DNA from: Malus domestica
Taxonomy: Eukaryota > Streptophyta > Magnoliopsida > Rosales > Rosaceae
NCBI RefSeq assembly: GCF_042453785.1
Contig: NC_091665.1
Span: forward strand, 9,433,501 to 9,497,500
Length of the DNA: 64,000 bases
Direction: 5' to 3'
In this document: positions 1-64,000 of the stretch, in pieces
How positions within the stretch are numbered: position 1 is the first letter of the stretch
Layout of the letters: every line of letters begins with the position of its first letter
Made by a program: the position numbers and the translations under genes
The notes under the pieces: generated by a model
Told to the model about the DNA's origin: nothing
Database searches by the model: none
The model's input: the letters and a program-made list of their open reading frames with translations, nothing else

Positions 1-937
1 CTTTTCTTTGAACATCGGGACATGTATGAGGTACAAGCGCATGCGTCATGAATTTCTTTTCTTATTATATTTCAACTGGTTTGATAAGAATCAAGGCCAA
101 AAAGGAAAAAGAACAAGATGCCTAATAAAATAGAAATATTCTTTGTGGTGAGATATCCATTGATTGCAAGTCAATCCATGCTCCCATGTTACTTCTTTAG
201 TTTCATGGCTATCTTGTATTTGCTGGAGCATTTTGCCTGAAATATTGTTTTGCTGACTTTATTTTTCATGGTTGGGTGGTGATCACTGTTGTTTTTGTGC
301 GTAGGTCAAAACATACTTACAGCGTCAGTGGAAGCGAATCATATCAGGAAGGGTGTCTCTTCAGGATTTTGTATTTGCAAAGGAAGTTTGCCTAGGCACC
401 TGTCGGGCAAGTTCTATTTCGTCACTTCCACCAGCTGCAGTTGTTGCCACAAAAGCTATGAAAACTGACCCTAGGGCAGAACCCCATTATACAGAGCGAA
501 TACCTTACATTGTGATCCATGGGGAGCCTGGGGTTCGTCTGGTTGACGTGGTCGTGGATCCATTGAATCTCTTGGCTATTGATTCACCATACAGATTAAA
601 TGATCTTTATTACATCCATAAACAGATAATCCCAGCTTTGCAGCGAGTGTTTGGGCTTCTTGGGGCTGACTTGAACGAGTGGTTTTCAGATATGCCCCGG
701 CCAGCCGGAGAAGCCTTTGGTAAACGCCCCTTTTATGCTTCCAATCCACACTGAACCAGAATTGATTATTACTATCTTTCGAGGCATTGTATCTTGTGCG
801 GTGAGTTGGTCCAGGGATCAGCCCATCTATGCAATTAATGTTCTGAAAACAAAAGTTGTGCTACTGTAGCTGTGATTGGAAGAACTTTGAAACTGGAGAG
901 AGAGATGCATCAGCTTGATGCTGTAAGTGCTCTGATC

Positions 938-976
<39 letters not shown>

Positions 977-1285
977 CATTTACGACACTTAACCTCTCCA
1001 ATTTTTCGTTCTTTCTTAGAACCTTTGCTTTTTGTATCCTTCAATAGAATTATTACATTGTTTGATATATGATTGAAATTTGCATTTACGGATATCACTT
1101 CTCTCTGGCAGATCTGTCGACATTGTGGTGGTGGCGACTGGGTTGTAGAAAGCGGCATCAAATGCACTTCTCTTGCATGCTCGGTGTTTTATGAGCAGTG
1201 TAAGGTTTGGAAAGAATTACAAGGGCTTGCTTCTGTTGCAGCGGAAACTGGTTTCTACCCGAAATGCATGGTAGAGTGGTTTTGA
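1..1285 (+). pseudogene. REV3: REV3, DNA polymerase zeta catalytic subunit, 3' end with two in-frame stops
   Basis: REV3 is the B-family catalytic subunit of DNA polymerase zeta, which extends from lesions during translesion synthesis in the nucleus. Only the 3' end is inside the window. Exons read 1-30, 305-922 and 1112-1285, each with GT/AG borders. They encode the end of the polymerase domain (SGRVSLQDFVFAKEV, PYRLNDLYYIHKQIIPALQR) and the C-terminal cysteine modules: CysA starts at CILCGE, and CysB is CRHCGGGDW followed by CTSLAC, the known iron-sulfur/accessory-subunit site. The middle exon has two in-frame stops, TGA at 752-754 and TAA at 836-838 (the latter inside CysA). Reading resumes in frame after each and the last exon is intact. 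A product ending at 754 would lack both cysteine modules. The last intron holds a T tract of about 37 bases. Family identity is near certain; pseudogene status is inferred and sequencing error is not excluded. Confidence 0.8.
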
Positions 1286-4200
1286 AGACTGCAAGAAAAT
1301 CTGTTACTTCTAGTATTTGGCCAAAAGCTGTGTTGTAGTTGTATGGTCGTATCAGCTTTTTGTTTTAGTTTCTGTAAGACAAGGTGAGCAGCCCCGAGAA
1401 GGGCATCTTATGCTTGCCAATCTTGCTTGAGGAGCAGATGGGTGGAAGCCCTTGCTTGAGGAGCAGATGGGTGGAAGCAGAGGTTATGTTGATTGGATAA
1501 TACGAGTACAAAGGCAAGGCCAGCTAAATCCGTAACATAGAGGTAATGACTGCTGTTAAACTATGGCATTTATTGGATGTTGCTTCACACTGAGTTTGAT
1601 CAGATTCAAAATGCTTGTGCTCTAAGATTATCCCTGCTCACCTCTCTTTTACTTTCAATCTGGCAGACTGTTTGTTACGCCGATTAGATGCCTAATCTGT
1701 GGAGTGGCTGAGCAATATCTAGAGTTGAGGATGTTGAGTTGAAGAATCGAAGGAGATGTAGTGTAGTCATGTAATCTTGAGTCGTCCTCTTATGCTAGGA
1801 AGAAACACGTAAATTCTTTCCACGTTTTGTTATAATTCCATATTTTTTTCCCCTCCGATCTGATTGATCAGCGAGAGGACATAAGTGGTGTGATGAGCAA
1901 CCACCATGATTACAAGATTTGTGGGATTTTGTTGTATTTTCCTTTATCCTTGGTCAGATGTTAAATTTTGTTGAGAAATGGTTGCATTAATACTCGGAAG
2001 GTTATTTGTCTCTACATGCATATGATATCATAAGATTCCATTCCATGCCTTGTACAATTTCAAGAACGGCTACGTGTGAATTTGAATTGTTTTCAAATAA
2101 CTGAAAGCGCTTGATGAGTTGGTTTTAAACGAGTCCTGATAAGTTGGGTCAACCCTTTGTACCCTCATTTATTTATTTCACTTATCAACCTGTTGTACAT
2201 CATGTATATATTTGAGCTAACATGGCTCGTTGTACACTCATTAAGTCGGGTTGAGTTGGATCAACCCATTGTACACTCATGTATAAACTTACAGCTGGTT
2301 GGAACTTTCTGCGCCTTAACGGGTCAGTTTGGATGAATCCGCGAAACTCGTTAACAGCCCTTAGTAAGGACTTTTGTGTAATTTCAGTAGTCCTAATCCA
2401 AAACCCTCAGGTTGCTCGCAACTCACTCTCTCTAGCACGCCGTTGCTCTGTGAGACTGAGAGATCGCTGTGCTCCTTCGTTCTGGCCCCGGTTATCTCCC
2501 TCATCTTCTTCCCTCAAACTGAACTCCACCACTCTCTCTGGTAAGCTCCGATTCCCTTCCACCTCTTCTTTCATTTCGATTACTTTTCGTTTCTGCAGAT
2601 TAGATTCGTCTATTTTTTCTCAGATTTTACTTGAGCTTGATTTTAGGTGGTCTCTTCAGAACAGCTTCGAATTAATTCGGAATTAGTTGATTTTTGTTTG
2701 ATAATTTCAACTGCGATTGTGCTTTTGTTGTGCAAATTATGCTTTCTCGGTGTGATTGGATTGGAGATTTTGGGTTTCTAGTTTTTTTTTTTTTTTTTCC
2801 CCTTTTCCTGCTGCTCTCTCAAATCTCAATTTTCTTACTTTATTTCTTGATGATCATTAAATTACGTGACTTAATTGGCATATATTGTGTTTTTTTCTCG
2901 TTAATTGGATTGTTTATACGATTCGGTTAACTGGGTTTTAATGATGTAAGCCACTTGTGAATGTATTGTGGGAGACTATGGAGGCTCATCTCCAAAGAAG
3001 GCCGGGTGTGAGAACAATTTCGTTTTGGTAATCTAATGCTGCTTTTTATTTCCGACCCTTTTCGGTTTTTTTTTTTTTGGTTGTGTTTTGGATAATGGGT
3101 TTTGCTTTTTGTTCATGGGTTTTGTGTAAAATTTGTTCATTTGTTCATTTGTATATTCTCCAATTAAAATTTCCATTTTTGGGTAATTTGGAGCCGTTAA
3201 TTTACCCTCATGAAATTAAAAGTATTGAGTTTGCTTTGTTTGGGTTGGTTTTTGGATTGGAATTGGGTTGTTGTTGTTGTTTCCTTCTCTTTTTGTTTTT
3301 AAATTATATTTCGTTTCCTGTTTTAAATTGATAGTGAAATATGTTGACTTGTGGTCAGCTGTTATTTGCTAGGACATATACAATGCTTGATTAGGTCTTA
3401 GGTTGTCACTTGGATTATGTCTGTTGTTTTTGCATTGATTAGGTCTTAGGTTAAATCTTTAGTTTTGAGGCTAATGTCGATTGTCACCGAGAGAAAGAAC
3501 AGGCATTGATTAGGTCTCTGCATTATGTCTAACAAATCGCAGGACAGAGGATGCTGTTGTTTTTGGATTTTGGCAGACTGTTGGTATTAAAAAAGGAGGC
3601 GTTAGGCTAATGTAGTGTAGGGGGAGAGTAAAAGGAAAGGTCCTGAGCAAAAGCACTTCACTTTTGAATTCAGAATTTCAGAGGACATGACCTGCTTTAG
3701 GAAAAATATATATAGTAGTTAGTTTTAGTATGTACTGTCACAACGGAATTTTCTACTGTATTTTGTAGCTTTTGATTCTTCGGGTTTTTGAACCGTTAAA
3801 TCTTTAGTTTGGGCTGGAACTAGATAAGCGAAAGGAGTAGAACTTGAGTCGTAGAAATTGATTGAAAAAATGCATTCTACATCAACTGATAGCATACCAT
3901 TTCCATACAGACCATTAATGTTTTCATCATCAAGATTCTTGTATTCTTCTTTTTGTTTTTTGGCATGGTGTATTGACATGTATCAGGATCTCTCTTTGAG
4001 TATAGTAGTGTTTTCTTTTTTGCTCTCAAATTGCATCTCAGCTTGTTAGTATTCATATGTTTTAGTATTCATATGTGTATCTCCAATTTTTCGGATTCAA
4101 TTTGCAATTTGTTGTGAATTGTGTGCAAAGTTTTCTGATAAAATGCTTGAAAGATTTGGGATTTGTACATCCCGTATACTATTAAATCCCATAATCAAGG

Positions 4201-5068
4201 TGCATCCCGTATACTAACAGATTAATAACATCCCCACTATAAAAAGGAACTCAAATCAATTGCAATTACAGATTAATAAGTTTACCACTATAAAAAAGGT
4301 AGAAGTAATTACTTAATAAGAAAACTAGAAACATCTTAGCAGGATTATGAAAACTGGAAACATCTTACTTCCATGAACAGTAGAATGACTATTCCATTTA
4401 TTGGTTTATGAAAATTCGGGATAATGCTCCAATAGTATTAGTCTTGATTAAGCATGGTATGCATTTTAACTTGTTCTTTTAAAGATATTTTTCTGCGTAG
4501 TGTGCATGTAATACTAGTTGAGAGATATCATTAGGAAGACAACATCCTCCTCTACAAATTGAACATGTTTGAATCTGCTTGTCGTATGCTTTGTCTATTA
4601 AATCTTGTTAAGCTAAGGCATAGATTTGATACTTTCTTGTGTTGTTATAAGCTCAAATCTATGGTGGATGTTTGTGTTTTCTGTTTCTTCTGTCCGATTT
4701 GCAATTTCATTTCTTTCCTGCGAGTATGAACCAGTTGTGATGGGTTATCTGATATTTAGTTTAATTATCCTTTGATGTTTATGCATGCAAGCATGTCTAT
4801 CAGAAACATTTGTCACATAGAGGATGCAATGTAAGAAGGTGCCACAAAGATCAATATTGTTTGCTGAAATAGTTGTGTTAAGATATTGGAGAAAATTAAA
4901 AATAAAAATTCTCAAGATCAATGGTGCCACAAAGTGGCATACTAGTCATAACCTAAACCTTTAACTCACTCTCCCTTTAGTTGGGCAGGAACCAAAACGT
5001 AGAGCACCGATTGAATTCGGCAGCGCGAACAAACAAGAAACGAGGAGGAAACCCTAGAAGTGTATTGA
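1286..5068. other. Intergenic/UTR stretch with a possible 5'-leader exon near 2400-2539
   Basis: About 3.8 kb with no convincing coding exon. Bases 1286 to about 1860 are probably REV3 3' UTR. At 2400-2540 there is a C/T-rich, leader-like stretch ending CTCTCTCTG before GTAAGC, a plausible splice donor. A pyrimidine-rich CCTTTAG acceptor-like site lies near 4979, just upstream of the RPL2 start. One reading is a non-coding first exon of RPL2 with a 2.4-kb leader intron; another is the leader of a lost gene. Transcript data would decide. The open frames at 2279-2930 and 3077-3331 are low-complexity and were not annotated. Confidence 0.3.
1422..1479. repeat. 29-bp direct tandem repeat in the REV3 3' UTR region
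   Basis: Two adjacent, nearly identical 29-bp units (starting CTTGCTTGAGGAGCAG) begin at 1422 and 1451, downstream of the REV3 stop codon. They look like a recent slippage or unequal-exchange duplication. No function is apparent. Confidence 0.85.
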
Positions 5069-6507
5069 ATGGCGGTGTGGAGAGCTGGAGCAGCTTCGTC
5101 TTCCCTGTTGAGTAGGCTCCTACGACACTCCAACGTCATCAACGTCACCGCCCCTACTCGCACTCTCTCCACCGGTATTTCCTTTCATGCCATTTCTGCA
5201 TTTCCTATTCCACATTTCAGATCATTTTAAATTAGCTGATTGGAGCTGTAAAGATGTTTAAGCTTGCATGTTAAGCTCATTGGGTAGGATGTTTAAGCCA
5301 AATTGCTATTAAATTAGCTGATTGGAGCTGGTAAAGATGTTTAAGCTTGCATGTTAAGTTCATTGGGTTGGAGGTTTAAGCCAAATTGCTGTTTGGTTTC
5401 TGAGAAATTAAAGGGGGAAGAAATGTGGATTTCAGTTATTGGTTACTCAGATTTGAAGTGAATTCTTGAGTGAAGTTATTGTCTGTATAATTTCTATAGG
5501 AAAGCTTGTTAGTTTATAAAATTAGGAGAAATACCCTGACAACTAGAAGGTCAATGCTATATAGGGTTAAGCAGAAAGTTATGGCAGAGCCAGTAGGCAG
5601 TAGGTGGCTAGAGTTCGATGAATGAACAGTTGTATTTCAAAGGATGTTTTTGCCATAGTTTGTGGAATCTGGGATGTTTCTACTTGAGAAGACAATACAG
5701 ATGTTCTGTTTGTCTTAAACAAAACAATGATAAGAAAATAACCGTTGTATCCATAAAAGAACAATCGTCTTCTATGTTGATATTATGCTATTTCATTTCC
5801 TTCTCTTTGGCGTCGTCTCTTTCTTCTGCACTGTAAACTACCTTTGCAGTTTACACCCATATTAATTTTAGCAATGATCCTGAGAATGGTTGTGTCCATT
5901 TTGCGGTGTTGCTTTCCGTGAGCCATCTGGAAAACTAGGAAAAACCTTTCCTTTTAATTGCCTTGATCTAGTTGCCGCCGAAACGAACTTTACTTGTATT
6001 GTTATACTTTCCACAGATGTAGCTGGTTCAAGTAATCAGTTGTTTCACTATGATATCAATTCACAATACGGAAGGTGCATGCCTCTTGCTGATATGCACA
6101 TTCAAGCCAAAATACACAGCATCGAGATGAACCCGGGCCAAGGTGGCAAGTTAGTTCGAGCACCAGGCACTTTTGCAAAGATTTTGAAAGAACCCACTGC
6201 TTCAAGGTGTTTAGTGAGACTGCCTTCAGGTGTTGAAAAATGGATTGATGCTAAGTGCCAGGCTACTATTGGTACAGTCCCAAGTGATGGAAATAAGCCC
6301 AAGAAACTCTATAAGGCTGGGCAAAACCGGTGGCGAGGCATTAGACCAACGGTTAGAGGAGTGGCAATGAATCCAGTTGATCATCCTCATGGTGGAGGTG
6401 AGGGTAAGAGCAAGAGTAGTGGGTCTCATGGGAAGGGTTCTCGAACACCTTGGGGAAAGCCTACCAAGGGTGGTTACAAGACCGGTCCCAACAAGCGTAG
6501 AAAGTAA
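5069..6507 (+). CDS. RPL2: Mitochondrial large-subunit ribosomal protein L2, C-terminal half (nuclear-encoded)
   Basis: Encodes a 198-residue protein of the uL2 family, a core component of the mitoribosome large subunit near the peptidyl-transferase centre. Exons are 5069-5174 and 6017-6507, joined through a split GAT codon at GT/AG borders. Exon 1 gives an arginine- and serine-rich, acid-free N terminus (MAVWRAGAAASSSLLSRLLR), a typical mitochondrial presequence. Exon 2 gives the C-terminal L2 domain only: an SH3-like part (GQGGKLVRAPGTFAKIL), then RPTVRGVAMNPVDHPHGGGEG with the histidine/glycine loop universal in L2, and a basic tail (GYKTGPNKRRK). The N-terminal RNA-binding half is absent. 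In many dicots mitochondrial rpl2 is split, with the 5' half kept in the organelle genome and the 3' half moved to the nucleus; this gene fits that. Cleavage probably falls near the exon junction (inferred). It appears intact between two damaged genes. Confidence 0.93.
5227..5390. repeat. 82-bp tandem duplication inside the RPL2 intron
   Basis: Units start at 5227 and 5309 (TTAAATTAGCTGATTGGAGC) and match except for a few substitutions and a 1-bp indel. The duplication is wholly intronic and leaves the splice sites untouched. Confidence 0.85.
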
Positions 6508-7596
6508 TGTTTTATCATTCACTTTATGTTGACACTAGTGTGGAAGTTAGCTTTGTGATGAGTTCAGATGGCAATAAAAGTCGCACTTAGATGTTTAACT
6601 CTTCAGAAGATATTCAAGGTTTGCATACCTTATTCCCTGGCCAAATTACTGAAAGTGTTGGTTTTCTGGATTAAGCTGTGTAAGTAGCTTAGTTGCTTTA
6701 ACTGTAATGCATTTTACCTGATGTTAATGATTTGGTATCGAGCGGGTTTGATGTTGATTACCTGAATCAATTCCAGGTTGCATTTGTTACAGTTTTGCCA
6801 ATGTACTGAGTTGACTTGATGATAGACAATGATATTTGAAGTTTCGTCCTTGATGTCTGTTTTTGCAAATATCGCAGATGTTTAGTTTGGTTTTGTTTCT
6901 AACATAGGCTTATCGCCTGTGCTTTGAGAAATGATAGGCATGCCATGTACGCATCAAGGTATGTGACGTTTCAGAATTCATTGCCCTTTTAGAATTGTTT
7001 GATTTGCGATAGGTTTGTAGAGCCGGGACTGTCTTGATGAGAAACACACACTTGATCAGTTGGAATGAAAAATCACCTTATTTCTTCACCCATGGCAAAA
7101 GTTTACCTTGTTTGAGGGCCTTTCCTGTAACACAGAGAAATTGGATTGATCTTGCCTGATCCAGTAAGGTTTGCCTGACATGATCTTCCTTGATCCTTGT
7201 TTTGTTAGAGGCAGCCAATTCCTCTTTTAGGCTTAATCCATGTCATTCTCATCTGCTGCTGTGCCTGTACAATACCCAAATCAAACCAAATTCAGCCTGA
7301 CCATAAATAAAATGAATTAAAAAAGCAATTACGTGTAATTTTGTCACAGGTAATTGCTCTTGAATAATGACACAAATAATAACAGAAACTGAAGTTTGCC
7401 GCGTTTTATACGTCCAAAAAAGCAACAAAAAAAAAAAAAAAAAAAAACATCCAAACCGGCTTTTCCGCGGCAGTCTGTGGAACTGGAAACCGGAGGCATA
7501 AAATTACATCACTGACATTCCTCCCCCTCTATCTCTCTCTCTCCTCTCGCTCTCTCGTTCGAGACCTCATTTCCTCCTCTCACCGCGTCGATTGGA
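6508..7596. other. Intergenic region, nothing recognised
   Basis: Holds the RPL2 3' UTR and the upstream region of the kinase pseudogene. An A tract of about 20 bases lies at 7427-7447. From about 7520 the DNA is CT-rich, as in plant core promoters and leaders. No gene or transposon terminus was recognised. Confidence 0.4.
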
Positions 7597-7740
7597 ATGG
7601 AGAGCTTAACCTCTCTCTCAGAGCCCCGCATTGAAGCTCTCGATCCCGACCCCACCACCGCCACCAGCATTACGGGTAACAAGTTGATCCCCAACAAAAA
7701 TAAGGAGGAGGAGTTGACAGAGATGATCGTGTATCTGTAA
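7597..7740 (+). other. 47-codon upstream ORF in the leader of the ILK1-like pseudogene
   Basis: An ATG at 7597 opens a clean frame ending TAA at 7738-7740, 52 bases before the kinase start. The peptide begins MESLTSLSEPRIEALDPDP and ends with an acidic KEEELTEMIVYL. It may be an upstream ORF of the former kinase transcript or a chance frame. I recognise no family. Confidence 0.3.
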
Positions 7741-7792
7741 TTGTATAACAGCTGCTGTGCATGCGCGTACTTCTTCCATTGGATTATATTAA

Positions 7793-10700
7793 ATGGAGAA
7801 CATCGCGGCGCAGCTGAAGCGGGGCATATCACGGCAGTTCTCGATGGGGTCGCTGCGCCGGAACCTCAGTCGCCAGTTCTCCCGCCAATCCTCGCTCGAC
7901 CCCAGGAGGAACAACTTGCGCTTCAGCTTCGGCAGGCAGTCCTCCCTCGACCCCGTCCGCCGCAGCCCTTCCCACGACGATGACGACGACGTCGATCTCT
8001 CCGTCCCCGAGAATCTCGACTCCACCATGAACCTCCTCAATCAAGGCGTCGAGGACCTCCTCAATCAAGGATGATGAATCAGTTTAATTATCCTTTCCAT
8101 TAATTCTCTCTGTTAATCTGTTTGTTTAAATTAATCAAATTTTAATCAGATTATTATGATTGTAAATAGAATATGCTTACAGGTTCGTATTTGTGATATT
8201 ATAATGTGGGAGATTGAATATTTCAAATTGAATGTGGACAGGCAGCTGCAGATGCTAAGTATTTACGGGAATACGGAAGTTTACAATATTCTGAAATCCC
8301 GTGGAGCCAAAGTTCCGGTCGTCCGATCAGCTTCTTTCTTCCTCTCGGATTGAAAAATTTAGCCTGTCTGCAGGTGGAGATTAATACATTTGTTGTGTTC
8401 TCTTTGTTTTTATTTTCTACAAATTCAGGAAGGCACCAATGACTGTTGTGAATCCTCGAGAAGTTCCAGAGTATGAGCTCAATCCGTTAGAGCTTCAAGT
8501 TCGAAAGAGTGACGGTATCACAAAGGTTGTCCCTTTTCTCCTTTTCTCCACCATTTGTAGATTTCTGCTCTACTTTTCAATGTTCATGTATGCTTCGGTC
8601 TAGTAGTAGTATTTATGATGTCTCAAGTCTTCGGGTGATTGAAAGCAGTTTCTTTGTACTCAGGAAAATTGGAAGTCTGAGTCCCCTATTATTGAACTCC
8701 TATCAGGATGTGCATAATGTTGCAGATCGGCAAGACAATTAATGTGTGCTTTCTTGTTAAGACAGAGTGCTGATATATTTCTCCCTTTTTCTCAACGGGG
8801 ATCGTATCAAGTGGCTAAATGGAATGGTACGAAGGTTTCTGTAAAGATACTTGACAAGGATTGCTATACAGACCCTGAAAGCATGTATGTACTCTCATCC
8901 CCTGAAAACCATTTAGGTGATGTTGTACTACCCCTTATTTCTAAAGTAGTACAATTTATGTAATCTTCTTGTTGTTTGAAATTGAATTGCTCCTTAGGTA
9001 TTTGCAGAGCCATTAGTTCAGTGTGGGATGGCACATTTTTATGTTATAGACTTATATGGTTTTATGTTGCATTCTTTCTTCATATTTCCTTAAATCCTAC
9101 AGTAATGCTTTCAAACATGAGCTGGAGTTGTTAGAGAAGGTTTGGCATCCTAATGTTGTTTAATTTGTTGGTGCCATTACCCAAAATATACCGATGATGA
9201 TTGTTTCAGAGTATCATTCGAAGTAAGCTCTCTCTCTCTCTCTCTCTCTGCATATTTATTGAATGTGTGTGCGCGCACTCATATGCACTTAAATATCTTA
9301 ACCATGACTTGGCAATGCTTTGATGGTGATATTTCAGGGTGACTTGGGAAGCTATCTTCAAAAGAAAGGGCGCTTATCTCTATCAAAAGCCCTAAGATTT
9401 GCTCTTGGCATTGCAAAGCATGTATATGTTTTTCTGCCAATTATTCTTTTAAAAACTTCCTCATTCAAATATAAATTCAGCATGCAAAAAATAAATAAAT
9501 AAATAAAAGTTTTATGTTCAGATGACAAGCACATAAATTGTATCATATGGTTTATATATCTATGAGTACCTCAAGCATGTTCTTCCTTCTAACTGTCTAG
9601 CTAGGTTCAGCCAATTCACATTTATGACATTTTTCTTTTCTTATTCTTGTTACCAGGGGCGTGAATTATCTTCATGAATGTAAACCAGACCCAGTAATCC
9701 ACTGATTTAAAGCCAAACAACCAAATGCACAAGTTGATGTAATTGGTATAATAATTGCCTATTAATATTTTTTTATGGTTCTAGTTGGGATGTACGGTTA
9801 ATTAATATTTGAAATTTTGGTGAGGTGCCAGAAATATTTTGCTCGATAATGGAGGTCAACTGAAAGTAGCTGGATTTGGCTTGTTAAGATTGTCAAAAAT
9901 CTCACCTGACAAAGCAAAACTAGCACGGCCTTGGGCTGACACTGACCTTTCAAGTAAGCTCTTGTACAACTGAATCACTTTCTTGCCTTGGATTCATCTC
10001 TCACGATCTGCACTCTATGATAAAATTATTCGGTCTTTACGAGTAGAAATATATTCATAATTAAAATTTTTGGATTCTGATTGTTGCTTAACTTATGCTC
10101 TTTGGGAAGGAAATTTTCTCTTCGACTCTATAGGAGCGCAAGTTCTTAATTTCTGGGAAAATCTAGAAGAATCCTTTTTGAATCATTTAATTAGACAAAA
10201 GCTGATCAATCTACACAAGTACTACATGCGTATTAGTGTATACAGGATGTGCTTGTTGCTCTCAAAACATTGTATATTTCTGTTTTTTGCAAAAAGAATA
10301 CTATATCTACTCATCTGAAACTCGTCATCAGGACTAGAATTATAATTTGTCCTCTTTCATTCTATGTTTATATGTGGCACCTGAGATCTACAAAGATGAA
10401 ATTTTCACCAGAAGTGTGGATGCATACTCTTTCGGTCTTATATTATATGAGGTACCTTTCATTTTCACTATCTTCATCGTGTTATCAAGTATAATTCATT
10501 GTCAGTTCAGCACTTCTAAATTAGTTTACTTTCCTGGGTTTCTAGAATATACAGTACATTGCTTTCTCAAGCTTACGCACTACACATAAACACTTTGCTG
10601 TGAACATAGCACTCTTGCAGACATTGACCTTTGAATTCATATTTTAAAACACCGATGGCTTGGGGGAATTTTGTGGATGGTTTTTTCTTTTTATCTTGTG

Positions 10701-11346
10701 TGGAAAAAAATTACGTTGCTGCTTATTATTTTGAAATAAGTAATAACTGGTCTTTGTGTGGTTTTGTTTTCTCATAGATGGTTGAGGGATTACAACCATT
10801 CGATCCCAAGCCTATGGAAGAGGCTGCGAAACTGATGTGTTTGGAAGGAAAAAGACCGCAGCTGAGGACCAAATCAAAAAGTTATCCCCCTGTAGTAAAA
10901 GAGTAAGTTTGATTTCAATACAAGTCACCGCATGGTCAACTGATTAACATGCGGTAACTTTTTCTCGTCGTATCTGAACGGGGAACTGTAATGCTTAATT
11001 GATGATGCTAAAATGATATGCATGCAGGTTGATTGAGGAATGTTGGAATCCAGAACCTGTTATGAGGCCAATTTTCTCGGAAATTATTGTACGGTTGGAC
11101 AAGATAGTTTCAAATTGCTCAAAGCAAAGCAGGGATGGTGGAAAGACATGTTTAAGCTGCCTTGGTACGTCTATCATCTGTTTATCTTCTAAAGGTTCGT
11201 AGTATTTTCTCTCGCACACGGACAAGTTGTAGATTTCATTTTCTTACTGCACTGTAACGCATTCTATGATTTGATGATGTGCAGGAAGAAGAGGAGGCAG
11301 TCTTAGTTCCTTTGGAAAACGAATAGAGAAAAGGGCTTGGGCGTAG
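7793..11346 (+). pseudogene. ILK1: ILK1-like ankyrin-repeat Raf-like protein kinase, pseudogene
   Basis: Relic of an integrin-linked-kinase-like gene (plant Raf-like MAPKKK group C1: ankyrin repeats then a kinase domain). Exon 1 starts MENIAAQLKRGISRQFS and keeps the SRQSSLDPRR and FGRQSSLDP motifs typical of Arabidopsis ILK1. Later exons keep NPREVPEYELNPLELQVRKS, QVAKWNGTKVSVKILDKD (glycine-loop/VIK lysine region), GDLGSYLQKKGRLSLSKAL, APEIYKDEIFTRSVDAYSFG and LIEECWNPEPVMRP. Lesions: the ankyrin exons are missing after about 8040, replaced by a repeated CCTCCTCAATCAAGG and a stop; a 1-bp insertion near 8262; TAA at 9161-9163 in the HPNVV-stop-FVGA segment; a 2-bp deletion near 9704 that destroys the HCDLKP catalytic loop; and a 5-bp CAAAG duplication at 11120-11129 that shifts the GWWKDMFKLPW end. 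Splice borders are mostly kept, so this is a decayed duplicate, not a retrocopy. No active kinase can be made. Confidence 0.92.
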
Positions 11347-12320
11347 ACTAGGTGCTGGGGCTTGACGTTGCAATGTAATTAATAATCAAGAGGGGGGCTT
11401 TGATAGGAAAAACATTCTCCTTTAAAAGCACACAACGTTAATCAACTTAATCCTAATGTTAAAAATATTTTGCGACTCCCTAAGAAAATTATCCCACGCA
11501 AATATGCTAGAATTTGAAATCATCAATCAAAGTAATCAACCTATGCCTCAGTCTCAGCTAATTTGTAAAAACTCTTTGGACAAGGTTTTGGGTTAAAAAT
11601 AAAAAATAAAAAATAAAAAAACAAAGCGAAAATTAAGATAAAAATCTTCACAATAGAGAGAAGAAATTGCATAAAACAAAAACACTATAAGTTTGTCTTA
11701 AACTCTCACCATTGTTTTTTAATCTCATTCCATACCTTAAAATAATGAGAGTCCTACACCTTCTTGTGAGTGTCCAACACAAACATTTGTCTTGTTATTT
11801 TTTATTATGAGACAACAGTCGAGTTGTAAGACTTCAAAGATAAAATATATATGGGGCGGATCTATAGCACTTCCTTTTTTACACAATATATTACATACAT
11901 TTTTGTGGGGCTCACGTCGTACTATTTTCAACAATCCGAACCATCTATCTTTTAGGTCTTCTCTCAAAATCATATCTACCGTAAATCATCCAAATCTGAA
12001 ATCATATGACCGTTAGATTAAGGATTTAGGGTTTTTTTGTAGAATCGTATTTGTTCATAATGTCTTAATGGTCTTGGATTTGTCTAATTTTTTTTGTAAA
12101 AATGATCTATGAATGATGTTCTAAAAAATGAACGATTTGGATCGTTAAAATATATTACAAAGTGAGCCCACAAAAACATGCGTAAAAAATTATATAAAGT
12201 TGATAGTACTTAAGCAAGTGAAACCTAAACAAGTCCAAGAAAAGAACTTTGTAAGTTCTTTGCAAATCTAGGTTTTGCACTTTTACTTGACTTTGTCCAG
12301 GTAAGTCCAGTTGTCTTTAT
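11347..12320. other. Intergenic; contains an imperfect foldback (MITE-like) at about 11850-12215
   Basis: No gene seen. Around 11860-11910 and 12130-12205 the sequence pairs imperfectly with its own reverse complement: TTTTTGTGGGGCTCAC on the left against GTGAGCCCACAAAAA on the right, with ATATATTACA-type blocks also shared. This suggests a foldback element of about 360 bp. I could not fix its ends or a target duplication. Confidence 0.4.
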
Positions 12321-12695
12321 TGATTTTCAAGGTTTGTATATTTCTCATAAACTTTACAAGAGAGAGAACAAAGCTCTTATAAAGAGCCAGAGAACATATT
12401 ACAAGATAGAGGACTTTTACCACTATCCACCACATGGTTTCTGCCCTAAGAAACCGTACACACCAAGGATTGAACAAATAACAATATACAATTAAGTAAA
12501 TCCCAGATTTTAGGGAAAAATATTGACAAAAAGAAAAGTATGATTGAACAAGAAGTGAGATGACAAGTTGGAAAGTTTTAGCCATCACTTTAACCCTTGT
12601 AGCCATCACTTTAACCTTGTAGCCATCACTTTAACCCATAACTTAGCTATAGTGATGATTACAACTCATACTTGTGACTTTGATCTATTTCAACA
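12321..12695 (-). repeat. 3' LTR of Ty1/copia element A
   Basis: A 375-bp LTR reading TGTTGAAATAGATC to GAAAATCA on the minus strand. It matches the 375-bp LTR at 18112-18486, which lies in inverted orientation, with about 8 mismatches (around 2%). A purine tract (TTGAGGGGGAG on the minus strand, 12696-12706) abuts its start, as a polypurine tract should. Three tandem 21-bp copies of GGTTAAAGTGATGGCTACAAG-type units lie inside. Confidence 0.9.
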
Positions 12696-15600
12696 CTCCC
12701 CCTCAAGTTTGGATCGAGGAGATTGATTGATCCAAGCTTGGACAAAAGACCTTGAAACACGGCAGTCGCCAATGGCTTGGTGAAGAGATCAACAAACTGA
12801 CAAGAACTCGAAGTGTAACGAGTTTGTATGATATTTGATTGAACCCTTTCACGGATGTAATGGCAGTCAACCTCGATATGCTTGGTCCTCGCATGAAAAA
12901 TAGGATTAGAAGCTATATGCATGGCTGCTTGGTTATCACACATGAGAGTCATTGGTTGAGAGCTAGGAAACCCTAACTCAGAAAGAAGGCCTTTAAGCCA
13001 GATTAATTCACAAGCAGTAGTTGCCATAGCCATATACTCGGCCTCAGCACTTGATCGAGCAATCACACTTTGCTTCTTGCTTTTCCAACTTACTAGATTA
13101 CCTCCAACAAAAATACAGAAACCAGTAGTTGACTTGCGATCCAAGGGGTTACCTGCCCAGTCCGCGTCAGTGTAACCAAGAATCTGAGTGTGAGCATTGT
13201 TTTGCATCAAAATACCATGTCCCACAGAACCTTTCAAGTACCGCAATATTCTCTTAACAACTTGCAAATGATCCATTGTTGGAGAATGCATAAATTGACT
13301 CACAAGGCTGACAGCAAAGGCAATGTTCGGCCTTGTTATTGTAAGATAAATAAGTCTCCTAACTAACCTTTGGTAGTAACTGATATCAGTGAGTGTTTCT
13401 CCATCCATGGTCATTTTGTGTTTGCAGTCAAGGGGTATAAAGGCAGGCTTGCAATCCAACATATCAGCTTCTTGAAGCAAATCGAGAATATACTTTCGTT
13501 GATTCAAAAACATTCCCTTCTTAGAAGTTGCCATTTCAATGCCAAGGAAATATTTGAGTGTCCCAAGATCTTTGATGGCAAACTTCTGCTTAAGGGTGTT
13601 CTTTAGTAACACAATTTCACTGGCATTATCACCAGTGACAATGAGATCGTCCACATAAATAAGAACCACTAAAGTTCCACTGGGACAAATTCGAACAAAG
13701 AGAGATGAATCTGCATTGCTTCTCTTTAAGCCAACTTCTTCAATAACTGAGCTCAACTTTAAATACCAAGCACAAGGAGATTTTTTTAATCTGTAAATAG
13801 ATTTGTGCAGTTTGCAAACTAACTCGGGGTCACTGGATTGAGGATGACCAGGATGGAGTTTCATGTAAACTTCTTCTTCAAGTTCACCATTCAGAAATAC
13901 ATTTTTGACATCCATTTGATATAGAGGTCATGCATGGTTAATTGCAACAGATAACAACACTCGAATTGTGTTCATTTTAGCTACAGGAGCAAAGGTCTCC
14001 TTGTAATCTATCCCAAAAGTTTGAGTAAAACCACGAGCTATCAGTCTAGCCTTGTGTCTTTCCAAGGTGCCATCAGAATGGAACTTGGTTTTGTACACCC
14101 ATCTACTTCCCACTGCTTTTTTTCCTGGTGGTAACTTGATAACACTCCACGTTCTATTGTCATCCAAGGCTTTCAACTCTTCATTCATAGCTTTCTTCCA
14201 CCCATCTTGCTGCATTGCCTCCTGAAAACTTCTTGGTTCAGAAGCATTAGATATGGAATTGAGAAAGGCTGCATGCTTGGGTGCCACCCTTTAGTATGAA
14301 AGGTACTTAGCAACGGGATACATTGCATTGTAAGTCACATAATCCACAGCCTTAAAGGAGGTTGACGATTACTAGAAGGATTTTTTCTTCCTTGAGGTAA
14401 GACAGGTGATGATTCTGGGTTCTCAGGAGGTGAGTGAGATGTAGGTGACTGAATTGATGGTTCTAGCAAGATTTCCTCTTCATGACTTAGAGAATTCTCA
14501 TGTTCTCTGTCAGTGGACATGGATATATTTTCCTCATTGGTTGTTGGTCTTGGTAAAGGGAAGATTTCGAAGGCATTCTCCCCCTGACTTAAACCCTCCA
14601 CTGATTGTTCAAAGAAAGGTGTAGTCTCATCAAACTTTACATCCCTTGAGATAATGATTTTCCTTGAAGAAGGATTGTAACACTTGTAACCTTTTTGTGT
14701 TGAAGAATATCCCAAGAAAACACATTTGCTAGCTCTTGGGTCAAGCTTGTCACGGTGTATTGAAGCAACATGAACATAACAAGTACAACCAAAAAATTTC
14801 AAATGAGACAAGTCAATCTTTCTTCCTTTCAAGACTTCGTAGGGAGATTTTTGATCCAACACCCTACTAGGCAATCTATTGATCAAATAGGTAGCAGAAA
14901 GCACCCCTTGAGACCAAAACTTCTTGGGAACATTCATATGTAACATTAAGGCTCTAGTCTTTTCAAGCAAATCCCTATTTTTCCTCTCGGCCACTCTATT
15001 TTGTTGACGATTGCCAACACAACTTGTTTGATGGAATATCCTATGAGAACTTAAGTATTGAGACATGTTATTTGACATGTACTCAGTGCCATTATCAGAC
15101 CTTAAGGTGTGAATATGACAATCAAAATGAGTTGTTACAAGTTTATGAAAATCTTTAAACACATTCATGACTTCACTCTTGCACTTTAAAAGGTACAACC
15201 AAGTAATCCTTGAATAATCATCCACAAAGGTTACAAAGTATTTATAACCATCAAAAGATTCAATTGTAGGTCCCCAGATATCTGAATGAACAAGTTCAAA
15301 TAATTTACTAGCTCTAGACCTTGAGGAATTGAAAGGTAACCTAGTAGATTTGGAGAAGTGACAAGTATCACACTCCAAATTACCTTTACATATTGTGGGA
15401 AACAAAACGGACAAAACATGGTTTGAGGGATGAGCAAGACGATGATGCCAAATTAGTTATTCCTGAGAAGGGCTTGAGCTGACTTGAAGACTCTTAGGTT
15501 TTGAAAGATTCTTTGAAAGATAGTACAACCCATTTAGGAAGAAACCCTCACCAATCTTCCTCTTGGGGACTATGTCCTGAAAGACAACCTGATCAGAAGA

Positions 15601-16556
15601 AAAAATAGCATGACAATTTAGTTGTCTTGTGATTTTTCCTACTGGTAAAAGATGAAATGGAAAGGAAGGAACATACAAGGCTGATGACTCTATTTGATCA
15701 GAGATCAACTTAATTTTCCCTTTTCCAACAATTGAGACACCCTTACCATTTGCTACTGACACATGTGAAGAGTTTTTCATTTTTTCGAAGTCATATAAAT
15801 GTGAAGATTTGTTTGTCATATGGTACGTGGCTTCTGAGTCTATTATCCAATAATCATGCACAAGACTAGCATTTAAAGCAGTGGAGAACGCTTTCAATAT
15901 ACCTGGAATTTGTTTACTTGAGCCTCCATGATCAGAATCAGCAAGAAACCCAACAAATTTGCTCAGCAAGGCAATAGGGCTTTCAATTTCAGTTCCAGTT
16001 GTATTCTCTAGATCTCCACTTCTTTGTCTCCCTTGTAAATAGACAGCAAACTCGTTGATCAAGTTCACTGGATTAGAAGTAAAGTCAAGAAAGCTTTCAC
16101 TTGAGGAAGGAAGAGCAGCTAAAGCTGCATGATTAGCCTTGTACAAGGATGGTTGTGAGTTTCTCTGGAGCCCCTTGTTCTTTTGGAAGTTTGGCTTGAG
16201 CTCAGGATGTAAAATCCAACATTTGTCAATGGTGTGTCCACCATAGTTGCAATGTTTGCACTTCAGGTCAAACCTTTTGCCCTTGTCTCTTCTATCATCC
16301 GAGAACTTGTGGTTTGAAAAGTATGCCCTAGACTCAGGCAATATGTTTTTGGTTTCAAGATTCATCACTTTCCTTCGAGTTTCTTCATGTTGAATAATGG
16401 CACATACACTTGAGAAGGAAGGTAGCTCACTGTTCATCAAAATGTGACTATGTAGATTTTCATAGTCTGAGCTAAGACTAGCCAAGAGTTGAAAAATCTT
16501 ATCTTCTCAGCTTTCTTCAGAAGCACGGAAGCATCTGTGGTGTGAGGCCTGTATAC
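12659..16556 (-). pseudogene. Ty1/copia element A: gag C-terminus, protease, integrase, RT-RNase H (decayed)
   Basis: Minus-strand retrotransposon polyprotein in pieces. In order: the end of gag (EDKIFQLLASLSSDYEN) with a zinc knuckle CKHCNYGGHTIDKC; protease with DSEA where DSGA is required; integrase with VHSDIWGP, RSDNGTEY and VAERKNR; RT with YVDDLIVTG; and RNase H ending ADWAGNPLDRKSTTG and CDNQAAMHIA. Stops lie near 15457 and 13928 (the frame continues after each). A frame change occurs between the integrase and RT parts near 14300, and a 1-bp shift in gag near 16498. The gag reading stops at about 16556, where CACTA sequence begins on the other strand. The missing gag N-terminus lies on the plus strand at 18571-19010. 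Not autonomous. Confidence 0.88.
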
Positions 16557-17747
16557 ATCATTTTCAAGAGACGGGCTATGTGGTGCGTTTTTAATTACGA
16601 CTTCTTTTATTTTACATTTTTTAATTTTTGCTAACGTTTATTTTTTTTTTTTAATGTTCTTTAAGTAGTACAACTAATACATTTATTTTTTGTATAATAG
16701 AAAATCCATGTTTTCTTTTTTCACAAACGACTATGGTGGAGAAGAGTCAGTCGGTGCTTCTGGAGTCTGCCTCCCAGCTTCCCTCGGACATGCTGATCGA
16801 GTCTGTGGATCCCCCTGAGGATGCAAGGTTTCACATCTTGACAGAGATGTTGGACCAGACTTTGGTTAGAGGCCAGGGACATATTGTCGGGGATGGGAAA
16901 TGCCAGGCGGCAGGGGAGTGGAGCCTCATCATCCTCACAGTTAAAGGGCCAGGTTACGAATTTGACGCAGAAAGTCGCTGGCCTGAGGAGTGAGCTCACA
17001 TCATACAAGTCTCAAATGTCAATGCTTGTACAAGCCCTTAGTTCCTCCGGAATACATCTCCTTAGTTTTTCTGCACCATCGCCCTCAAAGCCCTTCCACA
17101 CCGAGCATGCACAACAATCAAGCCCGTCGACCTCCAACCTCGTCCCCAACCCCACCCCCTACCAGTAGCAAGATTACCAAGCACCTCAGAACGACTTGCC
17201 TATTGATTATTCTGCTTTTTTTTTTTCATAGTTTTGTTCCCGCTTTCTTTTAAAACTTTGTATTTGTATGTACATTTTTTATTTATTAAAATCCTTCTTT
17301 TTTTTTTGTCATTTGTATGAAATATTATTCTTTTAATATTCCTTTTATTCTATTTATTTATTTATTTATTTTAAATTCCACTTGGGCGACGCCTATTGGT
17401 TGTCGTGCAAAATTACGCGCGTCTTACAAGTTTCGTTGCGCAAATTTTTTAGAGACAAATTTCTGACATCCCCAGAAATTTGTTGTCACAAAGCACACTT
17501 GTACCCTTTTATATCGTACGACGAAAGCCTTTGTCTGTATAACTTTAGCGCGACGAATATCAAAGCGTCGAGTGATTGTTTATAAGCGCGGCGAATTTGT
17601 ACTTATTCGTCACGCAAGTTTTTTTTCATGGCCTTTGTGCGACAAATTATGAGCGACGATTGGTGCGTCGCCAAAATTTTTGTGCGACCTAAAATTGCTT
17701 TGCGCGACAAAGTCTTCCTTGTCGCACAAACTGTTTTATTAGTAGTG
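16557..17747 (+). mobile_element. CACTA (En/Spm-type) element, C-terminal transposase part and 3' terminus
   Basis: Plus-strand reading starts abruptly with HFQETGYV, the usual continuation of the plant Transposase_24 domain. It then has a coiled-coil tail (GQVTNLTQKVAGLRSELTSY, MSMLVQALSSSGI) at about 16940-17050. The non-coding end (17380-17735) is full of direct and inverted GTGCGACRAA / TTTGTCGCRC motifs, typical of CACTA subterminal repeats. It finishes in TTAGTAGTG at 17739-17747, the reverse complement of a CACTACTAA terminus. The rest of the transposase is on the opposite strand at 19011 to about 20050, which the inversion described in the findings explains. Confidence 0.8.
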
Positions 17748-18111
17748 ATTTGTGATTGATTTCCTTTATGATTTGCATTATCACATATTGTATGTATATA
17801 TACATTACACCAATTGACTTTGTAAAGACATAGAAGGCAAGTATTTAGAATACAATACAACAGTATAGACAAAGGAAGAGTGATTCGTGTAGTGCAGCAA
17901 ATCACGTCCTAATGACATATTTATCTACTTAATTTGCTGGACCTGTAGTAATATCTTCAGTATCAACATCCATGAAGTTGAAGAACATATAGCACTTTTC
18001 TGAAACAAAATTAATTTACTGATTAATTTAAATTTAAATAATGATAATCATATCAACATTCGGCTTTCACATTACATTAAACGTATATAGTCAAGTCACA
18101 CGGTAGAAGAT
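17748..18111. other. 364-bp spacer between the CACTA end and the copia A 5' LTR
   Basis: AT-rich unique-looking sequence, with no gene and no recognisable terminus other than those bounding it. It presumably represents the DNA between the two insertions. Confidence 0.5.
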
Positions 18112-18486
18112 TGTTGAAATAGATCAAAGTCACAAGTATGGGTTGTAATCATCACTATAGCTAAGTTATGGGTTAAAGTGATGGCTACAAGGTTAAAGTG
18201 ATGGCTACAAGGGTTAAAGTGATGGCTACAACTTTCCAACTTGTCATCTCACTTCTTGTTCAAGCATACTTTTCTTTTTGTCAATATTTCTCCCTAAAAT
18301 CTAGGATTTGCTTAATTGTTTATTGTTATTTGTTCAATCCTTGGTGTGTACGGTTTCTTAGGGCAGAAACCATGTGGTGGATAGTGGTAAAATTCCTCTA
18401 TCTTGTAATATGTTCTCTGGCTCTTTATAAGAGCTTTGTTCTCTCTCTTGTAAAGTTTATGAGAAATATACAAACCTTGAAAATCA
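18112..18486 (+). repeat. 5' LTR of Ty1/copia element A (inverted relative to its partner)
   Basis: A 375-bp LTR, TGTTGAAATAGATC to GAAAATCA, about 98% identical to 12321-12695 but on the plus strand. It is followed after three bases by a primer-binding site at 18490, as in a normal 5' LTR. Confidence 0.9.
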
Positions 18487-18489
18487 ATA

Positions 18490-18501
18490 TGGTATCAGAG
18501 C
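18490..18501 (+). promoter_or_regulatory. Primer-binding site, initiator-Met tRNA type
   Basis: TGGTATCAGAGC starts three bases after the LTR end. This is the standard plant Ty1/copia primer-binding site, complementary to the 3' end of initiator methionine tRNA. Confidence 0.9.
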
Positions 18502-18570
18502 AGTGACCACAGTGGCCTGTCTCTGCATATCGTCTTCTTTAACCTCTTTGTTTTTCCATTGCTGTTTCAA

Positions 18571-19010
18571 ATGGTTGAGGAAAATCCTCTTAGTCTTGAT
18601 ACTGCAAGCTTTAGTGTTTCACCCACTTCAAATTTTACCGAAGTAGAAGTTAATCCAAATCAAAGACTCAGTTCAGTTTTGCTGAATGAGTTCAACTATC
18701 TTCCATGGTCTCGAGCAGTTTCACTTGCTCTCGGTGGAAGATCAAAGCTTGGCTATGTAAATAGAATCATTTAGGCACCTGAAATTTCATCACCTTTATA
18801 TGGGACATGGCTATGCAAGGATTAACTTGTCATGTCGTGGCTTCTCAACTCCATGGAGAGGAAGCTAGCTGAGATATTCAGCTATTTAGAGTCTTCCTTC
18901 CATCTTTGGAACAATGTTTGCGAGATGTATGGGAATCAAAACAATGTTGCCCAGATTTTTCAACTAAAAAGGGAGCTTGCAGGTTTGCAACAAGAAAGTA
19001 AGTCTCTTGT
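18571..19010 (+). pseudogene. Ty1/copia element A: gag N-terminus, displaced by inversion
   Basis: ATG at 18571 opens a copia gag start (MVEENPLSLDTASFSVSP) with the conserved FNYLPWSRAVSLALGG and FQLKRELAGLQQES blocks. An in-frame TAG interrupts it near 18772. The frame leaves recognisable gag at about 19007-19010, exactly where the opposite strand begins to read as CACTA transposase. The rest of this gag is on the minus strand ending at 16556. Confidence 0.85.
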
Positions 19011-20050
19011 CGGTCCTCGAACTTTTTCAGGCAACCCTCCGCGAGAGCTACCTGCGGACCATCAAACTGCTGGAAATATTGGTGCAGGTCACTCTTCCAC
19101 TGCTTGTAGCTTTTAGAGAAGAGCCAATTGAGGTGCGCCAACATGTCCTCGTTCATATCCTCCAAATTGTAGTTTGTCTGCAATGTAACAAATAATATGA
19201 AAGTATTAGTAATAAAAAACAGTATTAAATATAAATATATAAATTTTACATGAAAAAGCATTAAAAAGGCGATGCTACTTACGAACAATTGATTGCACAC
19301 CATGTTCTTCGTCTCCTCTAGCATCGCCTTCCAAGACTTCCACCGCATAGGGCAAAAGGTCCGCACGACATGCCCAATGTTGGGGGCCAATGTACTAGGC
19401 TGCTCCACCGTTGGTGTATCCGATTGTGATACGACCGTTGGTCACCTAGGTGACATTCACCGTCTTCAATTGCCGACAAGGTCCTCGCGTGTTTCTCTTG
19501 CTGCAAAGAAATGACAAAAAAAAAAAAAACATTAACCCAAAACTAATAACAAATCCTACTAAAATTTTGGCATAACCTCCCCTATAATTAAAACACTTCC
19601 CAAAACCCTAAAAATAACATAAACAATATATGTATCCAACACAATGATCACATACAGTTTAATAAAAGGTTCAGAAAGATGACAATGTTTTAATCCTTAC
19701 ATGACATAACTTAACAAATTGAACCTAAAATAACCCAATTCAGTTAACATGGGAATGAGGGATTGAATTAGGATTGTATACTTGGTCGTGTACCCGAGGC
19801 ATCGGTTATGGATCCCGATGGCGACATCTGGTCTAGAGTGCGGGGACGCTGGTGAGTACGCCGGGTGCTAACAGGTAGCGCCACCGAAGAAGTAGACGAT
19901 GCCTGCACCTGTGGGACTAAAGGACCAACTGGGTCAATCGGATTCACCTGCCTATGGTTCATCTCTGCTGGAGCAGTGGCGGCAGTAGTAGGTAGTTGTC
20001 AGACTAGGTATAAAAGTCATAGCCCTCCGGGTTCTAATGAGATGTGACAT
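19011..20050 (-). mobile_element. CACTA element, N-terminal transposase part (Transposase_24 region)
   Basis: Minus-strand exons carry a proline/serine-rich stretch (about 19962-19768) and then the Transposase_24 hallmark blocks CPMRWKSWKAMLEETKN (about 19350) and TNYNLEDMNEDMLAHLNWLF to DLHQYFQQFDGPQVAL (about 19190-19040), separated by an intron of about 90 bp. The reading ends at FEDRQ (about 19011), where copia gag sequence begins on the plus strand. The domain's expected continuation (HFQ.. GYV) is found at 16557 on the plus strand. The 5' terminus was not found; 20050 is approximate. Confidence 0.75.
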
Positions 20051-20906
20051 TTACAAAATTGGAAATAAATTTGTTAGGTGCTTAGATTCCTGTTTCAAAC
20101 ATAGTGAATCCATATATTAAGATTTTATAAGTGAGAGGAAAAAAAAGGATCAACAACACCAAGAATAAAATTTTATTATAAAAGATACACCCATTACAAA
20201 TGATCACATCCCCTCACTAGATATATGCCCACACAAGCCTAAATTAATGGTTCATCCAAATTTACAATTATACTCGCAAATGCTTTAAGCATCCAGGAGT
20301 TCTACAAGCAGAACATATGTCAGTTTATATCGTTACTTTTTTTAAGAATACATAAATAAATTAATTAAAACAACACCATTCTAGAATATAGAGAAGGTTA
20401 CTTAGTGCAGATAATAGTTTAATCTTTCTTTGTACTTATGCATGGAATTGTCAAGCTATGAATGTTCTCTAGCTGGACCTAGAGGTCAAAAATCTTGGTG
20501 TGTCTTGTTAAATCACGAGGCCTAGAGGCAGTCGATTGTCGTGAGGTTTATCCTTGCATGATTGGTCGATTAGTGAGCGTTTTGTGGTCAACCAGGATGA
20601 GCGAGGTGTGGCATGCATTGGTTAGGGTTTCCTCGTGGACTAGGGCTTGATCTTGTGGGCAAGAAAGCCTAGGGTTTAGCGTGCTAGGGCTTGCAAACCC
20701 TTAGCCATGTTTAGGAGAGCCGCACCTTGGGGAAAATGGAAGCTGAGGTGGCTTCGGTGGGCATTGTCGTTAGTCTCATGGGGGATGGGACTGGTATCAT
20801 GGTGGTGATAGATGGCACCATAACAACGATGGTGGCTCGAGTCGCTCCTCCTTTCACAGTGTCGGTGGCTCGAGTTTTGTCGTTCCTTGTAGCATGACGT
20901 AGAGTC
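20051..20906. other. Unassigned repeat-like stretch left of the solo LTR
   Basis: No protein domain recognised. It may include more of the CACTA element (20050-20400). The G-rich part (20440-20906) ends in the GTAGG that is duplicated after the solo LTR, so it is contiguous with sequence after 23235. The minus-strand frame at 20676-20936 is compositional. Confidence 0.3.
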
Positions 20907-20911
20907 GTAGG

Positions 20912-22241
20912 TGTAACAACCTGAATAATTTAACATATATGGTTATGTGGAAGATTTTATCGATAAGTGGAAATGACGAAAATGCCCTAGGGGCTAAACG
21001 TAATTTTACGAGGAAGTATTTTACCTTCGTATATTTTGTCATGTTTCTTGTAATATTTGGATAAAGTTCGATCCTACGAGTGCGTAGGCGAAAACCGTTC
21101 GTGAAACAGAATTATAACGAAGAAATTAGAGATGTTTTCGTTGTGGAAAAAAAAAATTGGGGTTGAACCCTGCTAGGTGGCAGCAAGAAAGAGGGGAAAT
21201 GAAGGATGTGGGAGAGAAAAGGAGGAAGGGAGAGGACCAATTGGCAGAGGAAGAAGGGAGAGAAAGGAGGGAGGTGAGGGAGCACCAGATCCTTTTGGAT
21301 CCGTACAACCCGACCTGACCCCGTTCCTTGACCCGGCTCTAACTTCTCCGTCTGACGTCCATTCGAGGTGATTCCGGTGTCTATGGAAAGCTCTCGTCGA
21401 ACCCAACATCCCTATGGTGGGTTAAATTTCAAATTTTCTAACCCAAATTCACAAATCAAAGCCATACACCCACGGGTGCATCCGGTAGCTTTAACCTTTT
21501 TCCGGTGGCTCTTTTTAACCCAAATTTTCTAACCCAAATTCACAAATCGATGACCACCACCAAAAGACTCCTTTCAACCCTGGGAGCAAGGCCCAAGCCT
21601 TGGATGAGGCGTCAAAGTTTATTTTGGAGGCAAATCGACAACTACCCAAATCAAGGGTTCCAGCAGTTCAAGGGATTTTTCGGCCACTACCCGGCCGAAT
21701 TGGACTTCAACCCAGGTATGAAAGTTGTTCCTCTCATTGAACTTTACAACTAGGGATGGGCAACGATTATGGTGGGCGGTTAACCGTGGTTATTTATCCA
21801 TAATCGTTTATGCTCATATTTGCATAACCGTTTACCCGTTGAGTATTTGCCTAAACAGTTATACTCATACCCATAACCATTTATAAATGGTTAACCATGC
21901 CCATAACCATGTACCCATTTAAATGTAACCGTTTAGTACCCATTTACCCATTTACCATTTTTAACCCGTTTATCCTTTCTTTTTTACCATTTACCCATTT
22001 TTTATCTGTCTACATATTTTTTTAACAACTTGAAAATTAAAAAAGAAAAATTTGTCATTTGACAATCGAGGAGTCTACATATTTTTTCAACACAAATATA
22101 ATATGTTTATATTTGTTCCACTTTGCTGCAGAAAATCTCATCTAAATGTTATGTTGGCATATGGATCTAATGGATCATACCCATCTGCATCATATATTAA
22201 TTGTCACCAAAATTTGAACAACTGAATTAAACAAAAATCTT

Positions 22242-22274
<33 letters not shown>

Positions 22275-23229
22275 TAGCTTGTTGCTTACATGATAATCCG
22301 AAGGAGTTGATGAGAGAGAAGATGAAAAGCAAGAGTAGGTTCATCTTTTCTCCAAATTAAAAATTTTCAATTGCATTGCACTAGCATATATCCAAACACA
22401 TGCAGTGAGATGATATATTCTCAAACTGGGACAAAGATCGCAGCCGGATCTCCCACACCAAGTCCTAAGGATCCGGAGATCCGAACTCTTAAAATTTGAT
22501 CCAACGGCTACAAGTCCCTCAAACTGTGCTGAGTCTATATTATATTAACTATAGAAACCATGCATTATAGTCAATAGCATTGATTTAAGTTTTGTCTGAT
22601 AAGGAACATAGTTTGTGTTAATAACCGTTTAAGTTTATAACCGCGGTTAATACTCATAACCACCCATTTAAATTTCAAAGGTAAACGGTTATACCCATAA
22701 TTGTTTATTTATCTAAACGATTACCCATAACCGTAACCATGAAATTTAAATGGGCGGATAACCTCGGTTACCCATAACCAATGGGTATTTGCCCATCCCT
22801 ATCTACAACCCTCTAAAATTTGGTAATTTTTAAAGTTCGTCGGAATTTGGGGTTTCCGTTCGCTGGAAACCGCCACGTACAGCGACGCATGGCCAGAGGG
22901 CCGATGCTGCTTTTTTAAACTAATTTTGATATTCTGAATCCATATTTGAAATGCATTTGGTGTGATTCATTTGTTTGAACCTAGTTAGTGATTATTAGTC
23001 ACTTGAATTTTTTTCAAAAATGAGTTAGAAATTGAATTTGTGAACTACAAATGACTTGATCCATTCATAGGGTACGTAAGCAGTCTAACGAGGAGGTTAG
23101 ATGCATCCATAAACTAAACAAAATGATTATTTATTTTAGTGTGGTTAGTTAGAATTATAATTAACCATTATTTTTATTGTGGCCTACCTGTGTGTTTGGT
23201 TTCTAAATTGAAAATTTTGGGATGTTACA
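20912..23229. mobile_element. Probable solo LTR with 5-bp target duplication, interrupted by an hAT element
   Basis: The unit begins TGTAACAACC and ends GATGTTACA, so its termini are perfect 7-bp inverted repeats of the TG...CA type. It is flanked by GTAGG at 20907-20911 and again at 23230-23234, a 5-bp duplication as made by LTR-element integrase. Removing the nested hAT (21751-22801) and its duplicated 8 bp leaves about 1.26 kb with no coding domains, which fits a solo LTR left by LTR-LTR recombination. A small non-coding LTR element is the alternative. Confidence 0.7.
21751..22801. mobile_element. Non-autonomous hAT-type element nested in the solo LTR
   Basis: Termini are TAGGGATGGGCAA (21751) and TTGCCCATCCCTA (ending 22801), a perfect 13-bp inverted repeat. 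The flanks TTTACAAC (21743-21750) and TCTACAAC (22802-22809) form an 8-bp target duplication with one mismatch, the hAT signature. Both subterminal zones are packed with ATAACCGTTTACCC-like units in both orientations, probable transposase-binding repeats. A GA microsatellite is inside at about 22242-22268. No transposase frame is present. Confidence 0.85.
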
Positions 23230-23234
23230 GTAGG

Positions 23235-24605
23235 TGTCGTAGGTGGGGCCAATGGAATTGGTCCAACCTTGCAATATAGAGAGCCGAACTTGGTGGTGGT
23301 GCCACCACCATTTTGATGTTCCTACTCGATAATCTTCGTGTTTCCACCAATTTTGAATTAAAGAAGATACTGATGAATGAAGTTTTATGTTTAGAATTTT
23401 GTTTTTGCAATTGTTTTTCAAGAACTCTCAATGAAAGCACCAAGTTTTGGGAGCACACTTTCGTTGCAAATTGAATTGCTGAAAACTTACACAAATGAGG
23501 ACAAGAGAAAAACGAAGTCAGGCTAACACTAGTGTAGGTTTAGACAAAGGGTATTTGATGCCTAAGTCAGAAAGGCTATAGGAAGTGATAAGAGTGTGGT
23601 GAGAGTTCTTGATTACTGGGATAAAGTGGCTAGCTTGGCTATTTATAGAGAATTGAGGAGTTAACCCTAGCATCCAAGTTCGTTGAACTTGTTAGCAAAG
23701 TGTTACCTGGTCTGCACACCAATGGAAAAGTGTTCCTCTAAGATTCAAGGAATATGTTTTGGAAAGTCTTGTCATGCTAAGAGACTGACAGGTAAACTCA
23801 TTACATATCAGGGTAATCTGCATAGTCACATGGCGATCAACTTTAAATGTATGTGATGAATTGAGCTTGGGGCATGTTGATTGTGGGCTCTTAAGGCCTT
23901 CATAGAGAATGTGGCCCATTAACGCGTTAAGGTTTGACTAACAGTCTGTGTATTCCATCAATGATAGAGTAGTTATTTTTTCTAAGTGGTACCATCGGGT
24001 GTTTTTATTGATCGGGATATTTTTATGTTCCCACACATACATTGTGGGAGCATACAACAGTTGATGAAGAGACAAAGAAGGAATAGTGAAATCCTTACAT
24101 GAAATATTTCAAAGTAAAGAAAATAAAATGCAAAGATCATCATGCTAATAACATATTATAAACAGACAAATGATAGAGAATTTTTTCTAGAGATTCAAGT
24201 AACACGAGCGTGGTGAATCACTCTATTCATCTTCTGTACAAACGTTATTTAAAAAAAAAAAATTAAATAAATACATAAAGTGGGCAGGTCCACATGAATC
24301 GACTTTAAATGGACCGGGGCCGGAAGAAAATTACTAAAGGAGGATGGAGATTAAAATGACATACTCATTACGGTGAGTTCAATATGGTCATTTTCGTCAT
24401 TTGAGGAGAACCTTTTATTGGTGGACCGACTGAAATGCCCTTACTACGCGCCACACGGCCCAGCTTCATTGGGTGAAAGAGCGGAATAACTGGAATGCAC
24501 GCTGTACAGGATAACTCCCTCCTGGAAAAGCTAGGGTACTCTGCAACTTAGCGGGAAGAAACCCTTCTCGATTGCACCACAGAAGGAAGAGATTCTTACA
24601 AGGAC
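23235..24605. other. Intergenic, repeat-like, no gene recognised
   Basis: 23235 to about 24060 looks like the right part of a repeat whose left part ends at 20911. The segment near 23545 (AAAGGGTATTTGATGCC) resembles one near 42612 (AAAGGGTTTATGATGCC), suggesting a shared dispersed repeat. 24300-24605 is probably the promoter and leader of the YEATS gene. Confidence 0.35.
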
Positions 24606-27600
24606 ATGAACAATGGTTCCTCTGCCAAAATGCACGGTCCTGATCAACCTGAAATAAGTGGGTCCTCCCCCAAATCCCTGCGCACCAAAATGGGCAAACC
24701 GGAAGACAGTGAAAAGAAGGTAACTTTCTTGTTCAATTTCAAAATTTTACAATCACCCACTTCATAATTCACCAAAACAAGGTTACCCAGATACCCAGAA
24801 GTGCTTTTGGAAATAGTTCTGATCCTCAACTTCAAGACTCTGTTTTGAGATTGATTTGATTTGATTTTCCCACATATTGTTTCATTTGTATAATGTGTTG
24901 ATTGCCCTGTTATGGATCATGAGAGTCGGCATTGTTTAAAAAAAAAAATTCAAAAAAATCGTTTCAAAATTGTTTTTTGATTTTGGATTGTTGCCCATCA
25001 TTCTGATCACCGGAAAATTGTCAAAAAAGCTTTGAGCATATGCTAATACTATGAGTCTATGTTTAGAACTTAAATTGTAGTTTTTTTTTTCATTGTTTTG
25101 CTTTTCATGTAACTTTGTGTAGATTTTTCTTAAGAATCCCAAAGATGTTGAGATTAGTGTTCCGATAGTGTATGGCAATATTGCATTCTGGCTCGGTAAG
25201 AAGGCGAACGAGTAAGTATTGCTTTATTGTCTTGTTGAATTACTTACATGAGGAATGGAATATGATAGTTAAGTTCGTGACATTTAACCAGGTACCAATC
25301 ACACAAGTGGTCTGTGTACGTTCGTGGGGCAACCAATGAGGATCTTGGAGTGGTGATAAAACGTGCTGTTTTTCAGTTGCATTCCAGTTTCAGTAATCCC
25401 ACAAGGGTGGTTGAGTCACCACCATTTGAATTGTCAGAATGTGGCTGGGGTGAATTTGAAATTGCCATTACGCTTTTCTTCCACGGTGATGTTTGTGATA
25501 AGCCATTAAACTTGTGAGTTGCTTTGAATAATAAATTACGTGATTTACTTGGTACTTGGCTATCCAATTTTGTGTTTGATGCTGTCTATGTTCTTTGCAT
25601 TTGTACCAAGTCCTCGACAATGGAATAGTAGATTTAAACCTAGTTTGACCGAAGCAACTTTGTCTTTTAATTTCCAACGTCGATATGTTCATTGTCTATC
25701 TGAGTATTCACCAGAACCCTTGCAGCGACACATCCTGCTTTAATGTACCATATAGTTATGAAATGGGGAAATAAGATTTTACTTAACCTTCTAGTATGCT
25801 TAATTGGGAGATGAATTTTTCAAACAATGAGTTTGATTATTTATTACGTGCATTGGTATAATTTCACATTTGATTAGAAAAAACCAACAACCTGTTTTTC
25901 ATTTTAACGTACATTTGGTACTATGCCTGCCCATCTTTGCAAGGAGAATTTGATCTTGAACTTTTTCACAGATTTCATCATTTGAAGTTGTACCCAGAGG
26001 ATGAGTCCGGTCCTATGTCGACTAAAAAGCCTGTTGTTGTGGAATCATATGATGAGATTGTGTTCCCTGAGCCTTCAGAGGCTTTCTTAGCTCGTGTGCA
26101 GAATGAGCCAGCTGTTGTCTTTCCCAGACTACCTGCTGGCGTTGCTTTGCCTCCACCTGGTATAAATTATTTATGCTGTTGTGTCTGTAATTTCTTTTTA
26201 TCATTTTGTGGATTGTAAAGTATTCCTTTTCATTGCTTGTAGTGCCAGTTGAGGATGCAAGTAAGAGAAAGAGAGGGGACACTAAAGATCATCCCCTATG
26301 CCAGTGGTTCACAAACTTTTCAGAAGCAGATGAGCTGCTACAACTTGCAGCAGCTCGTCAGCAGGTATGCATTACTTTATCTCATATTTTCTAGATATAA
26401 TTTATGGAACTTGAAACTTTGTGATCATGAAGAGCTGTCAATAAGTCTGTATTTGTGGAAAAAAATTTACCATCTGTGGTTTCTTAGATTATGTACTGAT
26501 GTATTTGTCCAGTTAATTTCTTTGTGCTGAATCCTTTTGCAATTTATTGCATATATTAGTGTCTAGGATTCTAAAATCTTATGTGCACTCAAACTCCAAA
26601 GATAAATATAATTATTATTATTAGAAGTATTTCACCCTTCTCATTTATGTATTGAATGGAATTCTATCCATATTTTGCAGTCATGTCTTTAGCGCAACTT
26701 TAGATGTATATTTGAGAATTATGAACTCTAAAATCATCATTATACGTTAGTGTAGAAAACATCAAACATGAGCCCAGTATGCTTAGAGAAAATGAATAGG
26801 GCGGCTTCATGTTCTAAGAGCTGTAAAGCGATTTCGTAGAAAAATTGTGAGTATGATATTGTTGTGCGTCAATCAAAAACATTTAGCCGATAGACGGTAG
26901 CTCTCAATCTGGTCAATCATGTAGTGTGTAAACTAGTGTAATAATGTCTAATCTAACAGATGTTTAAATATCCCAAGAGATATAGGGGTATGATGTTTGA
27001 ATCCTAGGGCGTGCTCTGTAAACCCCAAAGACCAGCCAGCCATGTTTAGTAGGTCTGTGTTTAAATTGAACAGTCTTTGGTACTCAAATGCTGTAAGCTG
27101 GTCTGTGGAACTGATAATGCATTGAGAACACAGCCAGAATGAATAACAAATCAGCATGCTTTTTGCGTTAATGGATTGTAATGTCCATGGGTTCAGATGT
27201 AGAAAATGGTGAACCAAAATTGTACTTTAGAGCCAAGGCAGACCTAAAATAACATTCAAAACTAGTTCATATTTAAGTTGTTTTAACTATAAACTAATTC
27301 TTTAGTTTCCCAAACACATCCTAAGTATGTGTTGAATGGATTGACTGGGTTCTCAAATGAGTTAAGGGAGGACTACCTTTCTTCTTCCAATGAATTCTGA
27401 TAACATGTTTCCAAACAGAGCAAAATGTATGCAAAGATCTGTAGTCATTCGATCATGGTATCGTTCTATGTTTATGTACACTACTAGGGAGAGTAAAAAA
27501 ACAGGCTGGCAATTATGGCAGGCAAGTACGCACTGCTTTTTTGTAACCCTTGGTCTAATCAGAAGACTAATAGTCTCGTCGGTCGCCAAATTTCCACCAA

Positions 27601-28278
27601 AGTTTCTTTTTGAAGTGCGAACATGCCATATTGAGTTAAAAGCCCCCCCCCCCCCCTCGGGGACAAATCTCTCAGCTAGAAATGGAGCCAACCATCTTCC
27701 ATGAAACATATCTGTATGGCGTTCAATGGAATGAATATGTTTTCTTTAAATTCTCCTTGGGCAGACTAATTTGTTGAGTTCTGCATAATTGTATGAGTTC
27801 TTACTGGTAATTCTCACGACTGCTATAGTGGTTGTTTAAATTATTCTGAAATTCGTGAACCAGCCTAAGCATCTGTGATAAATACCTAATTTTGTTTCTT
27901 TATGTTCATTGACTCATCACAATCAAATTTCTTTGTGATTTCATTGTTATTAACCATTGAAATCTGAAATAAGTTGGAATTGAGTAGGTTATTAATCCTG
28001 AAACTAGTAAGGATTTATTAAGATGAATCACATGTTGTAGAGATCTGAACATATTTGATGTTTATGCATTAGTAGGCAGTAATGTATACCATAAGCTTGG
28101 TTACTCTAGTTGAGATAACAAAATTACTTATCGTGATAGAAAATGCTCAAGGAACTATATTAACCTCAGGTTTCAAATGCCATTGTATTAGGTTCAAGCT
28201 CATATTGCTAAATTCCGAAGAGAGATGACTCTTCTAGAGGGTAAGAATAAACAAGTGAATTCTGTCTCCGACCAGTGA
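24606..28278 (+). CDS. YAF9A: YEATS-domain protein, YAF9/GAS41 (TAF14) homologue
   Basis: Encodes a 273-residue histone-acyl-lysine reader. GAS41/YAF9 proteins are shared subunits of the SWR1 (H2A.Z exchange) and NuA4 (histone acetyltransferase) complexes in the nucleus. Six exons with GT/AG borders: 24606-24719, 25123-25211, 25292-25513, 25972-26159, 26243-26364 and 28192-28278. They sum to 822 nt with no stop. The YEATS domain (about residues 47-180) has [50 protein letters not shown], and [13 protein letters not shown]. After [16 protein letters not shown] come a basic linker and an acidic/hydrophobic segment ([20 protein letters not shown]) leading to a short C-terminal coiled coil ([16 protein letters not shown]), the usual complex-binding end. 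Intron 5 is unusually long (1.83 kb) and holds a C(14) tract near 27643. The gene looks intact. The symbol follows Arabidopsis YAF9A/TAF14B; assignment between paralogues is less sure. Confidence 0.93.
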
Positions 28279-29326
28279 CTGTACATTATCCTGCAGATTT
28301 ATGAAGATTCCAGTTCCAAATTGGTTCCGTGGTAGATACATTCGAATTACTCGCAGCAGATGCACATGATGGCACACAAATGTAGTGCCTACATGTATAT
28401 TCTCAGCTATGGCGAGTTATTGTACCTTCTCATTTTCTTTTTTGTTTATCTCTCTTTTACGTAAATTTGTTGTCTTGTTCATTTGCAATGAGGCATCCAT
28501 CGGTAAACGATTTAAAGGAGGAACGTAAAAGGTGTATCTTTTAATATATTTTATGCCAAGAAAAGAGAGAATTTTGGTTTACTTTGACACTTATTATTGA
28601 TTGTTCAACTTGTCTGTGCTAGTAATCTGAAAGTACATATGAAGAGAATATAGTAGGTATGAAATTTGAGGTGCATTCGGAACTACGATATCATCTGAAT
28701 CAATTTTATTTTTCAATTCTAAGTGTTCTATGAGGAGCCATTCTTAACTCTCACTCCCTCACAGAGTTCTTGTCAAAGTTTGCTGAGGTAGGTCCAAACT
28801 AATCATTATCTTCATAGTTGCATATGCCCGGCTGAATCTAGGCTTCTTATAGAGTAGGTAGTGCTCATTTTCTCATAGATAGGGCACACCTCATTTCTAG
28901 CTATATGTCAACTTCAATGTCATTTCCCATACTTTACAGTGTTTCTACGAGAAAAACTTCGGTGCAGGCACAGATAGTCGCTTTGGCAACAGCCGCGACA
29001 CCAATCTTTGACAGCCTTCTGTAGCACTTGTCGCCAGCCTTCAACAGCACCGCTGTAGCCCCCCAGCGACAGCATCGCAACACCCAGAGACTGCGCCGTC
29101 GCCAACACTCCCACAAATACCCAATTTTTATGGCTAGAGTTTCTGATTTATATATATATATATATATATTGTATGTGTATGTTGTCTGCGTGCATTGTTA
29201 TACTTGTACTCTTTTCTTTTCATCCTATTATATAATATATATATATATGTGTGTGTGTGTGTGGTGTGTGTGTATTTATAATATACGTTGTGTGTGTATT
29301 TATAATATACGTATGTGCTAAGGGTG
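28279..29326. other. Intergenic; YAF9 3' UTR and microsatellites
   Basis: 28279 to about 28700 is likely 3' UTR. 28930-29120 is a GC-richer stretch of unknown nature. 29147-29310 holds TA and TG microsatellites with two copies of a GTGTGTATTTATAATATACG-type unit. The copia insertion at 29332 landed just after these. Confidence 0.4.
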
Positions 29327-29331
29327 ATTAT

Positions 29332-29711
29332 TGTTAGTGTATATGAATTCACAGATCTTGATCTGAAGAAAGAAAGCTGGACGAAGAACAAACAAGAAAC
29401 ACAGAGAGACACAGAGGAAGCTGAATGGTTTCTTTTCTCTCTGTCAAGTTGCAGAGGAATATTTTCTGTGTATTTGAAAGAGCACGAACCACATGCTTTT
29501 TACATAACAGATGGCCTTAAACTTGGGACCACACATACACTACATTTCATCTTAGTCGCTCATCCATCTAATTACATGGATCAACCAACACATGGCACTC
29601 ATGGCCTTTTACAAAACAGAACTTTACACTTGGCATTATTTTGCACAAGTGAATACACCAATTTAAACAATCTTATTCTAAACTTTTCAGCTCAACACTT
29701 ATAATTCAACA
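29332..29711 (-). repeat. 3' LTR of copia element B
   Basis: 380 bp; on the minus strand it reads TGTTGAATTATAAG to CACTAACA. It differs from the 5' LTR only at a C/G near 29491 and a G/A near 29557. Flanked on the left by target duplication ATTAT. Confidence 0.95.
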
Positions 29712-31210
29712 CTCCCCTTTAAGTTTTGAGCTGATTTCACTCCAAGCATTTCCCTGAGATAGTTGAACCGATCCTTTGTTAAAGCCTTGGTGAATATGTT
29801 TGCCACCTGCTCATTTGTTGGACAGTACACCAAATCAATTATCCCTTCCTGGAGTGCATTCTTGATGAAGTGATACCTTCTGTCAATGTGCTTGGTTTTT
29901 TGATGAAAAAATGGATTCTTAGTGATTGCAATTGCAGCTGTATTGTCACAGTGCACTGGAGTTGCTTCAGTTTGCATCTCACCAAAATCTTCAAGTACAA
30001 ATCTAAGCCAAATGGCTTGAGCAGTTGCTTCAGAGGCACTGATGTACTCTGCTTCTGCAGTAGAGAGTGCTACACAATTCTGCTTCACAGAGGCCCACGA
30101 GAACACTCCACTGTCAAAAGAAAATGCATAACCAGAAGTGCTTTTGCTGTCATCAACAGATCCTCCCCAATCACTATCACAAAATCCGATTAACATTGCA
30201 TTCTTTCCTTTTACATACTCCAGACCATAGTCTAATGTTCCCTTGATGTATCTAAGCACTCTTTTGGCTGTTCCAAAATGTTTGTTTGTAGGACAGTGCA
30301 TGAATCGAGCTAGAAGGCTTGCAGCATACATTATATCTGGTCGAGTAGCTGTGAGATACAACAAACTGCCCACAATTCTTTGATACTGTTCCTCACTTGT
30401 TGAACCACTACCATCATCTTTGCATAACTTCTCTGATGAAACAAGAGGTGTGAACACAGATTTACACTCATTCAATCCAAACTTATCCAACAAGGAAGCA
30501 ACATATTTTCTTTGATGGATAAAGATGCTTGTGTGAGTTTGAATAACTCCCATACCAAGAAAATGGTGAAGAAGTCCCAAATCTGTCATCTCATATTTTA
30601 TCATCATGTCTTCCTTGAATTCCTTCAACATCTCAGTGCTATTTCCAGTATACACTATGTCATCCACATAGATTGAAACAATTAGAATTTCTCCTCCCCT
30701 TGCTTTGATGTAAAGAGTAGCTTCACTTTGACTTTTCACAAACCCACAGTGAGCAAAGTATGTATCAATTTCACTATACCAGGCCCTTGGTGCCTGCTTT
30801 AGACCATACAAAGCTTTATGAAGCTTGTACACCTTGTCTTCACTCCCCTTGATCACAAACCCATCTGGTTGTTCTACATAAACCTCTTCTTCAAGTACTC
30901 CATTCAGAAAAGCAGATTTCACATCTAGTTGATATAATTTCCAACTTTTCTGAGTTGCCAAGGCAATTAGGGTCCGAATTGTATCAAGTCTAGCTACAGG
31001 GGCAAACGTTTCATTGTAATCCACACCTGGTTTCTGTGCATATCCCTTGGCTACCAACCTTGCCTTATGCTTTTGCACTGTCCCATCAAGATTAAGCTTG
31101 GTCTTGAATACCCACTTAACCCCAATTATAGGTTTATCACATGGTCTGTTCACTAGATCCCATGTTGCATTCTTCTCAATCATTGACAATTCATCTTTCA
31201 TAGCTTTCAT
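29699..31210 (-). CDS. Copia element B: reverse transcriptase and RNase H
   Basis: 503-codon minus-strand frame beginning with the codon directly after the TGA that ends the upstream frame, so it is the second part of one polyprotein. RT opens with WDLVNRP and [14 protein letters not shown]; the catalytic YVDD is at about residue 180 ([11 protein letters not shown]), and [17 protein letters not shown] and [11 protein letters not shown] precede it. RNase H carries [26 protein letters not shown] and CDNTAAIAI, with the terminal [10 protein letters not shown]. It overlaps the first bases of the 3' LTR. The protein could be made only by readthrough or internal initiation. Confidence 0.9.
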
Positions 31211-33844
31211 TCATGATTCATCTTTAGCTGCCTCTTCAAATTTTTCAGGTTCCATAATGCAAAGATTGCATTGTGCTAGAACATCATCTAGATTCTTCCA
31301 TCTCAATGAAGTGTGATCAAAGGCTTGAGTCTTTCTCATGCTGCTGTTCACATCACTTACAGATTCATGAGAAGATACCAGACTTGGTGACAGAGCATAG
31401 TCATTTCCTGCTGGAGTTGTCTCTGATGAAATACATTTAGGCATCTCAGATAACTCATTATGATTCAACACAGTGACATAATTCTCAGAAGTTTTCTTCC
31501 ATTCCCAGGCTGCATTTTCTTCAAACACTACATCCCTTGAGAGTATAAGCTTTTTACTAAGAGGTTCATACACTCTGTACCCCTTTTCACAGGTTGCATA
31601 ATCTACAAATATGCCCTTGACACTCTTTGCATCTAGTTTTTGTCTCAACTCACTTAGTGTATGTACATAACATAAACATCCAAAGATTCTAAGATGTGCA
31701 ATTCCAGGTTTTCGACCACTGAATGCTTCAAATGGAGTTACTTCTCCAAGAGCTCTTGTAGGACACCTATTCAGTATGTAGACAGCTGTGAGTACAGATT
31801 CTGCCCATAAATAGTAAGGTAGTCCCTTGTCATGAAGCATAGCTTTTGCCATTTCAACTACATCTCTGTTCTTCCTTTCTACCACTCCATTCTGTTGTGG
31901 AGTATAAGCCATAGAAAACTGTCTTTGAATCCCTGCATTTTCACACATTTTGTTAAATCCACAAGATGTGAATTCACCTCCTCTGTCACTTCTCAGACAT
32001 TTTACTTTAAAACCACTTTGCAACTCCACCATGGATTTGAATTTTCTAAAATAGATCAATGCATCTGACTTGTATTTCAGAAAATAAACCCACATCATTC
32101 TTGTACAGTCATCTACAAGAAGCATAAAATATTTGTTACCCGCAAGAGAATCATTTTGCATAGGACCACAAAGATCTACATGCACTAGCTCTAGAGGTTT
32201 GCTTGCTCTCCATGCCTGATTCTTTGGAAACCATTCTCTATGTTGTTTCCCAAACTGACAGCCTTCACAAACTTCATCCACTTCTTCTAAAACTGGAAGA
32301 CCATGCACCATTTCTTTGTTCTTAAGCTGTTGAAGACCTCTAAAATGCAGATGGCCTAGTCTCTTGTGCCATATCCACGTAGACTTAGAAATACTTGCTC
32401 TTAGTACAACCTGATCATTTGGTATCAGTGTCAAAGGATAACACCTGTTCTTTTTCATTTCAACTTTAAGTACCAGACAATCCAATGAAGGACCATCAAA
32501 TATACTACACATCTTTCCCCTAAATACCAGGTAGTAACCATGTTCATCCATCTGACCCACACTTAACAAGTTTTCCTTCAAACCAGGTAGGTACATTACT
32601 TCCTTGACATATTTTCTGCCTTTGCTTGTGTCTATCACAAGTGTACCAAAACCTGCCACATTCATAAGTTCTCCTGTGGGCATTTGAACCTTGCCAACCA
32701 CATTTGTCTTCATGTCTATCAACAACTTTGAATCCCCTGTCATATGGTTGCTACAACCACTGTCAACATACCATTCTCCATTCACTTTTGATTCAGTGAT
32801 TGTGCTATTTGCATAAAACAAATTCCCTGTCACCTCAACTTGATTAGCACTGTTTGCCTTTTGCACTGATTTACCTACTGTGCACTCTCTAGCCCAGTGT
32901 CCAAACTTTTCACAGTTATAGCATTTGGGTTTCCCTTTATACCTACATTCTCCAAAGTGAAACTTAGAGCATACCCTGCACTGTGGTTTTGTACCTATCT
33001 GACCCATTGATTGTGCATTATGTGCAGAATTAGTAGGAAATTTCTGCTGAAACTTGGGTTTTGAACCCCATTTCTTGCCTTTATTATTCCAATTCTTCTG
33101 GAACTGAGATGAACCAGATTGACTTTCGCTCCTATTTTGCTCATTTGAACTCACTGAGAAAGATGAGAAAGATGAGAATGCTTTCCCAGTAGTATCAACA
33201 GTATGTAGATCGAACCGTTGTTCTTGACTCTTCAAGATTGCAACTACCTCCTGCAATTCTACAGTCTCTAGACACTTTGTGTTTTCTATAACCAAACAGA
33301 TAGAATCATAAGGTTTACTAAGACTAATCAGAACCTTCTGCACAAGTCTCTCATTCGACAGAGATTCACCAAATGTTCTCATCTGATTAATTAGTTCATT
33401 CAACCGTGTAAGATAGCTAGATAAAGACTCATCATCTCGCATCCTAGCATATTCAAATTCTCTTCTAAGATTCTGCAATTTCACAGATCGTACCTGATCA
33501 CCGCCATGATATTCTCCGTACAACAAATCCCATGCCATCTTAGCTGACTCGGCATTGGCGATTCGTGGGAAGATTTTATCCGAGACTGCATTCTGAATGA
33601 TTCCCAAAGCCTTTGCGTCTTTCATCAAAGCAGCTACCATTTCTTCATCATCCGTCGATGCTTCTCCAACTTCCTTCTTCTTCGGATTGGAGGCTGTAAT
33701 CCCCTTCTCTACTAGATTCCATAACCCAAGAGATTTGAATATTGTTGCCATTTTAATTCTCCAGAACTCGTAGTTCTCACCGGAGAAAATTGGAGTCCTC
33801 ACTTCCGAGCTTCCAGATCCAGACATGTTTTCCACAACCTTCAC
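31211..33844 (-). CDS. Copia element B: gag, protease and integrase
   Basis: 877-codon minus-strand frame. In order: gag (TPIFSGENYEFWRIKMATIF, UBN2-type), a CCHC zinc knuckle CYNCEKFGHWAREC (about residues 306-320), protease with the active-site block WYVDSGCSNHMTG (about 355-368), integrase zinc region WHKRLGHLHFRGL with CEGCQFGKQ, and integrase catalytic core with acidic residues in HVDLCGP (about 555), RSDRGGEF (about 618) and VVERKNR (about 655), a D,D-35-E arrangement. It ends EEAAKDES then TGA (31213-31211), just where related polyproteins run on into RT; the expected codon there is tryptophan (TGG). All catalytic residues seen are intact. Confidence 0.92.
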   Translation of the reverse strand: MKVVENMSGSGSSEVRTPIFSGENYEFWRIKMATIFKSLGLWNLVEKGITASNPKKKEVGEASTDDEEMVAALMKDAKALGIIQNAVSDKIFPRIANAESAKMAWDLLYGEYHGGDQVRSVKLQNLRREFEYARMRDDESLSSYLTRLNELINQMRTFGESLSNERLVQKVLISLSKPYDSICLVIENTKCLETVELQEVVAILKSQEQRFDLHTVDTTGKAFSSFSSFSVSSNEQNRSESQSGSSQFQKNWNNKGKKWGSKPKFQQKFPTNSAHNAQSMGQIGTKPQCRVCSKFHFGECRYKGKPKCYNCEKFGHWARECTVGKSVQKANSANQVEVTGNLFYANSTITESKVNGEWYVDSGCSNHMTGDSKLLIDMKTNVVGKVQMPTGELMNVAGFGTLVIDTSKGRKYVKEVMYLPGLKENLLSVGQMDEHGYYLVFRGKMCSIFDGPSLDCLVLKVEMKKNRCYPLTLIPNDQVVLRASISKSTWIWHKRLGHLHFRGLQQLKNKEMVHGLPVLEEVDEVCEGCQFGKQHREWFPKNQAWRASKPLELVHVDLCGPMQNDSLAGNKYFMLLVDDCTRMMWVYFLKYKSDALIYFRKFKSMVELQSGFKVKCLRSDRGGEFTSCGFNKMCENAGIQRQFSMAYTPQQNGVVERKNRDVVEMAKAMLHDKGLPYYLWAESVLTAVYILNRCPTRALGEVTPFEAFSGRKPGIAHLRIFGCLCYVHTLSELRQKLDAKSVKGIFVDYATCEKGYRVYEPLSKKLILSRDVVFEENAAWEWKKTSENYVTVLNHNELSEMPKCISSETTPAGNDYALSPSLVSSHESVSDVNSSMRKTQAFDHTSLRWKNLDDVLAQCNLCIMEPEKFEEAAKDES

Positions 33845-33928
33845 GGAGCTTCAAGAGAGCTTCGATTTAGCTCAATAACTTCACAGATTTACGCCCAGAT
33901 GGTTAAATCCAACTTGGCTTTGAGGCCA

Positions 33929-34308
33929 TGTTAGTGTATATGAATTCACAGATCTTGATCTGAAGAAAGAAAGCTGGACGAAGAACAAACAAGAAACACA
34001 GAGAGACACAGAGGAAGCTGAATGGTTTCTTTTCTCTCTGTCAAGTTGCAGAGGAATATTTTCTGTGTATTTGAAAGAGCACGAAGCACATGCTTTTTAC
34101 ATAACAGATGGCCTTAAACTTGGGACCACACATACACTACATTTCATCTTAGTCACTCATCCATCTAATTACATGGATCAACCAACACATGGCACTCATG
34201 GCCTTTTACAAAACAGAACTTTACACTTGGCATTATTTTGCACAAGTGAATACACCAATTTAAACAATCTTATTCTAAACTTTTCAGCTCAACACTTATA
34301 ATTCAACA
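33929..34308 (-). repeat. 5' LTR of copia element B
   Basis: 380 bp, the promoter-side LTR for the minus-strand element. Target duplication ATTAT follows at 34309-34313. Confidence 0.95.
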
Positions 34309-34313
34309 ATTAT

Positions 34314-35522
34314 TGATTAATACTCCTTTTTTTTAATATAATATATGTGTATGCTCAGTGTGTGATTAATGTTTCTATGTTGTGTTCACTTGTGTATTAT
34401 AACCAATATTGCCATGCATTTTAATTACATAATATATAGTTCCACTGATTAATTGTAATGCTTGGTTAATTTTATAATGGATTTGGATGATATTACCATT
34501 TAAAATTTTACGAAGTATTATTTTCTGTATAATTATATATAATATATAAAACATATATATTAAAAAATTTAGGTCCTGTGAGGCTTCGCCTCACACCTAG
34601 GTGGGGCTATCCATGGGACACCTTGTCTACGCATTCGCCTTTTAATACATTGATTTGGTTTCACTCACCTATTTGTATCGATTGTCATAGTGCAGAAGCT
34701 ATATTGAAGTTTTTGTTGTCCTCTACTAGAGAAGATATTCAATATGGCTGACTAACAAGGGTAGCTCTCACATCACGTGGGATTATGTGGTGGCTAAATA
34801 CATAGTGATCTTATGTAAGAGGTGCCCTACAAACGATGTGGTCAGTTATCTCTATATTGTTTGCCATTTACTATTTCCCTTGCAATGCACATGGGATTGA
34901 ATTCATATCACCAATTTACAAATCTTGATGGCATAACCATCAGGTGCTTAGTGTTCTGATCCTATCCTTACTTTGAAAATACACAAGGATATGGATAACA
35001 CCATATTTCATATATATCCTTTGACCAATCATGTTTCTATGTGTTTATTTAGTATGTTTATGATTTTTAAACTTCTTATTGAACAACCCATGGGACCATA
35101 TATTCTGACATCACCACCATCAAAATCCATTATGTAGCCTCTTCAGGCTTCATTGTCAAAGCAATTGCTTACAACCCACATGGGTGTGAATGCCTTTGTT
35201 CATTATGTTTTTTCCATTCGAACAATATTTTTACCTGATCCAAACTACTCTGAACATGATTCAACTTAATTACAAAAGCAGAAACACATTACTTTAGCCA
35301 ACTGAGCTACGTTTGAAGTCTGCATTTTCATTATTGGTTTAGTTCCTCTTGTTCTACCCATACCTATAAAAGAATAATAGTTGGGATCTTTTGGTAAATA
35401 TTCAAGATGACCTCATTTTGTTACCAAGTTTTCAGCAAGAGAGCCAGTGGAAAAAGACAATACCTCATAAGATATTCCAACTATATACAGTTAACAGTTG
35501 AAGTAATCTTTTTTGGATAATT

Positions 35523-35566
<44 letters not shown>

Positions 35567-36736
35567 CTGTTTGAAGCAGTTGAAAATGATCTCATCTCAG
35601 TGATCATCATCAGGTCCTTACATTGTTGTCTTTACAGGAGAGTTTGGGGACAAGAGTAACATGGCCATCATGTGCAAAACCAAGCCACAGTCACAATCAG
35701 TGAAAAAATGAGAAGAAAAAAATATATACCCCCAAAATTTGAATAAAATGTCTATTGGCTTTGCAGGGCACCGTATTTTTGGTGGGTCTATGGTGGCGGG
35801 CCTTTACAGTCCCTCTCCTGTGTTTTTGTTTGTTCTTTTTTCCCCCAATCAATCTCATTCACAGAACATGGGATGGGAGGGGTTCTTCAAAAGACGGTGA
35901 CATGTATGTAGGTAATTTGATACCTGTGTATGTTTTGTATCTGGGGCTGCCTGTTGCAACAGATTTTACCCTCCAACCTTGGCCCCCATATATAGTTACT
36001 TTCTTTGACAGGTCGACTTAGCCACACCATTGCCAGGTCGACTTACTTAGCCACAATAGTTCTAAAATCAAGAACCCAGCTGTTTGAGGACGTTCTTGGC
36101 GACATTCACTTAACAACACCAACGCGGTTTCAGCCAAGAGTTTCGGCTAGGTCTGCTAGAAACACCGTAGCTAAGGACTAGTTGGCTTATCAAAGAGTGC
36201 ACCGTCTCTAGTCAACTAAAACCGCTTTCTTATGGTCTTTGGCACAAATACTTTTAGTTATTTGGAGAGTTATGTAGTGCATATTTTTTGGAGCTGCCCC
36301 AGCCTCAAAAATCTAATGACCGGCTCTATGTTGGTAGAAAATTACACCCTGTAAACCTACATTTTTTGTGGTGCTTGTGAGTGTGATAATTAATTATGAT
36401 CGTAAGGATTATGTACTTGTTTGGGGTTGAGAAAAACACAAAAAGAAGAGACAGAAATGCAGGACATGACCGTATCGGCCACTAAATCATAGCTTGTGGA
36501 CCACTGTATGAATTCGAACATGGAGGGGTTCCTTTGCTGAAATGGATGCAGACTCTAGGAAGGCATAAGTGGTGTACATTTGCAATAGATTTATGTCTCA
36601 TTGCAAATCTTCTTTTCTGGTGGGACTAGTTTCATCAGGACCACAGAAAGAAAGCTCTACGTTATTAAGACACTGCACTTCACTGTTATGTTAACCATTA
36701 GGTCCATTGCCAATGACTCGTCAGGTTTTGGATCTG
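34314..36736. other. Intergenic, AT-rich; GA microsatellite at 35526-35564
   Basis: No gene recognised. A long uninterrupted GA run lies at 35526-35564. A short imperfect duplication of CAGGTCGACTTAGCCACA occurs near 36009-36050. The open frame at 35755-36021 has no recognisable family. Confidence 0.4.
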
Positions 36737-36739
36737 TTA

Positions 36740-37122
36740 GAGCATCTTCAAAGGAGATGTCAAAATCTTAGGTGAAATTTTATTGTACATATTTGACATC
36801 AAAAGTCTCTCCAACCAAAATGTTATTTGCTGACTGGATTTGAAGGTTTAGTGATTTAATGTCAAATTTGACATCAATGTCAAATTTATTTTTAATTCAT
36901 TTTAATAGCGGGTCCCTTATTCCACTAACATTTCAACCAATAAAAATTTTGTTTCAACATTTTTTTAATAATTACAATCATTTAAAGCTCTATTTAAATA
37001 ATAAAATAATATTTGACAATTCGGTTAGAGAAATACAAAATTTGACATAAGACTCCAGATTGCCACATCAGTCATCAATTGTAATTTGATTTTTATAATT
37101 TGACATTCCTTTGAAGATGGTC
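36740..37122. mobile_element. Tourist-like (PIF/Harbinger) MITE
   Basis: 383-bp element with termini GAGCATCTTCAAAGGA (36740) and TCCTTTGAAGATGGTC (ending 37122), which pair at 15 of 16 positions. It is flanked by TTA at 36737-36739 and 37123-37125. A 3-bp TTA target duplication is the PIF/Harbinger signature. The interior is AT-rich and non-coding, with TTTGACAT repeats in both orientations. Confidence 0.85.
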
Positions 37123-37125
37123 TTA

Positions 37126-37897
37126 GTTGTATAACGCGCAATTTGTTGAGTCAGTGAGCCGGTTGGGTGACTTGTATAACTCCATGCAATGATTAATTTT
37201 ATAACTCAATTATGAGTTCGTAAGCGTGTCAAGAGTATAACGCAACGAAAAAATAGGTAAACGCCTATACGATAGGCAAAGGTCTTGATCTGAGAAGATA
37301 GAATGAATATTCACCATAGGTAAGATAAGATGGCTGGTACAACTTTAGAAGTTTGTTTAAACTGGAAACATAAAAAACTTTTAACAAAAAAGCAATGCTT
37401 CTTTTCTTTTCAGTTACAACCAATGTTGATCAATGCCTTCAACCTTCTTTGTCTTCTTCAACACTTTCTACCAATTTAGAAGAGGGCGTTGAATTGTGAT
37501 TTATGAGAAAGACATCTGTGTTCAGGACGTAGGACACGAAACTATATATAAGTACATGGAGTTTACTTGATATCTGTGATAAACAAATACATATACGTAT
37601 CCACTTGAATCGTATTAACGGATTATCAGTGTCATTTTGTGCTGGTGTTAGATTACCAATCCTACACTTTTATGTACGTATACGTATCTGGGTTGAGTTT
37701 AAGTTAATTAAACAATCGTGAAAGAAAGGTTAAATATTGTAATCATGAAAGTAAGGAAATGTTTGAGGCGTGAGTTTGTTTGATTTTTGGTATCAGCTTC
37801 CTCAGGAAGCATGGGCACCAAAGTATGATGGAAGGATGCATAAGTAGCAGTAAATTACACATGGGTTTCTGTAAAAATGTTAGTTTGCTATGTTCGC

Positions 37898-37954
<57 letters not shown>

Positions 37955-39387
37955 GTTGTTTTATCTGGAACCACCAGCCAAGGTTGTGGAACAATCAGAA
38001 AAGGCCAAACCATCCACGGGACTGTACTGAATAGTACCCTAATTATCGGTCCGTGGGTTTAGGTAAAGAGAAAAGGATAGAAAATCTCAACAGAATACAT
38101 TGAAATAGAAAGACACTACAAAGTGAGGAATGCCTAACAAAGGCAGCCCAAGATAAGGAGAGAGAGATGGAGGCTGAGAAATGGTTTTGGTGGGTGGAGA
38201 AAAAGAGAGGAGGGAGAGAGATGGAGATTTAGGGTTTCAACATTGAGGCTTAAAAGAGAAGCACCCAACTGAGCACAAGAGAAAATAGAGAAAGGAAAGC
38301 AAAAGGACTGAGGGAAAAAAAAACCCACATCTTTGTCGGTTGATTCTTTGTTGATCTATTTTGAAGGCTAGGAAAAATGGATTACCTTCCTAGCTTTAAA
38401 CTCTCATGGAAAATTTACATACCATTTGTAAATTCCTATTATTTAGTATTTAGAAAATTTGTCTATAACTCTCCAATAGCCGAACTTTCCTTCCTTAATT
38501 AAAATCCTAGATCTAAAAAATTCATAGTCGCCGGCCTCAAGCTCTGGATTGGGGCTGATGACAACCTCTCTCCCCATTTTCTTAGCCTTGTTCTTTTGTC
38601 TTCATATGAATTGTTGCAAATCTATTACTCAATTAATATTTCTCGTCCATAAGTGTCTTCCTAGTGAGGTTATTTGTAGGTCTTTCCTGATGAGTATTTT
38701 GATGATGATGAGCACAAAATTCATGGGATATACACTAGTTGATTCCTTGTCAGTTTCTCTTGAGAGTTGGCATTGATCGTTGTCAAAAATTGTCCTCGTG
38801 TTCGTTATATTGAATTTTTTTCCGTAGAATCTTTCAAGTTCTAAACTGCAAAGTGTTTAAGTTTTTCATTAGGAATTGAGTTTCTTTGGCTTTGGAGTGC
38901 CATCTCAATCTATTGAGTTTTGGTGTGGATGATTTTAATATTTGGATGCATTCATTTGCTTAGTTTAAGATATGTCTCATCCACTAATACAGTAACAACT
39001 AACCGAATTACGTTGGCTATTCATATTTTGTTTACGTCTCTTTTAATTGGGGATCTCTTGAATTTATTCCAAATTAACCTCTTTAATATTTGCCATCAGT
39101 TCTTAATATTCAAACATTATAATACAACTGCAATTGGTTCGCCTCAAAATCAGAATTATAACATAATGAGAATGGCATATCTTCGTCCAAAATATAAATT
39201 TTTTCCATCAGGAAAGAGAGAGAAAGAGAGGGTCCATGTTGTCATATGGAGGGTCAACATGCAAGAGCAAACCCAATGGGCTTGGCTCCCACCATGTCCT
39301 TGCACACATACACACCGCAAAACACCCGTGGTATGTCCTTTCCTCCCCCCTCCACATGACCTAGCACTCTCTCTCTCTCTCCCTCTC
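37126..39387. other. Intergenic and SAUR upstream region
   Basis: No gene recognised. A compound GT/GA microsatellite lies at about 37896-37952. 38110-38340 is purine-rich. The DNA just before 39388 is CT-rich, fitting a plant core promoter. Confidence 0.4.
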
Positions 39388-39395
39388 CATAAATA
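39388..39395 (+). promoter_or_regulatory. TATA box of the SAUR gene
   Basis: CATAAATA lies about 130 bases before the SAUR start codon, preceded by a CT-rich stretch. The spacing implies a leader of roughly 100 nt. Confidence 0.7.
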
Positions 39396-39526
39396 CCCCG
39401 GTCACCCTTCACTCACTTCACCACCAACAGCTCTCGACTACTCCACTCTCTTATCCTTCCTTTTCCCCATTTCCTTTACCCAAAACAAACACCACAAACC
39501 AAAAACACAAAACAAAGAAAAAGGAA

Positions 39527-39844
39527 ATGGGCTTCAGAAAACCGAACAAACTGGCTCAAACCGCAGTGCTCAAGCAAATCCTGAAAAGATGCTCAAGCTT
39601 GGGAAAGAAACATGGCTACGACGAAGATGGTCTTCCCATCGATGTCCCAAAAGGCCATTTCCCAGTTTACGTTGGCAAGAACAGAACAAGGTACATTGTT
39701 CCCATCTCGTTTTTGACACATCCTCAGTTCCAATGCCTCCTCCACCAAGCCGAAGAGGAATTCGGTTTCGATCACGACATGGGCCTCACAATCCCTTGCG
39801 AAGAAGTCGTTTTTCGATCCCTATCGTCGATGCTCATGAGATGA
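39527..39844 (+). CDS. SAUR family auxin-responsive protein
   Basis: Intronless 105-residue small auxin-up RNA protein. SAURs promote cell expansion by inhibiting PP2C.D phosphatases and so activating plasma-membrane H+-ATPase (family knowledge). The SAUR core runs from about residue 38 to 100: [38 protein letters not shown], and [19 protein letters not shown], then [10 protein letters not shown]. The N terminus is basic and variable ([20 protein letters not shown]), as in SAUR50-like members. Length, lack of introns and the TATA box all fit. ATG at 39527 is the only start that includes the family's N-terminal block. I saw no complete TGTCTC auxin-response element close to the TATA box. It lies alone, not in a SAUR cluster within this window. 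Confidence 0.93.
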
Positions 39845-40150
39845 TATCACTGCATATTTTTAAGGTCAAGAGATTTGTGTATGGGATTTTCTTGGAGAAG
39901 AGATGACCAAGATGAAGCTTAGCTATAGATAGCTACAGCTTCTCTTTTTTTTAACATCTTTTTCTTCATTTTTCATCAATCTTGACCTTAATTTGTTGGG
40001 GTTTTTTTTATACTTTTTTTCTTTTGGGGGTTGTGAATGGAGGTTTGTTTTCAACCCTTTTGAGATGTTTGATTATTGACCCTAACTTGAAACCCATTAA
40101 CATAAAATGGGTTTGGTTACATTGTTAAGTTTGAGATCCATTTTACTCAC

Positions 40151-40352
40151 AGAGGTAGATTGTTATGTTCCCTGTGAGACAATTACTACTGTTTTTAAGG
40201 AATTAAGGACAGCTTAATTGACTGTTTGCCTTATAAATTAAGCTTCTCTCTCTCTCTCTCAGAGGTAGATTGTTATGTTCCCTGTGAGACAATTACTACT
40301 GTTTTTAAGGAATTAAGAACAGCTTAATTGACTGTTTGCCTTATAAATTAAG

Positions 40353-40370
<18 letters not shown>
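40151..40370. repeat. 110-bp tandem duplication downstream of SAUR
   Basis: Units begin AGAGGTAGATTGTTATG at 40151 and 40261 and run into CT microsatellites. They differ by about two substitutions. The CT run at each unit's end probably seeded the duplication. The second unit continues into CT and then CA repeats to about 40410. Confidence 0.9.
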
Positions 40371-40386
<16 letters not shown>

Positions 40387-40549
40387 GACACCCACACACA
40401 CACACACACATATAGAAAACATTGAGATCTGTGCATGGCTTGAAGCTGCAGGTAGCTTAGCTACGTTTAAATACAAAACATTGAGTCAAATCACATAGAG
40501 GAGCATCATTAGGTAAAAGAAAGTAGTACCCAAAAACATGGAAAGGGTT

Positions 40550-40738
40550 CCTCTCCGATTCATTCCATCAAATTCATCAAATCAATTAATTCGGATCTTT
40601 AAAATTTAATTAAACTGTTAAAGTTATTATAATTTTTAAAAAGACTCTATATTTTTAGTCATTAAATTAAATTTCAAATATTCGAATTAATTGTTAAGAT
40701 GAATTTAATAGAAGGGATCAGAAGAAGATCGATTTCCC
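40550..40738. mobile_element. Foldback MITE-like sequence
   Basis: The left arm (CAAATTCATCAAATCAATTAATTCGGA) pairs imperfectly with the reverse complement of the right arm (near 40670-40738), around AATTAATTCG and AAATTTAATT blocks. The unit is about 190 bp. No clear target duplication was found. Confidence 0.4.
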
Positions 40739-43098
40739 AAAATCATGTTAAAACTGAGTAACTTGTCAGAGAATGTGGGGTACATTGGTTTAGTACGGAT
40801 CAACGATCAGGTTCTTCACATGAATCATTATTTGTAGTTGTAACGTACTACTAGTAAGTAAAGTGGGTACGTGCTATATATATTTATATAGGTCTACATC
40901 TGTAAATAAGCTTATTTGAAAGTTTCCTTAATTAAAAAATAATATATATTCAAAAGTCATAACAGCATCTTCAAGAATGTCATCTAGAATAAAACTCCCT
41001 CTCAAATAATCCTAGTTGCAACTTGCAACTTCAAGAAAATGAGCAGATTTATATAAGATGAGTTATAATAAAGAAAGTGTCCTCTTACATATTTTATCTG
41101 AAAGTATTGTTTATTTGAAAGTATCAAGTGTTACGGTCTATGTGATATTTCTTTTTATTTGTATGTAAGAGTTTTTGAGTTCGTCTCTTAAATTTTAAGT
41201 TCAATACCAAATTATATGGCTAATTCATTTATGTGGCGTAACCCAAATCTCCCACCTCTTAGGGTAAATTTATTATATTTTTTATAACGATATATTTACA
41301 CCAAGTGGTGGAGTGAATAAATTGGTATAGAACTTGTCATTCACGACATTCAAACCTATGTTGTGTCATATACAAGTCAAGATAAATACTACTAAACTAT
41401 AATACTATGTGACAAATATATTATTATTAAAAAATTATATAAGCCCAAAAGATAAAAGTTAAGTAACAACACTAATAATATTTTAAGAGTGGCAGATCGT
41501 GTTTTACCCCAGTGGCAGAAAGTAACCATACCTATATATGCACCTAGTGCAGGTTCAAATTTTCACCAATTTTTCTTCTCCTAACAACTAATTATCTAAC
41601 CTTCTAACGCTATCGCTCTACTAAAAAATAAGTTGTGAGAAAGTTTGAAGGGTGGGCTGAAGGGATATAGTTTTAAAGGGTAGGTTATAGATCTTATTCA
41701 ATTAGTTAATACAAGACATAACGTGAGTCATTTTGCATCTTAGAAAGTGTTTGAGTGTTCGCATATTGTAGAGAGTTCGATAAACTTTGTCATTTAGAGT
41801 GCCACTAGTCATAAATATATGGTCATAGTATTATTAGAAACGAGTCTTGGTAAATAATGAGAGGAGATAGAGATGGGAGGGGGGGAAGAAGGAGATAGAG
41901 AACGCTAAAGTAAGGGTTGGCCGGAGGCGAATAGGTGGTGCGGCGAGATGGGTTTGGGTGGATGCGGTGGCTGTTGGGTATTTTGGATTTTGTGAATATT
42001 TAGTTTCTTTTTCAATTCTTTTAAAAATTAATAAAGAGCAATTTAACTAAAGTCAAGTCAGAAGACACTTGGTAGGCTTAGAGATGTGTGACGAGTATAC
42101 ACCACAATTAATGTGGGTGAGCAATTTCCATTGACCAAATTCAAGTTTATGTAACTCGTACTTCATGTGCATTTGATATTGTCTTTACCTAGGTAAAGTA
42201 TACTTAATTACACTAATCACTTCTTTTAATGATTAAATAACAATTATGAAGTGTTGTTATGACATGCTTGTGAGCACCCTATAACACCTTTCATGAGGGC
42301 AATAGTCGGTAAATTGAATACACCTTTTTTACTAATGCCAAAGAACCTTTATGTGATCATCACAACCATAGTGTTGTATGACTACATATATGTGTACGGG
42401 TTCCTTTGAATATGTGAGCATGCCGATTGTGGAATACAGCAGCTATAACAATATGATGACCAGCATATCTGGTTTTAGTTTCAATTTTCAATTAATAGTG
42501 TATATGTATATTGTGGATGCAAATTCCAGGATTAACGAAATAACACCTATAAAACAAGCAACATTGTTAATCTAATAGATGAACACTTGAGAAAAAAGGA
42601 GGGTGTCCGCCAAAGGGTTTATGATGCCTAAGTTAGAAATAGTTTGAGAGAAACTACAACAACGAGAGTTCTGAGTAGTAAGCGGCCAGATCTCCTTGTT
42701 CGACTTAGCTATTACCCCTTGCAAGTTGCTAACAGGTGAGGCCGTAGGCCATACTAGGCAGACCACTATGTTCTATATACCAATGTGGTGAAGATTACAC
42801 TTCGCAAGTAGCTACGAAAAGTCCCTGGTGGAAGGCCTGGGGACATCCAAGAGACTCTGAAGTGTCGACACCTGCCTTCTTAAGACGAGAAAGACACGGT
42901 GGCAGGAGTTAGATATCATGTGCCTAAAGAACTCCTTTATGTGAATGTGCCCAAAGGCCTATAAGCTATACATCAGGCAGATGCTTAGCCCCTCAAGATC
43001 TGGTTGTCTGCTCAAAACGTAAAGAATAAATCTATGATATTGAGCTAAAAGTCCAAGTGCAGTTCTCCTATTTGATTTTCTTAATTTATTTCTCGACA
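40739..43098. other. Intergenic, no gene recognised
   Basis: AT-rich to about 42590. From 42590 to about 43020 it is GC-richer and repeat-like, sharing a GATGCCTAAGT-containing block with 23545-23575. This could be part of a decayed LTR. No coding domain was seen. Confidence 0.35.
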
Positions 43099-43119
43099 TA
43101 AATAACTAGGGCTGGGTTC

Positions 43120-43270
43120 GGTTTGAAACGGTTCGGTTTTTTGCCAAAACCGAAACCGAACCGAAATTTCGGTTCGGTTCGGTTCGGTTCAATTTTTTTT
43201 CGGTTTTTTTCGGTTCGGTTTTTTTTCGGTTCGGTTTTTTTCGGTTCGGTTTCGGTCCGGTTCGGTTATT
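43120..43270. repeat. CGGTT-type subterminal array, left end of the hAT element
   Basis: About 150 bp dominated by CGGTTCGGTT units, with an inverted cluster (CCGAAACCGAACCG) at about 43148-43162 that can fold back. A matching array lies at 44820-44930 near the other end. Such arrays in hAT elements are usually transposase-binding sites. Confidence 0.8.
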
Positions 43271-43982
43271 TTTTATTTTTTATTTTTTTTATAAAATGTA
43301 AACTTTCATTAAACTTACATACATATCAAAAGCCCACAACTAAACACAAACAAAAAAATGGGCCAGCACAACAACCCAACCCAAGGGTTAAGCCCGAAAA
43401 AGAAAGAAAAAAACTGAAAGCCTAGCTGCCTAGCTGCTTAGTTCCCTTGCTGCCTTCGAAGCAAGCTCCGGCGACCATGAACCAGCAATCCAACAAACAC
43501 CAGAGGTGAAGACCATGAATCGCGATATCCAATCACGATTTCCTGCCTTTGACGACCCCTGAGCACAAACAAACATAATTTTCCTTCAGCTTATGAATTA
43601 ACAATCACAAATTTTGCACCTTTATGACAATAAAAACATTATTTCCAGTGTTCAAACAGACTGAAACATATAATAGAACCAACCAACTTCACCCCCACCT
43701 ACCCTTTTAGAACTTAAACAAAAGGCCAAGGACATTTGTATGTATAACTGTGTCATATAGAAATTCATCCACTGATCAACAAGACGAGGAGTCAAACTTA
43801 CTGAAGTCCTCTGCTAATTTAGACCACCATTTGCCTCAATGTATATATAACCATTTGACTCAGCCAAACCTACAACGCCGGAACAAAACCAAAGTCATTC
43901 AAATCCTTGAACAAGCGAGTTTCGAAAAAATAAATTTAGATTGTATCTTTTTAATACAAAACCAGGAAAGCAAATGAAATAC

Positions 43983-44075
43983 CTCAGCCCTAGTGTCGGT
44001 ATCTGCAAGCCGTTGCTTTATGTCTCTTGCTATCGAAAAGAAAACTTGCTCCACATTAAGATTCGTCTTTGCACT
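43983..44075 (-). pseudogene. RABE1: Captured exon of a RABE1/Rab8-type small GTPase
   Basis: A 93-base minus-strand segment encoding 31 residues: [18 protein letters not shown] followed by [13 protein letters not shown]. This is the Rab G5 (SAK) guanine-base motif and the last helix of plant RABE GTPases (Arabidopsis RABE1c differs at few positions). The segment begins after CAG and ends before GTATTTC, so both exon borders appear kept. The GTP-binding loops and the prenylated tail are absent, so it is only a fragment inside the transposon. It has no stop or frameshift. Confidence 0.88.
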
Positions 44076-44398
44076 CTGCGTTACACAATATCTTCAGTAA
44101 ACGGAAACACTTATTATTCAACTAGTTTCCGGTAGAGTTGGGGGCTGCGGTAGACGGAGCTGGGGGCGAGACGACGTGAGATGACGGGAACGACCTCGAA
44201 AGAGACACGTAGCAGAGATCGAATCAGTAATCCAAATAACAATTGAAACAAATATCCAAATACACAAATCCAAAAACCAAATGCAAAAAAGGGATTATAA
44301 TTGTCAGATCCAAACAAAAATCAATAAATCATCGAAATCAAAAGCTAAAAAATAAAAGGAAAAACAAGGTTCAGTGAAGGGAGAGAAGATGAAATTAC

Positions 44399-44474
44399 CC
44401 TGCTTGTGACCGGTGCCTTTCTCGACGAGTCGACGGTATGGCACTGAGCGCACTTGGTCTTGAAGATTTTCTCA
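44399..44474 (-). pseudogene. CYTC: Captured cytochrome c exon fragment
   Basis: Minus-strand segment reading EKIFKTKCAQCHTV, which includes the CxxCH haem-attachment motif of cytochrome c, then EKGTGHKQ in another frame. It is followed by GTAATTTC, the intron position known in plant cytochrome c genes. An 8-bp insertion (a repeated GTCGA with CTC between) shifts the frame after HTV. The start of the protein and all later exons are missing. It lies upstream of the RABE exon on the same strand, so splicing between the two captured pieces is conceivable. Confidence 0.8.
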
Positions 44475-44947
44475 CAGAGAGTGATTGAAGTTGAAGACCG
44501 AGAGAGAGGGTTACTGGGTTAAAGGGTGTTGCGGCGGCTGTGGCTGCCTAGGGTTAAAGAATTTAACACGAGAGAGAGAAGAGAAGAATGAAAAAAAATA
44601 AAAGGTGTGGCTGCTGTGGCTGGCTAGGGTTAAAAGGGTTTTGTAGATTTCTCAAAAAAAATTTAAAAAATTCTCTAAAATACTAAAGGCATGAGGGTTC
44701 GAACCCATGCCTTGCAGTTTGAAAAGCTTCACAGAAACCAACTTGGCAACGAGTTATGTTTTGTTATGATTGTATGACTAAAATATTTATAATATTGAAA
44801 ATAAATAAATAAATATTTATATCGGTTCGGTTCGGTTTGACAGTTTCGGTTCGGTTTTTTTTTTGGTTCGGTTTTTTCGGCCTCGGTCCGGTTTGGTTTT
44901 CGGTTTTTTTCGGTTTTCGGTTTTTTGAACCCACCCCTATAAATAAC

Positions 44948-45238
44948 AACAGGAGTACTTGTTGAAACATGTCATTCAAATTTCACTCAATTACATTTTT
45001 TTTTCTTTTTCTTTTCTAGAGATACTCATTAGAAATGGAAGTCTAGCTTTAAATTCATGATATAAATGATTATGGAAGTTATATATACGCCAGCTCAAGG
45101 ATCACATTGACCCAATGATTCATATATATGCTATTTCAAGTCTGCAAACTGTGGACGAAGAAGAGACGTATCATACATGAATTACGTGACAACGAAATAT
45201 CACTTTTATCTTATCCTTTATTTATGGCATATGGTCTT
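44948..45238. other. Short intergenic stretch between the hAT and the non-LTR insertion
   Basis: AT-rich unique-looking sequence; no gene seen. Confidence 0.4.
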
Positions 45239-45255
45239 AAGACCATACATATCTT

Positions 45256-46006
45256 TTTTCTTTTTTTTTCTTTTTCTTTTTTTTGGGAAAAACACCATGT
45301 CAAAACACGGTGAATCATTTATTGCAACAACACAAACTTACAACCAAGGCCCAAAACAGATACACAAAGCAAAACACGGCCAACCAAACACACCAAAACA
45401 AGCCCAACCCAAAGTTTGAACCAAAGAAAATAGAAAACTAGAAACACCGCTGCAACCATTGCCGCAACCAACACTGCCACAACAGTGCTTGTCGATCCGC
45501 CCAAAGCCCATCTCCCAACCAAGCCGTACCTCAGCAAACCCATCAACCAATTCCAATCTTCAGTCCAAACGCAGCCACAGATCACCAAGAACTTGCAGCA
45601 AAGATAAAGAAGCGAGTGGAAATCCATGAGCAACACTACCAACCAAGGTAGACAGCAAAGAGAATATGGGGGTGTTTGGAACACCCAACCTAGTGGAAGC
45701 ACCAGATCAGAGCTCACCGACTTAACAAGTCGCATCTCGCGGCGAAACTTAACCAAAGATCGGAAATTAGAGGAAGGAAGATGAGAGATAGCAGTGGGAG
45801 GAGAAGAGGGTAAATCAAACCAGGAAGCAGGGGGAAGAAGTAGCGGATGGGAGAACAGAAGGAGACCAAGGCAAAAACAAAAGAACACCCACCGATCCCA
45901 GCCACAGCAAACGGGAACACAATGGAGAACCACTCACACGAAAGGGTGAGAATCGCCCTCAAAAAGAGGGAAGGTCTCTCACAGATGAGAGAAAAAGACT
46001 GATAGC
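45256..46006 (-). mobile_element. Probable non-LTR (LINE/SINE-type) retroposon with A-rich tail
   Basis: Read on the minus strand, the segment starts GCTATCAGTCTTTTTCTC and ends in an A-rich tail (reverse complement of the T/C-rich run at 45256-45289). AAGACCATATCTT at 46007-46019 resembles AAGACCATACATATCTT at 45239-45255, a candidate target duplication with one 4-bp insertion. A 204-codon minus-strand frame (45319-45933) is hydrophobic and matches no family I know. No endonuclease or RT domain is present, so the copy would be 5'-truncated or a SINE-like or processed copy. Confidence 0.45.
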
Positions 46007-46111
46007 AAGACCATATCTTGTTTGGAATTGGAAAAAAAATGGCGCACAACTGAAGACGGTTTGCCCAAAAAATTAGGTATTCGTCGACTAGGAAATATTG
46101 CCTAACAAAAG

Positions 46112-46281
46112 GAGAAATTTTGTATTGTGACCGGAACACGAGTGGTACACCACGTATTTTTATATAAGTGGTGGAAATTTATAATATTGAAGTTATTAAC
46201 TTTTTAACACACATATTTCATCATTTGTATAATGACACATGATGTACCACCCCGTGTTCCGATCACGTTGAAAAATCTCTC
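46112..46281. mobile_element. MULE-type MITE, 170 bp
   Basis: Long imperfect terminal inverted repeats: GAGAAATTTTGTATTGTGAC and on through CGGAACACGAGTGGTACA on the left, against the reverse complement of TGTACCACCCCGTGTTCCG through AAATCTCTC on the right. The flanks TAACAAAAG (46103-46111) and CAACAAAAG (46282-46290) form a 9-bp target duplication with one mismatch. Long inverted repeats and a 9-bp duplication point to Mutator-like elements. Confidence 0.75.
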
Positions 46282-46290
46282 CAACAAAAG

Positions 46291-48020
46291 AGTTTGTCTG
46301 CTAAATATGCTATCGGTGTCAAAAAACCAATAATGACATGTAATAAATATCCACCAAACGACCTTTGTGTGTAATAAATAGATATCCATATCAAGATCCC
46401 TATAGAGATATGCAGTTACCACGTCCATTAGTTGCATATCCAATTTTTAAGAAACTACCAAATTCATAAGGTAGCGGAACGTAATCACATCCATTACGGG
46501 AGAATACGTTTCATCGTAATCAATCCCAGGGCGTTGAGAGAAGCCTTGCATCACAAGACATGCCTCATGTCACACTTGTTCTTTCCTCTCATTATGCTTC
46601 CTTAAAAAATTCCACGATGCGACGGGCTTCACATGCGACGATGTAAGAACTATGTGCCTAAACATCTAGTGTTTCGCAAGAGATTCAAGTTCGACGTGGA
46701 TTGCTTGTTTGGAGTTTAGGCAATCGATTCTTCGTCTACATTCATTAACTGAACGTGGTTCAATGTCATCGCTCAACATGATCTCAGTGGCTACTGCACG
46801 TGCAAACACATAGTTCATTATCATCTCATTTCTATTCCAAACATCATCCAAACTAGCATAATATACCGAAGTCTCTCGATTCTTGGGAGGTGGATTCGTC
46901 TCTTTCAGGACACTTCTATGGTCTAGAATTTCCTCATGCATTGGATAGAATGAGTAGGCGATGATCGGTTTCATGGTAGGCTCACTAGCATATGTTGTGG
47001 TTTTCCTCTTCTAAGGTTGTGAATTCTTTAATCTATAAGTCTGCCATGCATCTGGGTAGGAGTAGATGATTGGCTAGCTACCAATATACGGGGTTCAGCC
47101 GCAGTGGCATCCTGGCCTTCTAGGATGAAGGTGCGTCGTACATTTGGTTCATCCATCTTTACAGGCACGTTTGCAACTGGTATATATGATATTTTCACTT
47201 TTGCTAGATTAGTGAAAGCATATGGCATATACTCTGAGCAACGTCTGAAGATTTAGGATACTTCGTACTTTAGTCTCAAACTGGGTGGTGCGTGGATCTA
47301 AATGAGACAAAGGAAGAGTCATCCACAATAATTCGAGTCATTTTTCTGGAACATTGACGTTCTTATCTCCCCCAACGACGAAAAGACTATTTCATAGAAA
47401 TGACAATCCATGAAATGAGCGGTAAAGAGATTGTCTGTCAAAGGTTTTGAGTAACGAATGATAAAAGGAGAATCATAACTAACACAGACTCCCATCATTC
47501 TTTGAGGACCCATTTGTGTATGTAAGGGCAGTGCAATTAACACATAGACTGTACAACTAAGGCTCATATTCGGTAACCAACTAAAGGGTTGAATAAGGTT
47601 TGGTTGCAACGGGCTTTAGGTGGACCAACATAGTTGGGTATAATATTGCATAACCTAAGCAGCGATCGGGAGCTTGGCACGTATGGCTAATGATATAACA
47701 ACCATTTGAAGGCCTTAATGAATGCTTCTGCCAAACTTTTCTGGGTATGAACATGGGATACTGGATGTTCAACTTTAATCACAACCGACATGCAAAAATT
47801 GGGATAATGTAGCATTTCGCGTGGACAACAAACACATGTGTAACCAACGTGTAGAAGTGTCAACTAATACCATAAAGTAACTAAATTGTCCACATGGTGG
47901 TTGAATCGATCCACAAATGTCCTCCTAGATCCTTTTGTAGAAAAGTAGGAAGATCCAAATGGATCTTATTGTAGGAAGGTTGAATAATGAGTTTCCCATG
48001 AAGCAGGTTTAGCATGTTAT
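46291..48020 (-). pseudogene. Ty1/copia element C, decayed integrase-RT remnant
   Basis: Minus-strand fragments in several frames. Integrase pieces are VEHPVSHVHTQKSLAEAFIKA (near 47700-47770) and the region back to about 47950. The pre-RT linker carries SVNECRRRIDCLNSKQAIHVEL (46700). RT parts include a PGIDYDETYSPVMDV-like stretch (about 46480-46530) and QLMDVVTAYLYRDLDMDIY (about 46380-46440). Stops and frameshifts are frequent. RT is cut off at about 46291, where the MITE duplication begins, with no YVDD motif or RNase H, and no LTR was found. This is a lineage different from elements A and B. Confidence 0.75.
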
Positions 48021-48429
48021 GTTGTAAAGTCTAGTTTTAAGTGTTTGGCTTTCCTTGTCAAATATTGTATTTGTGCACCACATGGTCATTTTAGTTCTAG
48101 ACTACATTATCTGATTATGGGATGCTGTTACTAGAATTAAACGTTCAAGGACGTGACTCATCTCACATCAAAGGTTTGTTCATGCATGTGCATCTCATAT
48201 CTCTATTTGTGTTGCATTCTGTCTAAGTTAATTATCTAGTCAGTTTTGCACGCTAACTTTTAGCTATCTAGGCACACGGATTAAGATAGCCCATATGGGC
48301 TGACTGACACATTTCTAATGTGAGTAAAATAACATATATGATCTTAGTTGATGAGTGTTGTTGACTAGTCAGACAATCACGTATATAGATTTTAAATTAC
48401 AGGTTATTCCACCTGATACCAATTTCAAT

Positions 48430-51400
48430 TGGTATTAGAACTTTGCTCTAGATATACATAGAGTGGTCTCTGGGAGCTACTAGTAGTGGGTGGAATCTCA
48501 CCATGGATCATGATCATGTTGCGGGATCTTGCAACTCTCCTCCATTCTTTGATGGTAGGAATAACTCTTTCAAAATTTGAAGATTTGAGAATGCTCGAGT
48601 CCTAAACCTTCTCTGCCTTCTATGAGAATGTTGAAATGTTGACAAATGAAGCCTCCGGGTTAGGGAAACTTTTTTATGAAACAACCATTGTTCAAAATAT
48701 TTTGAGATCTTTACCCAAGAAATTTCAAGCAAAGAATGCTGCCATTCAAGAGTTTCAAGACCTAAATGAGATCAAGCTTGGAAAATTGGTCAAGAAACTC
48801 ATCACCTATGAGATGGAGCTTGATATGGATGAAAATGACTCCAAGAAGAGAAAAGAAGTGGCCCTTCAAATTGTTGTGAACAATGATGGTTTAAGTGACT
48901 TGTGAGGACAAACCTCAAAAGATGATCTTGCCCTACTTGTCAAACAATTTAGAAGGATTCTCAACAATAAAGGAAGAGAGTTAAAAAAGAATGGGAAGTC
49001 CTCTAGAAACTCAAATCAATCACATAGAAAGTTCACTTTTGGTAGAAAACAAGGAAAATTTACAAGTAGAAAGGACAAATCTCCCTCAAGAGAATCTGGC
49101 CTCTGCTTTTCTTGTGATGGTAGTCGACATCGTGCTACTGAGTGTCCAAACAACTGGGAATTAAGTCAGAAAATGGACAAAACAATGATGGCTACTTGGA
49201 GTGAAAGTGAAGGTGAAGGGTCTATGCATTCTGATAAGTCGTCAAATGATAAAGAAAAAATTTGTTGTTTTTGTTGCTCTAATGGAGGAAATGTCTCCAA
49301 GTGATGATAATCTTATGTTGAATGACAATGAGGAGATGATTTATGATGAGTTATGCATTAAGTATGATATAAATTCATATTTTGAAAGAAAATAATATTT
49401 TGAGGCTAATCAGAAACAGCTACTTGAGCTAAATAAGGCAAATGACAAGGGTTATTCGTCTTACCATTGAGGCTGAAAAAATTGACAAGATGCTAAGTAT
49501 TAGGAAACTTTATGGTGACAAAAATGGCATTGGTTACGTGGAAAATGGCTCAAGCTCAACGAGTACGAAATCAAGATTTGTGAGAGAATCTTTTCCTATA
49601 GCACCTAAAGTCAATCCAAGCTCGAAGTCTAGATTTATTCCCACATGTCATTATTGTGGTGAATTGGGCCACATTCGTCCTAAGTGTAGGAAACTTCACT
49701 CTAGAAAGAATGATGCTTTGAAGAATCAAGTGGATCGACTAGTCAATGAAGTCAACAGAATTGCTCAACTTGTGCGGTTATCCAGTATGGAAAGTGTGAA
49801 GCCTCACTCCAACTAGGTTCAGAAAGTCTCCAACAGGTGCCTTGTTGTTCTTCATGCTCTATCTGCCACCAAACTAAATATATGGTATCTTGACAGTGGG
49901 TGCTCTCGTCACATGTATAGGGACAAGGATGCCTTCCTATCTTTTTCACCTTCAATGGTGGTGGCGTTGTTTTTGGTAGTGGAGATAAGTCCAAAATCAC
50001 TTGAAAGGGTATTGTTAATATTCCAGGTCTTCCTCTGCTCATGAATTTTAGTTATGTAGAAGGGTTGAAGTCGAGTGTCATTAGCATTAGCCAGTTATGT
50101 GATGAAGTGGCGAATGAAGTTTGTTTTTCCAAGAAAATGTGTCGAATTATGGACAAATATGGAAAGAATATTCTAGTTCTTCCTAGATCTGGAGACAATT
50201 GTTACATTCTTAATGCTTCAAAGGTTGGTTATTCCCGAAAGTGCAACAAAGCTTTTGATGATGTTAGTGTGTTTTGGCATAGAAGACTTGGTCATGTTAA
50301 CTTCAAAGATCTTCAAAAATTGTCTAATCGTGATATTGTTAAAGGCTTACCTCATCTTTCAATTTCTGACTCATATGTTTGTGGATCTTGTTAATTGGGA
50401 AAGCAGATCAAAGTGACTCACAAAAGACTAAATGATATTGCAACAACCAAGCCTTTACAATTAATGCATATGGATCTTATTGGTCTAATTTAAACATTGT
50501 CTATTGGATGGAAGAAATATATTCTGGTAATTGTGGATGACTACTCCAGATATACATGGGTGTGTTTCTTGAGGGAAAAATAAGATACTTTTCAACAGTT
50601 CTTCCCCGTGTACAAGGTAATGCTAAATGAATCTCTGACCAATCGTCATTCTCTTGTCAGAATCAGAACTAATCATGGCACTCAATTTGAGAATGTCTGT
50701 TTGATGAACTCACCTTAACCAACGGCATCAAACATGAATCTTTAACACATACCACTCCTTAACAAAATGGGGTTGTTGAAAGGATAAATCGTGTTCTGAT
50801 TGAGATGACTAGGGTGATGTTAAATTGCAAGAATATGGCAAAACACTTTTGGGCTAAAGCCATAAATACTGCATGCTACATTTCAAATCGTTTGTTTCTC
50901 AAGCCAGGCACTGATGCGACTCCTTATGAAATCTGGAGAGGTAAAAAGCCAATATTGAAGTATTTCAGAATGTTTGGAAGTGTTTGCTATATTATGAGAG
51001 ATCGAGAACACCTAGCCAAGTGTGATACTAACTGTGATGAAGAAATCTTCTTGGGGTACTCTTACACTAGCAGGGCATATAAGGTCTACCTACGAACAAA
51101 AACCATCATGGAGTCTATAAATGTTAAAGTTGATGACTCTGTTATTCCTTCTGCTCTTGATGTTGAATATGTTGATTTCTTCCCTCCTTCCTCGAACGAT
51201 AATGGTGGTGTTTATGGTCAGTCAGGAGAGCAATTAGAAAGTGACGCAGAAAGTCAATCTAGCTTAAATCAAGATTCTTGCATCGTGTTTAGGGATAAAC
51301 CAAAGTGGGTTGAGGTCATCAAGTTGAGGAAATTGTGGGTCTCGTTGACCAATGCGTTAAAACTCGAAGACAACTAGTTGATGAAGTTGCAAATGTTTGC

Positions 51401-51886
51401 TTTGTCTCCCAGATTGTGCCTAAGAATATTGAAGATGTCAATTGCCTAGATGCATTGATGATCGAAAGAGTACTTTTGGAGGAGCTTTCTCTATTGGGAA
51501 AAATTTGGTTGCTTAGCACAACAAAAAAGCAAAATTGTGTCTCTTTGTCTACTGCCAAGGCAGAGTATGTGGCTACCAAGAGCTGTTGCACTCAATTAAT
51601 GTGGATGAAGTAAATGCTCAGTGATTATGGTATCTCTCAATCCACCTTTCTTATTTATTGTGACAGTATGAGTTCTATTGATATTTCCAAGAATCCTGTC
51701 CAACATTCAAGAACCAAACATATTGATATAAGGCATCATTTCATTAGAGATATTGTGAAAGGTAAAATTCTTACCTTAACCTTTGTGCCAACTAAAAAAC
51801 TGCTAGCTGAAATATTCACTAAAGCCCTAGATAATCAAAAGTACGAGGATCTTCGACGGTTTATTAGTCTTTGTGATATGATTTGA
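48430..51886 (+). pseudogene. Ty1/copia element D, gag to RNase H with most of RT deleted
   Basis: Starts with a primer-binding-like TTGGTATTAGAAC (48429). Then come gag (48636-48905 and on) with knuckles CFSCDGSRHRATEC (49110) and CHYCGELGHIRPKC (49645), protease WYLDSGCSRHMYRD (about 49885), integrase zinc region FWHRRLGHVNFKDLQKL (50275) and a catalytic region with several stops (50400-50800), continuing to NTACYISNRL (50860). After TRRQLVDEVANVCFVSQI (51365-51420) the sequence jumps near 51445-51460 straight to the RNase H block DRKSTFGGAFS, so almost all of RT, including YVDD, is gone. RNase H then continues (KTKHIDIRHHFIRD) to a stop at 51884-51886. Non-functional. LTRs were not identified. 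Confidence 0.8.
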
Positions 51887-52616
51887 ATAGGTTGTATAGC
51901 CTTGCTTTCAAGAGTTGAATATTTTGTCTAGTCTCTGTGCATGTTTTGTATAGACATTTATCTCATTAGATAACCTTTTTTTCCTCTTTGTATGCATCTC
52001 TTATCTGTCATACATTGTTAGTTTATATGGATTAGCCTTGGATAATCTTTCATTGTGATGTCAAAGGTTCTTTCAATTCTTTCTTATGGCCTCTAAAAAA
52101 TCATTTTTCCAATTATCCAAATCTAGTGGTGTTTTTTAATTTAATGTTGCTTTGGTCCTAATTAAGTGGTAGTGACTTTACTTTCTCTATAATCTGGACC
52201 ATGTGCCAATTCTCTTCTTTTGTCCTCTCTCCAAATCAAAACAAAAATTCAAATGGGAGAGTGTCTTGTGAAAGGGATGTCTTCAAAGAAAGTATATATG
52301 ATCAAATGGGAAAATCCCTTCATTTTAGCCTTCAATGCAATGTCATATGTAGCACTTCAAGATCCCCCTTTGTAGGTCATGTATCAAATTCTCTTAAAAT
52401 ATCAATGGTGATTCATCAAAATTTCACCTTCATTCAAATGACCTTGGCATTTCTCAAATTGGTGCCTCACTCAAAGTTCCACACCAAAGTTGGCTTTTCC
52501 TTCAAGGCTTATGCCGTACTTTTTGCGAGTCTTGTCTATTCTCCATATTATGTAGGAAGTGTTGTCTCTTAAGGTCAATGGATTATTAAAAGCTTGGTTA
52601 ATCTTGAAAATGCATT
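51887..52616. other. Stretch between copia D and the gypsy element, no gene recognised
   Basis: Probably the 3' non-coding part or LTR of element D. It shows no clear similarity by eye to 48000-48420. The frame at 52201-52572 matches no family I know. Confidence 0.35.
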
Positions 52617-52673
52617 TTGTTTGTACCATACTTGACCAATCCCGAAACTACCGAGCACCGGCCAACGCTATAC

Positions 52674-53129
52674 TGTCAAGGACCCAGAAGAGTTCCCCTC
52701 CGACCAGGAGGCCAATCACTACTCGACACGTGTCAAGATTAGAAGCCAATCAGAGCGCAGCACGTGTCGACATCAAGAACCAATCATAACATGACACATG
52801 TCAATGTGACAAAGCTACAAGTTTTTCTATAAATAGGGGTCATTCCCCCACAATATGGCCTAATGCCATTTGTGTTAAATCATTCACAAGAACTCACTAA
52901 ATTGAGAGCTTGATCCTTTGTACTTGTGTAAGCCCTTCACTACTAATAAGAACTCCTCTACTCCGTGGACGTAGCCAATCTGGGTGAACCACGTACATCC
53001 TGTGTTTGCTTCTCTGTCTCTATTCATTTACGTACTTATCCTCACTAGTGACCGAAGCAACCAAGCGAAGGTCACAAAACCTGACACTTTCTGTTGTACC
53101 AAAGTCTTCGCTGATTTTGTGCATCAACA
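52674..53129 (+). repeat. 5' LTR of Tat-lineage Ty3/gypsy element
   Basis: Read as TGTCAAGGACCC to CATCAACA, directly before the primer-binding site. A TATA box (TATAAATA) lies at 52828-52835, giving an expected transcript start near 52860. The right end is well fixed by the primer site. The left end is uncertain: the LTR could begin further upstream, near 52617. The partner 3' LTR is not in the window. Confidence 0.65.
52828..52835 (+). promoter_or_regulatory. TATA box in the gypsy 5' LTR
   Basis: TATAAATA followed by GGGGTCATTCC in the middle of the LTR, the expected place for the element's polymerase II promoter. Confidence 0.7.
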
Positions 53130-53131
53130 TT

Positions 53132-53147
53132 TGGCGCCGTCTGTGGG
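53132..53147 (+). promoter_or_regulatory. Primer-binding site of the gypsy element
   Basis: TGGCGCCGTCTGTGGG follows the LTR end after two bases. This TGGCGCC-type site is usual for plant Tat/Athila gypsy elements. The exact priming tRNA is not certain from sequence. Confidence 0.75.
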
Positions 53148-53236
53148 AAACGACACTTATTCCTACTCTCTTCAGCTGTGTCAAGCTGGTTTCTATCATT
53201 CGTACACTTTCTTTTGATCAGGCATCCCTCTCCAAC

Positions 53237-56200
53237 ATGGGAAGCGAAGGAAGCCACAGCACACAGAATGACACCCCCCTTGCACATAGTGCGAAACAAC
53301 GAAAGAAGGAAGGAAAACGAGTTCTTCTTCAAGCTAAAGTCGATGAGTTGGAAGCTCAGAACAACAAGATAGCAATGAGGAATGAGGTCCTCCAGGAGCA
53401 ATATGAGAAGCTCTTCGAGACACTCCACGAAGCTAGGCAAGCTCAGACACGCGAGCTTGTTGCCCCCGTGGAAGTCAACCATCAACTGGGTGCCCTCCAA
53501 CATGGAGGGTCACATGCATTCGACATAGATATCCCTGATAGGGAACAGATTACCCCTCGATTTGATAATCAACATGAGGCTTCTCTTAACCCAGTTGCTT
53601 CGACCCGAACCATGAGAAGTGGAAGGAGACACCTCTTTGCTGAAGGGGCAGAAGGATCGAAAGCCGTCTTTCGCGATTGTCGGGATTTCCTGAAGCAACG
53701 TCGAGAGAATTCCATCCATATAAGCTCAAAGATTAATGACCCAAGGATTTCTGAGAGACTCGGTCCCCTGCCACGGCCCAAGCCGGCCACCAATTTGGGG
53801 AAGGGGCAACAAGTCCTAGAGAGACATGAGGGTACAGGGGACTCAGAGGTGTTCCGACAGACATACCCTGGAAGCCAGTACAGCGAGTCCAGGGAAAAAT
53901 CACATGCCCTTGATCAAACCTTCTTAATTCCAATAGGAGATGGAGATTTACGAAAGAAAGCTCCAGTGACACATAACTCCGCTCAGGACCCCCTTGTCCT
54001 ACAACTTCTTGAGGAAGTAAATAAGTTGAAGGCTGAACGTCAGGCTGAAATACCTGACTGGAACCAACCCAGGCCTGGCCCTCTTACAAGGAGGATCCTC
54101 AACACCCCCCTTCAAGCAAAGACAAAGCAAAAGCTTGGCTTGCAACTTTATACTGGAAAAGAGGACCCGATTGAGCACCTTAACCTCTTTGAGTCCACCA
54201 TGGCATACCGGATGCACACCGACGAAGAGCGATGTCTTCTCTTCCCCTCCACCCTCTCTAGTGGAGCTCTAAATTGGTATTGTCGTCTTACACCTGAGAC
54301 GGTAGACTCATTTGAGGAATTGAGGAAACTATTTGTTTCCCAACACATTTTCCAAACCGATCGCTTGCACTCTGCAGATGACTTGTACACTATCCGCCAG
54401 AAGGCAGACGAGTCATTACGTATGTATGCTGGCCGCTTCAGCCATGAATACTCCCGGTGTGCCGAGGCAGACGACAAGACTGCCCTCAAAGCCTTCACGG
54501 CAGGCCTACGTGATTGTTTCTTTAAATACATGATCAATGCCAATACTTGGAAGACTTACTCTGAGGTGATGGCGCAGGCTTATAACCATGCCTCCGCCGA
54601 GGCAAAGACATATCAGGAGAAACCCCCTACAACCATCCTTTATCAACAAGTGGGAGGTGGAAGCCAGACTCACCTAAATGAGAAGACCTCGACTTTCCAA
54701 ACAGCAGTGGCACCTCCCCATGCCTTGCATAATGCTTCACCGAATCAACAGACATATCAATTTCAAGGCAAGAGGAAGGATTTCCATCCTCACCACTCTC
54801 CTTTCAGTAAAAAGAGTAAGGGACACTATCCCGATAACCAAGGGTATCGCCACAATAACGCTCGCCCCCAGGCAGTCAATGCAGTGGGTCAAACCCGCAT
54901 CAAGATACCCCCTACCCCAAGGTATGAGACATACACGCCCTTGAATACCACATGCGCGGCCATTTACCCCAGCATAGCTCACCTGATACCAAAGCCAAAG
55001 CCGAGGCACCCAGATTACACGCCCCCGAATAACGCGGGCATGTTTTGTTGCTACCATGAGCATAACGGCCATGATAGCGAGAAATGTATCATCCTCCGTG
55101 ATCGTATTGAAGCTTTGGCACGAGAAGGAAAAATTGATCAATTCCTTCTTCACCCTCAAAGGGATAACCGTAACCAACGCCAGGTGAATGTCATATATTC
55201 CATAAGCGGCGGCACACCCATATCTGAATCTTCCAATAGGGCCATGAAAAACAGTGAACGAATTCTGAGGCCTGGTCACCAAGTGTTTCACGTGGAAGAC
55301 ATCAGGGGAGGGAAGTATCAAAAGCCTAACTGGGATCCGATATGTTTCTACCCTGAGGAAGAAAGAGGCATCATCTACCCTCATAACGACCCATTGATCG
55401 TGGAGGCTCACATAGCCAACTTTGATGTTCGATGAATCCTCGTAGACACAGGGGCTTCGGTCAATATCATGTTTGCCGAAGCTTTCAGGGCACTCAGTGT
55501 AGCTGAACACTTGCTCGATCGCTCGATTTCTCCTCTGATAAGCTTCTCCGGTGATATCGTGCAACCCTTAGGGAGCATACATTTACCCTTTACTATTGGT
55601 ACAGGCCCTTACACGGCTACCATTACCACTAACTTCCTAGTGGTTGACTGCCCAACGGCATACAATGTCATCTTTGGGCGCACAGGCATCAATGATCTCA
55701 AGGCTATGGTATCCACGCATATGCTATTGATGAAATTTCCAACCCCCCATGGCAACGGCTACATCAGAGGAGATCAGCTTAGTGCACGATCATGTTACAA
55801 CACTTCAGTTAAGCAACAACACTTGCCCGGACCCAAGGAAACCCTGTCTGTACATGACCAAGTCACAAAGACCAGCCTAGATGAAGCGAACTTGGATCTT
55901 CCTGATAGCAACAATCAACCCGATGATCCTCGAGATGACTCTTTCACCCAGCAAGCCCAACCTGCTGAAGAGTTGGAAAAGGTACCTATCTCAAGAGATC
56001 ATCCAGACCGCATGGTGAATATTGGCACCACATTGTCACCACCCCTTCGGTTAGCATTGATATCTTTTTTGAAAGAGAACACTGAAGTCTTCGCCTGGTC
56101 ATACGAGGACATGCCAGGCATCTCTCCCGATGTCATCTGTCATCGTTTGAGTATTGACCCCAAGATCAAGCCGGTGAGACAGAAGCGAAGATCTTATGAC

Positions 56201-59200
56201 GCTGAACGATACGAGGCAATGAAAGCAGAAGTTGAAAAACTCAAAGGCATAGGCTTTGTCCGCGAAGTCAATTACCCGACATGGGTAGCAAATGTGGTCC
56301 TTGTTAGGAAAAATCCGACCAAAGAAAGTCTTTCGCTTCAAAAGGTCTTGTGGAGGATGTGTGTTGACTACACCGACCTAAACAAAGGGTGTCCGAAAGA
56401 TAGTTTCCCTCTTCCTCTTATTGACAGGCTTATAGACTCTACGGCAGGGTGTGAGCTCTTGAGCTTTATGGACGCTTATTCAGGATACAACCAGATCCTC
56501 ATGAACCCCTCAGACCAAGAACACACGGCCTTCACTACTGACAGGGGACTATATTGCTATAAAGTCATGCCTTTCGGCCTAAAGAATGCAGGAGCAACTT
56601 ATCAGAGACTGGTCAATTCAATGTTCGCCGAACAAATTGGGAAGAACATGGAAGTTTACGTTGATGATATGCTAGTCAAAAGCAAACATGCTGACCAACA
56701 CATCACCAACCTATCTGAAACTTTCACCATTCTAAAGAGGTATCGAATGAGGTTGAACCCCAACAAATGTGCCTTCGGCGTGGGCTCTGGCAAATTCTTA
56801 GGCTTCATGATTAGCCAACGAGGCATTGAAGCTAACCCTGAAAAGATCAAAGCAATCCTCGACATGAAAGAGCCAATAACTTCAAAAGACATCCAAAGCC
56901 TTACTGGCAAGGTGGCAGCCTTAACCAGATTCATCTCTAAGGCCACAGACAGATGTGCTCCTTTCTTCAAAGCACTCAAGGGAAATAAGAAGTACATTAC
57001 ATGGACGGAGGAATGTGCCAAGGCATTCAGGAACCTCAAAGAGTACATGAGTAAAGCCCCTCTGCTCTCCAAACCAGAAGTTGGTGACACTCTCATCATC
57101 TATCTATCGGTTTCGGCTTCAGCAGTCAGTTCTGTTCTTATTCGAATGGACAGTGGTGTCGAACGGCCCGTCTACTACGCTAGCAAGGCCCTACAAGATG
57201 CGGAGACACGATACTCCAACATTGAGAAATTAGCTCTAGCATTGGTCATGTCTGCTTGGAAACTTCGCCCTTATTTCCAAGCACACGCCATCATCGTGCT
57301 TACCAATCACCCTCTTCGACAGATACTCTAGAGTCCTGACACGTCTGGACGAATGATCAAATGGGCGATAGCATTGGGTGAGTTTGACATCTCCTACCAA
57401 CCAAAACCAGCCGAAAAAGGTCAAGCAGTAGCAGATTTCATCGCCGACTTCACATATCCTGTTGACATTGCTTCTACACCTGAAGCAGTAGCTTCATTAC
57501 CATCGGAAGCTCAGAAAGTAGAATCAACGACCTCAGCATGGAGTCTGTATGTTGATGGCTCATCCAACCAACAGGGCTGTGGAGCGGGACTAGTCTTGAC
57601 TACGCCCGACAAAGTAGCAATGGAGTATGCTCTTCGTTTCAAATTCAAGGCATCAAACAATGAGGCCGAGTATGAAGCCCTTCTAGCAGGATTACGTTTG
57701 GCCAAACACCTCGGGGTTAAACAAATTGATATTTTCAGTGACTCCCAATTAGTGGTCAACCAGGTTACCAACAACTTTGATGCTAAGGACAGCTCCATGG
57801 CAGCATATCTTGCGCAAACACAACTTTTGCTCAAGCACTTCCACTACCAGATCACCCAAGTTCCTCGAGCGGCAAACAGTCATGCAGACGCCCTGGCTCG
57901 CCTCGCCTCAGCTGTGGAAGACAAGATTGGAAGAAAAATTCATGTCGAACTGTTGGCAACACCAAGCACCATGGCCGCAGAAGTATGCAACTTACAACAG
58001 GGGGATAGTTGGATCACCCCGATCTATAATTTCCTTGCTCATGGCACCCTCCCAAATGATAAAGTCCAGGCTAAGCAAATTCGATACAAGTCTACCCGCT
58101 ACCTGATCATCAATGATCAACTCTATAAGCGAGGTTTTAGCCTGCCATACTTAAGGTGTCTTACGCCTGCCGAGGCGGAAATCGTCCTTCGGGAAATACA
58201 TGAGGGAGTCTGTGGAGATCATGCTGGATCTCGGTCTCTAGCACACAAGACTTTTCGCCAAGGATATTACTGGCCAACACTCCACCAGGATGCCATCAAA
58301 GTATCCCGCTCATGTGACAAATGTCAACGATATGCGACTATTCCTCATTCCCCTCCAGAGCCTCTTACTCCTATGATCAGCCCTTGGCCCTTCGCCCAGT
58401 GGGGACTTGATTTGATCGGCCCAATGCCGGCAGGGAAGGGCAAAGTCTGTTACGCAGTCGTTGCAGTGGACTACTTCACAAAGTGGGCCGAAGTAGAACC
58501 CTTGGCAACCATTACTGAGGCAAAGATAGAAGACTTCGTGTGGAAGAACATCCTTTGTAGATTCGGCATTCCCAATGCGATAGTCACTGACAATGGGCGA
58601 CAGTTTGACAACAAGAAGTTCAGGTTGTTCTGCTCTAAGTTCAACATCAACTTATGCTTTGCCTCTCCAGCTCATCCCCAGTCTAATGGACAAGTTGAGG
58701 CCATCAACAAAATAATCAAGCGCACTTTGAAAACCAACTTGGACAAAGCTAAAGGCTGTTGGCCAGAATTTGTACCCCAAGTTCTTTGGTCATATCGCAC
58801 TTCATATCGGACTTCAACAGGAGAAACTCCATTCTCACTTGCCTTTGGCACAGAGGCGGTTGTCCCTGTTGAGCTGGAGCAAGCAACATTCCGAGTCCAG
58901 AACTACATTCAAAGTGAAAATGACAAACAACTCACCCTCAACTTGGATTTAGTCGAGGAACACAGAAACCAAGCTCACTTGAGGAATGTCGCCTACAAGC
59001 AGCGCATCTCCAACTATTATGACTCTAGGGTCAAGCCTCGTTCTTTCAAAATAGGAGACTGGGTCTTAAAGAAAAGATTACTCTGCGACAGAGTCCCGAG
59101 TGAAGGCACACTTAGTCCAAACTGGGATGGACCGTATGAAGTCATTGGCATCAGTCGCCCTGGCTCTTACACACTTAGAAGCTCCGATGGCAAGACCCTT

Positions 59201-59245
59201 GGCCATCCATGGAACGCTGATCACTTGAAGTACTACTACAAATAG
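53237..59245 (+). pseudogene. Gypsy (Tat lineage) gag-pol polyprotein, one frame with two stops
   Basis: From ATG 53237 the same frame runs to 59245 (about 2000 codons), interrupted only by TGA at 55433-55435 (after FDVR, before ILVDTGAS) and TAG at 57329-57331 (after LRQIL). In order: coiled-coil N terminus; gag core (MAYRMHTDEERCLLFPSTL, about residues 311-435); a C/H cluster FCCYHEHNGHDSEKC (about 605); protease DTGAS (about 736); RT with YVDDML (about 1140); RT-linked RNase H ([20 protein letters not shown]); a second, archaeal-type RNase H (LYVDGSSNQQGCGAGLVL, NNEAEYEALLAGL, FSDSQLVVNQV; about 1434-1555); and integrase with HHCC zinc finger (CDKCQ) and catalytic acids in GLDLIGP, VTDNGRQF and NGQVEAINK. 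Two RNase H domains are the hallmark of the Tat lineage. All catalytic motifs seen are intact. Confidence 0.9.
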
Positions 59246-59646
59246 ACTCACGATGTACAAGTGTTGAGCTATAGCCGTTCGGCATCCTATGTAATGAAGG
59301 CCATTTGGCAATGAATTCAATAAAGAGGTAATTTAGCCAACTCAGCCCTCACTCTTTTACATTCCTAGCAATGGAACACTCAAGTGTTGAAACCTCAAAG
59401 CAGATATATCCAACACGAAACAAAATCTAAGTATGTGTCGACAAGACTATACAAAGAAAGGAACAACCAAACAATGGCTTATATCCAAACAATAGATTTA
59501 TTCATACATAGCCAAACATGCATTAATAATAGTGCAAACACTCATAAACACCTAAAATCCAAAACTCTCAAGCTTATAACATGGGCACATGTTATACACA
59601 CATCAGACTACTACATCCAGAATACATGCAGATAGTAAAGACACTG
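59246..59646. other. Spacer between gag-pol and the antisense gene
   Basis: About 400 bp between the two converging stop codons. An AATAAA-like AATAAAG occurs at 59319-59325 on the plus strand. No further coding sequence was recognised. Confidence 0.5.
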
Positions 59647-61933
59647 CTATTCATTCTCATCTGAAGCCGAACCCCTGGCAGTATCACTCCGCGTCCTACC
59701 ATCATCCTCTGCATCCCCAAGATCCTCTTCACCATGCTGAGTCTGTGCATCAGCACTACCTTCATTATCAGACTCATCTTCGCTGCTAGGATCAACAGCA
59801 AGGACAAATGTCTCGCCCTTTCGATGATGCTCATCTATATCTTCGTGGTATTTTCGAAGAATGCTCCCATCATCATAACGATCAAGGACGGCCATCCATT
59901 TCCTTTTTTCAAAGCGAGCTTCTTGAGCACAGTAGGGTTTAATAGCAAGATGAAAGGTCGAAGAACTTAAGTATTCTTGCACAGCAGCCTCCCTTTCAGT
60001 TGGAATGCTTTTCTCCAGTTCAGAAATCTCAACTAAGGCACCATCCAATTCTCCCCTAACCTTGGATACCTCCAAGGTAGCCACCTCCAACTGTTTTTTA
60101 GTTGCCTCAAGCAATTTCTTAAGCCTTAGGTTCTCACCATTTCGCCTTTTCAAGCTCTCCATGGTTTCGTCCTTCAGTTGGAGAGCCTGAGTCAAAAGTC
60201 CCTTATTCCTTCGGGCCTCGTCCACAAGCTGCTTATTCTCCTTCAGTTTTGCCTTGTACCGCTCAACCTCTTGCAGTCTGTCGTGATACTCGGCCATGAC
60301 CTGCATGGCAAGACGATCATCACTACCTAAATAATGATAATAAAGAGGAAAAAGTAAGGAAATGACAAAGTAACACTCACATATGAAGACAGCTTCAACA
60401 TCCGGTCGCAATCCGATTCATCCTTAGCTAAGGGCTCTCCGAGCTCATCGAAGGCGAATCGACGCCCTGCCAAGCAATTATTGATATCCCCAAAATCCTT
60501 TGGCCGCGTGGCAACCCTCAAGTCCTTCCACGGGACACTGCCAGCTCTTTCCTTGCCTTTCCCCTCATGGCGGGAACCAGGATCACTTTCCTGGACAGTG
60601 TGCTCCATAGTAAGAGGAGGAGGCAACAGTCGGCTCCCTTCTCCTGCAACTATGGCAGCAGCATTTTCAACGGCCTCGACTCCAGTCTTCCTAAAGGCAG
60701 GCCCCTTAAGGACCCCATCTTGGGACTTAGGTCTAACGGATGGTTCCCCTCGGAACTTATGAATTTTCTTATGCGGTAGGATGTCTTCCGAAGGAACTAA
60801 CACTGGTGCTTTCCTTTTATTGGTGCTAGTCCCTGTTTTCTTGCTTACCTTCTCCACTGCATAAGGAAAATCAAAATAAGAAATACAACTTTCCAAATAA
60901 AGTAAGGAAAAGAGCAAAGTTTACATGAAGGATACAACTTACTCGATCGTCCCTGGCTCTCGGAAACTAAGGGTTGGAAACCGTACCGACGAAATAAGGG
61001 TCGTAGCTTGCTTAAGTGTCTATCCTCTTTGGGCACCCTCAACACCTTCTCTATGTCAGATAGCTCCTGCCCAAACAGTTTGATGGTGCCCCGCGTCACT
61101 ACATGAAGCAAAGTGTTAGAAGCAAGAAAAGACCACAACAAATAGCAAATAGTACGAACGGTTGATACGTTACAACCTACAGTCTGGAAGTGAGTAAGCA
61201 CACGTCGCTCAGGCGTGACACCCTTATCATACTCCCAATCATTATACAGAAAGCACCAACGGTTTTTCCATGTGTAGTATGCCTTTTTCTTACCATACAC
61301 AATACGCTCTCTCTCACTCCGACATGCACACTCGGCATAACCAGTGCATGATTTTGCTGGGCGCATCTTGTAACAGTAACGCCACTGATGGAAGGAAGGC
61401 TCACACAACCCACACTCCATCCAAATGATATAAAATCCAATCAAAGTATCCCAGAAACTAGGATTGAGTTGCCCAGGTGCATATCCGATCAAAGATAACA
61501 TCTTTTGCAACCACGGATGTAAAGGTAGTCTCACCCCTAAAGTCAGTAATATCTGGGTGTAGAACATAACATGACCCTGGGGAGGCTCAGAAGGCCATTC
61601 TTCATCATGTACCAAACGTATCCCTACACTACGAGGGATATTACATGACTGCCTTAGCGCCTCAACCTGCTTCTCATTATCTAACAAGTTATTCTTTAGA
61701 TGGTCTGCTGTGAACTCAGAGCGAACTATGGGTATGGCATCAAAAACAACCCCCTCACCCAACGCCATGGAGGAAGAACTAGCAATAGCTAAAGTTTGAC
61801 GGTTGGGAAGATCATCCAATGTTTCTCTAGTACAGGACTCTAACAAAGACCCTGAAGACTCCGACATTGCAGACTCAGACTTAGAGCTAAAGTTAGAAGA
61901 GCCCTCATCACTAGAACTTCCAGGCTCTGACAT
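59647..61933 (-). CDS. Antisense gene of the gypsy element (putative gypsy-type transposon protein)
   Basis: Multi-exon minus-strand gene inside the element, convergent with gag-pol. Proposed exons are 61933-61177, 61098-60943, 60856 to about 60377 and 60326-59647; the frame joins across all of them with GT/AG introns, the last donor being less canonical. Product about 690 residues: serine-rich acidic N terminus (MSEPGSSSDEGSSN); a domain with VRLPLHPWLQKMLSLIGYAP, QLNPSFWDTLIGFYI and YYTWKNRWCFLYND, typical of the plant 'putative gypsy type transposon' family (Pfam PF04195); a basic linker (STNKRKAPV, PHKKIHKF); a long coiled coil (about 60250-60000: EYHDRLQEVERYKAKL onward); and an acidic tail (SSEDESDNEGSADA). 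Antisense genes at this place occur in Tat-lineage elements such as Grande, Retand and Ogre relatives; the molecular role is unknown. No stop is present inside the proposed exons. Confidence 0.75.
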
Positions 61934-62119
61934 CTACAATAAGAAGAAACAAATTCTATCACTACATGCATGATCAAAACATAAGGAAGTTCCTATATTA
62001 CCCACATGAAGATGGTGCAAAGCGATGCCGGAACCCTTCTCAATCAGAAAGCAATCCGTCTTCCACAGTCACTACAAAACAAGCAAATGAAGACCGTGTC
62101 AAGCGCCAAAAAAAAAAAA

Positions 62120-62400
62120 AAAAAAAAACAGCTTCATCCAAAAAGCTTCACCCGAAAAGCTTCACCTCCAAAACTTCACCCAAAAAGCTTCATCCAAAAA
62201 GTTTCACCCAAAAAGCTTCACCTAAAAAAGCTTCACCCAAAAAAAAAACTTCACCTCCAAAAAGCTTCACCCAAAAAGCTTCACCTAAAAAAGCTTCACC
62301 CACAAAGCTTCACCTAAAAAGCTTCACCATCAAAGCTTCACCTAGAAAGCTTCAACACCAAAGCTTCACCTACAAAGCTTCAACACAAAACCTTGCTCCA
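62120..62400. repeat. 13-15-bp AAGCTTCACC tandem array in the gypsy 3' region
   Basis: About 20 degenerate copies of an AAAAGCTTCACCY unit, preceded by an A tract at 62108-62128. Each unit holds a HindIII-type AAGCTT. The frame running through it (KSFTPKSF / KASPKK repeats) is a by-product of the repeat. A similar CAAAGCTTCA motif recurs at 63940, near the window end. Confidence 0.9.
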
Positions 62401-62756
62401 AATAAACAAATTTTGTTCACAAAACCCAAGATGCCCTTGAACTTGTACAAAAACACTTGGGTAAACATAAACATTTTTTGTTTTACACCCACAAGGGCCC
62501 AAAATCTTCCTTCTTATTTATTCACTTATATATGTTCCCAAACATATTATAATAGATCCAACAACAAGCCAAAGTCCCAGGTTTCTTAATGGACAAAAGT
62601 ACAAGCAATTCATCAATAATGAAGGTGCTACAAAAATTGGAATCTGCCCCAAAATAGAAATCCAACCCAAGAGACTTTTTCTCTCTCTCCCTCTTCCGCC
62701 TCCTTTCATCTATCAAATTTCTGCAACCTCTGCTCTTCTCCAATGGAGCTGAATTT

Positions 62757-63430
62757 TGGACACCCTATAGTTTTTGAGCATATGAACAACTTTCAAGAAG
62801 GAACCATTTCTGTTTGAGCGACGGAAATTAAAGTGTTGAAGCTCCAAACATGACAGTCGGATTCTTGCAGATTTCGAAGCTGCTGTGATGTTTCGAAGAT
62901 CTGGAAATATTTAACCATTAGTTCATTCTGAATTTTTGATATGTTATGAAAGAGACGATGAGGAACAACTTCAATGAAGAAAGCATGCTGATCTGAACAA
63001 TAGAAAATGGATTTTCGAAGCTCACAACAAATCTGACGGGTTGACAGAAAAATAATAACCAGTCATTCATCATACCTGAATTGCTTGAGTTATACAGCTC
63101 CGAGGGATCTCAATTTTGGATATGTTGTAGTTCACAAGTTAAGGAACAACTTCGATGAAGAAAGTATGTTGATCTGAGCAAGAGAAAATGGAGTTTTTGA
63201 AGCTCACAACAAGTCTGACGCGTTGATATACAAATGACGAACAATCACTCATCATACCTGAATTTCTGGAGTTGTACTGCTCCGATGGATCTCCAATTCG
63301 GATATGTTGTAGTTCACGAGCTAAGGAACAACTTTCATGAAGATGGTTTTGCGATCTGAGCCACAGAAAATGGTGTTATATTGAAGAAAAGCTAAAGGTA
63401 GACTAAAGGAAAGCAAAAATGGTAAAGCAA
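62757..63430. repeat. About four 181-bp tandem units in the gypsy 3' untranslated region
   Basis: Copies start at about 62757 (diverged), 62938, 63119 and 63301, marked by TTTTGGATATGTTGTAGTTC-like starts, then GGAACAACTT, GATCTGAGC and GAAAATGG, with CATACCTGAATT near the end of the units. Spacing is 181-182 bp. This size and place fit the hypervariable 3' UTR repeats of Tat-lineage elements. Confidence 0.88.
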
Positions 63431-63583
63431 AGCAAAAGAAAAGCTAAAGGAAGACAAAATCATGGCACATGATAATGAGTCATACCCTACCCCTCATTGG
63501 ATTCGAATACACCCATCCTCCAAAATCATGACAAAGGCCACATTATAGATATCTGTACAAACATTCCAAAGAAAAAGGGAGGG

Positions 63584-63623
<40 letters not shown>

Positions 63624-64000
63624 CTAGGCCTCCACTTCTTTGGGCCTAACACATCTTCATAACAAAAAAAACAATATATGAAGAAAGAGCCCTGGGTTAC
63701 CACTTCGAAAAGAAACAAGTGAAGTTTTCCTACTCATGACATTGATTACTAGCTAGACACCTCATTCGGCAACTCTCTTCGCCTGAAGACTTGGGGGACT
63801 CCCACCATATGCTACTGCACCTTGATACTCGGCAGTCTCACAACCACTCAGTGACTTGGATTTTTCAAGTCTCCAACCGAGAAGTTTTCCTCACTCGGGA
63901 AATTAAGGGAACACTACCTCAAACTACATGCTTCACTCACAAAGCTTCAACAATACAGGTTTCAACAAAAGCAAAAATTCAAAGAACTTTATGAAGAAGA
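63431..64000. other. Gypsy 3' region continuing off the window
   Basis: Contains an A tract of about 33 bases at 63588-63620 and a CTTGGGGGACT stretch at 63790-63800 that could be a polypurine tract. What follows does not match the 5' LTR start, so the 3' LTR is either beyond the right edge or altered. Confidence 0.45.

Follow-up and report, generated by a model that had tools for sequence, protein, structure and literature searches.

A non-autonomous hAT element of apple with nested pieces of four host genes and a rhabdovirus N-like piece in a sibling copy

The DNA analysed here, a stretch of 64,000 nucleotides (the window; C5:9433501-9497500), contains a transposon in which a first-pass annotation had recognised exons of two unrelated genes, cytochrome c and a RABE GTPase, and this raises the question of how a mobile element comes to hold pieces of such genes. 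The pickup of gene pieces by excising DNA transposons is disputed, the explanations being fusion of neighbouring insertions or copying in break repair. We searched the genome (651 Mb, 19 contigs, to which the C-numbers below refer) for copies of the element and for the sources of its interior.

The element is a non-autonomous hAT element of 1833 bp at window positions 43107-44939 (element coordinate plus 43106 gives the window position). The two copies of its target site duplication (TSD), TAAATAAC, agree at 8/8 bases, as had been annotated. The 13-bp terminal inverted repeats (TIRs), TAGGGCTGGGTTC and TAGGGGTGGGTTC, have TAGGG at both ends, also as annotated, but they match at 12/13 bases and not perfectly; the ends of the element are TAGGGSTGGGTTC, and CGGTT-rich subterminal repeats lie next to them. 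TIRs of hAT elements have the consensus start YAGGG and their target preference is nTnnnnAn, while MULEs combine TIRs with a TSD of 9-11 bp and Helitrons have ends without a TSD. A Pack-MULE or a Helitron is thus ruled out by the 8-bp TSD and the TAGGG ends. In the family, T is present at TSD position 2 in 11/13 cases and A at position 7 in 8/13, the TSD in the window being without the T. Inspection of the minus strand by eye revealed no transposase-like frame inside the element, in line with the first-pass description; the captured pieces leave little space for a transposase, and since the element is non-autonomous, a missing internal transposase is expected. Also by eye, three retrotransposons with long gag-pol-like frames, two of copia type and one of gypsy type, were seen in the window at 12659-16506, 29699-33850 and 52988-59245, and the frame of a SAUR-like auxin-responsive gene at 39365-39844, approximately 3 kb from the hAT element.

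A whole-element genome search, a search with the interior of the C4 copy and the mapping of fetched loci revealed that the interior is a nested mosaic from four host loci (Table 1). Cytochrome c (C15) is outermost; inside it lie pieces of a GRAM/VASt-like gene (C7) and of an O-fucosyltransferase gene (C16), and RABE (C11) is innermost. The presence of cytochrome c and RABE exons was therefore correctly annotated, but the count of two genes was not, as the donors of 43608-43779 and of 43776-43875 plus 44132-44206 had been missed. That each exon keeps a splice site was likewise confirmed: the RABE exon annotated at 43983-44075 on the minus strand is complete with both sites, and cytochrome c retains its donor GT at 44398. 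The minus-strand exon with CAQCH, annotated at 44399-44474, is indeed from cytochrome c; it is not intact, since the piece ends at 44473, its 5' side is incomplete and its frame is shifted.

Table 1. Features of the hAT element and the sources of its interior (empty cells, no entry)
Feature	Window position	Element position	Strand	Remarks
Target site duplication, left	43099..43106			TAAATAAC
Left end of hAT element: TIR and CGGTT-rich subterminal repeats	43107..43564	1-458	+	first 409 bp common to older family members
Inner flank of cytochrome c capture, C15 intron 1 piece	43565..43612	459-506	- (sense)	89.6% over 48 bp
Two C7 GRAM/VASt-like pieces, mostly non-coding as far as read	43608..43779	502-581 and 576-673	-	joined by internal deletion at ACCAAC
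C16 O-fucosyltransferase piece with exon 2	43776..43875	670-769	-	99% identical; stop codon in own frame
RABE patch, intron-exon-intron	43870..44132	764-1026	-	263 bp, 99.2% to C11:9959401-9959663
Complete RABE (Rab8-like) exon, 93 nt	43983..44075		-	acceptor and donor kept
C16 O-fucosyltransferase piece, within exon 1	44132..44206	1026-1100	-	96% identical
Cytochrome c capture, main piece: part of exon 1 and beginning of intron 1	44212..44473	1106-1367	-	11 substitutions in 243 aligned bases against the C15 gene
Cytochrome c exon 1, 3' part, with CAQCH	44399..44473		-	donor GT next, at 44398
Right end of hAT element	44474..44939	1368-1833	+	last 372 bp common to many older family members
Target site duplication, right	44940..44947			TAAATAAC

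The resemblance of the RABE and cytochrome c pieces to their host parent genes is far above chance, and for the three other-than-cytochrome-c donors one locus is closer than its presumed homoeolog: 99.2% versus 84.7% (C3) for the RABE patch, 85.0% versus 81.0% and 95.9% versus 77.1% for the two C7 pieces, and 99.0% versus 95.0% and 96.0% versus 94.7% for the C16 pieces. These paired loci fall on contigs 3/11, 2/7 and 13/16, respectively, whereas C15 was the sole locus found for cytochrome c in the whole-element search. Introns are kept in the RABE and cytochrome c pieces, and the copied segments are still present at the donor loci. The C15 donor exon matches Pfam Cytochrom_C above the cut-off and, by phmmer against PDB, cytochrome c 1ccr (E 4.5e-18); the RABE donor exon matches Rab-8A in the same kind of search (best E 3.2e-4), and its name follows what we take to be the plant Rab8 class. 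In the C16 gene, the frame of exon 1 gave no Pfam match and no useful PDB match, and the gene is named O-fucosyltransferase because three other frames of the locus match the O-FucT domain (E 5.6e-17, 3.1e-14 and 9.1e-9). For the C7 gene, donor frames matched GRAM at 4.8e-4 and VASt at 0.0033 and 0.064, none of which passes the Pfam cut-offs, and three further frames gave nothing useful in Pfam; its designation as GRAM/VASt-like is provisional.

The segment between the TSDs is repeated elsewhere with target duplications of its own. Near-full siblings were found on C12 (96%, query 1-1833), C17 (97%, 1-1804) and C14 (99%, 1-1731), and 14 related elements were mapped to the donors, the fetched members L023-L025 and L028 being outside that mapping. 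Five of the 14 carry RABE (the window copy, C12a, C17, C14 and C5b); three hold C7, C16 and cytochrome c without RABE (C1, C4 and C10), cytochrome c flanking the C7 and C16 pieces on both sides; five hold cytochrome c without other donors (C6, C5c, C7e, C15e and C12b); and one, C11e, has no donor piece. A tree of the left ends, with 16 rows, unites the RABE carriers (95/93; bootstrap not fully settled) and, separately, the cytochrome-c-only copies (100/98), and in it the intermediates C1, C4 and C10 group together weakly (67/76); the right-end tree gives the RABE group 63/94. Within the RABE carriers, C5b is an earlier branch. A TSD of 8/8 was found in 12 of 18 elements and one of 7/8 in a further element, while C17 and C1 have none and the remaining three without a TSD are L023, L025 and L028, whose ends were not located. 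Four RABE carriers (the window copy, C12a, C14 and C5b) have separate 8/8 TSDs and have thus moved after the capture.

Several features of individual copies lie outside this series. Beside the C17 copy (2861-3243 of its locus), a 371-bp stretch of the right part of the element is directly repeated with no matching right TSD, and this copy was probably rearranged after insertion. A right end of approximately 820 bp, common to the five copies with cytochrome c alone, also occurs in a second, abundant hAT-like family, suggesting an exchange of ends between families. It was considered as an extra captured gene and rejected, since this longer hAT end is abundant and matches elsewhere at 72-93% identity. 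A 2.2-kb insert in C1 was rejected for the same role, being an abundant repeat with 32 other near-full-length places among the 44 matches listed; it is probably a solo LTR that inserted later.

Divergence from the donors was 4.1-8.4% for cytochrome c, 2.9-3.5% for the C7 and C16 pieces in C4 (1.0-5.3% in other copies) and 0.5-0.8% for RABE. RABE differed from C7 plus C16 of C4 (p=0.034) and from cytochrome c (p=0.009), and C7 plus C16 of C4 differed from cytochrome c of C6 (p=4e-5), whereas within C4 there was no difference between C7/C16 and cytochrome c (p=0.43). The substitution counts thus agree with the nesting for RABE, as the youngest layer of the window copy, and for cytochrome c of C6 against C7/C16 of C4.

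One sibling has a fifth layer. Inside its RABE patch, C5b carries a 497-bp piece (C5 approximately 45577452-45577948) that is 97% identical to C9:35201099-35201596, the one other genome match, and the C9 source stretch is part of a 390-codon open frame matching Rhabdo_ncap_2 (E 3.9e-52). At one edge, the piece and the RABE patch share TCATTC; at the opposite edge their overlap is eight bases long and includes one mismatch. The N-like piece has 10 substitutions in 497 bases and RABE 1 in 223 in this copy, the reverse of the expected order, but not significantly so (p=0.19). Two endogenous rhabdovirus N-like sequences, MdRNLS1-1 and MdRNLS1-2, spanning 1164 and 462 bases, were listed for Malus x domestica in 2011, according to the part of the paper available (PMC3136472), and our two genome matches, the C9 frame and the transposon-borne piece, resemble this pair. 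Judging from lengths and number, MdRNLS1-2 may be the transposon-borne copy and not a separate viral integration.

The RABE capture offers its before-state, its after-state and its donor in one genome, and its junctions can thus be followed at single-base resolution. C4 still has the whole, and C10 most, of the C16 stretch displaced by RABE. The change from C16 to RABE falls on CTACAA, 6 bp common to both sources, and the return to C16 on a single common base, G. On the minus strand, CTACAA reads TTGTAG and includes the splice acceptor of O-fucosyltransferase exon 2, so that the RABE donor at 43982 now faces an acceptor at 43870. Over eight junctions, one of them the internal deletion, 32 bases are common, three of which are a run between the donors at the O-fucosyltransferase/cytochrome c junction and no true overlap; random trials that included this junction and re-paired breakpoints placed at random no more than 300 bp from the observed ones gave a mean of 5.9, and 0 of 20,000 reached 32. 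Without the internal deletion, the observed 26 was not reached in any of 20,000 trials. In the window copy, the O-fucosyltransferase/cytochrome c junction has 5 extra bases instead of an overlap, and the overlaps at cytochrome c/C7 (5 bp) and N/RABE (8 bp) contain one mismatch each.

We consider it probable that this is a Pack-type hAT element which gained DNA by repeated, microhomology-guided template switching in break repair, with transposition in between. A hAT transposase encoded elsewhere would act on its ends in trans. A break in its interior, from excision or from an internal double-strand break, would then be filled by template switching among unrelated loci, guided by a few common bases, and as each repair would replace part of the prior interior, the captures would come to lie concentrically. 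Cytochrome c would have been captured first, the C7 and C16 pieces inside it in one event or two, then RABE inside the C16 piece and, in C5b, the rhabdovirus N-like piece into RABE as the last step. A left-end search for an autonomous partner gave none; it gave three family members of approximately 1 kb without transposase-like frames by eye. Among 150 hAT-dimerisation matches scored of 1495 candidates, none lay within 10 kb of the 94 places matching the family of the window element or the related right-end family, the nearest being at 13.3 kb.

The published model for plant Pack-TYPE elements, hATs included, as given in the part of that paper available (PMC8903248), is fusion of neighbouring insertions, in which two elements flanking a gene piece are mobilised as one with the DNA between them. 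Fusion, too, predicts that newer DNA is more internal, and the nesting is consistent with either. However, the captured pieces adjoin directly and are separated by neither a TIR nor a remnant of an end, the junctions show microhomology, and RABE replaced an existing stretch of the interior and was not added beside it. Moreover, no element end above 60 bits was present in the fetched 7-9.5 kb at each of the C11, C7, C16 and C15 donors, C9 being outside this comparison. The kept introns, the intact donors, the lack of ends at these four donor loci and the junction overlaps fit copying by template switches and fit fusion poorly, and we regard fusion as unlikely. Independent later insertions, or an assembly artefact, could in principle also have placed the exons together, and the layers do differ in their divergence from the donors. 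Yet the four closest RABE carriers lie on different chromosomes, share the whole arrangement and are 99.5-99.8% alike in the core, and the copies in the window, on C12 and on C14 (not C17) each have an 8/8 TSD. The common arrangement and the separate TSDs contradict independent insertion, which the first-pass annotation had named among the cases against its reading, and we attach almost no weight to it or to an artefact.

It could further be asked whether the element is a functional chimeric gene, with a translated minus-strand transcript in which the cytochrome c exon is spliced to that of RABE. The sense strand of every donor piece coincides with the minus strand of the element (4/4 here, 5/5 including the N-like piece of C5b; by hand calculation, the probability of a common strand is 0.06 if strands are equally likely), neither the RABE donor nor the O-fucosyltransferase acceptor has been lost, and, given an 8-bp insertion, the frame of cytochrome c that ends at 44399 is continued by the RABE frame from 44075. 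This insertion, after CAQCH near 44427-44434 (placement ambiguous), nevertheless shifts the cytochrome c frame; the open frame upstream of the piece has no ATG; O-fucosyltransferase exon 2 contains a stop codon when read in its own frame, and the frame following RABE meets a stop after 16 codons; and the RABE patch of C5b is interrupted on its intron side. A translated gene of this kind is accordingly very improbable in our judgement. All five RABE carriers have the insertion, which C1, C4 and C10 lack, and 6 of its 8 bases repeat the next eight; our guess is an imperfect duplication, the scar of an old hAT excision inside the element. The cytochrome c piece begins inside the coding sequence, the 5' side of the exon being missing. 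Given this truncation, the frameshift and the lack of an ATG to open the frame, a cytochrome c-RABE protein from this element appears unlikely. As far as sequence can indicate, a chimeric spliced RNA from the minus strand is possible, as are small RNAs against the donor genes, and the captured exons are most likely without protein function.

With regard to the dispute on gene-piece pickup, the RABE junction favours copying in which templates were switched. Successive stages are available ready-made in this family, one lineage of which has as many as five donors, and one of its transposons carries a piece of an endogenous viral gene. We see about even chances for the broader proposal that a hAT element acts as a serial collector, leaving a concentric and datable record of its captures, and that this process also disperses an endogenous RNA-virus gene, as a second-hand copy, across the genome.

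Rice Pack-MULEs hold pieces of several genes in one element, with introns kept, between MULE ends and a TSD of the 9-bp class. The apple element resembles them in having captured several genes with introns and differs in its superfamily, hAT. Pack-hAT elements are known in maize and rice (Gisby and Catoni, 2022; PMC8903248), and in the part of that paper available they share with ours non-autonomous hAT ends, an 8-bp TSD, captured coding DNA, several copies and a tendency of newer DNA to be internal. Unlike in that account, a donor is identified here for each layer and staged relatives remain, and the junctions fit template switching, whereas its authors favour fusion of neighbouring insertions; the same part shows sequential gain from two donor genes for a maize PIF family (PMC8903248). 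Maize Ds2 and Ds-l4 are likewise hAT elements with filler DNA from intron-bearing genes, and such filler was called rare for hAT by the Ds authors; the text available describes single captures and one compound element, in contrast to the concentric multi-locus layers found here (PMC3260210). In animals, hAT is the commonest superfamily of Pack-TIRs (208/370), and these, including Pack-hAT-N8_XT, share breakpoint microhomology, a gap-filling/template-switching model and multicopy cases with the present family; in the text seen they are mostly single-copy, with four multicopy and no layered series, as opposed to the layers described here (PMC8277862). Neither a hAT gene-capture family in apple nor a nested hAT series was found among the open-licence matches listed, as judged by title and start of abstract. 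Gene capture by hAT elements is thus already published, and the notable part is the nested series with resolved donors, which is unusually deep: one copy draws on four host donors, a sibling adds a viral-like fifth, and intermediate stages are preserved.
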